From Olsenella profusa F0195 (GTDB lineage: Bacteria > Actinomycetota > Coriobacteriia > Coriobacteriales > Atopobiaceae): DNA of 64,000 bases. Position numbers and translations under genes: made by a program. Under the pieces are notes generated by a model. The model ran no database searches. It saw only the letters and a list, made by a program, of their open reading frames with translations, and was not told where the DNA came from. Positions 1-64,000 of the stretch are shown here, piece by piece. The stretch spans positions 186,001-250,000 of the forward strand of contig NZ_AWEZ01000045.1 of assembly GCF_000468755.1 (NCBI RefSeq), read 5' to 3'. Within the stretch, counting starts at the first letter, position 1, and every line of letters starts with the position of its first letter.

Positions 1-28
1 GAAGGAACCAATCACTCAGGGAGGTCCA

Positions 29-1642
29 ATGATTCACGACGAACTCAAGGCGTGTGGACTCGGGGAATGCCATGGCTCCATCTTGGTGGATGCCTCGCCG
101 GCGGTCCTGGTGGAGAAGGCGCTCGCGTCGAACGAGGGCAGCCTCACGGAGACGGGTGCGCTCGCCGTCAAGACCGGGCGCTACACGGGCCGCTCGCCCC
201 AGGATCGCTTCATCGTCGACACGCCCGACGTACACGACCAGATCGCCTGGGGGTCGGTCAACAAGCCCTTCTCACAGGAGGGCTATGCCAAGGTGAAGGA
301 GGCCGTCTGTGACTACCTTGAGGCGCGCGACCTCTACATCGTCCATGCCATCGCAGGGGCGGATCGACGGTGGGGTCGCACGTTCCTGGTGGTGTGCGAG
401 CGGGCGAGCCAGGCACTCTTCGCCCGTCAGCTGCTCGTTCGTCCCTCTCGTCGCCAGCTCGTGGACTTCGATCCCCAGGACTTCTCGGTGCTGGTGGCTC
501 CGGGCCTCAAGCTCGATCCTGCGGTCTATGGCACGCATTCCGAGGCCGTGGTGCTGCTCAACTTCCAGGAGCATGAGATCCTCATTGCGGGCACCAAGTA
601 CTCCGGAGAGATCAAGAAGTCCATCTTCTCGGTCATGAACTACCTCATGCCCATCGAGGAGAACGTGCTGCCCATGCACTCCTCTGCGAACATGGACCCG
701 CGTACCGGTGAGTCGGCCGTGTTCTTTGGCCTTTCGGGCACCGGCAAGACCACGCTCTCGGCGGATCCCCAGCGCACGCTCATAGGGGACGACGAACATG
801 GGTGGGCCGAGAACAGCATCTTCAACTTCGAGGGTGGCTGCTACGCCAAGGCCATCCGCATCTCCGCGGTCACGGAGCCGGAGATCTTTAACGCCATCCG
901 CTTTGGCTCCATCTGCGAGAACGTGGTCGTCGACCCCGTCTCGCGTAGGCCTGACTACTACGATGACGCGATCACGGAGAACACGCGCGTCGCCTATCCC
1001 ATCGACTTCATTGATAACGCACAGATCATGGGCCAAGGCCGCTACCCCAACGTCGTCATCTTCCTTACCTGCGACTCGTTTGGCGTGCTGCCTCCCATCA
1101 GCAGGCTCGACACCAATGGCGCGATGTATCACTTCCTCTCGGGCTTCACGAGCAAGGTCGCAGGCACCGAGCGCGGCGTCACCGAGCCCACGCCCACGTT
1201 CTCGACGCTCTTTGGCGAGCCCTTCATGCCGCTCTCGCCGCTCCTGTATGCCGACATGTTCGGTAGGAAGATGGATCGTGTGGGCACGCGCGTGTACCTC
1301 ATCAACACGGGGTGGACGGGCGGTCCCTACGGCACGGGCAAGCGTATGGATCTCGCCTCCACACGTCTGATGGTGAGCGCCGCGCTCAACGGCTCGGCCG
1401 AGAACACCCAGTACGTGCACGACCCCGTGCTCAACGTCGACGTCCCCCAGCACATCGAGGGCGTCGACGAGCACGTGCTCAACCCGCGGGACACGTGGGC
1501 GGACAAGGGGGCATACGACAGGTCCGCGCGTTCCCTCGCGCAGATGTTCGTGGACAACGCCGCCGAGAAGTACCCCGACATGGCCGATGAGGTGCGCGCG
1601 GCTGGTCCCCACCCGGACGCCCAGCCCCCTTCCGCCGCGTAG
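29..1642 (+). CDS. pckA: Phosphoenolpyruvate carboxykinase (ATP)
   Basis: Interconverts oxaloacetate plus ATP and PEP, CO2 plus ADP in the cytosol. In anaerobes it often runs toward oxaloacetate to feed fermentation to succinate. The 537-residue length is normal for the ATP-dependent family. The kinase P-loop GLSGTGKTT lies at about residues 234-242, followed by the metal-binding stretch DDEHGW, and the substrate-binding segment TGRYTGRSPQDRF lies near residue 50. GGGAGG sits 7 bases before the ATG, which supports this start. The left edge of the window is only 28 bases upstream, so its promoter is not visible. Identification is secure; the direction of flux is inference. Confidence 0.97.
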   Translation: MIHDELKACGLGECHGSILVDASPAVLVEKALASNEGSLTETGALAVKTGRYTGRSPQDRFIVDTPDVHDQIAWGSVNKPFSQEGYAKVKEAVCDYLEARDLYIVHAIAGADRRWGRTFLVVCERASQALFARQLLVRPSRRQLVDFDPQDFSVLVAPGLKLDPAVYGTHSEAVVLLNFQEHEILIAGTKYSGEIKKSIFSVMNYLMPIEENVLPMHSSANMDPRTGESAVFFGLSGTGKTTLSADPQRTLIGDDEHGWAENSIFNFEGGCYAKAIRISAVTEPEIFNAIRFGSICENVVVDPVSRRPDYYDDAITENTRVAYPIDFIDNAQIMGQGRYPNVVIFLTCDSFGVLPPISRLDTNGAMYHFLSGFTSKVAGTERGVTEPTPTFSTLFGEPFMPLSPLLYADMFGRKMDRVGTRVYLINTGWTGGPYGTGKRMDLASTRLMVSAALNGSAENTQYVHDPVLNVDVPQHIEGVDEHVLNPRDTWADKGAYDRSARSLAQMFVDNAAEKYPDMADEVRAAGPHPDAQPPSAA

Positions 1643-1820
1643 CGCCTCGGCGCGCGCGCCGTTCCCTGTCCCTTTGGTCTGGTCGGCGATGGCGTGGTTT
1701 TTCTTTCTTGATTGCGTGCGGCCTTTTGGCGAGTATTCTGTGGATGGTGGATCCATAGGCCCACCGCGGCTACGGCCGCGACCATGTCCACGCCCACTGG
1801 GGCGCTCTGAAGGGAGACCC

Positions 1821-2894
1821 ATGTCCAACGGCCCATCCTCCAGCCTTACCAGGCGTCAGTTCGTTGGCATTGCCGGCGCGGGCACAGCCCTCTCGGCCCT
1901 TGCGCTCGCAGGCTGCGGCGGCTCCCCGTCGGGCGCCGACGCCAGGTCCATTGACACGCTGCACATCGGGTTCGTGCCCTCGAAGGATCCCGATGACATC
2001 ATCACGACTACCGAGCCCCTGAAACAGATGCTCAAGGACGGGCTCTCCAACCAGGGCTACACCGTCAACGACGTGGACATCACGGTGGGCACGAGCTATG
2101 AGGCCGTCGGGGAGGCGCTGAGCTCGGGCACCACCGACGTGGGCTTCATTCCCGCCGGCACGTACGTGCTCTACTCCGATGGCTGTGAGGTGCTCCTCAC
2201 CGCCACGCGCGATGGCCTGTCCATCGATGCCGACGACGCCAAGGACTGGAACGACCAGAAGCCGACCCAAGCAACCTCCGAGCAGGTCGCGTCCTATCGT
2301 GCCCTCATGATTGCCGGCCCCTCCGACAAGGGCGTCGCGCTTGGGGCCAAGGTCAACGATGGCGAGGATCTCACCTGGGATGACCTTGCGGACGCCAACT
2401 GGAGCATCATGAACTCCTCGTCGTCGGCGGGCTATATCTACCCGTCCCTCTGGCTGAAGGACAACTACCAGAAAACGATCCTCGACCTGCCCCATGCCGT
2501 ACAGGCCGACTCCTACGGCTCTGCGTTCGCGCGCCTTGCCTCGGGCCAGGTCGACGTGCTCTGCGTCTATGCGGACGGCAGGCGCGACTACGAGTCCAAG
2601 TGGCAGTCCGACTACGGTCGGAGCGCCAGCATCTGGGAAGAGACCAACGTGATTGGCGTCACCCAGGCCATCCACAACGACACGGTGAGCTGCAGCAAGT
2701 CCTCGCCCACGATGACCGATGACTTCAAGCGGGCCTTCTCCACGGTCATGATCGACATCGGCAACACCGACGAGGGCAAGCAGGTCATCGCCATCTACAG
2801 CCACAAGGGCTACGTGGAGGCCAAGGACTCCGACTACGATGGGGAGCGCGAGGCCCAGGAACTGATCAAGCAGCTCAAATCCCAGGGTAACTAG
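1821..2894 (+). CDS. phnD: Phosphonate/phosphate-type ABC transporter substrate-binding lipoprotein (PhnD family)
   Basis: Extracytoplasmic solute-binding protein that delivers an organophosphonate, phosphite or related oxyanion to the importer encoded next to it. The 357-residue product starts with a twin-arginine-like TRRQF at residues 10-14, a hydrophobic stretch and a lipobox ending at Cys32 (ALAGC), so it is probably a lipid-anchored surface protein. The mature part has the PhnD pattern, including the opening HIGFVPSKDPDD. An upstream in-frame start is possible, but the ATG at 1821 follows AGGGAG and begins exactly at the signal peptide. The true ligand cannot be read from sequence. A strong hairpin follows the stop codon. 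Confidence 0.88.
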   Translation: MSNGPSSSLTRRQFVGIAGAGTALSALALAGCGGSPSGADARSIDTLHIGFVPSKDPDDIITTTEPLKQMLKDGLSNQGYTVNDVDITVGTSYEAVGEALSSGTTDVGFIPAGTYVLYSDGCEVLLTATRDGLSIDADDAKDWNDQKPTQATSEQVASYRALMIAGPSDKGVALGAKVNDGEDLTWDDLADANWSIMNSSSSAGYIYPSLWLKDNYQKTILDLPHAVQADSYGSAFARLASGQVDVLCVYADGRRDYESKWQSDYGRSASIWEETNVIGVTQAIHNDTVSCSKSSPTMTDDFKRAFSTVMIDIGNTDEGKQVIAIYSHKGYVEAKDSDYDGEREAQELIKQLKSQGN

Positions 2895-2904
2895 CATGCG
2901 ACCC

Positions 2905-2938
2905 GAGGCCCGGCGCGGCGTCCAGCCCACCGGGCCTC
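2905..2938 (+). terminator. Intercistronic hairpin after phnD
   Basis: A perfect 9-bp inverted repeat (GAGGCCCGG at 2905-2913 and CCGGGCCTC at 2930-2938) with a 16-base GC-rich loop lies between the binding-protein gene and the ATPase gene. There is no T-run. Hairpins at this position in ABC operons commonly stabilise the binding-protein mRNA or partly terminate transcription so that the binding protein is made in excess. That role is inferred here. Confidence 0.45.
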
Positions 2939-2987
2939 TCTCGTGCACGCCTGGCACATCCGCCATCCATCATCGAATGGGACGCAC

Positions 2988-3788
2988 ATGATCGAGTTCT
3001 CCCACATGTATATGAGGTATCCCAATGGCTTTGAGGCGCTCAAGGACGTCGACCTCACCATCGAGGACGGGCGCTTCGTGGCCATCATCGGCCGTTCGGG
3101 CGCGGGCAAGTCGACCCTCATCCGCACCGTCAACCGCCTGAACCCCATCAGCCAGGGCACGATCGTAGTCGATGGCACCGACGTGGGAAGCCTGCACGGC
3201 GCCTCGCTCAGGAAGTTTCGGCGCAACATCGGCATGATCTTCCAGTCGTTCAACCTCATCACGCGCACGACCGTCATCAAGAACGTGCTCACGGCATTCG
3301 TGCCCGACGTTCCCTGGTGGCGTTCCGTCCTGGGCATCTTCACCAAGGACGAGAGGCTGAGGGCGCTGGAATCCCTCGACAAGATGGGCATCCTGGATAA
3401 GGCCTACGTCCGCGTGGACCAGCTCTCCGGCGGCCAGCAGCAGCGTGTGGCACTGGCGCGCACGCTCACGCAGGATCCCACGATCATCCTGGCCGACGAG
3501 CCCGTGGCCTCCCTCGACCCCATGACGGCCCGGCGCGTGATGGGCGACCTCAAGCGCATCAACCAGGAGATGGGCATCACCGTCCTGCTCAACATCCACC
3601 ATGTGGACCTGGCCCTGGAGTACTGCGACAGCGTGCTGGGCATCAGTGCGGGCGAGGTCGTGTACTGGGGTGACGCCAGGGACGTCAACCAGTCCGTGCT
3701 CGCGAGGATCTATGGTGCGGACGAGGCGGCCCACCTGCTGGACGAGAGGATCCCCGAGGGAGGGGAGGGCGCCGATGGGAACGAGTAG
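2988..3788 (+). CDS. phnC: Phosphonate-type ABC transporter ATP-binding protein (PhnC family)
   Basis: ATPase subunit that energises import by the PhnE-type permeases encoded downstream. The 266-residue product has Walker A GRSGAGKST at residues 35-43, signature LSGGQQQR at 146-153, and a Walker B followed by DEPVASLDP. Homology to the family begins at MIEFSHMYMRYPNG, so the ATG at 2988 is preferred over a longer in-frame extension. The first permease gene overlaps its 3' end by 14 bases, which indicates translational coupling. The family is clear; the substrate is not determined. Confidence 0.92.
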   Translation: MIEFSHMYMRYPNGFEALKDVDLTIEDGRFVAIIGRSGAGKSTLIRTVNRLNPISQGTIVVDGTDVGSLHGASLRKFRRNIGMIFQSFNLITRTTVIKNVLTAFVPDVPWWRSVLGIFTKDERLRALESLDKMGILDKAYVRVDQLSGGQQQRVALARTLTQDPTIILADEPVASLDPMTARRVMGDLKRINQEMGITVLLNIHHVDLALEYCDSVLGISAGEVVYWGDARDVNQSVLARIYGADEAAHLLDERIPEGGEGADGNE

Positions 3789-4644
3789 GGGCGGGGGGCC
3801 CACCATCTCAGGCGGCATCCGCCTCACGGCCTTCGACCACATCTTCAGGCCGACGACCATCACGCTGCCCAACGGCTCCACGGTCACCAAGCGGGCGAGC
3901 AGGGTTCCTTTGGCCGCCCTGTTCATCCTGGCGCTCTCGGTGCTCTCCATACGGGTCACCAAATTCGACCCCGCGGTGCTCGCCGCCAGGGGCTCCGCCT
4001 TCTTCGACATCCTGAGGGCCATGGCTCCCCCCAACTGGTCGTACATGGGTGACGTGTGGCAGCCGCTGTTCGACACCATCAAGATGTCGCTGCTGGGCTC
4101 GTTCGTCGGCTCGGTCCTCGTGATCCCCTTTGCCGTCGCGGCCTCCACCAACATCGTGCACAGTCGTGTGGTCGTCGCCATCATGCGCCTGCTGCTGAGC
4201 ATCATCCGCACGCTGCCTACCATCGTCACGGCGCTCATCGCCACCTACATCTTTGGCCTGGGCACGCTGGCGGGCACGACGGCCATTGCGGTCTTCACCT
4301 TTGCCTACGTGGGCAAGATCCTCTACGAGGAGATCGAGGTCGTCGACATGGGCGCCTTCGAGGCCATGGAGGCCATGGGCGCGGGCAAGGTACGCGCCTG
4401 TCGGTGGGCCATCCTGCCGCAGATTGCGCCGTCCTACCTCTCCAACTGCCTCTACTGCTTCGAGGGCAATGTGCGCTATGCCTCCATCTTGGGCTATGTG
4501 GGCGCCGGCGGCCTGGGCCTGCTCCTCAACGAGCGTCTCGGCTGGCGCATGTATCCCGACGTGGGCATGGTGATCGTGGCGCTGTTCGTGACCGTGTTCG
4601 TCATCGAGACCGTCAGCCGTGCCGCGCGCAGGCGCCTGAGCTAG
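3775..4644 (+). CDS. phnE: Phosphonate-type ABC transporter permease, first (PhnE family)
   Basis: Integral membrane permease of the importer. The 289-residue protein has a cytosolic N-terminus of about 45 residues, then hydrophobic segments starting at LAALFILALSVLS. The EAA-type loop that contacts the ATPase (EAMEAMGAGKVRACRWAILP) is followed by the family-typical GYVGAGGLG near the C-terminus. The ATG at 3775 lies inside phnC and overlaps it by 14 bases. Having two consecutive PhnE permeases suggests a heterodimeric channel. Confidence 0.9.
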   Translation: MGTSRGGGPTISGGIRLTAFDHIFRPTTITLPNGSTVTKRASRVPLAALFILALSVLSIRVTKFDPAVLAARGSAFFDILRAMAPPNWSYMGDVWQPLFDTIKMSLLGSFVGSVLVIPFAVAASTNIVHSRVVVAIMRLLLSIIRTLPTIVTALIATYIFGLGTLAGTTAIAVFTFAYVGKILYEEIEVVDMGAFEAMEAMGAGKVRACRWAILPQIAPSYLSNCLYCFEGNVRYASILGYVGAGGLGLLLNERLGWRMYPDVGMVIVALFVTVFVIETVSRAARRRLS

Positions 4645-4654
4645 GGGGTGGCCC

Positions 4655-5467
4655 ATGAATGACAGCATCCGGCGCGCCTACGAGGAGCGCCCGCGTCCGT
4701 GGGTCTTCGAGCTTGCCGTGACGCTGGTGGTCGTGGCGCTGCTCGTGTGGAGCGGCAGCGCCGTCGAGGCGGCGGGCACGGGGCAGAACGGCACGCAGAT
4801 AGCCCTCAACATCCTGGGCGGCATCGCGCACCCTGACCCGTCCCTGCTGTTCAACCTCACGACGCAGGGCGTTCCCTACCTGCTCCTCGAGACCATCTGC
4901 ATAGCGTTCCTCGGCACGGTCGTCGGGGCCATCATCTCCATCCCACTGGCGTTCTTGGCCTCGTCGAATCTCGTCTCCCAGCCCATCGCCCTCATCGCCC
5001 GCCTCCTCATCATGGCCGTGCGTACCATCCCACCCTTCGTCTACGGCCTCATGTTCGTGCGCGTGACCGGTCCGGGGGCCTTTGCGGGCCTGCTCACGAT
5101 GTCGCTGTGCTCCGTGGGCATGGTGTGCAAGATGTACATCGAGTCCATCGAGGACCTCGACAGGCGCGTGCTGGAGTCGCTCGACGCCGAGGGTTGCACC
5201 ACCTGGCGCAAGATTCGCTTCGGCGTGATTCCCCAGCTGGCCTCGAGCTTTGTCTCGACGGCCATCTACCGCTTTGACATGAACCTCCGCGACGCCACGG
5301 TGCTGGGCCTCGTGGGTGCCGGCGGCATCGGCGCGCCGCTCATCTTTGCCATGAACAGCTACCGGTGGAACCAGGCGGGATCCATCCTCGTGGGGTTGGT
5401 CGTGCTCATCCTCGTGGTGGAGTGGGTCTCCACGCGCATCAGGACCAGGCTCACGCGGGGGGCGTAG
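4655..5467 (+). CDS. phnE: Phosphonate-type ABC transporter permease, second (PhnE family)
   Basis: Second membrane permease, 270 residues, starting 10 bases after the first permease gene. It has a hydrophobic segment at about residues 17-35 (LAVTLVVVALLVW), further membrane spans, and the EAA-type loop with ESLDAEGCTTWRKIRFGVIP. The GLVGAGGIGAPL motif is shared with the first permease. The two probably pair as a heterodimer on PhnC. The metallophosphatase gene follows after 3 bases, so all five genes form one transcription unit. Confidence 0.9.
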   Translation: MNDSIRRAYEERPRPWVFELAVTLVVVALLVWSGSAVEAAGTGQNGTQIALNILGGIAHPDPSLLFNLTTQGVPYLLLETICIAFLGTVVGAIISIPLAFLASSNLVSQPIALIARLLIMAVRTIPPFVYGLMFVRVTGPGAFAGLLTMSLCSVGMVCKMYIESIEDLDRRVLESLDAEGCTTWRKIRFGVIPQLASSFVSTAIYRFDMNLRDATVLGLVGAGGIGAPLIFAMNSYRWNQAGSILVGLVVLILVVEWVSTRIRTRLTRGA

Positions 5468-5470
5468 CCC

Positions 5471-7018
5471 ATGGGCCGCACATCCCTGCGCGTGGTGTTC
5501 ACCTCGGACACCCATGGGCACCTCCTGCCGGTGGACTATGCCACGGGCGCGCGCCTGGGTGCGGGCGTCTCGGCGATTGCACGCTCGGCATGGGAGGGTC
5601 CGGAGGCATCCGGCGTGCCTCGCGGCGACACCCTGGTGATCGATGGGGGCGACAGCCTGCAGGGCACGCCCCTCATGCGACGGTGGATGCAGCGGGGCGC
5701 CCTGGGCACGAACCCCGCCGCACGCGCGTTCAACGCCCTGGGCGTGGACGTCTTCACCCTGGGCAACCACGACTTCAACTTTGGCCGCGACATCCTTGCG
5801 GGCTACCTCCAGGACATGGATGGCCAGTGCGTCTGCGCCAATGTCACGGACGCGCGCCGGGAGCTCCCCATCGTGCCCTGGGTCATGCGGACGCTGGAGA
5901 GCGGCCTCGTCGTGGGCATCACGGGCATCGTCACGGACTACGTGAACGTGTGGGAGCGTCCCGGGAACCTCGACGGTCTCGTGGTGGGCGACACCATGGA
6001 GGCGGCGCGTCGCGTGGCGCACGAGCTTGCCGGCGCGTGCGACGTCTCGATCTGCATCTACCATGGGGGTTTCGAGGAGGATCTCGAGACGGGGCGCCGG
6101 CTCTCTCCCACGCGCGAGAACCTGGCCTGCGAGATGGCGCGCGGCTGTGGCTTCGACCTCCTGCTCACGGGGCACCAACATATGGCCGTTCCCGGCGTGC
6201 GGATTGGCTCCACCTGGGCGGTGCAGCCGGCAGCCAACGCGCTGCACTACGTCGACGTGCGGGGTACATGGGATGATGGGGCGGGCATGAGCTGGACGTC
6301 CCACCTGGTGCCTGCGGGAGCCTCCGTGGACGGGCGCGTCGTGCGTGCGCTCTCCTCCCTCGAGGAGGATGTCGAGCGATGGCTTGATGAGCCCGTGGGC
6401 AGGCTGGTCGAGGCCATCCCCTGCGAGGGGAAGCTGGATGTGGCGCTCTCGGGCAGCCGCGTGGCCACGCTCGTCAACGCGGCGCAACTTGATGCCACGG
6501 GTGCGGACCTGTCCTGCACGGCGCTGCCCAACGGGGCCGTGGGCCTGGGCGAGGTGGTCACCCAGCGCGCCATCTGCGTGGCCTACCCCTTCTCCAACCT
6601 GCTCATGGTGCTGAGCGTGTCCCGGGAGGCGCTCAGGGGTGCCCTCGAGCGCTGCGCTTCCTACCTGGAGCTCGACGAGTCAGGCTCGCCACGCGTGAGC
6701 GACCTCTTCCTGCGTCCCAAGGAGGAGCACTACAACTTCGACCTCTATGAGGGCATCAGTGCCGTGGCGGACCTGAGTCGCCCCGTGGGAGAACGCATCG
6801 TCTCGCTCGCACTGGCGGATGGTGGCCCTGTGCCCGACGTCATGCGGCTCGCCTGCAACGACTACCGTGCCACGGGCACGGGTGGCTACGGGATGCTGGG
6901 GGAGTGCCCGGTCGTGGGCACCGTCGCCGTCGAGGTGCCCGACCTGCTCGCCCGCTTCCTCGAGGGGCACTCGCCCTGGGAGCCTTCCCGTCACCGGGGC
7001 CTGCGCTTCGTGTGGTAG
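5471..7018 (+). CDS. Cytosolic bifunctional metallophosphatase/5'-nucleotidase family protein
   Basis: Calcineurin-like phosphoesterase fused to a 5'-nucleotidase C-terminal domain, the layout of UshA and CpdB. The two-metal site is visible: DTHGH at residues 13-17, GGD at 59-61, GNHD at 98-101, YHGG near 200 and GHQH at 234-237. The second half (about 330-515) is the nucleotide-binding domain. Most family members are exported, but this one has neither a signal peptide nor a membrane anchor, because the catalytic motif starts at residue 13. Its position 3 bases behind the importer suggests it acts inside the cell on the imported compound or releases phosphate from nucleotides. The substrate is unknown. 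Confidence 0.82.
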   Translation: MGRTSLRVVFTSDTHGHLLPVDYATGARLGAGVSAIARSAWEGPEASGVPRGDTLVIDGGDSLQGTPLMRRWMQRGALGTNPAARAFNALGVDVFTLGNHDFNFGRDILAGYLQDMDGQCVCANVTDARRELPIVPWVMRTLESGLVVGITGIVTDYVNVWERPGNLDGLVVGDTMEAARRVAHELAGACDVSICIYHGGFEEDLETGRRLSPTRENLACEMARGCGFDLLLTGHQHMAVPGVRIGSTWAVQPAANALHYVDVRGTWDDGAGMSWTSHLVPAGASVDGRVVRALSSLEEDVERWLDEPVGRLVEAIPCEGKLDVALSGSRVATLVNAAQLDATGADLSCTALPNGAVGLGEVVTQRAICVAYPFSNLLMVLSVSREALRGALERCASYLELDESGSPRVSDLFLRPKEEHYNFDLYEGISAVADLSRPVGERIVSLALADGGPVPDVMRLACNDYRATGTGGYGMLGECPVVGTVAVEVPDLLARFLEGHSPWEPSRHRGLRFVW

Positions 7019-7202
7019 GGCATCTACCGTCGCGTTTGCCGATGACACGCTTCCTCTAGCCGCCTCGGGAAGTGAAGCCGCCCCTCCAGCCCATGTGTGG
7101 GGCTACCATCTTCTCTTGGCGTACGTCTTCCGGGGCGCGCGCCTCCATAGGGGGCCGCGCACCGTGGGGACGATGTGGGCCACCGGAGGGGAGAGGAGTG
7201 CC

Positions 7203-9026
7203 ATGGCGCGCATGCATGTCATGGAGCGCAGCGAAGAGCAGCAGATCATGGATGAGCTGCACGCGGCGCTGGGACGGAGGCTGGCCGTCAGCTCGCTGGC
7301 GCCCTGCCCGGTGGAGTTCACGATGGCGTTCGTGGACATGTGCTCCACGCAGAGCTGCGGTAAGTGCACACCCTGCCGCGTGGGGCTGAGGACACTCAGG
7401 CACCTGCTGTCGGACGTGCTCAACGGCTCGGCCACGATGGATACGCTTACGGAGATCGAGCGCCTCTCGAGGAGTGTCTACCTCTCGGCGGATTGTGCCA
7501 TCGGCTTTGAGGCCGGTGCCATGGCGCTGCGGGCGGTCAAGGGCTTCCATGACGACTTCATGCACCATATCACCCGTCGCTCGTGCGGCTTCGAGCAGTC
7601 GAGCCTCGTGCCCTGCGTCTCCGGGTGTCCCGCAGGCGTGGACATCCCGGGTTACATCGCCCTTGTCGCCGCCGGTCGCAATACGGATGCCGTGCGTCTC
7701 ATCCGCAAGGACAATCCGCTGCCGCTTGTGTGCGGCCTCGTGTGCGAGCATCCCTGCGAGATCAACTGCCGCCGTGGCATGATTGACGATCCCATGAACA
7801 TCCGTGCCATCAAGCGCTATGCCTGCGAGCACATGGAGGGGAGCTACATGCCTCGGATGGCCGAGGGGACCGGAAAGGAGATAGCCGTCGTTGGTGGCGG
7901 GCCTGCCGGCCTCAGCTGTGCCTACTACCTCACGCTCATGGGGCACCATGTCACGATCCTCGAGCAGCGCAAGCACCTGGGCGGCATGCTGCGCTATGGC
8001 ATCCCGGCCTATCGTCTTCCGCGCGAGCAGCTCGACGGCGAGATTCAATGGATCCTCGGCCGCGGCATCGATGTGGTGCGTGAGACACGGGTGACGGACA
8101 TCGCTGCGTTGAGGGACGCCCACGATGCCGTCTATATCGCCATTGGTGCGCATGCTGATCGCAAGCTTGGACTCGACGGCGAGGATGCTGAAGGCGTTGC
8201 CTCTGCCGTTGACATGCTGCGCGCCATAGGGGACGACGAGACGCCGGACTTCTCCGGCCAGCGCGTGTGCATCATCGGTGGTGGCAACGTGGCCATGGAC
8301 GCCGCACGCTCCTCGGTGCGCTGTGGGGCTGACAAGGTCACGATCGTCTACCGTCGCCGCGTGGCGGACATGACCGCCCAGGACGAGGAGATCGGGGGTG
8401 CCGAGGCGGAGGGCTGTGAGCTCCTGCAGCTCAACGCACCCGTGCGCATCGAGACCGACGAGGCGGGTGCGGTGTGTGGCCTTGTCGTGCAGCCACAGGT
8501 CATTGGTGCCTTCAAGGGTGGGCGGCCGGCGCCACGCCCTGCCGATGCCTCCGAGGTGACGCTGCCCTGCGAACGCGTCATCGTCGCCATCGGCCAGGCC
8601 ATCGACTCCGCGCCCTTCGAGGAGGGGGGCTTTCAGACCAAGCACGGCAGGTTCGTCACCAAGAGCGACGCCTCGGCGCTGGGATTCGACGACGTGTATG
8701 TGGGTGGCGACTGCCAGAGTGGCCCTGCGACGGTCATCCGGGCCATCAACGCCGGCAAGATCGCTGCGGGCAACATCGACAACTACCTCGGTTTCAATCA
8801 CAAGATCGAGCTTGACTTCGACATCCCTCCCATACAGTTTCGGGATGTGGGTCCCTGTGGCCGGTCGGAGACCACCCTCAGGGAGGCCGACGAGCGCGTG
8901 CGCGACTTTGACGAGATAGAGGTGGGCCTCTCCAAGGAGGAGGTCATGCAGGAGGCATCGCGATGCCTGCACTGCGACCACTTTGGCTATGGTGCGTTCC
9001 GCGGGGGGAGGGTGTTCGAGTGGTAA
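7203..9026 (+). CDS. FAD-dependent NAD(P)H oxidoreductase, GltD-like with N-terminal NuoF-type Fe-S module
   Basis: Probable electron-transfer partner of the hydrogenase encoded next. Three parts can be read in 607 residues. A short module carries the NuoF C-terminal cluster motif (SCGKCTPCR at 51-59, plus Cys98) without the NuoF flavin/NAD domain. A GltD-type double-cluster region holds Cys138, 142, 177, 181, 185 and 189. The FAD/NADPH core has GGGPAG at 231-236 and GGGNVAMDAARS near 359; the following VYRRR is typical of NADPH-preferring GltD/NfnB proteins. The C-terminus ends in CLHCDHFG. The ATG at 7203 follows GGGGAGAGGAG. It overlaps the hydA start by 7 bases. A role coupling NADPH to H2, possibly by bifurcation, is inference. 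Confidence 0.85.
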   Translation: MARMHVMERSEEQQIMDELHAALGRRLAVSSLAPCPVEFTMAFVDMCSTQSCGKCTPCRVGLRTLRHLLSDVLNGSATMDTLTEIERLSRSVYLSADCAIGFEAGAMALRAVKGFHDDFMHHITRRSCGFEQSSLVPCVSGCPAGVDIPGYIALVAAGRNTDAVRLIRKDNPLPLVCGLVCEHPCEINCRRGMIDDPMNIRAIKRYACEHMEGSYMPRMAEGTGKEIAVVGGGPAGLSCAYYLTLMGHHVTILEQRKHLGGMLRYGIPAYRLPREQLDGEIQWILGRGIDVVRETRVTDIAALRDAHDAVYIAIGAHADRKLGLDGEDAEGVASAVDMLRAIGDDETPDFSGQRVCIIGGGNVAMDAARSSVRCGADKVTIVYRRRVADMTAQDEEIGGAEAEGCELLQLNAPVRIETDEAGAVCGLVVQPQVIGAFKGGRPAPRPADASEVTLPCERVIVAIGQAIDSAPFEEGGFQTKHGRFVTKSDASALGFDDVYVGGDCQSGPATVIRAINAGKIAAGNIDNYLGFNHKIELDFDIPPIQFRDVGPCGRSETTLREADERVRDFDEIEVGLSKEEVMQEASRCLHCDHFGYGAFRGGRVFEW

Positions 9027-10843
9027 CACAGCTCACATCACACATGAACGAGGGCGAGGCGGAGGAGCCGGTCACGCTTGTCGTTGACGGTACGCGGGTG
9101 ACGGTGCCGCGCAGCGCGACCATCCTCGAGGCATGTCGCCAGGCAGGGCAGGATGTCCCCACGCTCTGCTTTCTCAAGGGCATCAACGAGATTGGCTCAT
9201 GTCGCATCTGCATGGTGGAGGTCGAGGGGTCAGAGCGTCTGGTGGCCTCGTGCAACAACTATGTGGCCGAGGGTATGGTCATCCACACCAACTCACCCAA
9301 GGTGCGTCTCGCGCGCCGCGAGAACACGAGGCTCCTGCTCTCCCAGCATGACGTCGAATGCCCCACGTGCACGAGGTCGGACAGCTGTCACCTCCTGGAC
9401 ATCGCCACGAGCTTGGGCGTCATCGGCAAGCCACGGCAGCAGATGCTCATGCACTCCCCATGGCCCCAGGGCTTCCCGCTCATCCGCGACAACGATAAGT
9501 GCATCCGTTGCATGCGCTGCATCCAAGTGTGTGACAAGATGCAGTCCTCGCATGTGTGGGACATCACCAACCGCGCCACCCACACCTTCGTGGACGTGGC
9601 ACGTGGCGCCGACATCAACGACGTGGACTGCACGCTCTGCGGCCAGTGCATCACGCACTGCCCCACGGGCGCCCTACGCGAGCGCGACGACGTGGAGCGC
9701 GTGTACGACGCGCTTGCGGATCCCACGGTGACCACCATCGTGCAGATTGCCCCCTCGGTGCGCACGAGCTGGGGTGACTTCTGGGGCCTTGATGACGAGC
9801 AGGCCACCATCGAGCACCTCGTGGCGGCCCTGCGTCCCATGGGCTTCGACTACGTCGTGAACACCGACTTCTCGGCCGACCTCACCATCATGGAGGAGTC
9901 CGCCGAGCTGCTCGTGCACATGCGGAGGAACGCCTCGGGCGAGGGCTCCGGCTACCCCATGTTCACCTCGTGCTGCCCCGGGTGGGTGCGCTTCTGCAAG
10001 GCGCACTATCCCCAGCTCGTTGATGGCCTCTCGACCAGCAAGAGCCCTCAGGGCATGTTCGGTGCCGTGGTCAAGAGCTATTACGCCGAGCGGCTTGGCA
10101 TAGACCCGCATCGGATCTTCTGCCTCTCCATCATGCCGTGTCTGGCCAAGAAGGCCGAGGTCGCCTATCCCAACCTCAATGATGCCTGCGGTGATCCGGA
10201 CATGGACTGCTCGCTCACGGTGCGCGAGATCGTACGCATGCTGCGGGCCGATCATGTGGATGTGTTCGCCCTGAAGCCCGAACCGTTTGACGAGCCCTTA
10301 GGCTACGGCTCGGGCGCCGGCATCATCTTTGGTGCCACGGGCGGCGTCATGGAGGCCGCCCTCAGGACCGCCTACCACGTCGTGACGGGGGAGGCGCCCA
10401 AGAGCGACATGTTCGAGGACGTGCGTGGCCTCGAGGGATGGAAGGAGGCCACGTTTGACATGGCGGGCACCGAGGTGCGCGTCGCCGTTGCCTCGGGCCT
10501 CGGGAACGCCCGCAGGCTGTGCGACGCGATCGTCGCCGGTGAGGCCTCCTACGACTTCGTGGAGGTCATGGCCTGCCCCGGTGGCTGTGTCGGCGGTGGT
10601 GGACAGCCCATCCACGAGGGCGAGGAGCTTGCCGGCGCACGCGGCCAGGTCCTCTATGGCCTCGACCGTCACGAGACGTACCGAAACTCCTACGAGAACC
10701 CCTCCATCGTCCAGTGCTACGAGGAGTACTTCGGAGAGCCCCTCAGCGAGCGGGCCGAGGAGCTGCTCCATACGGATCAGCACGGCTGGCTCATGCCCGC
10801 GGAGTGGATCCGCCAGGCAGAGGAGGCGCCCACCGCAGAATAG
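9020..10843 (+). CDS. hydA: [FeFe] hydrogenase catalytic subunit, group A
   Basis: Catalyses reversible H2 formation or oxidation in the cytosol. In 607 residues the clusters run in the order expected for the CpI type: [2Fe-2S] (Cys50, 61, 64, 78), His-ligated [4Fe-4S] (His110, Cys114, 117, 123), two ferredoxin clusters (Cys161-171 and Cys204-214), then the H-cluster. All three H-cluster motifs are intact: TSCCPGW at 316-322, MPC at 372-374 and CPGGCVGGGGQP from Cys519. The GTG at 9020 has a good GGGGGAGGG site and overlaps the previous stop; the later ATG at 9044 lacks one. Maturases HydE, HydF and HydG are not in this window. Coupling to the upstream flavoprotein suggests an NAD(P)H-linked enzyme. 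Confidence 0.95.
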   Translation: MVTQLTSHMNEGEAEEPVTLVVDGTRVTVPRSATILEACRQAGQDVPTLCFLKGINEIGSCRICMVEVEGSERLVASCNNYVAEGMVIHTNSPKVRLARRENTRLLLSQHDVECPTCTRSDSCHLLDIATSLGVIGKPRQQMLMHSPWPQGFPLIRDNDKCIRCMRCIQVCDKMQSSHVWDITNRATHTFVDVARGADINDVDCTLCGQCITHCPTGALRERDDVERVYDALADPTVTTIVQIAPSVRTSWGDFWGLDDEQATIEHLVAALRPMGFDYVVNTDFSADLTIMEESAELLVHMRRNASGEGSGYPMFTSCCPGWVRFCKAHYPQLVDGLSTSKSPQGMFGAVVKSYYAERLGIDPHRIFCLSIMPCLAKKAEVAYPNLNDACGDPDMDCSLTVREIVRMLRADHVDVFALKPEPFDEPLGYGSGAGIIFGATGGVMEAALRTAYHVVTGEAPKSDMFEDVRGLEGWKEATFDMAGTEVRVAVASGLGNARRLCDAIVAGEASYDFVEVMACPGGCVGGGGQPIHEGEELAGARGQVLYGLDRHETYRNSYENPSIVQCYEEYFGEPLSERAEELLHTDQHGWLMPAEWIRQAEEAPTAE

Positions 10844-10869
10844 CTGGCCCCAGACGCCCGTCATGCCAG

Positions 10870-10897
10870 GGGGGCGACGGAACCGTCCGTCGCCCCC
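10870..10897. terminator. Convergent hairpin between hydA and pta
   Basis: A perfect 11-bp inverted repeat (GGGGGCGACGG at 10870-10880 and CCGTCGCCCCC at 10887-10897) with a 6-base loop lies between two convergent genes. It has no clear T-run on either strand. Its position suggests a two-way terminator or mRNA end-protecting hairpin. Confidence 0.5.
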
Positions 10898-10926
10898 GTC
10901 CATGGGTGCATGTGTGAGCGCCTTGC

Positions 10927-11907
10927 CTATGCCCCCTCGGCCATCTGGGCCTGGACGGCCGTGATGGCCACGACGCCCACGATGTCCTCGGCGGAGCATC
11001 CACGGGAGAGGTCGTTGACGGGCTTGGCGATGCCCTGCAGGATGGGGCCGTAGGCGTCGGCCTTGGCAAAGCGCTGTACGAGCTTGTAGCCGATGTTGCC
11101 CGCCGCGAGGTTGGGAAAGACGAGGACGTCTGCGTGACCGGCAACGGTGGAGCCAGGGGCCTTGAGGGCGGCAACGCTCGGCTCGAGGGCGGCATCAAGT
11201 TGGAGGTCGCCATCGAGGGCGAGGCCGGGATCCTTCTGATGGGCGAGCTCGGTGGCCTCCTGCACCTTGGTGGGCACCTCTCCCTTGGCCGACCCCTTGG
11301 TGGAGAAGGAGAGCATGGCCACCTTGGGCTCCACGGACATGAACTGCCTCCAGGTGTGGGCCGTGGCAAGGGCGATCTCGGAGAGCTCGTCGGCGGTGGG
11401 GTCGATGTTGAGGCCGCAGTCGGCGAACATCAGGGTACCATGCTCGCCGTACTCGGAGTGGGTGCACATGACGAAGAAGGCGGAGACGAGCTTGGTGCCA
11501 GGGGCCGTCCTCAGGATCTGGAGGGCGGGACGCAGGGTGTTGGCCGTGGAGTGGCAGGCGCCCGAGACGAGGCCGTCGGCGTCGCCCATCTTGACCATCA
11601 TCGTGCCGAAGTAGGTGGCGTCGTCCATCTGACCGCGGGCCTGCTCGATGGTGACGCCCTTCTTGGCGCGCAGCTCGGCGAACCTCTGGGCATAGACCTC
11701 GTGTCGATCGGAGGTCGTGGGGTCGATGACGGTGGCGCCCGCGACGGAGATTGTGTTGGGGTCACCAAGGATGATGAGGTGTGCCAGGCCCCCTGCCACG
11801 ATCTGCCGGGCGGCCTCGATGGTGCGGGGGTCTTCGCCCTCGGGCAGGACGATGGTCTTCCGTGTGGCCTGGGCCTGCGACTTCATGCGTTCCAGAAAGC
11901 TGCTCAT
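10927..11907 (-). CDS. pta: Phosphate acetyltransferase
   Basis: Converts acetyl-CoA and phosphate to acetyl phosphate and CoA, the step before ATP formation by acetate kinase. No ackA is present in the window. The 326-residue length is that of the short, single-domain Pta family. The protein opens with FLERMKSQAQATRKTIVLPEGED, and GLVSGACHSTANTLRPALQI lies mid-protein, as is typical of the family. The ATG at 11907 follows GAGGAGAGG; the longer in-frame extension has no support. It is convergent with hydA, and together they suggest fermentation with acetate and H2 as products. Confidence 0.94.
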   Translation of the reverse strand: MSSFLERMKSQAQATRKTIVLPEGEDPRTIEAARQIVAGGLAHLIILGDPNTISVAGATVIDPTTSDRHEVYAQRFAELRAKKGVTIEQARGQMDDATYFGTMMVKMGDADGLVSGACHSTANTLRPALQILRTAPGTKLVSAFFVMCTHSEYGEHGTLMFADCGLNIDPTADELSEIALATAHTWRQFMSVEPKVAMLSFSTKGSAKGEVPTKVQEATELAHQKDPGLALDGDLQLDAALEPSVAALKAPGSTVAGHADVLVFPNLAAGNIGYKLVQRFAKADAYGPILQGIAKPVNDLSRGCSAEDIVGVVAITAVQAQMAEGA

Positions 11908-11994
11908 GTATCCTCTCCTCGAGATGTCGTGAATGACCCGCCACGGATGCCGTGGCACTGGGCGGTGCGGGGCCGTTTATGGCTCACAGGGCCC

Positions 11995-12022
11995 ATTATA
12001 TGTGCGCGTGGTAGAATTGCCC
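11995..12022 (-). promoter_or_regulatory. Possible pta promoter
   Basis: Reading the minus strand, a perfect TATAAT lies at 12000-11995, about 88 bases before the pta start codon. The region 16-17 bases upstream matches the -35 consensus poorly, so only the -10 box supports this call. Confidence 0.3.
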
Positions 12023-12080
12023 GAGGTATTCTTCCTGTGGTACCGTCAGTGGTGCCGCCAACATCCGAGGAGTCATCCAC

Positions 12081-13280
12081 ATGAGCATCTCTCACGGTCT
12101 GCCCGAAGGCTTCGATCCCCTGGCCTACGATGCCGTCGTTGTCGGTGCAGGCTATGCGGGTGCGGTCTGCGCGCGCCGGTTCGCGGAGGCATGTGGCTAC
12201 AAGGTCGCCATCCTCGAGCGGCGGAACCACATCGCGGGCAATGCGTACGACTTCAAGGACGAGGCAGGCATACTCGTCCACAAGTACGGCCCGCACATCT
12301 ATCACACCACCAACGAGCGCGTCCATGAGTTCCTCTCACGCTTCACGGAGTGGACGGCCTATGATCACAAGGTGCGTGCCAGCGTGCGTGGCACGCTCGT
12401 TCCGGTGCCCTTCAACCATCAGTCGCTCAGGATCGTGTTTGGCGACGAGAGGGGCGAGCACCTCTACCGGAAGCTCGTTGCCACCTTTGGCGAGAACAAG
12501 AAGGTTCCCATCATGGATCTCAGGGAGAAGAACGACCCCGAGCTCTCCGAGGTGGCCGATTACGTGTACGAGAACGTCTTTTTGCGCTACACCATGAAGC
12601 AGTGGGGCAAGACGCCCGACCAGATCGACCCTGCCGTCATGGGGCGCGTGCCCGTGTTCGTGGGCGATGACGACCACTACTTCCCGCAGGCCCCCCACCA
12701 GGGCATGCCTGCGGAGGGCTATACCAGGCTCTTCGAGCGCATGCTCGATCACGACCTCATCGACGTCTTCCTCGATGTGGACGTGCGCGACCTCGTCTCG
12801 GTGAGCGGCACGCAGGTGAGGCTCTGCGACAGGGTCTATGGCGGCGAGCTCGTCTACACGGGTGCGCTCGACGAGCTCTTTGGCTTTGATGCGGGTGCGC
12901 TGCCGTATCGCACGGTCGACATGGTCTTCGAGACCCTGCCGATCGATCAGTTCCAGCCCGTTGGCACCGTCAACTACACCGTCTCGGAGAACTTCACGCG
13001 CATCACGGAGTTCAAGCACATGACGGGCCAGGAGGTGCCGGGCAGGACGACCATCATGCGCGAGTACTCCCGCACGTATCTGCCGGGTATGGGCGAGACG
13101 CCCTACTATGTCATCAACGAGCCTGCAAACGTTAAGCTCTACGAGGGCTACCGCGAGCGCGTCGAGGGTGTTGTGAACTTCCACGTGGTCGGACGCCTTG
13201 CGGAGTATCGCTACTACGACATGGACGGTGTCGTTGCCTCCGCCCTCGAGCTCTCGGATGATCTCATCCAGAGCCATTAG
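12081..13280 (+). CDS. glf: UDP-galactopyranose mutase
   Basis: Flavoenzyme that converts UDP-galactopyranose to UDP-galactofuranose, the donor for galactofuranose in cell-surface glycans. The 399-residue protein begins with an FAD-binding VVGAGYAGAVCARRF motif at about residues 17-31. It also carries HKYGPHIYHT and the conserved FNHQS and MKQWGKTPDQI segments of the family. AGGAG precedes the ATG. The two glycosyltransferase genes that follow make a small surface-polysaccharide cluster, with glf and the GT2 gene probably co-transcribed (47-base gap). Confidence 0.96.
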   Translation: MSISHGLPEGFDPLAYDAVVVGAGYAGAVCARRFAEACGYKVAILERRNHIAGNAYDFKDEAGILVHKYGPHIYHTTNERVHEFLSRFTEWTAYDHKVRASVRGTLVPVPFNHQSLRIVFGDERGEHLYRKLVATFGENKKVPIMDLREKNDPELSEVADYVYENVFLRYTMKQWGKTPDQIDPAVMGRVPVFVGDDDHYFPQAPHQGMPAEGYTRLFERMLDHDLIDVFLDVDVRDLVSVSGTQVRLCDRVYGGELVYTGALDELFGFDAGALPYRTVDMVFETLPIDQFQPVGTVNYTVSENFTRITEFKHMTGQEVPGRTTIMREYSRTYLPGMGETPYYVINEPANVKLYEGYRERVEGVVNFHVVGRLAEYRYYDMDGVVASALELSDDLIQSH

Positions 13281-13327
13281 CCCGTCACCGTCCTCACACG
13301 ACCCCGTTCCGTAGGAGCGTTCTCTCC

Positions 13328-14362
13328 ATGCACAAGATCATCAGCTTTGCCATCCCCTGCTACAACTCTGCCGCTTACATGGACCACTGCATCGGCTCCA
13401 TCCTGGAGGGGTCAGGCTATGCGGAGGACGTGCAGGTCATCGTCGTGGATGACGGGTCGGCCAAGGACGACACCCTTGCCAAGGCGCAGGACTGGCAGAG
13501 GCGCTGCCCCACCATCGTGAAGGCCGTGCACCAGGGGAACGGCGGCCATGGCATGGCCGTGCTCAAGGGCCTCGAGAACGCCGAGGGCACGTACTTCAAG
13601 GTGGTTGACTCCGACGACTGGGTCGATGGCGCCGCCCTCAAGGCGCTGCTGGAGAAGATTCGCCACTTCGAGCGGCACGAGGAGCGCGTGGACCTCATCA
13701 TCAGCAACTACGTGTACGAGCATGTGGAGGACCACACCCAGAAGGTCGTGAGCTACGGCTTTGCCCTGCCCGTGCACCGCGTCTTCGGCTGGAACGACAT
13801 CGGGCACTTCCGCATGACGCAGTACCTGCTCATGCACGCGCTCTGCTACCGTGCCGACGTCCTGCGGGACGGGGGCATTCCCATGCCGGCCCACACGTTC
13901 TATGTGGACAACATCTATGCCTACGTCCCCCTGCCTCGCTGCAGGACCTTGTACTATCTGGACGTCGACCTCTACCGCTACTTCATCGGCCGTGAGGACC
14001 AGTCGGTCAACGAGAAGGTGCTCACGAGCAGGATCGACCACTACTGGCGCGTTGCCCGTCTCATGATGCATGCGTACCATCTCTATGATGACATCGACTG
14101 TGCCAAGCTCAAGGGCTACATGGTGGGCTACTTCACCATCATCATGGCCATCTGCTCGGTGTTCTCGCGCCTCTCCGATCATCCTGACGCCATGGACGAA
14201 TGTCAGAGGCTGTGGGACGAGCTGAGGGCCTATGACAGGCGCATGTATCGCCGTGCGCGCCATGGCTTCGTGGGTACGGTCACCAACCTGCCCACCGCTG
14301 CAGGCAGGAGGGCGACGGTCAACGTGTACCGCCTGGCACAGAGACTCGTGAAGTTCAACTAG
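13328..14362 (+). CDS. Glycosyltransferase family 2
   Basis: Probable inverting glycosyltransferase with a GT-A fold. The 344-residue protein starts with the usual nucleotide-sugar site (ISFAIPCYNSA, then VVDDGS near residue 40), and the metal-binding DSDDW is at residues 94-98. The C-terminal third (about 230-344) has no recognisable catalytic motif and no clear membrane span. The neighbouring glf suggests it could transfer galactofuranose, but donor and acceptor cannot be read from sequence. Confidence 0.85.
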   Translation: MHKIISFAIPCYNSAAYMDHCIGSILEGSGYAEDVQVIVVDDGSAKDDTLAKAQDWQRRCPTIVKAVHQGNGGHGMAVLKGLENAEGTYFKVVDSDDWVDGAALKALLEKIRHFERHEERVDLIISNYVYEHVEDHTQKVVSYGFALPVHRVFGWNDIGHFRMTQYLLMHALCYRADVLRDGGIPMPAHTFYVDNIYAYVPLPRCRTLYYLDVDLYRYFIGREDQSVNEKVLTSRIDHYWRVARLMMHAYHLYDDIDCAKLKGYMVGYFTIIMAICSVFSRLSDHPDAMDECQRLWDELRAYDRRMYRRARHGFVGTVTNLPTAAGRRATVNVYRLAQRLVKFN

Positions 14363-14382
14363 GGCGCGGGCGCCGTGCCTGG

Positions 14383-15504
14383 CTAGGTGATGTCTCCGCC
14401 GATGGCCACGTAGGCCTTGATGAGGCTGGTGCGGCGCTTGGTACCCGGGGGACAGAGGTAGTCAAACGCTGGGAAGACGCCCTTGAAGATGACATTGACC
14501 TTTGCCCGGTTGGCGCGCCCCTCCATGCTCTCGCGCGAGTGCTCGAGGCGGAGGCCAAGCTCGGCCGCAAAGGCGCTCCTGGTGGCAAAGTCCCAGAAGA
14601 CATCTGCCATGTCGCAGCCGGGATAGTCCCACGGGCGGTCGTCGGGCCCGGCGTAGTGAATGATGGCGGGGCTGGAACGCGCCTCCTCGTACTGGGCACG
14701 CACATCCTCGGGCGCCTGGGCGATGATGTGCTCGCGGCGGAGGTGCTTCCAGTCCATGAGCGTGTTCCATCTCATGGGTACCTGCACGTATTCGCCATCT
14801 GCCAGCATGTTGAGAATGTCCTGGTCGAGCCAGCGCCACATGCGCTGACAGGAGAGTTCGAGCATGTCGGCGATGGCGAAGATGGAGCGGAACGCCTCGA
14901 GGTTGAGCAGCACGACCCCCGCCTGAAAATAGCGGGTGGGGTCCGCAAGGCCCAGCTCTTGGGAGAGGTAGGGCTCCACGGTGCCGTCGTAGCCGCAGAT
15001 CTGTCCCATCATGTCGGCGTCGCGCGTTGCGGCAAGCAGGTACCCCTCGACGTTCGTGTCGTAGAGCTTGGCGATGTCATCGAGCACCACCAGGTCGCTG
15101 TCAAGGTAGACGGCCTTGCCGACGTTGGGCAGCAGCCATGGTGCGAGTAGGCGGAAGAACGTCTCGGGGCGAAAGTGGCCGTGGCAGGGAAGCCGTGTCC
15201 CCCGGAGCGCGACCTCCGCATCCAGGAATCCCACATGGACGTTATCGTATGCCTCAAGATGCCGCTGGAGCGTGGCGATGGTCGAGGGCACGATGTCGCG
15301 CGTGAGGACGATGACGTCATAGGTACGCTCACGGCTTGCGTTCTCAACGAGCGACTGAAGCGCGACGGACATGTAGGGCGCAAAGTACTCGTTGCTGGCA
15401 AACACCACGACGACGTCCTCAAAGCCCAGACCAAGCTGATCGGCGCTGGTGGCAGGGGGGGGTGTCCGGATGCTTGCCGTGGCGGCGTCTTCCATCAATT
15501 GCAT
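14383..15504 (-). CDS. Glycosyltransferase family 8
   Basis: Probable retaining glycosyltransferase of the LPS-galactosyl/glycogenin-like GT8 family. In 373 residues it shows the opening strand VVVVFASNEYFAPYMSVALQSL, the metal-binding DSD at residues 135-137 in VYLDSDLVVLDD, and the late family motif HYAGPDDRPWDY. The gene is convergent with the GT2 gene, with a 20-base gap. The start is uncertain: ATG at 15504 with a weak GAGG, an internal ATG at 15495, or a longer N-terminus up to 15570. It probably adds a hexose to a surface glycan. Confidence 0.82.
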   Translation of the reverse strand: MQLMEDAATASIRTPPPATSADQLGLGFEDVVVVFASNEYFAPYMSVALQSLVENASRERTYDVIVLTRDIVPSTIATLQRHLEAYDNVHVGFLDAEVALRGTRLPCHGHFRPETFFRLLAPWLLPNVGKAVYLDSDLVVLDDIAKLYDTNVEGYLLAATRDADMMGQICGYDGTVEPYLSQELGLADPTRYFQAGVVLLNLEAFRSIFAIADMLELSCQRMWRWLDQDILNMLADGEYVQVPMRWNTLMDWKHLRREHIIAQAPEDVRAQYEEARSSPAIIHYAGPDDRPWDYPGCDMADVFWDFATRSAFAAELGLRLEHSRESMEGRANRAKVNVIFKGVFPAFDYLCPPGTKRRTSLIKAYVAIGGDIT

Positions 15505-15536
15505 GCGCCTCGTTTGCTCGTTTCGGAAACAGGGGA

Positions 15537-15557
15537 CGAGCCCGATGGCCGGGCTCG
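15537..15557 (-). terminator. Hairpin downstream of the P1 peptidase gene
   Basis: An 8-bp inverted repeat (CGAGCCCG at 15537-15544 and CGGGCTCG at 15550-15557) with a 5-base loop lies between the peptidase stop and the GT8 start on the minus strand. No T-run follows, so it could be a weak terminator or a leader hairpin of the GT8 gene. Confidence 0.35.
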
Positions 15558-15612
15558 CACGGCCCCTCATTCTACCAGACAGCCCATGGGTGCCAGAGGC
15601 CAGGAGCGCACC

Positions 15613-16584
15613 TTAGGGAAGGTCGCATGCCGCCTTGAGCCCAAAGGCCCCCCGTGCGCTGCGTACCCCGTCGGCAATGGCGCCCTCGAGTGCCTGCGTC
15701 GCGAGGATGCCAATGGTGTCCACGCCTGCCTCCACCTCACCCGTCGCCATGACGAAGATGGCATCGCCGTCGTTGGTGGTGTGGGTGGGATAGATGGTGT
15801 GTGCATAGGCATCGGCGGAGATCTGGGCGACCTTGGTGGCCTTGGCCTTGGTGAGGCGGGCGTTGGTGATGACGCAGGAGATGGTCGTGTTCGTGCGCAG
15901 GGGAGGGGTGGCGTCCAGCGCGGTGGCCAACGCGTCCATCGGAGCGAGTACGCTCGCTCCCTCTTCGTCAAGCATGCCTGCGATGGGCGCGCCCGTGATG
16001 GGGTCGCGTATGCTCCCGCAGGCGTTGACGGCGCTCACGGCTCCGCAGACGAGTCTGCCGGCCTGTCGGACGGACTGTCCCAGCCCGCCCTTCATGGCGC
16101 GCAGGGGTCCCGCCAGCTTACCGACCGTGCAGCCCGCGCCCGCACCAACGTTGCCGGAGGCGAGGGGTGCCGTGTCATCGAGCGCGGCCGCCGTCGCCGC
16201 CGCGCCCATGGCAGCCGTCGGCCATGCCGTGGCACTGCCGCAAGCGAGGTCGAACACGCAGGCACCGCTCACGATGGGGACCCTGCCCACGCCCACGTCG
16301 AGGCCGATGCCCCGACGCTCGAGCTCCTCGGCGACACCGCAGGAGGCCGCAAGGCCAAAGGCGCTGCCACCCGCAAGCACGATCGCGTGAAGCTCCTGGA
16401 CGGTCTCCTCGGGACGCAGCAGGTCGGTCTCGCGCGTGGCCGGTGCACCGCCCCGCACGTCCACGCCACCCATGGCACCCTGGGGGCAGAGGATGACCGT
16501 GCAGCCGGTACCTGCCTGTCCGTTGGTCGCATGGGCAGCATGGATGTGCGGGATCTGGGTGATGTTGGTGACGTCGCTAGGCAT
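15613..16584 (-). CDS. P1 family peptidase (DmpA/ThnT-type self-processing amidohydrolase)
   Basis: Member of the S58/P1 family of N-terminal nucleophile enzymes, which includes aminopeptidases and amidases that cut themselves into two chains. The 323-residue protein has the GGSAFGLAA motif near residue 72, GNVGAGAG at 144-151, and the expected cleavage site Asn232-Thr233 within NTTI. Thr233 would become the catalytic N-terminus, as in ThnT. There is no signal peptide, so it is cytosolic. The natural substrate is unknown. It starts 8 bases inside the end of maf and is probably co-transcribed with it. Confidence 0.85.
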   Translation of the reverse strand: MPSDVTNITQIPHIHAAHATNGQAGTGCTVILCPQGAMGGVDVRGGAPATRETDLLRPEETVQELHAIVLAGGSAFGLAASCGVAEELERRGIGLDVGVGRVPIVSGACVFDLACGSATAWPTAAMGAAATAAALDDTAPLASGNVGAGAGCTVGKLAGPLRAMKGGLGQSVRQAGRLVCGAVSAVNACGSIRDPITGAPIAGMLDEEGASVLAPMDALATALDATPPLRTNTTISCVITNARLTKAKATKVAQISADAYAHTIYPTHTTNDGDAIFVMATGEVEAGVDTIGILATQALEGAIADGVRSARGAFGLKAACDLP

Positions 16585-17194
16585 GGCGGCCTCCTGTGAG
16601 GGCAGTTTCGCAGAGCGTAGGTGCAGTGGGACAGAGCCGATCCAGCTCGCGCACGACGCGCGCCAGGGGTAGACCGACGACGTTGTCGTAGTCGCCCTCG
16701 ATGCCCCTCACGAGGAGCGAGCCCAGGCCCTGGATGCCATAGGCGCCCGCCTTGTCCCGAGGCTCGCCCGAGGAGGTATAGGCGGCGATCTCTCCCTCGG
16801 TGAGCTCATGGAACGTGACCGTCGTGGTCTCCACGAAGGATGTCTCGCGGCCGTCTGGCGCTATGAGGGCGACGCCGGTCGAGACGTGGTGGCTCCTGCC
16901 GGAGAGACTGCGCAGCATGGCCCTGGCGTCCTTGGTGTCCCGGGGCTTGCCGAGGACGGTGCCATCGGTCCAGACGACGGTGTCGGCGGCAAGCACCACG
17001 TCATTCACGGGTCCTGCCATGCCATCCCGACAGGCGTGCGCCTTGCCCCGTGCCAGCCGCACCACGAGCTCATGTGGCGCCTCGTCCTCCCGGCGCGTCT
17101 CGTCGATGTCCACTGGGCGCACGATGGGTGCGATGCCGATCCGCCCCAGCAGCTCGCTGCGCCGGGGTGACCGTGACGCCAGGATCATGGGCAT
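16577..17194 (-). CDS. maf: Maf-like nucleotide pyrophosphatase
   Basis: House-cleaning nucleoside-triphosphate pyrophosphatase that hydrolyses non-canonical or modified nucleotides and is linked to septum formation. The 205-residue protein begins with the family motif ILASRSPRRSELL at residues 4-16 and carries LAADTVVW and the KAGAYGIQG segment near the C-terminus. It is followed by an 8-base overlap with the P1 peptidase gene. A strong palindrome separates it from the ferredoxin gene upstream. Confidence 0.93.
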   Translation of the reverse strand: MPMILASRSPRRSELLGRIGIAPIVRPVDIDETRREDEAPHELVVRLARGKAHACRDGMAGPVNDVVLAADTVVWTDGTVLGKPRDTKDARAMLRSLSGRSHHVSTGVALIAPDGRETSFVETTTVTFHELTEGEIAAYTSSGEPRDKAGAYGIQGLGSLLVRGIEGDYDNVVGLPLARVVRELDRLCPTAPTLCETALTGGRHA

Positions 17195-17208
17195 GTCCCT
17201 TCATAGGG

Positions 17209-17234
17209 CGGCGGGCCCGCATGCGGGCCCGCCG
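17209..17234 (-). terminator. Perfect 26-bp GC palindrome between the ferredoxin gene and maf
   Basis: The halves CGGCGGGCCCGCA and TGCGGGCCCGCCG are exact reverse complements with no spacer. In RNA this forms an 11-bp GC stem with a GCAT loop. It sits 23 bases after the ferredoxin stop and 14 bases before the maf start, so it is probably a terminator or processing hairpin for the ferredoxin transcript. No U-run follows it. Confidence 0.5.
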
Positions 17235-17257
17235 GTGACAGTCTGTGCTCGGATGAG

Positions 17258-17443
17258 CTATGCAAGCTCGATGGCGCCAACGGGACAGTTGTCGCATGCC
17301 TCCTGGGCGGCGTCCTCGTTCTCCTCGGGAACCTCATCGACGGTGACCTCGGCGATGCCCTCGTCACCGATGACAAAGACCTCAGGACACGTGGACTCGC
17401 AGAGACCGCAGCCGATGCACTCGTCGCTCACGGTAGCCTTCAT
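17258..17443 (-). CDS. Small ferredoxin, single [4Fe-4S] type
   Basis: Electron carrier of 61 residues. The cluster motif CIGCGLCESTCPEVF lies at residues 9-23, and a distant CDNCPVGAIE lies at the C-terminus. This gives a four-Cys cluster plus an extra CxxCP, as in monocluster ferredoxins of anaerobes where the last Cys completes or stabilises the fold. The middle is very acidic. GAGAGGAAG precedes the ATG. It is a plausible partner for the hydrogenase and other low-potential enzymes, although it is not in their operon. Confidence 0.93.
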   Translation of the reverse strand: MKATVSDECIGCGLCESTCPEVFVIGDEGIAEVTVDEVPEENEDAAQEACDNCPVGAIELA

Positions 17444-17584
17444 GATAGCTTCCTCTCACTTATGATACTTGGGCCCCTTACCCAAGCCTGTCTTGAACCT
17501 TTTTACTATTAATGGGTGCAAAACGCTAGTGGCAATTGGGCAGATGACGCATTTTCGAGACGCCCCCGCCACCCGCGCAGACGC

Positions 17585-18925
17585 CTAGGCGGAGCGTCGG
17601 CCTCGTGTCCGTCCGAGTATCGTGACCGTCTCCACATGGAAGGTCTGGGGGAAGAGGTCGACGGGCGTCACCGAGCGGGGCACGAATGCGCCCGCCCGCT
17701 CGAAGCGCCCGAGGTCACGTGCGAGCGTTGCCGGGTCGCAGGACACATAGGCGATGGCGCGTGCGGGCTGGCTCGAGAGCTTGGCCACGACATCGGCGGC
17801 CAGGCCTGCCCGTGGGGGATCGACCACGATGACGTCTGCATCGGTGTCGGGAAACTCGCGCCCGACGTCACCGCCCACGGCGTCCACGTTCCCAAGGTGC
17901 GCACCCTCGAGGTTGCGTCGGAGGTCACGTATGGCGGGGCCGTATGACTCGACGGCATTGACCCAGCCCACGCGACGCGCCAGGGGCAGCGTGAACGTGC
18001 CCGCACCAGCATAGAGGTCCATCGCCGCATCGTCCTCGCGAGGGGAGAGACCCGCGAGCACGAGGTCCATGAGCCTCTCCGCCCCCCGTGTGTTCACCTG
18101 GAAGAAGGAAGGTGCGCTTACGCGCATGCGCTCCTCGCCCACGAGCTCTCCCCAGGAGCCCTTGCCCCAGAGGCGCTCCACGCCCACGATGCGTCGCGCC
18201 TTGGCCGACCCCTTGGTGAGCACGCGCACGACGGAGGTGGCCCCGGTGCCTTCGTGCACCACCTTTGCCACCTGTGCGCGCGGGAAGGGCCCGGGCTCGG
18301 TCCAGAGCGCGACCTCGACCTCGCGCGTGCGCGCGGAGCTGCGGATGCCGATGCGCTCGAAGGAGAGCCGGTGTGAGTTGGCCAGGTAGGAGACGGCACC
18401 GGACACCGCCTTGGCAAGCTTGGCGGAATCCCCCTGCAGCAGGGGACATGCGCTCACCTTGACGACGTCCGTGCCGGCGCGGTCGTGCATCCCCATGAGC
18501 GCCCTGCCGTTCCTGTGCGCGAAGGCCAGCTCGACCTTGTTGCGGTAGCCCCAGGGCTCCGCCGGGGCGATGCAGGGGGCGACGAGCCTCTCCGCGCGCG
18601 CCGCGTCCATGTGCCCGATGCGCGTGAGCGCGTCCATCACGTTCGCGCGCTTGGCCTCAAGCTGGGCGCCATAGGCCATGTGGCCCCAGGGGCATCCACC
18701 GCAGACGTCCACAAGGGGGCAGGGGGCCTCGACGCGGCTGGGCGAGGGCTCGAGGATGCGCTCGGCGACTGCCCTGGAGAAGCTCCTGCCATCGTCCGTG
18801 GGGCGCGCCTCCACCACGTCACCGGGGATCGCTCCCGCTACGAACACGGTCTTGCCCTCCTCGGTGTGCCCTATGCAGTCCGCACCATAGGTGGCGCGCT
18901 CGATGGTGAGCCTCGAGGTGTCCAT
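17585..18925 (-). CDS. 23S rRNA (uracil-5-)-methyltransferase, RumA/RlmD family
   Basis: S-adenosylmethionine-dependent enzyme that methylates a uridine at C5 in 23S rRNA, or possibly tRNA. In 446 residues there is an N-terminal TRAM-like RNA-binding region (1-60), a [4Fe-4S] site formed by Cys69, Cys75, Cys78 and Cys160, the SAM motif MDLYAGAGTFTLPLA, and the catalytic Cys396 within SCDPATLARD. The ATG at 18925 follows GGGAGGGGG; the possible upstream extension does not match the family. Which uridine is modified (RlmC, RlmD or both) cannot be decided from sequence. Confidence 0.9.
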   Translation of the reverse strand: MDTSRLTIERATYGADCIGHTEEGKTVFVAGAIPGDVVEARPTDDGRSFSRAVAERILEPSPSRVEAPCPLVDVCGGCPWGHMAYGAQLEAKRANVMDALTRIGHMDAARAERLVAPCIAPAEPWGYRNKVELAFAHRNGRALMGMHDRAGTDVVKVSACPLLQGDSAKLAKAVSGAVSYLANSHRLSFERIGIRSSARTREVEVALWTEPGPFPRAQVAKVVHEGTGATSVVRVLTKGSAKARRIVGVERLWGKGSWGELVGEERMRVSAPSFFQVNTRGAERLMDLVLAGLSPREDDAAMDLYAGAGTFTLPLARRVGWVNAVESYGPAIRDLRRNLEGAHLGNVDAVGGDVGREFPDTDADVIVVDPPRAGLAADVVAKLSSQPARAIAYVSCDPATLARDLGRFERAGAFVPRSVTPVDLFPQTFHVETVTILGRTRGRRSA

Positions 18926-19025
18926 ACGCCCCCTCCCTGTCGGGCCGGCATGATCGGCCTTTGATTCTAACAGGCGCCGCGCCCCCGCCCCGTATGCATG
19001 ATGGGTGAGGCCGGGCAAACACACA

Positions 19026-19031
19026 TACAAT
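19026..19031 (+). promoter_or_regulatory. Possible arcA promoter -10 box
   Basis: TACAAT (5 of 6 to consensus) lies 46 bases before the arcA ATG. The expected -35 position matches poorly, so an activator such as an Arc-specific regulator may be needed. That last point is inference. Confidence 0.3.
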
Positions 19032-19077
19032 GGGGCAACGAGCAAGGCGTCTGCGACGAAGGTGAGAGGGGACGGGC

Positions 19078-20328
19078 ATGGCCAACCTGCTGTACGTGCA
19101 TAACGAGATCGGGCGTCTACAGAGGGTGCTTGTGCACAGGCCTGGCAGGGAGCTGCTCAACCTCATGCCGCGCGACCTCAACAGGCTGCTCTTCGATGAC
19201 ATTCCCTTCCTCGAGGTGGCACGCGAGGAGCACGACCAGTTTGTAGAGCTGCTGTGTGCCGAGGGGGCACAGGTGGTCTACCTGGAGGACCTGTGCGCCG
19301 AGGCACTTGATGCGGCGGGGTCGCGTGGCGAGTTCACCGACGCCTGGCTCGACGAGTCGGGTCTTAAGGGCGGGCGCGTGCGCGCCGCCGTGCACGAGTA
19401 CCTGGATGCCCTTCCCACGACGCGCGCCCTGGTGGATCGGTGCATCGCCGGCCTGCGCAAGAACGAGCTTGACCTGTCTGGTCATGCAGGCACGACGCTC
19501 GCGAGCATCGTTGGGTACGACCGGGACACCGAGACGGACCTCCTCATCGAGCCCATGCCAAACGCCTACTTCACGCGCGATCCCTTCGCCGTGGTGGGGA
19601 GGGGCGTTGCGCTCAACCACATGTACTCCAAGACCCGGCGTCGCGAGACGCTGCTGGGCAGGTTCGTCTTCCGGGATCACCCCGACTATCGCGATGCCCC
19701 GCTGTGGTATCGCCGCGACGCCACATACCACATGGAGGGTGGTGACATCCTCAACCTGGGGCCTCGCACGCTTGCCATCGGCATCTCCCAGCGCACCGAG
19801 GCAGCGGCCATCGACGACCTCGCCCAGCATATGCTCTGGGCGCTTGCCGAGCACTGCGAGATAGAGGCCATCTATGCCTTCAACATTCCGGTGTCGCGCG
19901 CATTCATGCATCTGGACACCGTGTTCACCCAGATAGACGTCGACAAGTTTACGGTGCATCCCGCGATTCTCGGCAACCTCCAGGTGTTCAGGCTCACGCG
20001 TGGCGTACGCCAGGGCGAGGTGCGCATCGAGGAGATGAACGATCACCTGGAGCGCGTGCTCGCCCACGCGTTGGGGCTCGACTGCGTCACGCTCATCAGA
20101 TGCGGTGGGGGAGACCCGGTAGCCGCGGCGCGCGAGCAGTGGAACGATGGCTCCAACACCCTGGCGGTCGCACCGGGGCGCATCTGCGTCTACCAGCGAA
20201 ACACCGTCACGAACGAGGCGCTGTACAGGGCCGGGCTCGAGCTGATCGAGGTGCCCTCGGCCGAGCTCTCGCGGGGCAGGGGCGGCCCACGCTGCATGAG
20301 CATGCCGCTGGCGCGCGCGGACGTCTGA
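19078..20328 (+). CDS. arcA: Arginine deiminase
   Basis: Hydrolyses L-arginine to citrulline and ammonia, the first step of the arginine deiminase pathway. The 416-residue product has the full active-site set: [26 protein letters not shown], and the nucleophile Cys406 in GGPRCMSMP close to the C-terminus. arcB follows after 122 bases containing a terminator-like hairpin. Neither a catabolic carbamate kinase (arcC) nor an arginine/ornithine antiporter (arcD) is in the window. Confidence 0.97.
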
Positions 20329-20350
20329 GCACCAGGGGACGGCCACCCGA

Positions 20351-20382
20351 ACGTCACCCTCAGGCGGAGGGAACGTCCTTTT
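20351..20382 (+). terminator. Terminator-like hairpin between arcA and arcB
   Basis: The segment ACGT-CA-CCCTC / loop AGGCG / GAGGG-A-ACGT (20351-20376) forms an interrupted stem and is followed by CCTTTT. It could end or attenuate the arcA transcript before arcB. Confidence 0.42.
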
Positions 20383-20450
20383 GGGTGCATACTGAGCATC
20401 TATCGGCATGCGAGCGACGGCGGTCGCTTCACAGGATGGGAGGCTATCAT

Positions 20451-21443
20451 ATGGGCGTGAAACTCACGGGACGCAGCTTCCTCAAGCTGCTGGACTTCTC
20501 CACGGCGGAGATAGAGTACCTGCTCGACCTTTCTGCTGACCTCAAGCGCATGAAGCGAGCGGGCGAGCCCCATCGCTGTCTCGAGGGCAGGAACGTGGCC
20601 CTCATCTTCGAGAAGACGTCCACACGAACGCGGTGCTCCTTCGAGGTCGCTGCCCATGACCTTGGCATGGGCAGCGTGTGCCTTGACCCCGCGGGATCGC
20701 AGATCGGTCACAAGGAGTCCATCGCCGACACGGCTCGGGTGCTGGGGCGCATGTTTGATGGCATCGAGTATCGTGGCTTCGAGCAGGCGACGGTCGAGGA
20801 GCTGGCCGCATATGCCGGCGTCCCCGTGTGGAATGGCCTCACGAACGAGTTCCACCCAACCCAGATGCTTGCGGACATGCTCACCATGCGCGAGAGCCTT
20901 GGCGAGTTGTGCGGTCGCACGCTCGCCTTCATGGGGGATGCGGGCAACAACGTGGGCAACTCGCTCATGGTGGCCTGTGCCAAGCTGGGCGTGAACTTCG
21001 TGGCATGTGGTCCCCAGCAGAGCATGCCCACACCGGAGCTGGTGGCCACCTGCCAGGCGATCGCACGGGAGCAGGGCAGCGCCATCCTGCTCACGCAGGA
21101 CGTCCATGAGGGCGTGCGCGATGCCGATGCCATCTACACTGACATCTGGGTGTCCATGGGCGAGCCGGACGAGCTCTATGCCGAGCGCATCCCCCTCATG
21201 GAGCCCTACCGCGTGACCGCCGATGTCATGGCGCAGGCGCACGATGGGTGCATCTTCCTGCACTGCCTGCCGGCGTTTCATGACACCAGGACCACGAAGG
21301 GTGCCGAGGTGGCCAAGAGGTTTGGCATCACCGAGATGGAGGTCACCGACGAGGTCTTCGAGTCCCGTGCGTCCAAGGTCTTCGATGAGGCGGAGAATCG
21401 CATGCACACCATCAAGGCCGTGATGTGTGCGACGCTCACGTAG
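20451..21443 (+). CDS. arcB: Ornithine carbamoyltransferase
   Basis: In the deiminase pathway it phosphorolyses citrulline to ornithine and carbamoyl phosphate; the biosynthetic direction is the reverse. The 330-residue protein has the carbamoyl-phosphate motif STRTR at 57-61, HPTQ near 136 and HCLPAFHD near 273. The ATG at 20451 is chosen because GGGAGG lies 7 bases before it; the ATG at 20436 would put that site inside the gene. Position behind arcA points to the catabolic role. The argF/arcB distinction rests on context only. Confidence 0.94.
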
Positions 21444-21787
21444 GCGCGGCCTAAGGCATGTGCTGCCCTGCGGGTTCCTCTCGGATGCGGGCGCGCATGG
21501 CCGTATATATAAACAAAGATATAAATATTTTATTATCATGTAGCAGGCATTTACTGAACAATATGATAATGCGTTTAGAAAAACTCCTGTTAAACGGATT
21601 GAATCCGTTCATAACTGTTTTATTACCGTTCACAGTACTCGTTCAACTTCTCCAGTGACGATAAGAAGAGAATCCTCTCAAGGGAATGCGTCCCGGCATG
21701 GGTCGGATTGATGGCGCACTGACGGATGTCATACGGGCAATGCGCCAATGGGCCTTGCGCGAGCAGGGAATAGAAGGGGGTCTCGTC
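21444..21787 (+). promoter_or_regulatory. AT-rich regulatory spacer before the sugar importer operon
   Basis: This 344-base gap holds no convincing gene. About 21500-21660 is strikingly AT-rich compared with its surroundings, including TATATAAA near 21505 and several -10-like boxes (TATTAT at 21531, GATAAT at 21565). A perfect 17-bp palindrome, AACGGATT-G-AATCCGTT, lies at 21593-21609. The heptamer CCGTTCA recurs at 21605 and 21626 (21 bp apart), and CGTTCA occurs again at 21640. These look like regulator sites for the downstream operon. The regulator is unknown; the nearby LacI protein is one candidate. Confidence 0.5.
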
Positions 21788-22972
21788 ATGAGCAGTCTGT
21801 CTAGGCGCAACTTCGTCAAGTTTTGGAGCGTTGCGGGAGCCGGCCTCGGGGTGGCATCGTTGCTGACCGCCTGCGGCGGCACGGGCTCTGGTGGCTCCGG
21901 CGAGGGCGGGAAGATCAAGATTGGCGTCTCCACCTGGAGCTCCACGGATGCGCTTGGCTCCCTGTCCGTCGACATCATCAAGAAGGCCGCCGACGTCTTG
22001 GGCGTCGAGACCACGATCGTCGACCAGGGCCACGTCTCCGAGCAGGTTACCGCCTCCGCCGAGACGCTTGCCGCGGCGGGCTGCGACGGCATCGTCATCT
22101 GCAACTCCGCAGACTCCGAGATGACTTCCGTCATCAACACCTGCAACGAGAACGAGATGTACGTCACGCAGTTCTATCGCATGATCTCCAAGGATGCCTC
22201 TCCCGATGTGTACAAGGCGGCACAGGACTCCAAGTACTACGTGGGCGCCGTCCATGAGGACGAGGTGCTCAATGGCAAGACGCTCATGGGCCTCCTGACC
22301 GAGAAGGGCGGCCCCAACGGCACCGGTGCCCGCACCATCTGCCTCGAGGGCTGGACGGTTGGCGACGCTACGTTCCAACTGCGCTGGCAGGGCTACAAGG
22401 AGGGTCTCGACGAGTGGAACGACACCCATCCCGACGATCGGGCCACGATGACCGAGCCCGTCTACGCCAACACGTCCTCCGCCGAGGGCGCCAAGGTCAC
22501 CGAGCAGTTCGTCAACACCTACCCCACCATGGACGGCCTCATCGTCGCCGGCGGGGGTGGGGATCCTCTGGTTGGCTCCATCGGCCAGCTTGCCAACATG
22601 GGCAGAACCGGCCAGATCTCCGTCGTGTCGACGGACTTCCTCTCCGACCTCGCCGACCAGCTCGAGAGCGGTGGCATCTTCGCCGAGTCCGGCGGCCACT
22701 TCTGTGATCCCCTCTATGCGTTTTTGCTCACATACCAGGCCTGCAAGGGTAAGCTCGCCAAAAAGGAGGGCGAGTTTGGTGCCGAGATCAAGTTCCCCTA
22801 TGTGTACGTCTCCAGCGTTGACGAGTACCACGAGTACGAGAAGTACTTCGTTGACGCCGCGCCCTACTCCGACGACGAGATCAAGCAGCTCGCGGACATG
22901 GGCTTCGACGACCTCAACAAGTGGGCCACGACCCTCAGCATCGATGACGTCAGGGAGCGTCATGGCGCATGA
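21788..22972 (+). CDS. Sugar ABC transporter substrate-binding lipoprotein (ribose/arabinose-type, periplasmic-binding fold)
   Basis: Surface-anchored sugar receptor of 394 residues. The N-terminus shows a twin-arginine-like SRRNF at residues 5-9 and a lipobox ending at Cys29 (LLTAC), then a Gly/Ser linker. The mature protein begins IKIGVSTWSSTDALGS, as in the Peripla_BP_4 family of ribose, galactose and autoinducer-2 receptors. The ATG at 21788 follows AAGGGGGT and starts at the signal peptide. It heads an operon with two permeases, a double-domain ATPase, L-arabinose isomerase and a sugar kinase, which makes L-arabinose or a related pentose the likely ligand. Confidence 0.87.
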   Translation: MSSLSRRNFVKFWSVAGAGLGVASLLTACGGTGSGGSGEGGKIKIGVSTWSSTDALGSLSVDIIKKAADVLGVETTIVDQGHVSEQVTASAETLAAAGCDGIVICNSADSEMTSVINTCNENEMYVTQFYRMISKDASPDVYKAAQDSKYYVGAVHEDEVLNGKTLMGLLTEKGGPNGTGARTICLEGWTVGDATFQLRWQGYKEGLDEWNDTHPDDRATMTEPVYANTSSAEGAKVTEQFVNTYPTMDGLIVAGGGGDPLVGSIGQLANMGRTGQISVVSTDFLSDLADQLESGGIFAESGGHFCDPLYAFLLTYQACKGKLAKKEGEFGAEIKFPYVYVSSVDEYHEYEKYFVDAAPYSDDEIKQLADMGFDDLNKWATTLSIDDVRERHGA

Positions 22973-23074
22973 CACATCCCTGCCGTTCCCTTGGGGGCAT
23001 GCGGGGCGAGAGGGAGTCCACATGGTTCCCGTCTGGGCGCTCTCTCGCATATCCACCAGGTGAGAGGATTATTG

Positions 23075-24025
23075 ATGCAAACGTCGCTCAAAAGGCCGCG
23101 GCAGAGCCAGTGGCATGGCGTGGGGTTGCTGCTTCTCATTGCGCTTCTGCTTTGGGTCGTCTTCAAGGTCGCCGCGCCGGATACGTTTGGTGCGCCCGAC
23201 AAGCTCATGTCATACCTCCAGTCGGCCCTCATCTACGCCATCGGTGGCTGTGGTCTGTACTTTATCTGCGTCATGGGCCTCTTCGACTTCTCGATCGGCT
23301 CGATGCTCGTACTCTCCGAGCTGCTGGCCATCGCCTTCATTCCCCAGCTGGGATGGGTGGCCATCATCGTCATCCCCATCCTGACCGGTCTCGTCCTAGG
23401 CACCCTCAACGGGCTGGCATACATCAAGATGCATATCCCCTCGATCATCGTCACGACGGGCCTCTCGCTCATCTATGAGAGCCTCTCGGTGTGGGTCGCC
23501 AACATCAACGGCACCCGCCTTTCCGACTCATTCAAGCTCTTTGGCGCCTACCCCTGGAACCTGATCGTGGCCGTCGCTGCCTATCTGCTGTGTTGGTTCA
23601 TCCTCAAGTACACCAAGGTGGGCACCTACACCAACGCCATTGGCGCCAACGAGCTCGTCGCAAGGAACATGGGCGTCGATGTGGATCGCTACAAGGCGAT
23701 CGCCTTCATGCTGTGCGGTACCTTCATGGGCATCATGTCCATCCTGTACCTGGGCTACGGTACGGCACAGACCCCACTGACGGGCATGCTCTCCCAGGCG
23801 CTCAACTTCCAGCCGCTCATGGGCACGTTCTTCGGCCTCGCATTCAGGAAGTACGGGCACCCCGTGATCTCCATCCTCATCGGCGAGTACATCGTGGCCA
23901 TGATCTTTGCGGGCTTCGTCGCGCTTGGCATGCCCACCACCGTCAACAACATCGTGACCGGCGCCACGCTCCTGGTCATCGTCACGCTCACCACCAGGCG
24001 CCGCAACGGCGCCGTCGTCAAGTAG
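23075..24025 (+). CDS. Sugar ABC transporter permease, first (RbsC/AraH family)
   Basis: Membrane channel subunit of 316 residues with multiple hydrophobic spans beginning at GVGLLLLIALLLWVVF. The family-typical VMGLFDFSIGSM lies in the first half and GANELVARNMGVDVDRYK in the cytosolic loop. The ATG at 23075 follows GAGAGG; an upstream in-frame extension to 22991 is not hydrophobic and lacks a ribosome site. It pairs with the second permease encoded after the ATPase gene. The gap to the receptor gene is 102 bases. Confidence 0.9.
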   Translation: MQTSLKRPRQSQWHGVGLLLLIALLLWVVFKVAAPDTFGAPDKLMSYLQSALIYAIGGCGLYFICVMGLFDFSIGSMLVLSELLAIAFIPQLGWVAIIVIPILTGLVLGTLNGLAYIKMHIPSIIVTTGLSLIYESLSVWVANINGTRLSDSFKLFGAYPWNLIVAVAAYLLCWFILKYTKVGTYTNAIGANELVARNMGVDVDRYKAIAFMLCGTFMGIMSILYLGYGTAQTPLTGMLSQALNFQPLMGTFFGLAFRKYGHPVISILIGEYIVAMIFAGFVALGMPTTVNNIVTGATLLVIVTLTTRRRNGAVVK

Positions 24026-24041
24026 GAGGGGAGGACGCATC

Positions 24042-25535
24042 ATGGCACACGACATCATGCTTCGTGCGGTGGGCATCGACAGGCGGTTTGGCCCCACCCA
24101 TGCCGTGGATCACGTCTCCCTTGACTTCCACAAGGGAGAGATCCACGCGCTCATCGGTGAGAACGGTTCCGGCAAGTCCACGTTCACGAACATGCTCACG
24201 GGCATCATCCCCATCGGGGAGGGCAGCTTCGAGCTGGACGGGGAGAGGATCGCCCCCAAGAACCAGGTTGACGCGAACCATCACGGTGCCGCCGTCATCG
24301 TTCAGGAGCAGGGCACCCTCGACGGCCTGACCGTGGCCGAGAACATGTTCTTGGGCGACGAGGGACAGTTCATGAAGGGTGGCATCAAGAACGCCGCCGC
24401 CATGCTCAAAAGGGCCCAGGAGCTGCTCGACGACTATGGGCTGAGCCACATACGGGCAGCCGACCCCATCGAGCACTACGCGTTCGAGGACCGCAAGCTC
24501 GTCGAGATCGTGAAGTCCACCTGGTTCAAGCCCAAGGTGCTCGTCGTGGACGAGACGACGACGGCCCTCAGCCAGAACGGCCGCCACAAGCTCTTCGACA
24601 TCATGAACTCCATCCGTGACGATGGCCGTACGGTCATCTTCATCAGCCATGACATGACCGAGGTCCTGGCGATGTCCGACACGATCTCCATCCTGCGCGA
24701 TGGGGAGTTCGTCAAGACCGTGTCGGCCAGGGACGTCACCGAGGACGACCTCAAGACCCTCATGGTCGGTCGCCGGATGAGCGCTCATTACTATCGAGAG
24801 GACTATGGCGAGTCCCTGGCGAGCGACGTGGCGCTCTCGATGCGCAACGTGAGCGTCCCCGGCGAGCTCGAGGACGTCTCGCTCGATCTGCACAGGGGAG
24901 AGATCCTGGGCATCGGCGGCCTCTCCGAGTGCGGCATGCACGAGGTCGGCAAGGCGCTCTTTGGTGCCTCCTATGACCGCAGCGGCGAGGTCACGCTCGC
25001 AGACGGCACACCGGTCGACGGCATCGACACTGCCATCGACCACTCCATCGCCTATGCCTCCAAGGACCGTGACAACGAGTCTCTGCTCATCGCCGACACC
25101 ATTCAGGACAACATCACGCTGCCCTCCCTACGCAAGATGGGGCTGCCCCTCCTTGGCACGCGGCAGCGCGCGTTCGCCGAGAGGTATGCCAGGGAGATGT
25201 CGGTCAAGATGGTGGACGTGAGCCAGTTCGTCTCGGCGCTCTCGGGTGGCAACAGGCAGAAGGTGGTCCTTGCCCGCTGGCTGGGCGCCGAGTCCGACGT
25301 CCTCCTGCTCGACTCTCCCACGCGCGGCATAGACATCAAGGTCAAGGCCGACATATACGACCTGCTCGACCAGATGCGCAGGGAGGGCAAGGCCATCCTC
25401 GTGATCTCCGAGGAGATCATGGAGCTCATCGGCATGTGCGATCGCATTCTCGTGATGAGGGACCACAGGGTCGCCGGCGAGCTCGCGCGCTCCAAGGACA
25501 TGACCGAGCAAGACCTCATCTCCCTGATGGTTTAG
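24042..25535 (+). CDS. Sugar ABC transporter ATP-binding protein, two ATPase domains (RbsA/MglA/AraG family)
   Basis: Energises sugar import. The 497-residue protein contains two ABC domains in tandem. Domain 1 has Walker A GENGSGKST near residues 41-49. Domain 2 has the weakened first motif usual for this family (GGLSECGMHEVGKALFG), while its signature LSGGNRQK and the following Walker B region (LLLDSPTRGID) are kept. The domain-1 signature region is also diverged (FEDRKLVEIVK). It lies 16 bases after the first permease gene and 12 bases before the second. Confidence 0.93.
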   Translation: MAHDIMLRAVGIDRRFGPTHAVDHVSLDFHKGEIHALIGENGSGKSTFTNMLTGIIPIGEGSFELDGERIAPKNQVDANHHGAAVIVQEQGTLDGLTVAENMFLGDEGQFMKGGIKNAAAMLKRAQELLDDYGLSHIRAADPIEHYAFEDRKLVEIVKSTWFKPKVLVVDETTTALSQNGRHKLFDIMNSIRDDGRTVIFISHDMTEVLAMSDTISILRDGEFVKTVSARDVTEDDLKTLMVGRRMSAHYYREDYGESLASDVALSMRNVSVPGELEDVSLDLHRGEILGIGGLSECGMHEVGKALFGASYDRSGEVTLADGTPVDGIDTAIDHSIAYASKDRDNESLLIADTIQDNITLPSLRKMGLPLLGTRQRAFAERYAREMSVKMVDVSQFVSALSGGNRQKVVLARWLGAESDVLLLDSPTRGIDIKVKADIYDLLDQMRREGKAILVISEEIMELIGMCDRILVMRDHRVAGELARSKDMTEQDLISLMV

Positions 25536-25547
25536 GAGGCACACGAG

Positions 25548-26537
25548 ATGACTGACACCAAGACCGCCTCGGTGACCGTCGCCGGGGACCCCCAGGACGG
25601 CAAGGGGGGCATCCTCTCGCGGATCAACGTCCGTTCCGTCCTGCCGCTGTTGGGCTTTCTGCTCATCCTCGGATTCTTTGCCGTGGCGACGGGGGGTTCC
25701 ATCGTTCATCCCAAGAACGTGAGGCTCATCCTCAACTCGACCTATGCGCTCATGATCGCCTCCATCGGCGTGTTCATGATCATGTCCATGGGATCGCTCG
25801 ACTTCTCACAGGGCTCCATGATCGGCGTGTCCTGCATCGTGGTGTGCACGCTGTCCAACGTCAACCCAATCCTTGCCGTCGTGGGTGGCGTGGCGACCGG
25901 TGCTCTCATCGGCGCCGTCAACGCCTACTTCCACGTGCGTCGCCAGATAGCATCGTTCATCGTCACGATCTGCACCATGTTCCTGCTTCGTGGCGTGGTC
26001 GCCTTCCTGACGACGAACTCGCCCGCTCAGGGCGCTGGCTACCTGCAGAGCCAACTCAATGACCCCACGCTGCTCCTGGCAATCACCATCGGCTGCCTCG
26101 TGGTCTTCTACCTGGCCTTTACCTTCACCCCCCTGGGGGCCAGCCTCAAGGCCATCGGTGCTGGACAGACCGCCGCACGCTTTGCGGGTGTCAATGTGCC
26201 GCGCACCAAGGCCCTCGTCTACATCGCCGCGGGTGCCATCACCGGCTTCGCGGCGTTCGTCCTCGCCATTCGCAACGGCTCGGTGACCGCCACAGGCGGC
26301 AGCATGATGGAGACGCAGATAATGCTGGCATTGGTGCTGGGTGGTCTGCCCATCTCGGGTGGTGCGAAGGTACGTTTCTCCAACATCGTCGTCGGTGTCC
26401 TCACATACTGCATCCTCGACCGTGGCCTGTCGATGATGGGGCTTGAGGCGGCCCCCAAGCAGCTCGTCATGGGCATCGTCTTTCTGGTGTTTCTTGCCCT
26501 CTTCTCCGATCGCGAGGCCAACCAGGTCATCAAGTAG
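25548..26537 (+). CDS. Sugar ABC transporter permease, second (RbsC/AraH family)
   Basis: Second membrane subunit, 329 residues, with a 35-residue cytosolic start followed by spans beginning LPLLGFLLILGFFAVAT. It has the family motifs MSMGSLDFSQGSM and GAGQTAARFAGVNVPRTK. It and the first permease are only distantly alike, so the channel is likely a heterodimer. AGGAGG lies close to the ATG. The isomerase gene follows after 42 bases. Confidence 0.9.
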   Translation: MTDTKTASVTVAGDPQDGKGGILSRINVRSVLPLLGFLLILGFFAVATGGSIVHPKNVRLILNSTYALMIASIGVFMIMSMGSLDFSQGSMIGVSCIVVCTLSNVNPILAVVGGVATGALIGAVNAYFHVRRQIASFIVTICTMFLLRGVVAFLTTNSPAQGAGYLQSQLNDPTLLLAITIGCLVVFYLAFTFTPLGASLKAIGAGQTAARFAGVNVPRTKALVYIAAGAITGFAAFVLAIRNGSVTATGGSMMETQIMLALVLGGLPISGGAKVRFSNIVVGVLTYCILDRGLSMMGLEAAPKQLVMGIVFLVFLALFSDREANQVIK

Positions 26538-26579
26538 CCATCTTTCAATCGTACACGTATGTCACTAGGAGGTATTGTC

Positions 26580-28076
26580 ATGCTTGGCATCAAGAGATAT
26601 CAGTTCTGGTTCTGCCCCTGCACGCAGGACCTCTATGGCGACGAGGTCCTCGCCCACGTTGCGGAGCACTCCGCCGAGGTCGTCGGTGCCCTCAACGCCA
26701 GCGACGAGGTTCCCTATGAGGTCGTGCTCAAGCCCAACCTGCTGACCTCCGACGTCATCCAGGCCACCTTCGATGCTGCGAACGCCGATGACTCGTGTGC
26801 CGGCATCATCACCTGGGCGCATACCTTCTCGCCGGCAAAGTCCTACATCCACGGCCTGCAGGACCTGAGGAAGCCCCTCTGCCAGTTTGCGACCCAATAC
26901 AATGAGGAGATTCCCTGGGACACCATAGACATGGACTTCATGAACGAGAACCAGGCAGCTCACGGCGAACGCGAGCTGGGCCATATCTTTGCCCGCATGC
27001 GCTGGGCGCACAAGGTGGTCTTTGGACATTGGAGGGATCGTGACGTCCAGGCGGACCTGGGCCGCTGGATGCGTGTCGCCGTTGGCGTCAACGAGAGCCG
27101 TGCCATCCGCGTGTGCCGCTTTGCGGACACCATGCGCAACGTGGCAGTGACCGACGGCGACAAGGTCGAGGCCGAGGTCAGGCTGGGGTGGACCGTTGAC
27201 GCCTGGCCTGTGAACGACCTCGTCCCCTATGTCGAATCCGTCCTTGATGCCGAGGCAAAGGCCCTTGCCGACGAGTACTACGAGACCTATGACCTTGTGC
27301 TCGATGGTCGCGATCCCAAGGAGTTCCGCCGTCACGTCGAGGTGCAGGCGGCCCAGGAGATTGGCATCGAGCGCTTCCTGACGGAGCACGACTACAATGC
27401 CTTCTCCGACCACTTCGGCGACCTTGGGGCCCTCAGGCAGCTCCCGTCCCTGGCCGTACAGCGCCTCATGCAGAAGGGGTTTGGCTTTGGCCCCGAGGGC
27501 GACTGGAAGACGCCCGCCCTGGTTCGCCTCATGAAGGTCATGACGGCCGGCATGAAGGGCGCTCGCGGCTCTGCGTTGATGGAGGACTACACCTACAACC
27601 TGGTCAGAGGCAAGGAGGGCATCCTCGAGTCCCACATGGCAGAGGTCGATCCCTCCGTTGCGGAGGGGAGGATCGCCATGCGCGTGACCCCACTCTCCAT
27701 GGGCGAGCGCGAGGACCCCGCACGCCTCATCTTCACGGGAAAGACGGGGCCTGCCATCGCCACGTCCCTCGTTGACATGGGCAACCGCTTCCGCCTCATC
27801 ATTCAGGACGTCGATTGCAAGAAGGTCGAGAGGCCCATGCCCCTGCTGCCGACCGGCACCCTGTTCTGGGAGCCTCGCCCCAACCTCAGGGTGGGTACCA
27901 CGGCCTGGATCTATGCGGGCGGCGCCCACCATACGGCCATGTCCTTCGATCTCTCTGCCGATCAGATGGCCGACTGGGCGGAGCTCATGGGCATCGAGCC
28001 CGTCATCATCGACGCCAACACCAACCTGCGCGACTTTCAGCGCGACCTCAAGTTGGGCGAGATCTGCTACCGCTAG
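26580..28076 (+). CDS. araA: L-arabinose isomerase
   Basis: Interconverts L-arabinose and L-ribulose using a divalent metal. The 498-residue length fits the family. Sequence signs are an early CPCTQDLYG, the ITWAHTFSPAKSYI segment, QFATQYNEEIPWD, MEDYTYNL, and a late GGAHHTAMS containing a metal-binding His. AGGAGG lies 7 bases before the ATG at 26580, so the shorter start is favoured over 26559. Context with a pentose-type importer and a ribulokinase-like gene supports arabinose use. No araD is present here. Confidence 0.93.
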   Translation: MLGIKRYQFWFCPCTQDLYGDEVLAHVAEHSAEVVGALNASDEVPYEVVLKPNLLTSDVIQATFDAANADDSCAGIITWAHTFSPAKSYIHGLQDLRKPLCQFATQYNEEIPWDTIDMDFMNENQAAHGERELGHIFARMRWAHKVVFGHWRDRDVQADLGRWMRVAVGVNESRAIRVCRFADTMRNVAVTDGDKVEAEVRLGWTVDAWPVNDLVPYVESVLDAEAKALADEYYETYDLVLDGRDPKEFRRHVEVQAAQEIGIERFLTEHDYNAFSDHFGDLGALRQLPSLAVQRLMQKGFGFGPEGDWKTPALVRLMKVMTAGMKGARGSALMEDYTYNLVRGKEGILESHMAEVDPSVAEGRIAMRVTPLSMGEREDPARLIFTGKTGPAIATSLVDMGNRFRLIIQDVDCKKVERPMPLLPTGTLFWEPRPNLRVGTTAWIYAGGAHHTAMSFDLSADQMADWAELMGIEPVIIDANTNLRDFQRDLKLGEICYR

Positions 28077-28162
28077 GCCCTGGATCGCTCGCATGGCGGC
28101 TTGAGCACATCCCCGGCCGCGCTCCCCCCTGGGACGCGGTCCCTTCCACAAGGAGGAGGACT

Positions 28163-29770
28163 ATGGCACGAGGCAGTCAGGACATCAAGTACGACCTCGA
28201 CGCGGGCACGTGCGTTCTCGGCTTGGAGTACGGCTCCACGCGCATCAAGGCGGTGCTCATCGACTCTGCCAACGAACCAGTGGCCATAGGCACCTTCGAC
28301 TGGCAAAACAGCTTTGACGGCACCTACTGGACCTACCCTGAAAAGGAGCTGCTGGGTGGCATGCAAGCCGCCTACGCCTCCCTCAAGGCGGATGTCAAGG
28401 CTCGTTACGGGATGACGCTCCGCCGCATCGGGGCCATGGGCATCTCGGCCATGATGCATGGGTACCTGCCCTTTGACGCCGAGGGCACGCTGCTGGTTCC
28501 CTTTCGCACCTGGCGCAACACGACTGCGGCCCAGGCGGCCCGCGAGCTGTCCGACCTCCTTCGGTTCCATGTGCCCGAGCGCTGGAGCGTCAGCCACTTC
28601 TATCAGGCGGTGCTTGATGGGGAGGCGCATGTGCCGCACGTCTCCTTCCTCACGACGCTCGCGGGGTATGCCCATTGGAGGCTTACGGGCAAGCGGGTGC
28701 TTTCCGTTGGTGACGCCTCGGGCATGTTCCCCATCGACTCCCTCACCAGGGACTACGATGCAGCGATGCTGGACAGCCTTGACAGGGCCCTGGCCCAGAG
28801 GGGGGTCAGGAAGAGCTTCGGGGATCTGCTGCCCGAGGTACTGACTGCGGGGTCAGAGGCGGGGCGCCTGAGCGATGCGGGCGCACACCTCCTGGATGTG
28901 GGGGGTGACCTCGAGGCGGGCTGTCCCCTCTGTCCACCGGAGGGAGACGCCGGCACCGGTATGATGGCCACGAACTCCGTCGCCCGGCGTACGGGCAACG
29001 TGTCCGCAGGCACGTCGGTTTTCTCGATGGTGGTGTTGGAGCATCCCCTCAGGGATGCGACGCTGTCCCAGATCGACCTGGTGGCGACGCCCGTTGGCGA
29101 TCCCGTTGCGATGATTCACTGCAACAACTGCACGTCCGACATAAACGACTGGGTCGAGCTCCTGATGGACTACTCCCAGACCATGGGAACCCCCGTGGAC
29201 AGGGGCGACGTCTACACCACGCTCTTCAATGCGGCGCTTGGCGCCGACAGGGACGCGGGTGGCCTCGTGAGCCTGCCGTTCGTTTCCGGAGAGACGGTCA
29301 TGGGCGTGCGGACGGGCCACCCGCTCTTCATGCGCAAGCGAAACGCACGCTTCACCATCGCGAACTTCATGCGCATGAACGTCATGGCCGCCTTCGGGGC
29401 GCTTGCGGTAGGCCATGAGGCCCTCAAGGCCGAGGACGTGCGGATCGACAGGCTCTATGCGCATGGTGGCATGTTCAAGACGCCCGGGGTCGCCCAGACG
29501 ATCCTCGCGGCCGCGCTTGACGTGCCCGTGACCGTGATGGCGACGGCAGGGGAGGGCGGTGCCTGGGGTCAGGCGCTAGCCGCATCCTACATGCTCAATG
29601 GGGGAGAGGGAGAGTCTCTCGCCGACTTCCTGTCCCGGCGCGTCTTCTCGAACATGGCGAGCGTCACGATTGGGCCCGACGCGGACGATGTGGCGGGTTA
29701 CAGGACCTTTCTGAAGGACTTCACGAAGGGCAACGAGGTCGAGAAGGCCGCCGAACGACACTTTGCCTGA
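28163..29770 (+). CDS. FGGY-family carbohydrate kinase, probable L-ribulokinase
   Basis: Phosphorylates a ketopentose, most likely L-ribulose made by the isomerase encoded 86 bases upstream. The 535-residue protein has the ASKHA phosphate motifs: LGLEYGSTRIKAVLID at about residues 19-34, ATNSVARRTGNVSAGTS mid-protein for ATP, and AHGGMFKTPGVAQ for the adenosine site. The ATG at 28163 follows AGGAGGAGGA. FGGY members with this layout lie beside araA in several Gram-positive bacteria. The exact sugar is inferred from context, so no symbol is given. Confidence 0.85.
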   Translation: MARGSQDIKYDLDAGTCVLGLEYGSTRIKAVLIDSANEPVAIGTFDWQNSFDGTYWTYPEKELLGGMQAAYASLKADVKARYGMTLRRIGAMGISAMMHGYLPFDAEGTLLVPFRTWRNTTAAQAARELSDLLRFHVPERWSVSHFYQAVLDGEAHVPHVSFLTTLAGYAHWRLTGKRVLSVGDASGMFPIDSLTRDYDAAMLDSLDRALAQRGVRKSFGDLLPEVLTAGSEAGRLSDAGAHLLDVGGDLEAGCPLCPPEGDAGTGMMATNSVARRTGNVSAGTSVFSMVVLEHPLRDATLSQIDLVATPVGDPVAMIHCNNCTSDINDWVELLMDYSQTMGTPVDRGDVYTTLFNAALGADRDAGGLVSLPFVSGETVMGVRTGHPLFMRKRNARFTIANFMRMNVMAAFGALAVGHEALKAEDVRIDRLYAHGGMFKTPGVAQTILAAALDVPVTVMATAGEGGAWGQALAASYMLNGGEGESLADFLSRRVFSNMASVTIGPDADDVAGYRTFLKDFTKGNEVEKAAERHFA

Positions 29771-29795
29771 GGCCGACTCGTCACAGGCTCGTGTG

Positions 29796-30794
29796 CTAGA
29801 GGGTTCTCACGCTGTCCCGTTCGACGAACGAGGTCGAGATGTGGGTTGTGCACACAAAGCTCTGGGGGCTCTTGACCTGTGCCATGAGCTTCTGTACGGC
29901 CATGATCCCCATGTCGTGCTTGGGAACGTGGATCGTCGTGAGGGCGGGAAGCATGACGGTGGCAATGGGCAGGTCGTCGAAGCCCACCAGCGAGACATCC
30001 TCGGGGACGCGGATGCCTCGCTCGAGCAGGGCGCGCATCATGCCACAGGCCATGACGTCATTTTCAGCGAAGAACGCCGTCGGGAGCTCGGGGTTGGTGT
30101 CCAGCCACCTCTTGGAGTCCCGATAGGCCAGGGAGAGCGTGGTGCCCACGGTCACGCGGTACCTGTCCTCAAAGGACAGGCCGACCTCGGCGAGGGCATG
30201 CCTGCAGCCTCGCTCGCGCAGGGGGAAGTTGCGGATGACGGGGTCGCCCTTGAGGTAGCCGATGTGCTCGTGCCCGTGGGAGATGAGGTAGCGCACCGCA
30301 CGGTACGAGGAGCTCTCGTTCGAGATGACGATGGACTCGATGAAGTCGTGGTAGCACCAACCGTCAACGATGACGAGTGGAACGGATGGGCTGTGAAGCG
30401 GCCTGTAGTCCTCCTCGTCCATCTCGGTTCCCAAGAGGACGATGCCCGAACCGACATCCTGGCACAGCCGTCGCATCTGCAGGGAGGAGTCGGGATCGCT
30501 CAGGTCTATGGTCACATAGCCCGTGCCCAGGCCATTCTTTCGGGCCTCACGCTCGACGCCATTGATGACCGCAGGATGGAAGTCCGACTCGTCGAGGACG
30601 AGGCCGCTTTTTCGGACGATCACGAACTGGATGCGCGTGAGACGGCTTGGGAGGTTGTATCTCAGCCTTTGCGCAGCGCTGAGGATGGCCTTGGAGGTCT
30701 CTCGCCTCACGCCGTGCTTATGGTTGAGTGCGTTGGAGACCGTTGCCGGCGAGAAGCCGGTCTCTCTGGCTATGTCGCGGATCGAGACGCCCAT
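29796..30794 (-). CDS. LacI/GalR-family transcriptional regulator
   Basis: DNA-binding repressor of 332 residues. The helix-turn-helix SIRDIARETGFSPATVSNAL lies at residues 4-23, followed by the hinge and a periplasmic-binding-like sensor domain (from about residue 58) that binds a sugar effector. It ends with the usual TTHISTSFVERDSVRTL-type tail. The gene is convergent with the kinase gene (25-base gap) and probably regulates the arabinose operon. Its own promoter overlaps a LacI-like AAACGTTT site, which suggests autoregulation. Confidence 0.93.
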   Translation of the reverse strand: MGVSIRDIARETGFSPATVSNALNHKHGVRRETSKAILSAAQRLRYNLPSRLTRIQFVIVRKSGLVLDESDFHPAVINGVEREARKNGLGTGYVTIDLSDPDSSLQMRRLCQDVGSGIVLLGTEMDEEDYRPLHSPSVPLVIVDGWCYHDFIESIVISNESSSYRAVRYLISHGHEHIGYLKGDPVIRNFPLRERGCRHALAEVGLSFEDRYRVTVGTTLSLAYRDSKRWLDTNPELPTAFFAENDVMACGMMRALLERGIRVPEDVSLVGFDDLPIATVMLPALTTIHVPKHDMGIMAVQKLMAQVKSPQSFVCTTHISTSFVERDSVRTL

Positions 30795-30807
30795 AATTCA
30801 GTCCAAA

Positions 30808-30821
30808 AAACGTTTATATCA
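30808..30821 (-). promoter_or_regulatory. lacI-type gene promoter (extended -10) with overlapping operator
   Basis: Reading the minus strand, TG-A-TATAAA (30821-30813) is an extended -10 element 19 bases before the start codon. It overlaps the palindrome AAACGTTT at 30808-30815, which has the central CG typical of LacI-family operators. Occupation by the regulator would block its own promoter. Confidence 0.45.
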
Positions 30822-30888
30822 GTGTTTACTACACTGTACCCTATCGAGCGGAGCAGGCCCGCGGCATCGAAGGCCCACGGCTCGTGCC

Positions 30889-31938
30889 CTAGTACACCAT
30901 GCCCATGACCTCGCGCACCTCGTCGAGCGTCCTGGTGGCAATCTCGTTGGCACGGCGGTTGCCGTCATGGATCACGTCCCTGACGTAGTCCAGGTCGCCC
31001 TCGTACTGGTGGCGCCGCTCGCGGATGGGGGCGAAGCAGTCATTCACGGCCTGCGTCACGTACTGCTTGAGCTGACCGGCACCGCCCCCACCGATCTCCG
31101 CGGCAATGTCTGCGGGGTCGCGGCTGGTACAGATGCCGGCAGTGGTGAGCAGTGCGGACACGCCGGGACGGTTCTCGGGATCGAACGTGATGGTGCGCTC
31201 GGAGTCGGTCTTGGACTTCCTGATGAGCCTGGCCGTCTCCTCTGGCGTCATGCTGATGGAGATGGCGTTGCCATAGCTCTTGCTCATCTTGCGGCCGTCG
31301 AGGCCGGGGATGAGCGGCGTCGACGTGAGGAGGCCCGCCACGTCGGGGAAGACCCTGCCATAGCGCTCGTTGAAGCGGCGGGCGATCCTTGCCGCCATCT
31401 CGATGTGGGGGAGCTGGTCGCGTCCCACCGGCACGATGTTGCCCTTGCAGAACAGGATGTCGCAGGCCTGGTGCACGGGGTAGGTGAGCAGGAGTCCCGT
31501 GAGGGCGTGGCCAGACGCCGCCTGCTCGGCCTTGACGGTGGGGTTGCGCCTCATCTCCGTCTCGGTCACGAGCGAGAGGAACGGCAGCATGAGCTGGTTT
31601 GCCGCCGGCACGGCAGAGTGCGTGAAGATCATGGTCCTGGCGGGGTCGATGCCACAGGCGAGGTAGTCCATGACCATGTTATAGACGTTGTCCCGGACGT
31701 GTTCGGTGGTGTCACGGTCGGTGATGACCTGGTAGTCCGCGATGATGATGCTGGTGCTGACGCCCAGGTCCTGCAGGCGAACGCGCTCCTTGATGGTGCC
31801 AAAGTAGTGGCCAAGATGGAGTCGTCCGGTGGGACGGTCGCCCGTGAGCACGCGGTACCTGTCGGGGTTGGCCCCGAGGTCGTCCCGGATCTGGTTGCTG
31901 CGGCGCAATGCCGCCTCGTAGCTGCCCTCGTTTGGCAT
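30889..31938 (-). CDS. trpS: Tryptophanyl-tRNA synthetase
   Basis: Charges tRNA-Trp with tryptophan. The 349-residue product has the class I signatures RPTGRLHLGHY at about residues 35-45 (HIGH-type) and GRKMSKS near 215. It also has the dimer-contact and Trp-binding segments DYQVITDRD and VPVGRDQ. It belongs to the longer TrpRS group seen in high-GC Gram-positives and clostridia. The LacI regulator gene lies 94 bases downstream on the same strand and the metalloprotease gene 66 bases upstream. Confidence 0.96.
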   Translation of the reverse strand: MPNEGSYEAALRRSNQIRDDLGANPDRYRVLTGDRPTGRLHLGHYFGTIKERVRLQDLGVSTSIIIADYQVITDRDTTEHVRDNVYNMVMDYLACGIDPARTMIFTHSAVPAANQLMLPFLSLVTETEMRRNPTVKAEQAASGHALTGLLLTYPVHQACDILFCKGNIVPVGRDQLPHIEMAARIARRFNERYGRVFPDVAGLLTSTPLIPGLDGRKMSKSYGNAISISMTPEETARLIRKSKTDSERTITFDPENRPGVSALLTTAGICTSRDPADIAAEIGGGGAGQLKQYVTQAVNDCFAPIRERRHQYEGDLDYVRDVIHDGNRRANEIATRTLDEVREVMGMVY

Positions 31939-32004
31939 GTATGCTCCTCGTCATCCGATGTGCGACGCTCCCCATGATACGGCACCGGAGGCAGCGATGC
32001 GCCC

Positions 32005-32694
32005 TCATCGCTGCGGGGGATCGTCGCGCAGCCGGGCGCGCGCCTCGCTCCAATGGGGATGGTATTGGCCCATGAGCCTGTAGAAGTTCTGGTTGTGGCT
32101 GGGTTCAAGCAGGTGGCAGAGCTCGTGGACGACCACGGACTCCAGGCAGGGGGGCTCGCGGTAGGCCAGCTCAAGGTTGATGGTGATGTCGCCCGTGCGT
32201 ACGTTGCAGGAACCCCAGCGGCTCGTCATGCGACGTATGCGCGTGCGTGCGTGACGTACGTCCATCGCGCGCTCATACCGATAGAAGAGCTCCTTGAGCC
32301 TGTCCGCGAGCATGCGCTTGGCCAGCGCGTCGACGGTGGCGCGGACGCCGTCCACGTACGGGCTCCCCTCGGGGAGACCCACCCACAGCACATCCCCATC
32401 CAATCGCGCGAGGCGGCGTGGCGCCACCTGAACCGAGAGGACGTACGTGGTTCCGAGCAGGACTATGCGGCTACCATTCTGCCAGCGCGTTCGCTCGTGC
32501 AGGGAGCGGTCCCTCATCTCCCGAAGTCGCCCGTCAATCCAATCGGCGCGCCCCATCACCATGCGCTCAAGGTCTTGCGCACCCACGCGCAGAGGCGCGC
32601 TGATGCGGAGCGTGCCGTCGGGACGCACGCGCATGTTGATGTGGCGCACGCCGCCACGATGGAGCGCTACGTCATAGGGGCCCATGCGAACCAT
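32005..32694 (-). CDS. YgjP-like (SprT-related) zinc metallopeptidase domain protein
   Basis: Predicted zinc hydrolase of the DUF45/YgjP group (229 residues from this start). The metal site HELCHLLEPSHNQNFY near the C-terminus gives HExxH-like ligands with a third His, and RMTSRWGSC, just before it, is the other family hallmark. There is no signal peptide. The start is uncertain: ATG codons at 32754, 32727 and 32694 all lack a strong ribosome site, and 32694 is chosen because family similarity begins there. Cellular role is not established. Confidence 0.75.
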   Translation of the reverse strand: MVRMGPYDVALHRGGVRHINMRVRPDGTLRISAPLRVGAQDLERMVMGRADWIDGRLREMRDRSLHERTRWQNGSRIVLLGTTYVLSVQVAPRRLARLDGDVLWVGLPEGSPYVDGVRATVDALAKRMLADRLKELFYRYERAMDVRHARTRIRRMTSRWGSCNVRTGDITINLELAYREPPCLESVVVHELCHLLEPSHNQNFYRLMGQYHPHWSEARARLRDDPPQR

Positions 32695-32825
32695 GCGCTC
32701 GCGCTCTGTCCCACCACATGCGACCATTGACCATCTTTTCGTGTGCTTCGCCATTTGACAGAACTTTGATCAGGAGTCTAGGCTATCGTAGCCTCAGTTG
32801 TTTTGTACATTGCGTAGGAGATGGG

Positions 32826-33440
32826 ATGATGGCAAGCTCTCGGGGTGAGGACGCCAGCAAGGATGCGTTGCGTAATGGTTACATCACTGCGTGCGATGGC
32901 CTTTCGTCCCGCATACGCAAGCGTATGGACAGCGAGCTTCTCGTCCATCTGATCAACCTCTCCGAACTGCGCCGTGCGCATGTGCTCTTGGGCTATGTCC
33001 CCTATCGCGGCGAGGTCGATTGCATGCCCGTCATGGAGGACGCCCTCTCTCGGGGCGTTGCCGTCGGGTTGCCCAAGGCAACCAACGACGAGCGGTCGCT
33101 GAGGTTTGTGCGGGTGGACTCCCTCTCCCATCTCAGGCGGGGCCCTCGTGGCTTCCTCGAGCCGCACCCACGTCACAGTGAGCCTCTGGACACGAACGAC
33201 AGGGAGTCGGTCTGCCTCGTGCCCGGTCTGGTCTTTGACGCGCGCGGCTATCGCATAGGCTACGGCGCAGGCTACTATGACAACTTCCTGAGGTGGTATC
33301 CCGGACTTAAGGTGGGCGTCGCCCGCAGCCTGCAGGTAAGCGGGAGCCCCCTTCCCATAGAAGCGCACGACGTGCCCGTCGACACGCTCGTGAGCGATGC
33401 CGCCATCTGGCAGTGCCGCAGGGAGCACGATCTGGCCTAG
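32826..33440 (+). CDS. 5-formyltetrahydrofolate cyclo-ligase
   Basis: Converts 5-formyl-THF to 5,10-methenyl-THF with ATP, recycling a storage or inhibitory folate. In about 204 residues it shows the phosphate/metal motif VPGLVFDARGYRIGYGAG followed by YYDNFL, the family signature. AGGAG lies just before two adjacent ATGs at 32826 and 32829; either may be used. Its stop codon overlaps that of the convergent dehydroquinase gene (shared CTAG). The flanking genes show no functional link. Confidence 0.9.
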   Translation: MMASSRGEDASKDALRNGYITACDGLSSRIRKRMDSELLVHLINLSELRRAHVLLGYVPYRGEVDCMPVMEDALSRGVAVGLPKATNDERSLRFVRVDSLSHLRRGPRGFLEPHPRHSEPLDTNDRESVCLVPGLVFDARGYRIGYGAGYYDNFLRWYPGLKVGVARSLQVSGSPLPIEAHDVPVDTLVSDAAIWQCRREHDLA

Positions 33441-34396
33441 CCCCTGCCCGTGTGGGGATGCGGCGTGAGGGGGCTGCCACCCTCCCGTGCGTCCCCCAGA
33501 TGGTCGGCAAGGCTTCTGATGGCGTGCGCATAGCCTTGGATGCCCTCGCCCGCGATGGTCTCGAGACAGGCGGAACGCAGGTAGGAGACCTGTCGAAAGT
33601 CCTCTCGCATATCCACCCGTGAGATGTGAACCTCTATGGTGGGTATCGAGACAGCCCTGAGGGCGTCAAGGAGGGCAACCGAGGTGTGCGTGTACGCTGC
33701 GGGGTTGATGACGATGCCATCAAAGACGCCATAGGCATCCTGGATGGTATCAACGATGTCTCCCTCATGGTTTGACTGGAAGCAGGTGCAGCGAGCGAAC
33801 CCAGCCTCGTGCGCCGTCGTGTGGCACAGTTCGAGGAGGGTGTCAAAGCTCTCGCTACCGTAGAGGTCAGGCTCCCTAATGCCCAGCATGTTGATGTTGG
33901 GGCCGTTCACGACAAGCAGGGCGGGTCGCCCCGTGGGCTCGCCCGCGTCCTCTTCCTCCTCGGCGTCCGCCAGCAGCGACGCAAGGAAGTCCACCTCGTC
34001 ATGGGCGTCGTCCTCGTCGTCCGCATCAAGCGTGGAGGAGACGAGTGTCCCGACGTCCTCCTCGCCATGCGACCCTCGAATGACGCTCACCTTGAGACGA
34101 TGCTCCTGGTTGGCCGGGGCATCCTCGGTGTCCACGCCCCCATTCGTCCCGCAGAGCTGTGACACGGCGTCGTACACGCTGTGCACCGCATTGGGGCCAA
34201 AGACCACCTCTATGCCGCTGTGCCCCCGCTTGGTTATGCCCAGCACGCCAGGGACGTCAAAGAGGGCCGTCTGGTCAACCTTGTCTGGGTCGACGAGTGC
34301 CAGCCTCAGGCGTGTCATGCAGAGCGTGCTGGAGACGACGTTCTGTGCGCCGCCAACGCTTTGGAGCACCTTGCTCGCCACTGCATCCACATCCAT
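33437..34396 (-). CDS. aroQ: PTS EIIB-like domain fused to type II 3-dehydroquinate dehydratase
   Basis: Dehydrates 3-dehydroquinate to 3-dehydroshikimate. The 319-residue protein is about twice the family length. Residues about 3-83 resemble a glucose-family PTS EIIB domain: VGGAQNV, then the phospho-acceptor motif LCMTRLR with Cys26, then PGVLGI and VVFGP. An acidic linker (about 100-157) follows. Residues 159-300 are a complete type II dehydroquinase with NGPNINMLGIREPDLYG at 164-180 (Arg174, Tyr179), NPAAYTHTS at 231-239 and EVHIS at 255-259. The ATG at 34396 has GGAGG 8 bases before it; the ATG at 34414 would place that site inside the gene. It is last in the aromatic operon. Regulation through PTS phosphorylation is inference. 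Confidence 0.88.
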   Translation of the reverse strand: MDVDAVASKVLQSVGGAQNVVSSTLCMTRLRLALVDPDKVDQTALFDVPGVLGITKRGHSGIEVVFGPNAVHSVYDAVSQLCGTNGGVDTEDAPANQEHRLKVSVIRGSHGEEDVGTLVSSTLDADDEDDAHDEVDFLASLLADAEEEEDAGEPTGRPALLVVNGPNINMLGIREPDLYGSESFDTLLELCHTTAHEAGFARCTCFQSNHEGDIVDTIQDAYGVFDGIVINPAAYTHTSVALLDALRAVSIPTIEVHISRVDMREDFRQVSYLRSACLETIAGEGIQGYAHAIRSLADHLGDAREGGSPLTPHPHTGRG

Positions 34397-34492
34397 ACCG
34401 GGCACCTCCGCCATTCATGCGTACCGTCACCGTTCCGAGTATAGGCAGCGCCGCAAAGGTACCTTGTCATACTTTCGGCGAGCGTCGGGGTC

Positions 34493-35797
34493 TCAAAACG
34501 CAGATGAGGGATGGGAGAGGAGTCTCTGTATGAGTTGCGCGTCCGATGCGGCCGACCCCGTGCAGTCGATCGTGACGTCCGCCCATCGCTCGTAGAGGGC
34601 CGTGCGCTCGGCGGCCAGGGCCTCGATGCCCCGCGAGATGGAGAGGGGGCGACCCTCGCTCGAGAGCTCGGCAAGCGGGCGTCTGATGAGAACGATGGTC
34701 GCGTTCTGGTGAAGGAGCCGATAGTTCTCGGGACGCGTGACGATGCCGCCACCACAGGCGATCACCATGCCCGAGCGGGCACCATAGTTGCTGGCGACGG
34801 CAGTCTCGATGGCCCTGAAGGCATCCTCGCCGTCACGCTTGATGATGTCCTCGGGCGATGCCTGCCTGAGCCGGATGGCCTCGTCGAGGTCGACAAAGGG
34901 GCGCCTCATCAGACGGGCCAGGCTCCTGCCCGTGCTGCTCTTCCCTGAGCCAGGCATGCCTATGAGGGCCACGTTGAGGTGGCGTGCGCGCAGGGAGGCG
35001 ACCAGGGCATCCATGCGCTTGCCTGGAATCGTGCCTCCTTGGAAGAGCTCGCTGGATCGGACGGCCTGCCCCACCAGCATGGCAAGGCCCGACTCGCAGG
35101 GGATGCCGCACTCCTCCGCCATGAGGCAGAGCCCCGTGCGCAGGGGGTTGTAGACCACGTCCAGGATGCCGCCGAGATGGGGCAGTCCATCCAGATGGCG
35201 CCTTGAGAGCGGCGAGGCGGGGCAGGTGGGACACATGCCCACGGGCGTTGCGTTGACCACGAGGGTCGTGTCACCCTGTCGCTCGACGAGGGTGTCGTAG
35301 GTGTTCGCGCCCGTGCGGGAGATGACCGTCACGTGGGCGCCGGCATCGGAAAGCGCGGCCTGGACGGCCTGGCTCGCCCCCCCCGATCCCAACACGAGCG
35401 CCCTTGTGCCCGCGAGCGCCCCTTCGGCGGGAGCCCCCCACACGCGACGGGCGAACCTGTCGAGCATCCACGCGAAGCCGGCGTAGTCCGTGTTGTCGGC
35501 ATAGATGCTGCCGTCAGGCCTCCGCACGAGCGTGTTGGCCACACCGAGGCGTCGCGCCCGCACGCTTGCCTCGTCGGCAAGCTCGAAGGCCCTGCGCTTG
35601 TAGGGTATGGTCACGTTGATGCCACGCCAGCTTCCGGCGCGGACGAATGACTCGACGTCCTCGGGCTCACGCTCGAAGAGCTCATAGGGGGCCGACCCCA
35701 GCTCCGTGTGAATGGCTGGCGACCAACTGTGCCCCAGCGTACGACCCAGAAGGCCAAAGGGCGCATCCACTTGGGACGATGGGCTCTCGGCGGGCAT
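34493..35797 (-). CDS. aroE: Shikimate dehydrogenase-shikimate kinase fusion
   Basis: Two consecutive shikimate-pathway enzymes in one 434-residue chain. Residues 1-270 are AroE: GHSWSPAIH at 22-30 binds shikimate, with catalytic Lys67 (NVTIPYK), Asp104 (DNTD) and the NADPH loop GSGGASQA at 137-144. Residues 275-434 are AroK: P-loop GMPGSGKSS at 280-288, VDLDEAI at 302-308 and ACGGGIV. The chain would reduce dehydroshikimate and phosphorylate shikimate in sequence. Its ATG overlaps the pheA stop (ATGA). The aroQ gene follows after 96 bases. Confidence 0.95.
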   Translation of the reverse strand: MPAESPSSQVDAPFGLLGRTLGHSWSPAIHTELGSAPYELFEREPEDVESFVRAGSWRGINVTIPYKRRAFELADEASVRARRLGVANTLVRRPDGSIYADNTDYAGFAWMLDRFARRVWGAPAEGALAGTRALVLGSGGASQAVQAALSDAGAHVTVISRTGANTYDTLVERQGDTTLVVNATPVGMCPTCPASPLSRRHLDGLPHLGGILDVVYNPLRTGLCLMAEECGIPCESGLAMLVGQAVRSSELFQGGTIPGKRMDALVASLRARHLNVALIGMPGSGKSSTGRSLARLMRRPFVDLDEAIRLRQASPEDIIKRDGEDAFRAIETAVASNYGARSGMVIACGGGIVTRPENYRLLHQNATIVLIRRPLAELSSEGRPLSISRGIEALAAERTALYERWADVTIDCTGSAASDAQLIQRLLSHPSSAF

Positions 35798-36942
35798 CAG
35801 ATGACCTCCGCATAGCTACCCAGATAGCGCAGTTCCTGGCAGCTGCCCTCGAGGGTGCGCATGAGCCTGAGGAACTCGGGGGACGTCGCATCTGCGGCAA
35901 GGTCGAAGTAGAACATGAACTCGAAGTCGCGGTCGGGGATGGGACGGCTCTCCAGCTTGGTGATGTTGATGTCGAGCGCATAGAAGGTGCCGAGCACCTT
36001 GTAGAGGGCGCCTGGCTCGTGGTCAAGCACGAGCATGAGCGTCGTCTTGTCCGCGCCCGGGTAGATGACGAGGTCCTTGGCGATGCACGCGAAGCGCGTG
36101 TAGTTGTTGTCCTGGTCCTGCACGTTGCGGGCGAGCACGTTGAGCCCGTAGAGGTCGGCGCACGCCCGCGACGCCAGCGCGGCGATGCCCCCGTCCGGGC
36201 TCTCTGCGACCCTGCGCGAGGCCGAGGCGGTGTTCTCGCAGGCATGGACGCACACGCCCCCGAGCCCCGCGAGGAACCCCTCGCACTGCCTGATGGCCTG
36301 CTCATGGCTGTAGACGTCCGTGATGTCCGCCAGGGTGCAGCCGGGCTTGGCGAGCAGGTTGTGGTCTATCTTCACGCGACAGCTGCGCGCGATGTGGAAG
36401 TCGTGGCGCATCATGAGGTCAAAGACCTGGTTGACCGAACCGGCCGTGCTGTTTTCCAAGGGCAGTATGCCGTATTGGCAGAGGCCCTCCTCGACAGCCT
36501 TGAAGACGCCCTCGAAGCTGTCGAAGTAGGTGATGTCCGCATGGCGGAAGAGACGATCGGCGGCGATCTGCTGGTAGGCGCCCTCGCTACCCTGCGTCGC
36601 CACGAACGCGCTGGTGGGAAACGATCGCGGCATGGCGCCGAGGGCCTGGGTGATGGCATCGGAGATGTGCGTGTCGATGCCCAGGTGCTGGGACTGTCGG
36701 GCACGGGAGATGGACATGAGCAGCTCCATCAGGACGGCCGTCTGGTCCTTGAGGCCCTCTGGGGCGCGCTGCATGGCGCAGCGCACGACGGCACGCTCAC
36801 GCGAGCGGTCGAGCACGGGGATGCCATGGGCCGCCTTGTATGCCGCAACCCTGTCGGCGCAGTCCATGCGCTCTACGAGGAGATCCACCATCTGGCGGTC
36901 GATCCTATCGATATCCTGGCGAATCTGTCGGAGGTCTTCCAC
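35797..36942 (-). CDS. pheA: Chorismate mutase-prephenate dehydratase (P-protein)
   Basis: Converts chorismate to prephenate and then to phenylpyruvate for phenylalanine. The 381 residues contain an AroQ-type chorismate mutase at about 1-90 (DRIDRQMVDLLVERM), prephenate dehydratase at about 105-290 with LPLENSTAGSVNQVF and NNYTRF, and an ACT domain from about 300 with the ESRPI motif that senses phenylalanine. It starts 9 bases after aroC and overlaps the aroE-aroK start. Feedback inhibition by phenylalanine is expected for the family. Confidence 0.95.
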   Translation of the reverse strand: MEDLRQIRQDIDRIDRQMVDLLVERMDCADRVAAYKAAHGIPVLDRSRERAVVRCAMQRAPEGLKDQTAVLMELLMSISRARQSQHLGIDTHISDAITQALGAMPRSFPTSAFVATQGSEGAYQQIAADRLFRHADITYFDSFEGVFKAVEEGLCQYGILPLENSTAGSVNQVFDLMMRHDFHIARSCRVKIDHNLLAKPGCTLADITDVYSHEQAIRQCEGFLAGLGGVCVHACENTASASRRVAESPDGGIAALASRACADLYGLNVLARNVQDQDNNYTRFACIAKDLVIYPGADKTTLMLVLDHEPGALYKVLGTFYALDINITKLESRPIPDRDFEFMFYFDLAADATSPEFLRLMRTLEGSCQELRYLGSYAEVI

Positions 36943-36951
36943 AGGTGCTCC

Positions 36952-38070
36952 TTAGGCGTTGCGTCGGGCGTGCTCGGGAGGGAAGGAGAGCCAGGCGTCC
37001 AGCAGGGCAAGCGCGCAGGTGGCCTCCACCACGGGGACGGCGCGCGGTGCGATGCAGGGGTCGTGGCGCCCGGCGACCTCCACGGTGTCATCCTTTCCGC
37101 GCGCCATGTCAATCGTCTGCTGGGGACGGCTGATGCTTGAGGTGGGCTTGATGGCGACGCGCAGGATGATGGGGGCACCGGTGCTGAGGCCCCCCAGGAT
37201 GCCCCCCGCGTTGTTGCTCGTGGGCATCACCTCGGACCCATCGGTGTGCCAGGGGTCGTTGTCCTCGCTGCCGCGCAGGCGGGCCGCCGCAAAGCCCGCA
37301 CCGAATTCCACGCCCTTGATGGCGGGGATGCCAAAGAGCGCCCGGGCAAGCAGGTTCTCCAGGCCGTCGAACATGGGCGAGCCCACACCCGCGGGAAGTC
37401 CGGTGGCCACGCATTCGATGGTCCCGCCAACGGAGTCCTGGTCCCCGCGCGCGGCATCGATGGCCTGCGCCATGCGCCTCGCCACGGCAGAGTCGATGGT
37501 GGTGAGGGGCCGCGCCGCGGTCACCGCCTCCAGCTGTCGGTCGAGCACGGTGCCGGGCAGGGGGGCGAAGGGCTCGTCTTCCACCTCCGCAATGCTCGCA
37601 AGGTGTGCCGCCACACGCACGCCGCGTTCGCCCAGGATGGCACGGGCGATCCCACCTGCGGCACACAGTGGCGCCGTGAGCCTGCCCGAGAAGTGCCCGC
37701 CACCGCGGACGTCCTGGCTGCCGCCCCATTTCGCCTGGGCAGGCCAGTCCGCGTGACCGGGCCGGGGATGGGTGAGGAGCCTATCATAGTCCTGCGAGCG
37801 GGTGTTGGTGTTCTCTATGAGCAGGGCAAGCGGTGCGCCGCAGGTGTCTCCCCGCACATTGAGCCCAGCGACGACCTTGACGGCATCGGGCTCCGCGCGC
37901 GGCGTGGTCCAGCTGCCCTGTCCGGGCGCCCTGCGCGCCATGAAGGCGGCAAGCGCATCGAGGTCGACGTGATGGCCGGAGGGGAGCCCCTCCACCACGC
38001 AGCCGATCCCAGCCGAGTGTGACTGCCCAAAGATGCTCACGCGCAGGGTGTTCCCAAAGGAGGATGGCAT
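36952..38070 (-). CDS. aroC: Chorismate synthase
   Basis: Removes phosphate from EPSP to give chorismate, using reduced FMN as cofactor. The 372-residue protein starts SSFGNTLRVSIFGQSHS at residues 2-18 and has the family motifs GLPSGHHVD, RPGHADW and GGHFSGRLTA. Homology begins at the ATG at 38070, 4 bases after the aroA stop; a longer in-frame start would lie inside aroA. The ribosome site is weak, so translation is probably coupled to aroA. Confidence 0.95.
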   Translation of the reverse strand: MPSSFGNTLRVSIFGQSHSAGIGCVVEGLPSGHHVDLDALAAFMARRAPGQGSWTTPRAEPDAVKVVAGLNVRGDTCGAPLALLIENTNTRSQDYDRLLTHPRPGHADWPAQAKWGGSQDVRGGGHFSGRLTAPLCAAGGIARAILGERGVRVAAHLASIAEVEDEPFAPLPGTVLDRQLEAVTAARPLTTIDSAVARRMAQAIDAARGDQDSVGGTIECVATGLPAGVGSPMFDGLENLLARALFGIPAIKGVEFGAGFAAARLRGSEDNDPWHTDGSEVMPTSNNAGGILGGLSTGAPIILRVAIKPTSSISRPQQTIDMARGKDDTVEVAGRHDPCIAPRAVPVVEATCALALLDAWLSFPPEHARRNA

Positions 38071-38074
38071 GCTG

Positions 38075-39376
38075 CTACTCACTTTCCGTCGCCGTGCCGC
38101 CAAGGCGTCTGAAGTCATCGAAGAAGGCGGGGTAGGATTTCCGTACGCACTCTGCGCCCAGGATGGTGGTGGGGCCTGTGGCGGTGGCGCCGGCCACGGC
38201 CGCCATCATGGCGATGCGATGGTCATTGGCCGCATCCACGATGCCCCCTCTGAGGCGTGGGACGCCGTGGATGGCAAGGCCGTCCCCATTGATGGAGACC
38301 ATGCCACCCATCGCGTTCAGGGCTGACGAGACGGTCTCGAGGCGGTCTGACTCCTTGAGCCTCAGACGCTCGGCATGGATGATGCGTGTGGTCCCCGTGC
38401 ACGTGGATGCCACCGCCGCGAGGGGCGGTACGAGGTCGGGCACGTCGGCGGCGTCGATGGTGCGACCCGTGAGCGCGCCTCCGCGCGCCTCGGCCGTCGT
38501 GCCCTCCTGCCGCACGTGCGCGCCCAGCGAGGCCAGCGTCAGGAGGATGGCGCGGTCTCCCTGGTGGGAGCGCCCCTCCAGCCCGGAGACCCGTATGCCA
38601 CGGCCGAGGGCGCCAGCGCAGAGCCAGGAGGCCGCACAGGACCAATCGCCCTCCACCCGCACCTCGTCGGGACCTGCGGGGCGCGCGTCCGCGGCGATGG
38701 TGAGCGAGAGGTAGTCCCTGCCACCACGTGACGTCTCCGCCTCCGTGACGCCCACGCCAAAGGTGCCCAGGGCATCCAGCGTGAGCCTGATGTAGGAGAG
38801 CGACTCGATGGGCCGCTCCACGAGTATCGTCACGCGTTCGGTGAGTATGCACGCGGCGAGCAGGAGACCTGTCACAAACTGCGACGAGACCGTGCCGGGG
38901 AGCGTGAACGTGCCACCGGTGAGTGGGCCCGAGACGGTGAGGGGAAACGACCCCGGTGCCGAGAGGCGGGCATGGTGCGCGCAGAGCTCCTCCCATAGCG
39001 GCGAGAGCGGGCGCTTGGCCAGCCTGCCGTGTCCCTGGATGCTGCCGCCCCCGAGAGCGCAGAGCACAGGGAGCATGAAGCGCAGCGTGGAGCCGGACTC
39101 GCCGCAGTCGAGGCGTGCCCCTTCGGGAATCCTCAGCCCCGCCCCGTCTCGGGGAATCGGCACCACGCGAAAGCCGATGCGCGTGCGCGTGACGCGTGCG
39201 CCCAATGCCGACAGGCAGGTAGCCGTGGCGTCGATGTCCCTTGATGTGGTGGGGCAGAGCAGCGTGGTCGTCCTATCCCTGAGCGCGGCGAGCACGAGCA
39301 GGCGATGCGCCACGGACTTCGAGGCGATAGCCCCTATCGTCCCAGCGAGGGGGGAGGGCTCGATGGTGACCCTCAT
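38075..39376 (-). CDS. aroA: 3-phosphoshikimate 1-carboxyvinyltransferase (EPSP synthase)
   Basis: Transfers the enolpyruvyl group of PEP to shikimate 3-phosphate. The 433-residue protein shows GTIGAIASKSVAHRLLVLAAL near the N-terminus (the conserved Lys-Ser pair), the motif LDCGESGSTLRFMLPV for phosphate binding, and RLKESDRL late in the protein. The GAIASKS start differs slightly from the usual G..PPSKS, so glyphosate sensitivity cannot be assigned. Its ATG overlaps the aroB stop (ATGA); upstream in-frame extension would run into aroB. Confidence 0.95.
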   Translation of the reverse strand: MRVTIEPSPLAGTIGAIASKSVAHRLLVLAALRDRTTTLLCPTTSRDIDATATCLSALGARVTRTRIGFRVVPIPRDGAGLRIPEGARLDCGESGSTLRFMLPVLCALGGGSIQGHGRLAKRPLSPLWEELCAHHARLSAPGSFPLTVSGPLTGGTFTLPGTVSSQFVTGLLLAACILTERVTILVERPIESLSYIRLTLDALGTFGVGVTEAETSRGGRDYLSLTIAADARPAGPDEVRVEGDWSCAASWLCAGALGRGIRVSGLEGRSHQGDRAILLTLASLGAHVRQEGTTAEARGGALTGRTIDAADVPDLVPPLAAVASTCTGTTRIIHAERLRLKESDRLETVSSALNAMGGMVSINGDGLAIHGVPRLRGGIVDAANDHRIAMMAAVAGATATGPTTILGAECVRKSYPAFFDDFRRLGGTATESE

Positions 39377-40467
39377 CGCGACACACCGCAGCCAAGGCCA
39401 ACCAGGTCGGCGAGCTCCTGGGCACTGACCGTCCTGATCTCCACCACGCCGATGGCGCGCGGCACCACGACGTTGAAGGAGTCCCCATGGCGCTTCTTGT
39501 CGTGCAGCACGAGCGACATGATGCGTCCATGGGAGAGCCTGGTGTCCGTGGGAAGCCCGTAGGCATCCACGACACGCTCGATGTCGTCCGCCACGTCCTG
39601 CGGGCACCATCCGCACGCAGCCGCGGCGCGCGCCATGCAGCACATGCCTGCCGCCACGCTCGAGCCGTGCCCGAGGGTGAAGTCGCTTGCCGCCTCGATG
39701 GCGTGGCCGATAGTGTGTCCAAAGTTGAGGATCTGCCGCACGCCACCCTCGCGCTCGTCCGCGTCGACGACGTCGCGCTTGATCTCGACGTTGCGGGCGA
39801 TGAGGGCCGCGCGCATGGCATGCCTGGCGCCGTTGGCGTTGAGGGGCTGCTCGGCGAGCTTCCTGAACAGCGTCGCGTCACGGATGACCCCGTGCTTGAT
39901 CATCTCGCCGCACGAATCGGTGAGCTGCTCGTGGGTGAGCGTATCCAGGCACTCGACGTCGGCGATGACGAGCGTTGGCTGGAAGAACGCTCCCGCGAGG
40001 TTCTTCCCGGCTGCGAGGTCGATGGCACACTTGCCACCCACCGAGGAGTCGACCATGGCCAAGAGCGAGGTAGGCACCTGTATGACGGCACACCCTCGCA
40101 GGTACAGGGCTGCGGCAAGGCCTGCGATGTCGCCCGTCACGCCACCGCCCACGGCGACGACCACGTCATCGCGGGTGAGCTCGGCAGCGGCGAGGCCCTC
40201 GAGAAGGGCGGAGAGGGTATGGATGTCCTTGCTGGCCTCGCCCGCCTCGAAGACCTGCACGTCCGTCGTGAAGCCCGCCCTCCGCAGCGAGCCGGTGATA
40301 TCATCGGCATAGAGGGGGGCGACGTTGGAGTCGGAGATGACGTGCGCCCTGCGACCCCTGATGAGCCTGGCGGCGCGCGGTCCCACCTCGCCGAGGATGC
40401 CCTGGCCCACGAGGACCTCGTAGGACCTGGACGGCGTGTCCACTTGGATGACCCTGGTATCGCTCAT
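39373..40467 (-). CDS. aroB: 3-dehydroquinate synthase
   Basis: Cyclises DAHP to 3-dehydroquinate with NAD and a divalent metal. In 364 residues the NAD-binding stretch GGGVTGDIAGLAAALYLRG and the substrate motif VPTSLLAMVDSSVGGK are intact, followed by the metal ligands in MIKHGVI and LNFGHTIGHAIE. It is coupled by ATGA overlaps to tyrA upstream and aroA downstream. Confidence 0.96.
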   Translation of the reverse strand: MSDTRVIQVDTPSRSYEVLVGQGILGEVGPRAARLIRGRRAHVISDSNVAPLYADDITGSLRRAGFTTDVQVFEAGEASKDIHTLSALLEGLAAAELTRDDVVVAVGGGVTGDIAGLAAALYLRGCAVIQVPTSLLAMVDSSVGGKCAIDLAAGKNLAGAFFQPTLVIADVECLDTLTHEQLTDSCGEMIKHGVIRDATLFRKLAEQPLNANGARHAMRAALIARNVEIKRDVVDADEREGGVRQILNFGHTIGHAIEAASDFTLGHGSSVAAGMCCMARAAAACGWCPQDVADDIERVVDAYGLPTDTRLSHGRIMSLVLHDKKRHGDSFNVVVPRAIGVVEIRTVSAQELADLVGLGCGVSR

Positions 40468-41348
40468 CGTCCCTCAATCTTCCTCTTGATGCGGTCACCC
40501 TCAGAGAGCAGCTCCTCGAGCCGCTCGCCATCGTGCGTATCGAGCGCCTGCCTGTAGGCGGCGAGGTTGTCTATGAGCATGCCGATCTCCGTCGAGAGGT
40601 TGTCGGCGTCGTCAAGCATGAGCTCTCGCCACATGGGCGCGTTGAGGCGCGCCACGCGGGTGAGGTCGCGATAGGACCCTGCCGAGAATCCCTTGTGGTC
40701 GCGGGCCGAGGGGCTCTTCACGTAGGCGTTGGAGACCACATGGGCAAGCTGCGAGGTGAAGGCGATGACCTCGTCGTGCCGCTCGGCGCTCGTCACCGTG
40801 AAGCGACCGAAGCCGCACGGCTCGAGCAGCCGCTCGACACGGTCGAGGAGGTCGAGGCGGGCAAGGTCATCCAGGTCCTCGGGTGGCACCATCACCATGG
40901 GGGCACCCTTGAACATGTTGGCGCGCGAGTGGGCATAGCCGGAGTACTGCGTGCCTGCCATGGGATGGCAGCCTACGAAGTGCCAGGCATGCCCCCGGGC
41001 GATCCTGAAGCAGGCGGAGCAGATGGTGCGCTTGACGCCCACGGTGTCTATGACGATGGCGTTGGGTGCCACGAGGTCCTGATGACCAACGATCCAGTCG
41101 ATGGTCATCTGCGGATAGCCGGCGAGGATGACGAGCTCGCAGGTCCCAATGGTGTCATTGGTGAGCTCCGCGTCCACGGTGTCGATCATGGCGAGCTCGA
41201 GCGTGGCCCGCGTGCGGTTGCTGGCATAGACCTCGCGGCCGCCCTGGTGCAGGGCACGTGCGAACGAACCCCCCATAAGCCCCAGCCCCACGATGCCCAC
41301 GCGGCCGCTCACGAACGTTCCGACGTGCCCTCTCTCCCGCGTACCCAT
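40464..41348 (-). CDS. tyrA: Prephenate dehydrogenase
   Basis: Oxidatively decarboxylates prephenate to 4-hydroxyphenylpyruvate for tyrosine. The 294-residue protein has the dinucleotide-binding motif VGIVGLGLMGGSFARAL at about residues 17-33, and the HPMAGTQYSG segment that carries a catalytic His. No ACT domain follows, unlike many Gram-positive TyrA proteins, so tyrosine feedback may be absent or act differently. Its stop overlaps the aroB start; aroF ends 3 bases upstream. Confidence 0.93.
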   Translation of the reverse strand: MGTRERGHVGTFVSGRVGIVGLGLMGGSFARALHQGGREVYASNRTRATLELAMIDTVDAELTNDTIGTCELVILAGYPQMTIDWIVGHQDLVAPNAIVIDTVGVKRTICSACFRIARGHAWHFVGCHPMAGTQYSGYAHSRANMFKGAPMVMVPPEDLDDLARLDLLDRVERLLEPCGFGRFTVTSAERHDEVIAFTSQLAHVVSNAYVKSPSARDHKGFSAGSYRDLTRVARLNAPMWRELMLDDADNLSTEIGMLIDNLAAYRQALDTHDGERLEELLSEGDRIKRKIEGR

Positions 41349-41351
41349 GCG

Positions 41352-42374
41352 CTATGCCTCCAGCCTGGTCGTGACGGCATCCCTCACGAGGGAGACGCGT
41401 CGCATGGTCGTGGCGAACCCCTCGGGCGTGAGCGCCGTGGCCCCGCCCGACCGTGCCTCGTTGGGGTTGTCGTGCACCTCGACCATGAGGCCGTCCGCCC
41501 CGGCGGCGCACGCCGCAGGGGCGACGGGCGCGGCGTAGCGCCGGGAGCCGGCGGCGTGGTTGAGGTCGGCGATGACGGGGAGGTGCGAGAGGCGATGGAG
41601 GGTGGGGATGGCGTTGACGTCAAAGGTGTAGCGGGTGCGCGCCTCGAAGGTGCGGATGCCTCGCTCGCAGAGCATGACCCTGGAGTTGCCCTCGCTCATC
41701 ACGTGCTCCGTCACCATGAGTAACTCGTCTATGGTCTCGGACCTTCCGCGCTTGGGGAGCACGGGCACCCGTGTCCTGCCCACCTCCCGCAGGAGCGCGA
41801 AGTCCTGGGCGTTCCTCGTGCCGATCTGCATGACGTCGATGCCCTTGTCCACGAAGAGCCCCACGTCGCGTGTGTCCATGACCTCGTCCATGATGGGCAT
41901 GCCCACGTCGTGGCCCACCCGCGCGAGCAGCCCGAGCCCTGCCGCACCCATGCCCTGGTACGAGTAGGGATTCGTGCTCGAACGATAGGGGCTGCCCCGG
42001 AGCAGCGTGGCTCTCGCGGCCTTGGCCACCTCGGCAATGCGGTGGATGCTCTCGCCCTCGACGCAGCGGGGATCGGCGATGACGTGGAAGTTGCCGCCAC
42101 CGATGCGCACGCCATGGCCGCAGTCGATGGCGGTGTCCTCGGGGTGGAACGTGCGGTTCGCCTTCTTGAAGGGGTCGGAGACGCAGCGCACCTCCTCCAC
42201 GATGCCCATGGGCTCCAGAAGGAGGGGATCGATCCTGCTCGTGTCACCGATGATGCCCACGATGGTCTCGTTCTCGCCCTGGGAGACGTTGGTCCTGAAG
42301 CCGCGATCCTGTGTCCAGCTCACGAAGTGCTCGAGTTGTGCGGGCGTTGCCGACTCCTTGACGATGGTGATCAT
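41352..42374 (-). CDS. aroF: 3-deoxy-7-phosphoheptulonate (DAHP) synthase
   Basis: First enzyme of the shikimate pathway, joining PEP and erythrose 4-phosphate. The 340-residue protein is of the type with a small N-terminal ferredoxin-like regulatory domain (about 1-70, MITIVKESATPAQLEHF) followed by the TIM-barrel, with GGNFHVIADPRCVEGE, RGSPYRSSTNPYSYQG and MLCERGIRTFE. The ATG at 42374 follows AAGGAG; an apparent longer reading frame would run through the adjacent tRNA gene and is rejected. It is first in the aromatic operon. End-product control through the N-terminal domain is inference. Confidence 0.95.
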   Translation of the reverse strand: MITIVKESATPAQLEHFVSWTQDRGFRTNVSQGENETIVGIIGDTSRIDPLLLEPMGIVEEVRCVSDPFKKANRTFHPEDTAIDCGHGVRIGGGNFHVIADPRCVEGESIHRIAEVAKAARATLLRGSPYRSSTNPYSYQGMGAAGLGLLARVGHDVGMPIMDEVMDTRDVGLFVDKGIDVMQIGTRNAQDFALLREVGRTRVPVLPKRGRSETIDELLMVTEHVMSEGNSRVMLCERGIRTFEARTRYTFDVNAIPTLHRLSHLPVIADLNHAAGSRRYAAPVAPAACAAGADGLMVEVHDNPNEARSGGATALTPEGFATTMRRVSLVRDAVTTRLEA

Positions 42375-42415
42375 GCAAAAGGCTCCTTGGCTGGGCGGGA
42401 TGCCCAGGTAGATAG

Positions 42416-42445
42416 TAAGAAGGCCGGTGCCCGAAGGCATCGGCC
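42416..42445 (-). terminator. Intrinsic terminator of the tRNA-Arg gene
   Basis: On the minus strand GGCCGATGCC-TTCG-GGCACCGGCC forms a 10-bp stem (one G-U pair) capped by a TTCG tetraloop, followed by TTCTTACT. It sits 10 bases after the tRNA 3' end and 48 bases before the aroF start, so it also separates the tRNA from the aromatic operon. Confidence 0.65.
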
Positions 42446-42455
42446 GGCCAGGTGC

Positions 42456-42532
42456 TGGTGACCCCAGGGGGATTCGAACCCACGACCTTTCGCTCCGGAG
42501 GCGAACGCTCTCATCCACTGAGCTATGGGGCC
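42456..42532 (-). tRNA. tRNA-Arg (anticodon CCG)
   Basis: A full cloverleaf reads on the minus strand: acceptor GGCCCCA/TGGGGTC, D-arm GCTC...GAGC, anticodon stem TTCGC/GCGAA around loop CTCCGGA (anticodon CCG, reading CGG), TTCGAAT T-loop and an encoded CCA end. The T-stem GTGGG/CCCCC has one T-C mismatch at positions 50-64. A good promoter lies 10 bases upstream. Confidence 0.93.
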
Positions 42533-42542
42533 ATTGTTGCCA

Positions 42543-42571
42543 ATTATAGCGAATGTGCCGCGGCGTCTCGA
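42543..42571 (-). promoter_or_regulatory. Promoter of the tRNA-Arg gene
   Basis: On the minus strand TCGAGA (42571-42566; 4 of 6 to the -35 consensus) is followed after 17 bases by a perfect TATAAT (42548-42543). Transcription would start about 4 bases before the tRNA. Confidence 0.6.
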
Positions 42572-42647
42572 CGATGCGGGATAATCTCGAAAACAAGCTA
42601 GCCTGAAACATGTCGGTGCGGATGTCGCCAGGAGGGGGAGACGCGCT

Positions 42648-45338
42648 ATGAAGCTGGGCCAGAATGAGTTTGACGTCGCAGTCCGAGCCGCCCGCATGCC
42701 CAAGGACATGCGGGTCGGCTCACGGACCGTGTCGTTCTATGACGTGAGCGGGATTCCGGGCGTGGGCCTTCTGCCACGGGCGCTTGTGGTGCTCCTGGAG
42801 AACTGCATCCGCCGGGCCGAGAGCGACGAGCGCGCACGAGAGCTCGTCCATGCCATCGTGTCCGCCGGCCTCTCCGGCGAGCAGGGCGACGAGATCGAGT
42901 TCATGCCTGCCCGCGTGCTCTTCCAGGACTTTACCGGCGTGCCCGTGTTCGTGGACTTCGCGGCCATGCGCGACGCCATGGTCGAGCGGGGGGGAGACCC
43001 CAGGACGGTGAACCCACGCATACCCTGCACGCTCGTCGTGGACCACTCCGTGACCGCCGATTGCGCGGGACGTTCCGATGCCAGGCGCGAGAACGAGGCA
43101 CGTGAGGCCGAGCGCAACGCCGAGCGCTTCGCCTTCCTCAAATGGGCGAGCCGCTCGTTTGGCAACGTGCGCATCGTGCCGCCCGGGGGAGGCATCTGCC
43201 ACCAGCTCAACATAGAGCGCTTCAGTGAGGTCGTCACGACGGACGCCCTTTCCGAGCGGTCCATGGCCTGCTTTGACACGCTCGTGGGCACCGACTCCCA
43301 CACGACGACGGCCAATGGCCTGGGCGTGCTGGGCTGGGGCGTGGGCGGCATCGAGGCGGAGGCGGCGTCGCTCGGCCAGCCCATCTCCCTGCTGGTTCCC
43401 GCCGTCGTGGAGCTGAGGCTCACGGGCGCGCTCCATGACGGCGTCTCGGGCATGGATGTCGCCCTCACGGTCGCCAAGCTGCTGCGTGACGCCCAGGTGG
43501 TTGGCAACCTCGTTGAGGTCACAGGGCCCGGCGTCTCGTCGCTCACGCCCACGCAGCGCGCCTGCGTCGCCAACATGACACCTGAGTATGGCTGCACCAC
43601 CACGCTGTTCCCCGTGGACGAGAACGTCCTCGATTACCTGCGCCTGACAGGGCGCGCTCACGATCAGGTCGATCTCGTTCGTGCCTACTTCGAGGCGGAG
43701 GGCGTCTTTGGCGCGGGCGGGGAGCGTCGCTACGCCCGCACGCTCACGCTCGACCTCGCCACCGTGGGGACCTCGCTGGCTGGCCCGTCGCGACCCCACA
43801 ACCATGTGACGCCCGCAACGCTGCAAGATGCCGTGCGACATACGGCAGAGGCGCACGGCCTGGGCGACTTCGACGAGACCTTCGAGATCACCATGGCGGG
43901 GGAGACCCATCAGCTCCATCGGGGCACCCTTGCCATTGCCGCCATCACGAGCTGTACGACGGCGACCGACCCGGCGATGATGGTCGCCGCGGGACTGCTG
44001 GCCAAGAAGGCCCGCGAGCACGGGCTTTCCGCCAAGCCATGGGTCAAGCGCATCCTGGCGCCGGGCAGCCATGCCACCGAGCTTCTGCTCGAGCGCACGG
44101 GCCTCGCCCGCCACCTCTTCGAGCTTGGGTTCTATACCTGCGGGTTCGGATGCATGAGCTGCATCGGCAACTCGGGCGGGATCGCCGTGGGTCTCAGTGA
44201 GCGGGCCGGGGACATGGAGCTCACAAGCATCCTCTCGGGCAATCGCAACTTCGACGGGAGGATCTCGCCCGACGTGGCGCAGAACTACCTTGCCGCCCCT
44301 GCGCTCGTGGTGGCCTATGCGCTCGTCGGCACCCTCGACGTCGACCTCTCGCACACGCCGGTGGGCAGAGGCGCCCAGGGCGAGGAGGTCATGCTCGACG
44401 ACCTCATGCCCACGAACGACGAGGTGAGCGCCGCGCTTGCGGGCGTGCTTACGACCGAGCTCTTCGAGGAGGGTGCGCGTGGGCTCTTCGAGGGCTCCCC
44501 CGCCTGGAGGGAGCTCAAGGTCGCAGAGGGCGACACGTTCTCGTGGGACCCCGCCTCCACCTACGTCCGTCGTGCCCCCTACTTCGAGATTGCCCGGCAC
44601 GAGCCCATGCGGGGGGCTTCGGGCGCCCGCACCCTCGCCTTCCTGGGGGACTTCGTCACGACCGACCACATCTCTCCCGCCGGCGCCATCTCTCCCACGG
44701 CACCGGCGGCGGACTACCTGCGTGCCCACGGCGTCGCCGAGGGGGACTTCAACACCTATGGCTCCAGGCGGGGCAACCACGAGGTCATGACGAGGGGCAC
44801 CTTTGCCAACGTGCGCCTGGAGAACGCCCTGGCGGGAGGCGTCCGGGGCTGGTGGACCGAGGATCTGCTCACGGGAGAGGCGGCCACGATCTTCGCGGCC
44901 GCGGAGCACTACCGGGAGCGTGGCGTGGACGCCATCGTGGTGGCGGGCAGGATGTATGGATCTGGCTCGAGCCGTGACTGGGCAGCCAAGGGCCCGCTGC
45001 TGCTGGGGGTGCGCGCCGTCATCGCGGAGAGCTTCGAGCGCATCCATCGCTCCAACCTCGTGCAGATGGGCGTGCTTCCCCTGCAGTTCATGGATGGTGA
45101 CTCCACACGCTCGCTGGGACTCACGGGGCGGGAGCGCTACGACATCGAGGAGGTCGACCTCACCGAGGGGCTTCCCAGGCACCCCGTCTGTCAGGTGACA
45201 GCCACGGCGGGGGACGGGAAGATGACGCGCTTCGGCTGCATCGTGCGCGTGGACACGCCCACCGAGGGCAGGTTCCTGGCGTTTGGGGGTATCCTTCCCT
45301 ATATCCTTGAGCGCATGACGGGTGCGTGTCCGGCGTAG
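42648..45338 (+). CDS. acnA: Aconitate hydratase A
   Basis: Isomerises citrate to isocitrate through cis-aconitate, using a [4Fe-4S] cluster. The 896-residue length and domain order match the AcnA/IRP1 type. Visible motifs are VGTDSHTTTANGLGVLGWGVGG, the first cluster Cys in ITSCTTATDP, the CGFGCMSCIGNSGG pair of cluster Cys, and the C-terminal swivelling domain with YGSRRGNHEVM and GSGSSRDWAAKG. AGGAGGGGGAG precedes the ATG. No citrate synthase or isocitrate dehydrogenase is nearby. In an anaerobe it likely supports 2-oxoglutarate and glutamate synthesis (inference). Confidence 0.96.
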   Translation: MKLGQNEFDVAVRAARMPKDMRVGSRTVSFYDVSGIPGVGLLPRALVVLLENCIRRAESDERARELVHAIVSAGLSGEQGDEIEFMPARVLFQDFTGVPVFVDFAAMRDAMVERGGDPRTVNPRIPCTLVVDHSVTADCAGRSDARRENEAREAERNAERFAFLKWASRSFGNVRIVPPGGGICHQLNIERFSEVVTTDALSERSMACFDTLVGTDSHTTTANGLGVLGWGVGGIEAEAASLGQPISLLVPAVVELRLTGALHDGVSGMDVALTVAKLLRDAQVVGNLVEVTGPGVSSLTPTQRACVANMTPEYGCTTTLFPVDENVLDYLRLTGRAHDQVDLVRAYFEAEGVFGAGGERRYARTLTLDLATVGTSLAGPSRPHNHVTPATLQDAVRHTAEAHGLGDFDETFEITMAGETHQLHRGTLAIAAITSCTTATDPAMMVAAGLLAKKAREHGLSAKPWVKRILAPGSHATELLLERTGLARHLFELGFYTCGFGCMSCIGNSGGIAVGLSERAGDMELTSILSGNRNFDGRISPDVAQNYLAAPALVVAYALVGTLDVDLSHTPVGRGAQGEEVMLDDLMPTNDEVSAALAGVLTTELFEEGARGLFEGSPAWRELKVAEGDTFSWDPASTYVRRAPYFEIARHEPMRGASGARTLAFLGDFVTTDHISPAGAISPTAPAADYLRAHGVAEGDFNTYGSRRGNHEVMTRGTFANVRLENALAGGVRGWWTEDLLTGEAATIFAAAEHYRERGVDAIVVAGRMYGSGSSRDWAAKGPLLLGVRAVIAESFERIHRSNLVQMGVLPLQFMDGDSTRSLGLTGRERYDIEEVDLTEGLPRHPVCQVTATAGDGKMTRFGCIVRVDTPTEGRFLAFGGILPYILERMTGACPA

Positions 45339-45360
45339 CGCAGGGAGAGAGGAGTCACGT

Positions 45361-46407
45361 GTGATCTGCCCCAACTGCGGTACAAGCGTCCCGGACGATG
45401 CCGTGCGCTGCCCTGCCTGCCACGCCGACATGGGGCGGATCGCATCTGTGGTGCCCCCTCAGGGCACCTGGTGTCCCAGCTGTGGCTCCCTGGTCCCCGA
45501 CGGCGAGGACGTGTGCCCGCACTGTGGCATGCCTGTCGCGCGTCCCAAGCATGCTCGCGCGTCTGACGTGTCGCGCCTCAAGATCGTGAGCGGCGAGGGG
45601 GAAGGTACCGACGCCGACGAGGCGCCCGCGGACGACACCGACGCCCCTCAACCCGACGAGGACGTTGCTGACGAGCGCTTTGAGAGTGAGGACACCGCCT
45701 TCGTGCCGCGCATCGTGAGCGCCCTGCCGGCCGAGCCCGTCTCGGGCAACGACGGGCTGCAGCGTGCCGGTGCGCTGCGCGTGCGCACCCTGGTGGTGGC
45801 CCTAGCGGCAGCGCTGCTCTTCGTGGGTGGCGGCGTGCTCTTCCTCACGCACCCCTGGGACCCCAACGCCTCCGACTCCCGCGCCAAGTCAGAGGCGGAC
45901 ACCTCCATGGCGGGCTTTCCCGGCATCGTGACGGAGCTCAAGGGCCAGGATGGTGGTTCCACGGATGCCGGCGAGGTGGAGAGTGGCGATGCCACCACCT
46001 ACAGGAAGCTCAGCGATGTGTATGGTCGGCTCAAGGATCTCGAGGAGCGTGCCGATGCGGACGAGCAGAGCTACCGGACGCTTGCGGCCACCGCAGACTC
46101 AGACGAGCGCACGAATGCCCGAAACGAGGCCTACCAGCTCTCCCTCGACGTGAGCAACCTCATATCGAGCCTCTCGGACATCGATGTCACGTCGGGGACC
46201 TACGCCGACGACCTCGATAACATGAAGACCCTTGCCAATTGGCTCCGCAACCGCACCGATGTGCTGAACAGCGCCTGGAAGAAGGCCATGCAGATGGCGA
46301 ATCCTTCCTCCCATGCGCAGGAGATCGATGGCTATCTGCGCGACGGCGACTCGTACAAGAGGCAGTTCGACGAGCACTACGACGGATGGAAGCCCCAAGA
46401 GAAGTAG
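45361..46407 (+). CDS. Zinc-ribbon membrane protein of unknown function
   Basis: Unrecognised 348-residue protein. Two zinc ribbons open it: CPNC...CPAC at residues 3-20 and CPSC...CPHC at 38-55. A long acidic, probably disordered segment follows (about 75-130), then one membrane span at about 141-162 (LVVALAAALLFVGGGVLFLT). The external part is polar and helical, with a DLEERADADEQSYRTL stretch that could form a coiled coil. The GTG at 45361 lies 7 bases after GAGAGGAG. Cytosolic zinc ribbons joined to an external helical domain suggest a sensor or scaffold. No function can be assigned. Confidence 0.8.
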   Translation: MICPNCGTSVPDDAVRCPACHADMGRIASVVPPQGTWCPSCGSLVPDGEDVCPHCGMPVARPKHARASDVSRLKIVSGEGEGTDADEAPADDTDAPQPDEDVADERFESEDTAFVPRIVSALPAEPVSGNDGLQRAGALRVRTLVVALAAALLFVGGGVLFLTHPWDPNASDSRAKSEADTSMAGFPGIVTELKGQDGGSTDAGEVESGDATTYRKLSDVYGRLKDLEERADADEQSYRTLAATADSDERTNARNEAYQLSLDVSNLISSLSDIDVTSGTYADDLDNMKTLANWLRNRTDVLNSAWKKAMQMANPSSHAQEIDGYLRDGDSYKRQFDEHYDGWKPQEK

Positions 46408-46452
46408 GTGGGCCCTGGTGGGTCTGCCGAATGTGTGAAATAATATCGCTGC

Positions 46453-46461
46453 TGATAGAAT
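46453..46461 (+). promoter_or_regulatory. Extended -10 promoter before the cyclophilin gene
   Basis: TG-A-TAGAAT (46453-46461) is a good extended -10 element, 51 bases before the ATG of the peptidyl-prolyl isomerase gene. The -35 region is weak (GTGTGA), as is common with extended -10 promoters. It may drive the isomerase, the TPR gene and part of the mre operon. Confidence 0.42.
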
Positions 46462-46512
46462 GAATCGGATGAATGCACCCAGAAACGTCGCATGCTCATG
46501 AGGGGAGGGCCT

Positions 46513-47058
46513 ATGGGTCTCTGTGGGAACAACGCGCTCCATACACCCAGCTATACGCCCACGGGTGCCGAGGTCGCCGTCTTCAGGACCTCGAAGGGCG
46601 AGATCCGTGCTCGGCTCGACGCCGAGGGCGCGCCCATCCATGTGGCAAACTTCTGTGAGCTTGCGTCCGCGGGCTTCTACGATGGGCTCAAGTTCCATCG
46701 CTACGTACCGGGCTTTGTCATCCAGGGAGGCTGTCCCACCACGCGCGCGATGTCGTGCGAGGATGTGGCGGCTGGCCGGCCCGGCCCCGATGGGATGCCC
46801 GGCACGGGTGGCCCTGGCTACTCCATACGGCAGGAGTTCTCCACCAACCCCCGCAACAGCCACGATGACGGGGCGCTTGCCATGGCGCGCTCCCAGGACC
46901 CTGACTCCGCGGGTTCGCAGTTCTACTTCTGCCTGGGGCCCCAGCACGCGCTGGACTTAGGCTACACCGTCTTCGGACAGACCATCGCTGGCCTCGACGT
47001 CATCTCCCGGCTCCGTGCGGGCGACGTCATCGAGTCCGTGCGCATCGAGCAGGCCTAG
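46513..47058 (+). CDS. Cyclophilin-type peptidyl-prolyl cis-trans isomerase
   Basis: Catalyses proline isomerisation in protein folding. The 181-residue protein has no signal peptide and is cytosolic. Family motifs include FCELASAGFYDGLKFHR with the catalytic Arg, FVIQGGCP, SQDPDSAGSQFYFCLG and VFGQTIAGLDVI. GAGGGGAGGG lies before the ATG at 46513; earlier in-frame ATGs at 46492 and 46498 precede that site. A Gly-Pro-rich loop near residues 90-105 is normal for the bacterial type. Confidence 0.93.
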   Translation: MGLCGNNALHTPSYTPTGAEVAVFRTSKGEIRARLDAEGAPIHVANFCELASAGFYDGLKFHRYVPGFVIQGGCPTTRAMSCEDVAAGRPGPDGMPGTGGPGYSIRQEFSTNPRNSHDDGALAMARSQDPDSAGSQFYFCLGPQHALDLGYTVFGQTIAGLDVISRLRAGDVIESVRIEQA

Positions 47059-47091
47059 CGCCCAGGAACACCCATACGGGAGGTTTTGATC

Positions 47092-48495
47092 GTGAATCAA
47101 GAGAAATTCGAGGCAGGCAAGGCAGCCTATCAGCAGGGGGACATCCTTTCGGCCGCGCAGCTCCTCGCGGAGGCCAAGGACCCCGGCGAGGTCTCCGGTG
47201 CCATCGATCACATGCTGGGCAACTGCATGATGCGGCTCAACCGCTTTGACGATGCCGCCCGCGACTATGCCGATGCGCTGCATGACGCCTCCTATGGTCA
47301 CAAGGGTGCCCTCTCCTGCAACAGGGGCCGCGCGCTTCTGGCCGCGGGCAGGCCCCAGGAGGCCGTCGCGGCCCTCGTAGTGGCCACCAAGGACGAGTCC
47401 TATAGGACGCCCTACAAGGCCTACACGGCCCTGGGCAACGCCAACCGGGCCCTGGGCAACATCCGCGATGCGGCGGTCGCCTTCAGGAGCGCCGCCATCG
47501 ACGAGGCCAACCCCAATCCCTCGCGCGCCCTCCAAGACCTGGGTGGCTGCTTCCTGTCACTGGGGCGTGCGGTCGATGCCGTCGAGGCCTATCGCACCGC
47601 CCTCGACTTCGTGGCGGCGAGCGACGAGAAGTCCGCCATCTATGCCGATCTGGGCTTGGCATACGTGGCCGCCAACCGCATGAGCGAGGCCGTCGATTCG
47701 TTTGGCCATGCCCTCGCGACGCCGGGCTTCACGCTGAGGCCCGAGGCGCAGGCCGCCTATGAGGCCGCGCGCAAGTCCGTCGATGCCGCCGATGGGGGAG
47801 ACCCATCCGAGACCGACGCCTTCCTGGCGGCCGCCGGCTACGCAGGCGCCAACGCCATCGACCCGCTCGACCCCACGGGCAAGACGGGCGAGGTCATGCC
47901 CTCACCCGAGGACACGGGCTTCTTCTCCATCAGCGAGGAGGACATCGTCGCCCAGGCCAAGAGGGAGCGCAAGGCCAGGCGCAAGCACGGCCATCGTGGC
48001 CTCAGGGTGTTCCTGGTCATCCTCATCCTGCTGGTGCTCGCCGCCGCCGGTGCGGGCTACGCCTACTACCGTGGGTATGGCTGGCCCACCCAAGAGAGCG
48101 TCGTCCAGGGCTTCTTCCAGACCACCGCGAATGGCGGCGACGTCTCGCAGTACGTCGCCTCGAGCGTCTCGAGCGATGACCGCGAGCAGATGAGGCGGCT
48201 TCTGCCCACCTCAGGGTCGAGTGTCGAGATCAAGGGCCAGGACCAGTCCATGCAGTCCTCCACCATGATCGTGAGCGTCAAGCTGCCTGCCGGTGGCGAG
48301 CAGCAGTACAAGGTCGAGCTCAAGCGTGATGGCATCGGCTGGAAGATATCCGACATCTCCACCGTGTATGCGTCGCAGGGCTCTGATTCGCCCAGCATTT
48401 CGGACGCGCCGTCTGCGCAGGGCGGCGCTCAGGCTGGTACCATATCGTCGAATGGCACATCCGACGACGGCGGCTCTGGCAACGGCAACGACTAG
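47092..48495 (+). CDS. TPR-repeat membrane protein with extracytoplasmic C-terminal domain
   Basis: Unrecognised 467-residue protein. Residues about 1-220 are tetratricopeptide-like repeats (for example VDAVEAYRTALDF), giving a cytosolic protein-binding surface. A basic stretch (about 285-300) leads into one membrane span at about 303-325 (VFLVILILLVLAAAGAGYAYY). The external part (about 330-440) resembles small DUF4878/NTF2-like domains and ends in a Ser/Gly-rich tail. The GTG at 47092 sits 8 bases after GGGAGG; the TTG at 47086 is too close to it. It precedes mreB by 47 bases, so a role near the elongation machinery is possible but unproven. Confidence 0.78.
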   Translation: MNQEKFEAGKAAYQQGDILSAAQLLAEAKDPGEVSGAIDHMLGNCMMRLNRFDDAARDYADALHDASYGHKGALSCNRGRALLAAGRPQEAVAALVVATKDESYRTPYKAYTALGNANRALGNIRDAAVAFRSAAIDEANPNPSRALQDLGGCFLSLGRAVDAVEAYRTALDFVAASDEKSAIYADLGLAYVAANRMSEAVDSFGHALATPGFTLRPEAQAAYEAARKSVDAADGGDPSETDAFLAAAGYAGANAIDPLDPTGKTGEVMPSPEDTGFFSISEEDIVAQAKRERKARRKHGHRGLRVFLVILILLVLAAAGAGYAYYRGYGWPTQESVVQGFFQTTANGGDVSQYVASSVSSDDREQMRRLLPTSGSSVEIKGQDQSMQSSTMIVSVKLPAGGEQQYKVELKRDGIGWKISDISTVYASQGSDSPSISDAPSAQGGAQAGTISSNGTSDDGGSGNGND

Positions 48496-48542
48496 GATCC
48501 TGGAGCCCGGGGCACCCCGGCCCGTGATTGGAAATGTGAGAC

Positions 48543-49589
48543 ATGTCGATTCTCGATTCCCTCTTTGGCGAGTATGACGGCGATCTGGCAATCGACCTCG
48601 GTACGGCCAACACGCTGGTGGCCGCCCGTGGCCAGGGCATCGTGCTCAACGAGCCCTCCGTGGTCGCCATCGACCAAAGCGCGGATCGCGTGCTCGCCGT
48701 TGGCGCGGATGCGAAGCGCATGATCGGCCGCACGCCTGGCTCCATCATCGCCGAACGGCCCCTCAAGGACGGCGTCATCGCCGACTTCGACGTCACCGAG
48801 GTCATGCTTCGCTACTTCATCGAGAAGGCGCGCGGCGTACGTCGCTATCCGTGGTCACCGCGCCCGCGCGTCGTTGTCTGCGTGCCCTCGGGCGTCACGT
48901 CCGTGGAGAAGCGTGCCGTGTTCGAGGCCACCATCTCGGCAGGCGCCCGCCAGGCCTACCTCATCGAGGAGCCCATGGCCGCCGCCATCGGTGCCGACCT
49001 GCCCATCGAGGACCCCACGGGCTCCATGGTCGTAGACATCGGCGGTGGCACCACCGAGGTGGCCGTCATCGCCATGGGCGGCATCGTGGTCTCACAGTCC
49101 ATCCGCACTGCGGGGGACGAGTTCGACCAGACGATCCTCGAGCACGTCCGTGACGCGTACAACCTCTCCATCGGCGAGCGGACGGCCGAGGACATCAAGA
49201 TCAAGGTTGGCTCGGCGGCGCCCCTTGCCGAGGAGCTGGACGTTGAGGTCAACGGTCGCGACGTGCTTACGGGCATGCCCAAGACGGTGCGTATCGAGTC
49301 CGAGGAGATTCGCCGCGCGCTCGACAGGCCTCTCGATGAGGTCACGAAGGCTGTCAAGGACGCCCTCGACGTGACGCCACCCGACCTGGCAAGCGACCTC
49401 ATGTACTATGGCGTGCTCCTCACGGGCGGCGGAGGGCTCCTGCGCGGGCTCGACCAGCGCCTGCGAGACGAGACGGGCGTCCCCGTCAACGTGAGCCCCA
49501 CCGCGCTCGAGAACGTCGTCAACGGATGTGCCAAGGTCCTCGAGGCCAATGCACTGTCTGGCGGCTTCGTCCAGAGCGCCAACCTGTAA
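48543..49589 (+). CDS. mreB: Rod shape-determining protein MreB
   Basis: Bacterial actin that forms membrane-bound filaments and directs side-wall peptidoglycan synthesis. The 348-residue protein has the actin phosphate motifs DLGTANTLV at residues 18-26, DIGGGTTEVAVI near 160-171 and LTGGGGLLRGLD near 295. It lacks an N-terminal amphipathic extension but has the short hydrophobic start MSILDSLFG. First of the mreB-mreC-mreD-mrdA-rodA block; mreC starts 11 bases later. Its presence shows a rod or coccobacillus shape. Confidence 0.97.
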   Translation: MSILDSLFGEYDGDLAIDLGTANTLVAARGQGIVLNEPSVVAIDQSADRVLAVGADAKRMIGRTPGSIIAERPLKDGVIADFDVTEVMLRYFIEKARGVRRYPWSPRPRVVVCVPSGVTSVEKRAVFEATISAGARQAYLIEEPMAAAIGADLPIEDPTGSMVVDIGGGTTEVAVIAMGGIVVSQSIRTAGDEFDQTILEHVRDAYNLSIGERTAEDIKIKVGSAAPLAEELDVEVNGRDVLTGMPKTVRIESEEIRRALDRPLDEVTKAVKDALDVTPPDLASDLMYYGVLLTGGGGLLRGLDQRLRDETGVPVNVSPTALENVVNGCAKVLEANALSGGFVQSANL

Positions 49590-49600
49590 CGGGAGCGACC

Positions 49601-50614
49601 ATGGCTTTCTTTGGCTCTGGGCGTGACGAGGCACCAGGGATCAAAAGGCGCGATTCGGGATCAGGTGGCAGGCTGTTCATCATGCTTGTCATCGTGTCCC
49701 TCGTCATGTTCACGATGAGCGTGCGCGAGGACGGCTCGGGTGCCCTCACCACCGTCCGCGGTGCCTTCATGACGGTCACGACGCCCATTCGCATCGTGGG
49801 CTCCGTCGCGTCCCTTCCCTTTCAGGGCCTCGGCAACGTGTTCTCCAACCTGACCGCGAACCAGGAGTCGCTTTCCGACCTCAGGGCAGAGAACGAGAGG
49901 CTCGCGAGCAGGAATGCCGAGCTCGAGGAGGAGGCACAGGCAGCCACGCGCCTGCAGCAGCTCCTCGAGCTCAAGAACGCGTACAACCTTCAGAGCCAGG
50001 CCGCTCGCATCATCTCTGCGTCCACGGACTCCTGGACGCGCACGGTCGTCATTGACAGGGGGACGAGCTCGGGCCTGGCCGTGGGCATGCCCGTCACCGA
50101 CGCGGGTGGTGCCATCGGCCAGATCATCGAATGCGATGCGGCCTCCTCGACGGTACGCCTCGTCACGGACGAGAACTCGGACGTCTCGGCCATGGTGCAA
50201 TCCTCACGCGCCCAGGGCATGCTCAAGGGGTCCACCGATGGCACGCTGCACCTCACGCTCATCTCCACCGATCAAACGGTCAATGTGGGGGACACGATCG
50301 TCACGAGCGGGCTGGGTGGGGTGTTCCCCAAGGGGCTGCCCCTTGGCAAGGTCGCGAGCGTCAACCGTTCCGATGGCGCGCTCTACTATGACATCGAGGT
50401 CACCCCGGCCTCGTCGACGGAGAACTTCGAGGAGGTTCTCGTCATCACGTCGCTCACCGAGGAGCAGGAGGCCAGCTCGCAAGACATCGCCGAGGCCGAC
50501 TCCCAGGATGCGGCCGTCGTGGGTGGCGACTCGTCCGGCAGCGATTCCCCCGCGTCCCCGGGTGCGTCGGGGACGGATGCCGCCTCGGGCCCCAAGCGCA
50601 CGTCGGGACAGTAG
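49601..50614 (+). CDS. mreC: Rod shape-determining protein MreC
   Basis: Bitopic scaffold linking MreB to PBP2 and RodA. In 337 residues there is one membrane span at about 24-42 (LFIMLVIVSLVMFTMSV), an external coiled coil (about 75-115, rich in Leu, Glu and Ala), and the beta-domain with the signature IDRGTSSGLAVGMPV near 150. A Ser/Asp/Ala-rich low-complexity tail of about 40 residues follows. The gene begins 11 bases after mreB, with GGGAG before the ATG. Confidence 0.94.
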   Translation: MAFFGSGRDEAPGIKRRDSGSGGRLFIMLVIVSLVMFTMSVREDGSGALTTVRGAFMTVTTPIRIVGSVASLPFQGLGNVFSNLTANQESLSDLRAENERLASRNAELEEEAQAATRLQQLLELKNAYNLQSQAARIISASTDSWTRTVVIDRGTSSGLAVGMPVTDAGGAIGQIIECDAASSTVRLVTDENSDVSAMVQSSRAQGMLKGSTDGTLHLTLISTDQTVNVGDTIVTSGLGGVFPKGLPLGKVASVNRSDGALYYDIEVTPASSTENFEEVLVITSLTEEQEASSQDIAEADSQDAAVVGGDSSGSDSPASPGASGTDAASGPKRTSGQ

Positions 50615-50625
50615 GGGAGGGCAGC

Positions 50626-51183
50626 GTGCAGGTCAATGACTCTAACAAGCATCGACACGATGGCCTCATCCTCGCCATCGTGTGTCTTGTGCTGCAGGTG
50701 GGATTTGCGCCCTACCTCTCCGTCGCCAACGGGCACATCAACTTCGCGTTCATCTACTGCGCCATCGTCTCGCTCACCGTTGGTGGCCGCTTTGGCGTGG
50801 CGCTCGGCTTTGTGGCCGGCCTCGTCTTCGACCTCTGCACGACAGGTCCGATCGGCCTCATGGCGCTGCTGCTCACCATCGCCGCGTTCCTGATGGGGAT
50901 GGAGAGCCGCAACCGCCTGCAGGACGACACCTCCGCCGCCATCATCCTCTTTGTGATCGTGTGCGCCGCCGTGAGCCTCGCCTACAACCTCGCCATGCTC
51001 CTCGTGGGCCAGGCTGCCTCCGTGGTTGACATGTTCGTGTACCGCAGCCTGCCCACCTTTTTCCTGACGTGCATCGCCTTCATACCGTTCGCGTACCTCT
51101 TTTCGCGTGGCCCCTCCCACCATGGCCCCCTTGGTGCCCGGCATACGCGCCATTCGGGCAGGTACAGTCTGGGTAGGCTCTAG
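50626..51183 (+). CDS. mreD: Rod shape-determining protein MreD
   Basis: Small polytopic membrane protein of 185 residues with five or six hydrophobic segments (starting LILAIVCLVLQVGFAPYLSV). It includes GFVAGLVFDLCTTGPIGLMALLL, the most conserved part of MreD. It helps hold the elongation complex together in the membrane. The GTG start at 50626 follows GGGGAGGG. It lies 11 bases after mreC and 6 bases before the PBP2 gene. Confidence 0.9.
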   Translation: MQVNDSNKHRHDGLILAIVCLVLQVGFAPYLSVANGHINFAFIYCAIVSLTVGGRFGVALGFVAGLVFDLCTTGPIGLMALLLTIAAFLMGMESRNRLQDDTSAAIILFVIVCAAVSLAYNLAMLLVGQAASVVDMFVYRSLPTFFLTCIAFIPFAYLFSRGPSHHGPLGARHTRHSGRYSLGRL

Positions 51184-51189
51184 GGGCGC

Positions 51190-53223
51190 ATGGTGAGTCC
51201 CATCGTCATCGTCATAATCGTGCTCGTGGTTCTCCTCGTGGCGCTCATCGCGGCCTTCCTCCTCCTGGGGCGCCGCTCAGACGAGCACTTCAAGCTGGAC
51301 ATCGGCGGCGGTGTTCCCACGGCGTCGGGCGGCTCCGACACCTCCAGCGAGTCGGGCTTCAAGTCACGTCTGTCGGGGCTGCACGTCTTCTCTGGCTCCA
51401 TTCTCGCGATCCTGCTGGCACGCCTGTGGTCCATGCAGCTTGTCTCCCAGGACGAGTACAGCGCACAGGCCGAGAGGAACCGTACGCGCACCATCTCGGT
51501 CACGGCACCGCGCGGCCGCATCCTCGATCGCAATGGCAAGGAGCTGGTCACCAACCGCGCCAGCCTCTGCGTCGTCGCCAAGTCCGACGTGGCTGACAAC
51601 GACATGACCGTCACCCTTTTGGCCAACCTCATTGGCATGCCCCCCACGGCCGTACGCCGCAACATCCAGGACGCGACGGGTGGTGCGCAGAGCATGCGCA
51701 CGGTGGCACAGGACGTCTCACGTCGCGTCGTTGCCTACATCGAGGCCCATCCGCACGTGTTTCCCGACGTGGAGGTCGTGCAACGCACGCAGCGGCTCTA
51801 TCCCAGGGGCAGCCTTGCGGCGCATGTGCTCGGCTATACGGGCGCCATCACGTCCGACCAGGTGAAGGCCATGGGCTCATCAGACGATGGTTCCATAGCG
51901 TACGAGATGGGGGACACCGTCGGCCAGGCGGGCGTCGAGTATGAGTATGAGAGCGTGCTCCAGGGTGTCAAGGGCGAGCAGAACGTCTATGTGGATGCCG
52001 ACGGCACCGTCCTCAGCTATGCCTCTGCGGTCGACCCACGCGCGGGCTCCGACGTGACGCTCACCATCGACGCAGACATCCAGGCCGCGGCCGAGAAGGC
52101 GCTGTCGGACCGGATCTCCAAGCTGCGCGCCCAGCACTCCGACTGCAACGGCGGCAGCTGCATCGCGATGGACGTCACCACGGGCGAGGTGCTTGCCATG
52201 GCAAGCTACCCCACGTACTCCCCAAACATCTTCGTGGGTGGCATCTCGGCGGATGACTGGGATGCGCTCTCCTCGGATGCGGCGAACAACCCACTGCTCA
52301 ATCGTGCCATCTCCGGCCAGTATCCCTCGGCATCGACCATCAAGCCCCTCACGGCGCTGGCAGCCCTCAAGAACGGCATCGCCACGCCTGAGTCATCCTA
52401 TTACTGCACGGGGTATTGGACGGGCTTTGGCAGTGGCTATGGCCAGTACTGCTGGAAGAAGACCGGGCATGGCGCCGTCAATGTGCAGACGGGCATCACC
52501 TACTCCTGCGACGTCGTCTTCTACGAGATCGGCAAGGGGTTCTACTACTCGGACGACCCGGAGGCACTGCAGGACACCCTGAGGCAGTGGGGGCTGGGCT
52601 CGCGTGAGGGCATAGACCTTCCCAACGAGGGCTACGGGCGCGTGCCCACGCCCGAATGGAAGGAGGAGTACTTCTCCTCGTCATCCGCGGACGCCCGCGC
52701 CTGGCAGGGTGGCGATGACACGAACCTCGCCATCGGCCAGGGTGACCTGCTCGTGACGCCGCTCCAGATGGCCTGCGTCTATGCGGGGCTCTCTTTGAGT
52801 GGCATCGTCTGGAAGCCCCACCTGCTCAAGTCCGTGCGTTCCGACGTGGGGTCGGGGAGCGTCATTGCGTACAGGAATCAGGTCAACTACCAGATAGATG
52901 TCGACAAGACGTATATCGACCTCGTGCATGCCGGCCTCAAGGGCGTCATCTACGATGAGTCCGAGGCGCAGGCGTCGCACTTCACGAACCTCTCGGTGCA
53001 GGTTGCGGGCAAGACGGGTACGGCCGAGGTGACCAATGGCACGCCCACGGGATGGTTTGTGGCGTACTGCCCCATCGACAACCCCCAGTATGTCGTCGCT
53101 GCCACCATCGAGCACAGTGGCTATGGCAGCGACGGTGCGCTCTATGTGGTGCGTGACGTTCTTGGTACCATATACGGTGAGCCCGACACCTCGACGGCCG
53201 TCGACTCGAGTGGGGTGAGGTAG
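51190..53223 (+). CDS. mrdA: Penicillin-binding protein 2 (class B transpeptidase)
   Basis: Cross-links peptidoglycan during elongation, working with RodA. The 677-residue protein has the dimerisation/pedestal region with TAPRGRILDRNGKEL at about residue 108, the catalytic STIK (Ser382-Lys385), SCD after YS, and KTGTAE near 607. Two hydrophobic segments precede the enzyme part (about 4-26 and 60-82); family members usually have one. The Ser-rich stretch between them would then lie on one side of the membrane and the domain outside. rodA follows after 3 bases. Confidence 0.95.
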   Translation: MVSPIVIVIIVLVVLLVALIAAFLLLGRRSDEHFKLDIGGGVPTASGGSDTSSESGFKSRLSGLHVFSGSILAILLARLWSMQLVSQDEYSAQAERNRTRTISVTAPRGRILDRNGKELVTNRASLCVVAKSDVADNDMTVTLLANLIGMPPTAVRRNIQDATGGAQSMRTVAQDVSRRVVAYIEAHPHVFPDVEVVQRTQRLYPRGSLAAHVLGYTGAITSDQVKAMGSSDDGSIAYEMGDTVGQAGVEYEYESVLQGVKGEQNVYVDADGTVLSYASAVDPRAGSDVTLTIDADIQAAAEKALSDRISKLRAQHSDCNGGSCIAMDVTTGEVLAMASYPTYSPNIFVGGISADDWDALSSDAANNPLLNRAISGQYPSASTIKPLTALAALKNGIATPESSYYCTGYWTGFGSGYGQYCWKKTGHGAVNVQTGITYSCDVVFYEIGKGFYYSDDPEALQDTLRQWGLGSREGIDLPNEGYGRVPTPEWKEEYFSSSSADARAWQGGDDTNLAIGQGDLLVTPLQMACVYAGLSLSGIVWKPHLLKSVRSDVGSGSVIAYRNQVNYQIDVDKTYIDLVHAGLKGVIYDESEAQASHFTNLSVQVAGKTGTAEVTNGTPTGWFVAYCPIDNPQYVVAATIEHSGYGSDGALYVVRDVLGTIYGEPDTSTAVDSSGVR

Positions 53224-53226
53224 CCC

Positions 53227-54468
53227 ATGGCATCGGGATCCGACAACAATCTGGGCCATTCCCTAGGCACCGTCGTCCACGGCATCGCCACGGGCATCTC
53301 AGGCGCGCTCTCCAAGAACCTGAGGAGCCCACGCGTCTCCGCCGCCAGCTCCTCCCGCCGCTCCAACTTCTACCGGCCCCAGCTGCTTGCGGCGCTCGCG
53401 CTTACGATATATGGGGCGGTGGTCATCTGGTCGGCCTCCCTCACCATTCCCGCGGCATCGTTCCCGCGCCAGATGGCGGGCATCGTCATCGGCCTCATCC
53501 TCGCCCTGGGACTGTGGCGCTATGACTACCGCGCGCTTGTCAACATGTCCAAGGTGCTCTTTGTCATTGACTGCGCGCTCATGATCATGCCGCTGGTGCC
53601 AGGACTCAGCCATAACGTCAACGGGGCCACGGGCTGGGTCAAGGTGCCGCTCGTCCCCCTGACGTTCCAGCCGTCCGAGTTTGCCAAGATCGTCACGATC
53701 CTCCTCATGGCCTCCCTCGCGTCCGAGTACAACGGGCGCATGACTTCGTTGCGCGACTACGTCAAGCTCTGTGGCGTGCTGCTCGTCCCGTTCATGCTCA
53801 TCCTGCTTCAGCCCGACCTCGGAACGGGTCTCATCGTGCTGGTCATGGGTGCTGCGATCATCATCTGTGCCGGTGCCAAGCGCAGTTGGGTGCTGGTGAC
53901 GATCGCACTCATCGTGCTCTTTGCGACGCTCCTCATCGCCACCTCCGTGACGCCGGGACTGCCTCACGTGCTGAAGCAGTATCAGCTCAATCGACTCATC
54001 GTCTTCGTCGACCCCTCCGTCGATCCCTCGGGCAATGGCTACAACCTCCAACAGGCCAAGATTGCCGTGGGTTCCGGTGGCTTTCTGGGCAAGGGCATCG
54101 GCAACGCCTCCCAGGCGGGGAGCGGCTTTCTGCCCGAGGCGCAGACCGATTTCGTCTTTGCCCTGCTCGCAGAGGAATTCGGCTTTGTCGGAACCATCGT
54201 CCTTCTGGGCCTCTTCGGCATGCTCATCTTTTCGACCATCGCGCTCGCCCAGCGCGTCGAGGCTCCCTTTGGCAAGCTCGTGCTCGTGGGCATCGCGACG
54301 ATGTGGTCCTTCCAGCTCCTGCAGAACGTGGGCATGTGCATTGGCATCATGCCCATCACCGGCATTCCGCTGCCCTTCATCAGCTTCGGCTCCTCGTCCA
54401 TGATCATGCAGCTCATGACGGTGGGGCTGGTGCAGTCGGTATGGCACCACATTCCCAAGACGGCATAG
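53227..54468 (+). CDS. rodA: Peptidoglycan glycosyltransferase RodA (SEDS family)
   Basis: Polymerises lipid II into glycan strands for side-wall growth as partner of PBP2. The 413-residue protein has about 10 membrane spans after a 50-residue cytosolic N-terminus rich in Ser and Arg. SEDS hallmarks are visible: GATGWVKVPLVPLTFQPSE, LLLQPDLGTGLIV-like text in the middle, and GNASQAGSGFLPEAQTDFVFALLAEEFGF containing the catalytic Asp region. The last conserved stretch is ITGIPLPFISFGSSS. Confidence 0.94.
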   Translation: MASGSDNNLGHSLGTVVHGIATGISGALSKNLRSPRVSAASSSRRSNFYRPQLLAALALTIYGAVVIWSASLTIPAASFPRQMAGIVIGLILALGLWRYDYRALVNMSKVLFVIDCALMIMPLVPGLSHNVNGATGWVKVPLVPLTFQPSEFAKIVTILLMASLASEYNGRMTSLRDYVKLCGVLLVPFMLILLQPDLGTGLIVLVMGAAIIICAGAKRSWVLVTIALIVLFATLLIATSVTPGLPHVLKQYQLNRLIVFVDPSVDPSGNGYNLQQAKIAVGSGGFLGKGIGNASQAGSGFLPEAQTDFVFALLAEEFGFVGTIVLLGLFGMLIFSTIALAQRVEAPFGKLVLVGIATMWSFQLLQNVGMCIGIMPITGIPLPFISFGSSSMIMQLMTVGLVQSVWHHIPKTA

Positions 54469-54478
54469 GGGTGATCTC

Positions 54479-55321
54479 GTGACAAAGCGCAGGAGGAAGT
54501 CCGTGGCGCCCGGCCTCGTCGTTGATGCGCTCGGCACGGGCAGGCGCGTCTTCGCGAGGGCGGGGGAGGATGTCACCATCAGCGTGCTCGTCGACCCCCG
54601 CACGCCCGCATGGCTGGCCGCGGCGGTGAGGGACGTGCTCGTTCCCGAGCGGACGGGCGCCCATGTCGGCGTGCGCCCGCTGGGCACGGCGCCGCTGATG
54701 CCGGCAGGGGATGCGTGCATCGTGCTGTCCGCAGGGGCCCTGCCGCAGGTGGGGCAGACCACGACCCCGCTCTGTGTGCTCCTGCCGGCATCGCGGCGGG
54801 CGACACCCGTCGCGTCGCCGCAGGTGACGCCCATACCCTGTGCGGATGCGCGCCAGGTGGCGCCGTCGCTTGCCGCGTGGCTCCTTGCCGCCATGGCCCA
54901 TCGCGAGCTTGCCCTGGCGGCGAGCTTCCCCTTCTGCCGTCCCGAGGCGACGCGCCGTTTCATCGCGCGCTGCGCCCGTGAGAATGCCGCCGTGGGTGCC
55001 CTGCCGCTCATCCCCGGTGCCGACATGCCGGTCATGACGGCCAATCAGCTGCGCATGGCCTTTGAGGTCCTGGCGGCGCATGGGCTGGAATCGGACGTTC
55101 GGGACGCGTTGGTGCTGGTGGGGGTCATTGGCGCTGGCCTCGTCTATCGGCAGGTGGCACGCAGGCTCCCACAGCCCACGGGACCCCTCGGTTGGGCGCT
55201 CAGGGGTGTCGTGGGCTATACGGGCAGCATTGTCACGGGCATGGCGCTTGGATGCATCGTCGGCCACGTGGTGGATGGGCGTCACCATGCCACGAGGGGT
55301 TGTGCCCGCCGAGCCGTGTGA
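54479..55321 (+). CDS. DUF697-like membrane protein of unknown function
   Basis: Unrecognised 280-residue protein encoded 10 bases after rodA on the same strand. The first 130 residues are soluble, with several beta-strand-like stretches and no catalytic motif. The second half (from about 150) resembles DUF697: FCRPEATRRFIARCARENAAVGALPLIPGADMPVMTANQLRM fits the helix-PIPGAD-helix pattern, followed by two hydrophobic segments (about 205-225 and 238-262). DUF697 proteins often sit beside GTPases or act in membrane stress; here none is adjacent. Position suggests a link to elongation. The GTG start has no strong ribosome site. Confidence 0.65.
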   Translation: MTKRRRKSVAPGLVVDALGTGRRVFARAGEDVTISVLVDPRTPAWLAAAVRDVLVPERTGAHVGVRPLGTAPLMPAGDACIVLSAGALPQVGQTTTPLCVLLPASRRATPVASPQVTPIPCADARQVAPSLAAWLLAAMAHRELALAASFPFCRPEATRRFIARCARENAAVGALPLIPGADMPVMTANQLRMAFEVLAAHGLESDVRDALVLVGVIGAGLVYRQVARRLPQPTGPLGWALRGVVGYTGSIVTGMALGCIVGHVVDGRHHATRGCARRAV

Positions 55322-55358
55322 GCGCAGGGCACGGTAAGCATGTGAAGGCCGATTGTTG

Positions 55359-55387
55359 TTGACGGGGCGCCTCTGCGCTGGTAACAT
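55359..55387 (+). promoter_or_regulatory. Promoter of rplU-rpmA
   Basis: TTGACG (55359-55364, 5 of 6) and TAACAT (55382-55387, 4 of 6) are separated by the ideal 17 bases, giving a leader of about 34 bases before rplU. It marks the start of the ribosomal-protein transcription unit. Confidence 0.62.
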
Positions 55388-55427
55388 CACTGGCTGTTGC
55401 ACTTACAGGCACCAAGAAAGGTAGAAC

Positions 55428-55766
55428 ATGTACGCAATCGTTACCACTGGGGGCAAGCAGTATAAGGTTGCCAAGGGTGACGTCATCGACGTCGAGAGGC
55501 TCGATGCGCAACCTGGCGACGAGGTCAAACTTGACGTACTCATGCTGAGCGACGGCACGCAGACGGTCGCTGGCACTGCCGACCTCGGGAGGAAGAAGGT
55601 CACCTGCGAGGTGCTTGAGCACCTCAAGGACGAGAAGGTGCTCGTCTTCAAGCTCAAGAAGCGCAAGCGCTACCACCGCACCAAGGGTCATCGTCAGCAG
55701 CTCACCAGACTTGAGGTCTCCTCGCTGCCCCGCATGGCGGCCGCTTCGTCCGAGAAGCCCGAGTAA
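55428..55766 (+). CDS. rplU: 50S ribosomal protein L21
   Basis: Large-subunit protein that binds 23S rRNA. The 112-residue protein starts MYAIVTTGGKQYKVAKGD, the family signature, and holds the basic KLKKRKRYHRTKGHRQQLT segment for RNA binding. It is about 10 residues longer than usual because of a C-terminal Ala/Ser-rich tail. AAGAAAGG precedes the ATG. rpmA follows after 35 bases. Confidence 0.97.
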   Translation: MYAIVTTGGKQYKVAKGDVIDVERLDAQPGDEVKLDVLMLSDGTQTVAGTADLGRKKVTCEVLEHLKDEKVLVFKLKKRKRYHRTKGHRQQLTRLEVSSLPRMAAASSEKPE

Positions 55767-55801
55767 CGTAGGCATAGAGACAGAGATAGGCAGGTACCGC
55801 T

Positions 55802-56053
55802 ATGGCTCACAAGAAAGGCCAGGGCACTTCCCGCAACGGTCGTGACTCCAACTCCCAGCGTCTGGGCACCAAGGTCTTTGGTGGTCAGGCCATCAAGGCC
55901 GGCCAGATCATAGTCCGTCAGCGCGGCACTCACATCACCCCTGGGGAGAATGTGGGTCGTGGCAGGGATGACACCCTCTTTGCGCTTGCCGATGGCATCG
56001 TCGAGTTCAAGAGGGGCAAGAAGCACTACGTGCATGTGCGTACGACCGCCTAG
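55802..56053 (+). CDS. rpmA: 50S ribosomal protein L27
   Basis: Large-subunit protein whose N-terminus reaches the peptidyl-transferase centre. The 83-residue product starts [22 protein letters not shown] and has [14 protein letters not shown]. There is no cleavable N-terminal extension like the one Firmicutes such as Staphylococcus carry. In most bacteria obgE follows directly; here an ECF importer lies between. Confidence 0.98.
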
Positions 56054-56180
56054 TCCCTCCCATGTCTGATGAGTCTCCTCGGAGGCCCCTCCCGTGGCTA
56101 TGTTTCAAGATGGGTACGCCTGCGCCTGCGGGCTTGTCATGACGAGGGCGTGCACCTACCCTATGCATAGGCACCACAGC

Positions 56181-56208
56181 GGCTCCCGGGTTGACCGGGA
56201 GCCTTTTT
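56181..56208 (+). terminator. Rho-independent terminator (or attenuator) after rpmA
   Basis: GGCTCCCGG (56181-56189) and CCGGGAGCC (56195-56203) form a perfect 9-bp stem with a 5-base loop, followed by TTTTT. It lies 128 bases after rpmA and 73 bases before the ECF S-component gene, so it could end the ribosomal unit or attenuate entry into the transporter genes. A 12-bp palindrome CCTATGCATAGG at 56160-56171 lies just before it. Confidence 0.75.
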
Positions 56209-56281
56209 GTCCTCGCCATGGCCACGGCCATACCCCGTGCCCGCGCGGCCATCCGCCCCCTCAGAGAAAGGCACTGCCCCC

Positions 56282-56842
56282 ATGGACAACGAACAGCGCG
56301 AGCCCCGCACCGTCACCACCAGCTCCAAGGATCGTTCGGGCAAGCTCGACGTGACCTCCCTGGTGCTCGTGGCCATCCTGCTGGCGGCGGGGTTCGTGCT
56401 TAACCTCACGGTAGGCAAGGCGCTGGCCATCACGGGCATCCAGCCCGAGTTCATCATCTCGGCCTACTGTCTCGCGACCATCATCCTCATCCCAACCGTT
56501 CCACAGGCGCTCGTGATTGCCGTGCTCGCGGCGACCGTCATCCAGGTCACCACGTCCATCCCGGGCGTGGAGTATCTCTGTGACCTACCCGCCATCCTGG
56601 TGATGTTTGCGTTCGCGCGCGCCGTGGACAGGAGGGGCAAGGCGTCCGTGCTGCCGTTCGTGGGCGCCTTTCTCACCACCACGGTCTCCGGCCTCATCTT
56701 TGCGGTCGTGGGCACCTTCGCCATGGGGGCTGACCCTGCGACTATCGCCCTCAAGCTCCCCATCGTCTTTGGCACGGCCTTGGCCAATGCCATCGTCGTG
56801 CAGGTGCTCTACCTGCCTCTCAAGAAGGCGGCAAAGCGATAG
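56282..56842 (+). CDS. ECF transporter substrate-capture (S) component
   Basis: Small integral membrane receptor of 186 residues with about six hydrophobic segments after a 24-residue cytosolic start. It binds a vitamin or similar nutrient and docks on the EcfA-EcfT module encoded next. The order of features (a first span, then GIQPEFIISAYCL, TTSIPGVEYLCDLPA, a late TTTVSGLIF) is reminiscent of the TrpP tryptophan group (PDF, TT.FPGG.i.N), but the key residues differ. The substrate is therefore only a suggestion. The ATG is chosen because homology and charge pattern begin there. Confidence 0.78.
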   Translation: MDNEQREPRTVTTSSKDRSGKLDVTSLVLVAILLAAGFVLNLTVGKALAITGIQPEFIISAYCLATIILIPTVPQALVIAVLAATVIQVTTSIPGVEYLCDLPAILVMFAFARAVDRRGKASVLPFVGAFLTTTVSGLIFAVVGTFAMGADPATIALKLPIVFGTALANAIVVQVLYLPLKKAAKR

Positions 56843-56896
56843 GGGTCATGTGTCGCCGCGGTGCGCGGGCGCCGCGGTGGCCTGTGACGGGAGGCG

Positions 56897-58663
56897 GTGG
56901 CTCGTACGGAGCGCGCAGCAACGATAGTCTCGCTCGACCGGGTGTCCTTTAGCTATGAGGGTGCCGCCCACGCTGCCCTGGATGACGTCTCCCTCACGGT
57001 GGCGCGCGGGGAGTTCCTGGGCATCATCGGTCCCTCCGGTGCTGGCAAGACGACGCTTACCCATGTGCTTTCGGGGGCGGTGCCGCATCACTTCTCCGGT
57101 ACGTTCCAGGGCATCTGCACCGTAGACGGCCGGGACACCTGCACGGTGGGACTGACGGACGTCTCTCGGGTCCTGGGATCGGTCCTGCAGGACATCGATG
57201 CCCAGATGGTCGCCTCCAACGTCGAGGACGAGATGCTCTATGGGCTGGAGAACTTTGGTGTGCCCCATGGGGACATCCCCGCGCGCGTCTTGTGGGCGCT
57301 GCATGTCTGCGGCATCGCCGAGCTCTTGCATCGTGACATCTCGACCCTCTCGGGCGGGCAGAAGCAGAAGGTGGCCATCGCCGCCATCCTTGCGCTGCGA
57401 CCACAGATCCTCGTGCTCGACGAGCCGACGGCGGCCCTCGATCCCGTGTCGTCACGCGCCGTGTTCGAGACGCTGCGCGAGCTCAACAACGACGAGGGCA
57501 TCACGGTCCTTGTCGTGGAGCAGAAGGTCGCCCTGCTCGCGGAGTTCTGCTCGCGCCTCTGCGTGCTCGCGGACGGGCGCGTGGAGCGCATCGGCACGCC
57601 GCGCGAGGTGTTTGCGCACGCCGGCGAGCTGCGGCGTGTGGGTGTGGACAGCCCCCGTTCCACCCGCATCTCCAACAGGCTCGCATCGCTCGGTCTGCTT
57701 GCCGAGGGGGAAGTGTGTCTCACGCCACCCGAGGTCGAAGACGCCATCGCGCACGTGGTGGGGGAGGATGCGTCGGCGCCGTCCGCGGCGCAGCGGGGGA
57801 GCTCGCCCGCGTCGGTGGTACCTTTCGCCTCCTCCACGACATGCGACCCCGTGCTGTCCTTTGCGCAGGTGGGATTCGCCTATCCCGGCAACACGGCCTC
57901 GGTGCGGGGGCTCACCTTTGACGTGCGTCCCCAGGAGCTCCTTGCCGTCATTGGCCAGAACGGGGCGGGAAAGACCACCATGACCAAGCTCATGAATGGC
58001 CTTCTGAAGCCCGACGAGGGGTCGGTCACCATCTGTGGGCTTGACACGCGCCAGGTGCGTACCAGCGAGCTGGCCCAGCATGTCTCCACGCTCTTCCAGG
58101 ATCCCAACCGCCAGATCTGCAAGGACACGGTCGTGGAGGAGGTCGCCTTCTCACTGGGCCTTCTGGGCATCGACCATGACGAGGCGCTGCGCCGCGCGGA
58201 AGATACGGTCGGGCACTTCTCGCTGCCGGGCGACGCCGCCCCCTTCTCACTGGGTCGGGGCCAGCGACAGATCGTGGCGCTCGCCTCAGTGGTCGTCACC
58301 AATCCGCGCGTCCTCATCCTGGACGAGCCCACCAGTGGCCTCGACTATCACGAATGCATGGTCGTCATGGATGCCGTCGAGGCGGCGCGCGAGCAGGGCT
58401 GTGCCGTCATCATGGTCTGTCACGACATGGAGGTCGTCTCCGACTTCGCCTCCCGCCTCGTCGTGATGGCGCAGGGGCGCATCGTGGCCGACGGGGACAC
58501 GCGACGCGTGTTCTCCGATGACGCCGTCATGCGCCAGGCCTTCGTGGACGCCCCCGAGGTCATGCGCATCGCCCGTGCTCTGGACGCTCGAGTCTCCCCG
58601 GCGTTTTCGGGGGCCACGGAGGTATCGGACATCGTCTCCATCACGAAGGGGCTGGTGGGCTAG
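56897..58663 (+). CDS. ECF transporter ATPase, fused EcfA-EcfA'
   Basis: Two energy-coupling ATPases in one 588-residue chain. Domain 1 has Walker [10 protein letters not shown] at 45-53, signature LSGGQKQK near 153 and [10 protein letters not shown] Gly/Ser/Ala-rich linker lies near 295-310. Domain 2 has GQNGAGKTT near 353 and a diverged signature SLGRGQRQ near 450 with [11 protein letters not shown] systems normally use two separate genes for these. The GTG start follows GGGAGG. ecfT begins immediately after the stop. Confidence 0.93.
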
Positions 58664-59410
58664 GTGACATCCGTTCTTGACTATCATGAGGGAACGACGC
58701 TCCTGCACCGGGCGAATCCCATCACCAAGGTCGCCTTTGCCGTCTGCGTCTGCGTGGCGACGCTCCTGGCAGGCGGCTACCCCATGCTCGTGGGTATCAT
58801 CGTCCTGCTCGTGTTGGTGGGCGGCTATGCAGGCATCGCCTCGGACACGCTCAGGCTCCTGGGGGCCTTTGCCGGCTTGGGCACCCTCATGCTCGTCGTC
58901 CAGACGGCCCTCGTCCGCCAGGGCACGGTGCTCTTCCTCTGGGTCACCGACAGGGGGTTGGACATGGGCGCGCATGTGGCGCTCCGGCTCGTCGCCTTCG
59001 CCCTCCCGCTCGTGATGATGCTCATGGTGACGCGCCTGACGGATCTGGCCAACGCGGCCGTCGAGGTCCTGCACGTGCCCTATCGCTACGCCTTCACCAT
59101 CACCACGGCACTGCGCTTCGTCCCCATCTTCTCGGAGCAGATGGGGCAGATCATGGAGGCCCAGACGGCGCGCGGCGTGGCATTCGACTCGCCCAACCCC
59201 CTCCGGCGACTGCGCCTCATGCTGCCCCTCATTGCGCCGCTGCTCATCTCGTCGGTCGCCAAGGCGGACGACACGGCGCTGGCGGCCGAGGAGCGCGGGT
59301 TCTACCTTCGCTCGCGCACGTCATCGAGCAGGCGCTATCCCTTTGGGATGCCGGACGTGCTGGTGGCATCGGCGGCGGTGGCCATCGTGACCCTGGGCGT
59401 CCTCTTCTAG
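58664..59410 (+). CDS. ecfT: ECF transporter transmembrane (T) component
   Basis: Membrane subunit that connects the ATPases to the S component. The 248-residue protein begins LDYHEGTTLLHRANPITK, typical of EcfT, has about five hydrophobic segments, and contains the coupling helices with the AxRxR-like motifs AQTARGVAF and AAEERGFYLRSRTS. The GTG start directly abuts the ATPase stop codon. obgE starts 29 bases downstream on the same strand. Confidence 0.92.
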   Translation: MTSVLDYHEGTTLLHRANPITKVAFAVCVCVATLLAGGYPMLVGIIVLLVLVGGYAGIASDTLRLLGAFAGLGTLMLVVQTALVRQGTVLFLWVTDRGLDMGAHVALRLVAFALPLVMMLMVTRLTDLANAAVEVLHVPYRYAFTITTALRFVPIFSEQMGQIMEAQTARGVAFDSPNPLRRLRLMLPLIAPLLISSVAKADDTALAAEERGFYLRSRTSSSRRYPFGMPDVLVASAAVAIVTLGVLF

Positions 59411-59418
59411 TACCATGA

Positions 59419-61967
<2,549 letters not shown>

Positions 61968-61975
61968 GGGGTGCC

Positions 61976-62695
61976 ATGGAGGATCAGGTTCTCGAACGGA
62001 TCACGCAGGGTGTCATCGATACATCTGACCTGCCTCTTCTTGGGAGGGATCCCACGCGCACCTATCGTCTTGGCATCATGGGCGGCACCTTCGACCCCAT
62101 CCACAACGGCCACCTCGTCGCCGCGGAGACGGCGTTCGACGAGCTCGGCCTCGATGTCGTCGTGTTCATGCCGGCGGGCATCCCCGCCTTCAAGCGGGAC
62201 AAGCAGGTGAGCCTGGGATCCGACCGCTATGCCATGACCCTGCTGGCGACGTCAGACAACCCACACTTCCTGGTCTCCCGCTTCGAGATCGACCGCGAGG
62301 GCGTCACCTACACGGCAGACACGCTCGAACTGCTGCATGCCATGTATCCCGACAACGTGGAGCTCTACTTCATCACGGGCGCCGACGCGGTCGCAGAGAT
62401 CGTCTCGTGGCGCAACGCCGACAAGATGGCCCGCCTCGCCTCGCTCGTTGCGGTGACGCGCCCGGGGTACGACCTCGCGCGCGCACAGCGGATCATAGAC
62501 AGCTCGCCCTATGACTTCACGGTCATCTATCTCGAGGTGCCCGCACTTGCCATCTCCTCGAGCCATCTCAGGCAGCGCGTGAAGGCCCAGCAGAGCCTCC
62601 GGTACCTCACCCCGGATGCCGTGACGGGGTACATCCACAAGCATAGGCTGTACGGTGCGCGGAGCACGAGCTATGGACAGAGGGACGGTGAGTGA
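61976..62695 (+). CDS. nadD: Nicotinate-nucleotide adenylyltransferase
   Basis: Makes nicotinate adenine dinucleotide from nicotinate mononucleotide and ATP for NAD synthesis. The 239-residue protein has the nucleotidyl-transfer motif GGTFDPIHNGH at 36-46 and the late ISSSHLR loop. A 28-residue N-terminal extension precedes the usual start of the family; a second in-frame ATG lies at residue 35, but it would cut the first strand. It begins 8 bases after proB. The stop overlaps the yqeK start (TGATG). Confidence 0.94.
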   Translation: MEDQVLERITQGVIDTSDLPLLGRDPTRTYRLGIMGGTFDPIHNGHLVAAETAFDELGLDVVVFMPAGIPAFKRDKQVSLGSDRYAMTLLATSDNPHFLVSRFEIDREGVTYTADTLELLHAMYPDNVELYFITGADAVAEIVSWRNADKMARLASLVAVTRPGYDLARAQRIIDSSPYDFTVIYLEVPALAISSSHLRQRVKAQQSLRYLTPDAVTGYIHKHRLYGARSTSYGQRDGE

Positions 62696-63327
62696 TGCCT
62701 GTCTCCTATACGGTTGAGCAGCGGCGCTTCCTGGGGCGCATCGAACAGGCCCTGCGTGATCACATGCAGAGGGCCGAGCCGCGGCGCTACGAGCACTCGC
62801 TCTCGGTCGCGCGCACGGCCGAGGACATGGCCCTGCGCTACGCGCAGGATCCCTTCGAGGCACGTGTGGCAGGGACGTTGCATGACTGGGACAAGGTGCT
62901 CTCCAACGACGAGCAGCTTGCGCTCGCCCGTCGGCAGGGCGTCGATATGGGTGTCGACCTCGAGCTGGTGTGCCCCCTCCTGCATGGCATCACGGCGGCG
63001 GGGCACCTGCGTGAGGAGGTTCCCGGGCTCTCCGATGCGGTGCTGCGGGCCATCGCCCTCCACACCCTAGGCTCGACTGACATGCGGCCCCTTGACATGA
63101 TCGTCTTCGTGGCCGACGCCATCGAGCCCCTGAGGCCCTCGAGCGAGGGCATCGACCAGGTTCGGGCCCTCGTGCGCGCCGGCGCCCCGCTCGCCGAGGC
63201 CTATGCCTCCTGCTTCTGCTCGGGCGTCGAGTACGTCATCCGCACGCGACGCTACCTCTACCCCAAGACGCTGGACATCTACAATCACCTGGTCCTCACC
63301 CGGCGCGAAGCCGCAAGGACCCACTAG
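62695..63327 (+). CDS. yqeK: YqeK-like HD-domain hydrolase (bis(nucleosyl) tetraphosphatase)
   Basis: Metal-dependent HD phosphohydrolase of 210 residues; family members cut diadenosine tetraphosphate symmetrically. The HD set is visible: His34 (RRYEHSLSVA), the His63-Asp64 pair in TLHDWDK, LLHGITAA and a late VFVADAIEP. It commonly sits between nadD and rsfS, as here. The ATG overlaps the nadD stop; a GTG 3 bases upstream is an alternative. Confidence 0.9.
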   Translation: MPVSYTVEQRRFLGRIEQALRDHMQRAEPRRYEHSLSVARTAEDMALRYAQDPFEARVAGTLHDWDKVLSNDEQLALARRQGVDMGVDLELVCPLLHGITAAGHLREEVPGLSDAVLRAIALHTLGSTDMRPLDMIVFVADAIEPLRPSSEGIDQVRALVRAGAPLAEAYASCFCSGVEYVIRTRRYLYPKTLDIYNHLVLTRREAARTH

Positions 63328-63339
63328 GGAGGCATCACC

Positions 63340-63747
63340 ATGGCCCAGACACCCCTCGCCATCGCTCGGGTTGCCGCCGCGGCGGCCGACGGCAGGAAGG
63401 CGACCGACATCGTGCTCATCGACCTCACCGGGATCTCGGATGTATGCGACTACTTCCTCATCTGTACGGTGGCCAACGGCCCCCAGATGGATTCCGTCCT
63501 CGAGGGCATCCGCGAGAGCGTGGCTGCCATCTGTGGCATCAAGCCCATCTCGACGGAGGGGCGCGAGGGCGGCACCTGGGTCGTCATGGATTACGGCCCG
63601 CTGGTGGCACACGTCTTCAAGCCTGAGGCGCGCGACCACTTCAGACTCGAGCGACTGTGGGGAGAGGCGCCACGGATTCCGCTCGATCTCAAGGGGGCGA
63701 CGGCAGCGCCTGTCGGGAGCCTGGATGACGCCGTGGGGGAGCGCTGA
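63340..63747 (+). CDS. rsfS: Ribosomal silencing factor RsfS
   Basis: Binds L14 and blocks joining of ribosomal subunits during starvation. The 135-residue protein has the family text ATDIVLIDLTGISDVCDYFLICT at about residues 26-48 and WVVMDYGPLVAHVF late in the protein. A short Ala/Asp-rich tail follows. GGGAGG precedes the ATG. It is the last gene of the obgE-proB-nadD-yqeK-rsfS run. Confidence 0.95.
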   Translation: MAQTPLAIARVAAAAADGRKATDIVLIDLTGISDVCDYFLICTVANGPQMDSVLEGIRESVAAICGIKPISTEGREGGTWVVMDYGPLVAHVFKPEARDHFRLERLWGEAPRIPLDLKGATAAPVGSLDDAVGER

Positions 63748-63771
63748 GGGTGCCGAGGGGGCGCGTTGGGC

Positions 63772-64000
63772 CTAGCCCTTGCCCCGCATGGAGGAGGGGA
63801 GCGTGCTCGAGCTCTTGAGGCGCAGGTCACGTCCCATGCTGAGGGAGTCCCTGCCAAAGCGGGCGCGAATCTCGTCCTCGACGGCGCTCAGGCTGCGGCG
63901 CTGCTCCCGTAGCCTGCGGCTTTCTGCCTCAGGGGCATCCCGCTCCCCAAAGAGCGAGAGCTGGGTCTGCGTGGGGGCGGACAGCCTGCTCATCCCCACG
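63772..64000 (-). CDS. dinB: DNA polymerase IV (DinB), C-terminal end only
   Basis: Only the last 75 or so residues are inside the window; the gene continues past the right edge. The visible part contains a canonical sliding-clamp motif QLSLF and a tail RARFGRDSLSMGRDL similar to the end of Y-family DinB proteins (RxRFGxDxxxxG). It is convergent with rsfS, with a 24-base gap. The assignment rests on this short tail alone, so a related Y-family protein is possible. Confidence 0.6.
   Translation of the reverse strand, partial: VGMSRLSAPTQTQLSLFGERDAPEAESRRLREQRRSLSAVEDEIRARFGRDSLSMGRDLRLKSSSTLPSSMRGKG

Follow-up and report, generated by a model that had tools for sequence, protein, structure and literature searches.

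A PTS EIIB domain fused to type II dehydroquinase is retained where the enzyme domain decays or is lost in an Olsenella-related family

The locus described here raises the question of why a phosphorylatable domain of the PTS should be joined to an enzyme of aromatic synthesis. Within the window, the whole 64,000-nucleotide stretch of DNA that was analysed, a gene on the minus strand (33437..34396) encodes an EIIB domain, an acidic linker and a type II dehydroquinase (AroQ) in a single frame. This minus-strand frame is open from 34414 to 33437 (325 aa) among the open reading frames of the window, and translation likely starts at the ATG at 34396, giving a protein of 319 aa; a ribosome-binding-like GGAGGT (34404..34409, minus strand) lies seven bases ahead of this ATG, which supports both the length of 319 residues and the numbering of the phosphorylatable cysteine as Cys26. 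The alignments discussed below use the 325-residue frame, from which subtraction of six residues gives the 319-residue protein, Cys32 of the frame being Cys26.

Pfam recognizes two domains in the fusion protein, PF00367 (E=1.1e-11, 44.4 bits against a cut-off of 27) and PF01220 (E=4.6e-52, 175.8 bits against a cut-off of 23.3), bearing out the one-frame, 319-residue EIIB-linker-AroQ architecture of the original prediction. The same search finds no EIIC domain and, unlike in PTS regulators of the PRD/MtlR type, no DNA/RNA-binding or PRD domain. The EIIB domain (34139..34393, minus strand) is assigned to the sucrose/beta-glucoside/MurNAc type of the glucose superfamily by profiles, PDB sequence search, AlphaFold2 and Foldseek. 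Its closest NCBIfam models are those of the sucrose, beta-glucoside and MurNAc types (TIGR01996, E=6.5e-17; TIGR01995; NF007152), the PDB search by sequence returns EIIB chains of the glucose PTS with 1o2f_B as the best (E=1.8e-7), and Cys26 (34319..34321, minus strand), invariant in readable relatives, lies in a CMTRLR motif. Modelled alone with AlphaFold2, the EIIB part reaches a mean pLDDT of 86, and Foldseek matches the model to the EIIB of an Mlc complex (3bp8_C, TMt 0.86), to the EIIA complex 1o2f (TMt 0.84) and to 3ipj_A, a prediction that confirms the proposed EIIB fold at the level of the model.

The AroQ domain (33497..33922, minus strand) shares the fold and the active-site residues of type II dehydroquinases (PF01220). 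All eleven active-site positions, for which we take the M. tuberculosis assignment, are unchanged in the window protein (Asn, Arg, Tyr, Asn, His, Asp, Glu, His, Ser, Arg and Arg), as expected from the earlier description of a complete enzyme with all active-site motifs. NCBIfam also gives aroQ, with NF003806, NF003805 and NF003807 passing their cut-offs and TIGR01088 (168.7 against 169.85) and NF003804 (154.1 against 195) falling short. In the full-length model the AroQ part matches type II dehydroquinases by Foldseek, the alignment with the C. glutamicum enzyme showing 48% identity, and the title of one solved type II dehydroquinase, PDB 5b6p, describes a dodecamer. Profile searches identify the fusion gene as the sole type II dehydroquinase gene of its genome, in which a PF01487 search detects no type I dehydroquinase.

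Between the two domains runs the acidic linker (33923..34138, minus strand), which contains a short V-x-I element conserved in relatives and an acidic amphipathic helix, DEVDFLASLL (33947..34006, minus strand), likewise conserved, whose block has a pLDDT of only about 45-58. The full-length model, computed as a monomer, has a mean pLDDT of 71 and a pTM of 0.49; residues 94-135 of the linker fall below a pLDDT of 50 and are predicted to be disordered, and a low-confidence helix is placed at 137-156, so the model does not fix the placement of the domains.

The fusion gene is the last in a same-strand run of genes that we take to be an operon. Ahead of it on the minus strand lie, in order, an aroF-type DAHP synthase gene (41355..42400, the start being approximate and the open frame running to 42611 across a tRNA), tyrA for prephenate dehydrogenase (40467..41348), aroB for 3-dehydroquinate synthase (39376..40467), aroA for EPSP synthase (38075..39379), aroC for chorismate synthase (36952..38118), pheA for a chorismate mutase / prephenate dehydratase / ACT protein (35797..36942), and an aroE-aroK fusion (aroEK) for shikimate dehydrogenase / shikimate kinase (34493..35797). 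The tRNA gene (42459-42532, minus strand) is located within the overlong DAHP synthase frame, just upstream of the aro genes, and a tRNA is the only kind of Rfam element found in 29000-47000. No promoter or terminator was found between aroEK and the fusion gene by a scan that expects few, and no EIIC was found near the fusion gene in the 8 neighbouring window proteins scanned.

Across the Olsenella-related family, AroQ (PF01220) is found in 127 of 140 genomes, and the EIIB and AroQ profiles share one frame in 125 of these 127, all AroQ loci of the family being covered by the window locus, 30 loci and 96 stretches; the genomes include near-copies (G039 belongs to the window's species, and G025 and G026 share domain scores), so the counts are not independent. 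One exception (L121) consists of two overlapping frames and looks like a frameshift, and in the other (L090) AroQ begins at a contig end while an EIIB-linker piece lies at another contig end of the same genome, which looks like a contig break. One-frame fusions occur in single-contig assemblies, one of them of the window's own species (G039). The joining of two genes by a frameshift or an assembly error, a caveat attached to the original prediction, is thereby ruled out. Named records with the fusion comprise Olsenella, Tractidigestivibacter, uncultured Coriobacteriaceae, Coriobacteriales and OL-1, and include Tractidigestivibacter scatoligenes (L012), which we take to be the same species as Olsenella scatoligenes. 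Of the three genera in which the same fusion had been suggested for comparison, Olsenella records carry it, but the one Collinsella locus (L016) encodes an AroQ without EIIB, and none of the records is titled Atopobium.

Outside the family, the fusion was absent among the matches listed for the 65 genomes of family f3, none of which starts before profile position 96, nor did the DNA around 20 loci selected in other families of the same order contain an EIIB match. Among 296 genomes sampled from the phylum, the 6 that belong to the family match over both parts; among the matches listed for the 290 non-family genomes, all start at position 133 or later and none is a fusion. In family f3 and the phylum sample a full-length match should rank high, and a very diverged one could escape. 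Among the matches listed, AroQ outside the family occurs mostly in frames of about 140-250 aa without EIIB, the order-wide survey (395 genomes) covering frame lengths among the matches listed. The likeliest origin is a single fusion event at or near the base of the family. In family f4, AroQ is also found in frames of 550-770 aa without EIIB (L190-L194 and L206, from G262, G322, G274, G231, G344 and G283), which are either spurious or other fusions.

Thirteen of the 140 family genomes lack AroQ. Five of them encode EIIB and the linker only, with profile matches of E=4e-32 to 8e-36, and eight others (G008, G009, G010, G011, G030, G052, G081 and G138) have neither AroQ nor a strong EIIB-linker match, their best match being E=1e-8 to 1e-23 or none; AroD, the type I dehydroquinase, was not detected in any of these eight. 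The EIIB-linker module may thus be dispensable, though six of the eight are less than 90% complete. The other two, G030 (94% complete) and G052 (100%), belong to family f1, and with neither AroQ nor AroD detected the pathway may be absent there, or the sequence may have gaps.

Within the family the phosphotransfer motif of EIIB does not vary. The Gly-Gly, Asn, Cys, Thr, Arg, Leu and Arg of GG..N..C.TRLR are identical in 124 of 124 readable fusions (125 were aligned, and the motif is not readable in L065, which is without its N-terminus) and also in all five proteins that carry EIIB without AroQ, giving 129 of 129 readable sequences and confirming that Cys26 is conserved in related fusions. Immediately ahead of the Cys, 126 of 130 rows (fusions and EIIB-only proteins) have I, L, V or M, whereas all seven transporter EIIBs of the window genome have N, H or A, and the aliphatic residue is by sequence a mark of the fused EIIB subfamily. 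A FastTree analysis places the fused and EIIB-only EIIBs (129 rows) in one clade with a support of 0.83 when set against the seven glucose-type transporter EIIBs at EIIC loci of the window genome only.

In the V-x-I segment of the linker, Val is present in 105 and Ile in 106 of the 130 proteins, and position 138 of the helix (144 in the 325-aa frame) is Leu in 127. Conservation of the helix was judged by this alignment column and not by a regular expression, which matched 105 of the 130, several of the misses being shifted variants, some of them loose ones (G077, G079 and G007 among others), and L065 being truncated. Synthesis of two products by internal initiation was rejected for the window protein, in which no start codon lies 25 to 3 codons ahead of the AroQ core; such a start codon is present in 66 of 125 fusions and comes with a Shine-Dalgarno-like match in just 11 of 125, so internal initiation is not a conserved feature.

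The dependence of EIIB on its enzyme partner can be judged from genomes that encode AroD (PF01487), which occurs in 24 of the 140 family genomes, 15 of them among the 16 genomes of genus g30 and the other 9 in genus g35. Twenty of these 24 keep a fusion; at least one of the eleven AroQ active-site residues is changed in 20 of 20, two or more are changed in 19 of 20, and the EIIB motif is intact in all readable fusions from AroD-bearing genomes. Fusions of g30 have lost six to nine of the eleven residues in 16 of 16 cases, and the changes in g35 number one in G126, two in G130 and G132, four in G133 and eight in G129. Where no AroD was detected, the active site is complete in 98 of 105 fusions and changed in seven, six of which show Ser to Thr only and one of which (G070, g30, 77% complete) has six changes. 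The association of AroD with a changed AroQ site has a Fisher p of 1e-17, a value that ignores kinship. A quick tree of AroEK covers 97 loci, being those among the 127 AroQ and five EIIB-only loci whose flanks were long enough. In it the AroD-bearing genomes occupy about three positions, namely g30, a clade of g35, and G130, and the starred branches force at least four changes, so the association rests on few independent events. A genome inside the AroD-bearing g35 clade, G125, has an intact active site and no detected AroD (76% complete), which fits the coupling.

In five genomes the AroQ domain is gone altogether while EIIB and the linker remain. Four of them (G122, G131, G135 and G137, all g35) carry AroD, and in G139 (73% complete) neither AroQ nor AroD was detected. 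The proteins (L209-L213, from G137, G139, G135, G131 and G122, respectively) end soon after the conserved helix; their linker contains F-Q-V-x-I-T-P-E-T-P-G, and their C-terminal region is acidic and rich in leucine. Their gene directly follows aroEK in all five genomes, and behind it a 5-FTHF cyclo-ligase gene is called in four of the five, the exception being L213, where simple gene calling kept an overlapping frame. Other frames seen in these genera include a type I AroD fused to shikimate dehydrogenase in G135 (575 aa, L220:3675-5399, minus strand, located on a different contig from the EIIB-only gene), frames of 577-578 aa for AroD in G131 and G132, and a 740-residue frame between aroEK and the EIIB-AroQ gene of the g30 genome G066 (L184:2457-4676).

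These observations bear directly on the proposal that phospho-EIIB alters the dehydroquinase activity of AroQ itself, making the protein a PTS-phosphorylated enzyme switch. Such a switch is consistent with the presence of EIIB and AroQ on the same polypeptide, with the complete active site of most fusions without detected AroD (98 of 105) and with the invariance of EIIB and its Cys. That same invariance also counts against it, as an EIIB serving AroQ alone should decay along with AroQ and does not: EIIB is intact in 20 of 20 decayed fusions, the Cys is kept where six to nine of the eleven residues are lost (16 of 16 in g30), and both persist in the five genomes without AroQ. The claim that EIIB exists only to switch AroQ was thus not borne out as stated; switching of AroQ alone cannot account for everything observed, and we consider this explanation unlikely, although such switching may be the second of two roles, and not the sole one, in species with a live AroQ.

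That EIIB outlives AroQ is most simply explained if EIIB and the linker together have a function of their own. The invariant phosphotransfer motif argues that this function would make use of phosphorylation, and the fixed place after aroEK, even without AroQ, argues for a target in aromatic synthesis, although that place could also be explained by inertia. We give about an even chance to a PTS-phosphorylated regulatory module that is kept for itself and tied to the aromatic pathway, with AroQ as its carrier; the phosphorylation, the partner and the direction of control are the parts of this reading that we infer.

Estimates of selection were restricted to pairs with dS of 0.1-2.0, which in g30 left 90 of the 120 EIIB pairs and 50 of the 120 AroQ pairs; as many of the pairs used are near saturation, the values are given little weight. 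In g30, EIIB has a median dN/dS of 0.18 and the decayed AroQ one of 0.28; for the five fusions of g35 with altered sites the corresponding values are 0.18 and 0.30. With a live-looking AroQ, the medians of EIIB and AroQ come to 0.15 and 0.16 in g33, 0.14 and 0.12 in g35, and 0.06 and 0.03 in g34. The EIIB of the EIIB-only set ranges from 0.02 to 0.20 (7 of 10 pairs scorable). The decayed AroQ is under weakened constraint but has not escaped it altogether, in keeping with a carrier fold, and in three close g30 pairs the decayed domain gives 0.05-0.11, so it may do something itself. That constraint, like the persistence of EIIB across the family, would be expected if EIIB were a frozen structural or solubility domain without phosphotransfer, for example an oligomerisation or docking tag. 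Nothing in such a role, however, requires the Cys, the Thr and both Arg to be identical in 129 of 129 readable sequences, and the EIIB-only proteins have no AroQ to help; a purely structural role appears improbable.

The regulatory module that we favour would draw its phosphate from the general PTS. Profile searches find EI, HPr and three glucose-type EIIA domains in the window genome, and EIIA (PF00358) occurs in 134 of the 140 family genomes and in 100 of the 101 good ones. No PF00358 EIIA was found in G074 (98% complete), which keeps the fusion and whose EI is a 98-residue frame cut off at a contig start, so the assembly may be broken there. EI was found in 8 of 9 genomes queried and is missing only in G139. 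Glucose-family EIIAs of B. subtilis are reported, in an excerpt of PMC6148471, to serve EIIA-less transporters of a group including SacP and MurP, and on this precedent a soluble EIIB could draw phosphate from a general EIIA.

A complete Cys-TRLR phosphotransfer motif would equally suit an EIIB that acts as an in-trans phosphoryl donor for an EIIC without its own EIIB, a moonlighting part of transport, and EIIC is plentiful in the window genome, with 21 matches; of 20 EIIC loci, 13 have no glucose-type EIIB in the EIIC frame. One of them, L241 (G000:C16), is a beta-glucoside-type EIIC frame of 361 aa without an in-frame EIIB. Within this genome, however, the other 12 of those 13 loci fit Lac/Cel or Fru-type models or have an IIB of a different type, and L241, which comes with two separate EIIC pieces, is probably a broken transporter gene. 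The aliphatic residue before the Cys also sets the fused EIIB apart from all seven transporter EIIBs, and the gene stays after aroEK when AroQ is lost, leaving a role in transport very unlikely. We likewise see little prospect for a phosphate sink or buffer, in which a multimeric AroQ displays EIIBs that compete for EIIA phosphate and so tune the PTS and not the aro pathway: the dodecamer of PDB 5b6p and the intact EIIB motif suit it, but EIIB-only forms exist without a scaffold and the gene sits among aro genes.

For a regulatory module kept for itself, a possible course of events can be outlined. PTS proteins are dephosphorylated during uptake of a PTS sugar and phosphorylated without sugar when PEP is present, according to an excerpt of PMC10305011. 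Most likely, a glucose-type EIIA would phosphorylate Cys26 when PEP is plentiful and PTS sugar scarce, and sugar uptake would drain the phosphate from it. In one of the two states, EIIB and the acidic linker would act on a partner in aromatic synthesis, which might be one of the aro enzymes, DAHP synthase for example, or a protein that regulates the genes. AroQ would be a dehydroquinase, live-looking by its residues in most species, and in addition a carrier or multivalent scaffold for the module. A more specific version, which we advance only tentatively, is that the soluble EIIB is a standing PEP/sugar sensor for aromatic synthesis that was born as an N-terminal extension of AroQ, outlives it under AroD, persists either attached to a pseudo-dehydroquinase that is dead and multimeric or as a free protein of EIIB plus peptide, and acts through the conserved linker helix on a pathway enzyme or regulator.

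Some elements of this model are already known, as a fusion of an enzyme with EIIB has a named precedent (NF011497) and partners controlled by EIIB are represented by Mlc and MtlR. The precedent, a triosephosphate isomerase / EIIB protein (NF011497, PRK14905), also joins an enzyme of central metabolism to an EIIB of the same superfamily away from any EIIC. The AroQ fusion matches this model with E=3.2e-5 for the whole protein and 2.2e-6 for the domain, at 23.4 bits against a cut-off of 485, and the EIIB part alone aligns. The two differ in enzyme and pathway and in the position of EIIB, which is C-terminal in NF011497 (model positions 277-353 of 357) and N-terminal in the AroQ fusion; the precedent is known here by its family name only, an open-access search having found no paper on triosephosphate isomerase-EIIB in the partial texts it returned. 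The EIIBC transporters (TIGR01996, TIGR01995, NF007152) provide the closest EIIB models, and the fused EIIB is 42% identical to that of an EIIBC of the same genome (L221:116-1597, minus strand), the nearest of seven; the fusion differs from these transporters in having no EIIC or sugar channel, in the aliphatic residue before the Cys and in forming its own clade (support 0.83). A 119-residue frame lies beside the L221 gene.

The fungal repressors QutR and QA-1S are regulators derived from shikimate-pathway enzyme domains, and share with the reading proposed here the idea of a shikimate-pathway enzyme fold that stays in a regulatory protein after loss of catalysis; they differ in having no PTS link and other domains. 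Unlike AroQ elsewhere, the fused AroQ decays or is lost in AroD-bearing relatives. Control of a partner protein by EIIB is known from EIIBGlc and Mlc in E. coli and from the EIIB of MtlA and MtlR in B. subtilis, and the predicted structure of the fused EIIB matches the Mlc/EIIB complex 3bp8. In both of these systems EIIB is part of a membrane transporter, whereas the fused EIIB is soluble and tied to an anabolic enzyme. Sequestration of MtlR is cited in an excerpt of PMC6148471. No AroQ with an EIIB domain was found in the open-access PMC literature, in agreement with the earlier statement that no described one was known, nor was a PTS module in aromatic synthesis that is family-wide and kept on a decayed enzyme or alone.

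To our knowledge, there is no known direct input of PTS phosphorylation into aromatic synthesis. The PTS and the shikimate pathway both spend PEP, and the balance of PEP between them is a practical question in biology and fermentation. Olsenella scatoligenes is described, in an excerpt of PMC12613830, as a source of the aromatic product skatole. The family also contains its own natural controls, with a live AroQ plus EIIB, a dead-looking AroQ plus EIIB, and EIIB alone, all with the same invariant Cys, which makes the function dissectable, and it offers a case in which an enzyme domain is becoming, to all appearances, a pseudoenzyme that carries a signalling domain. That EIIB is kept after AroQ has decayed or disappeared suggests a control module, not described before, by which sugar status is coupled to the metabolism of aromatics; if the sensor reading is true, the PTS would have a direct line of control over an anabolic pathway that is its competitor for PEP.
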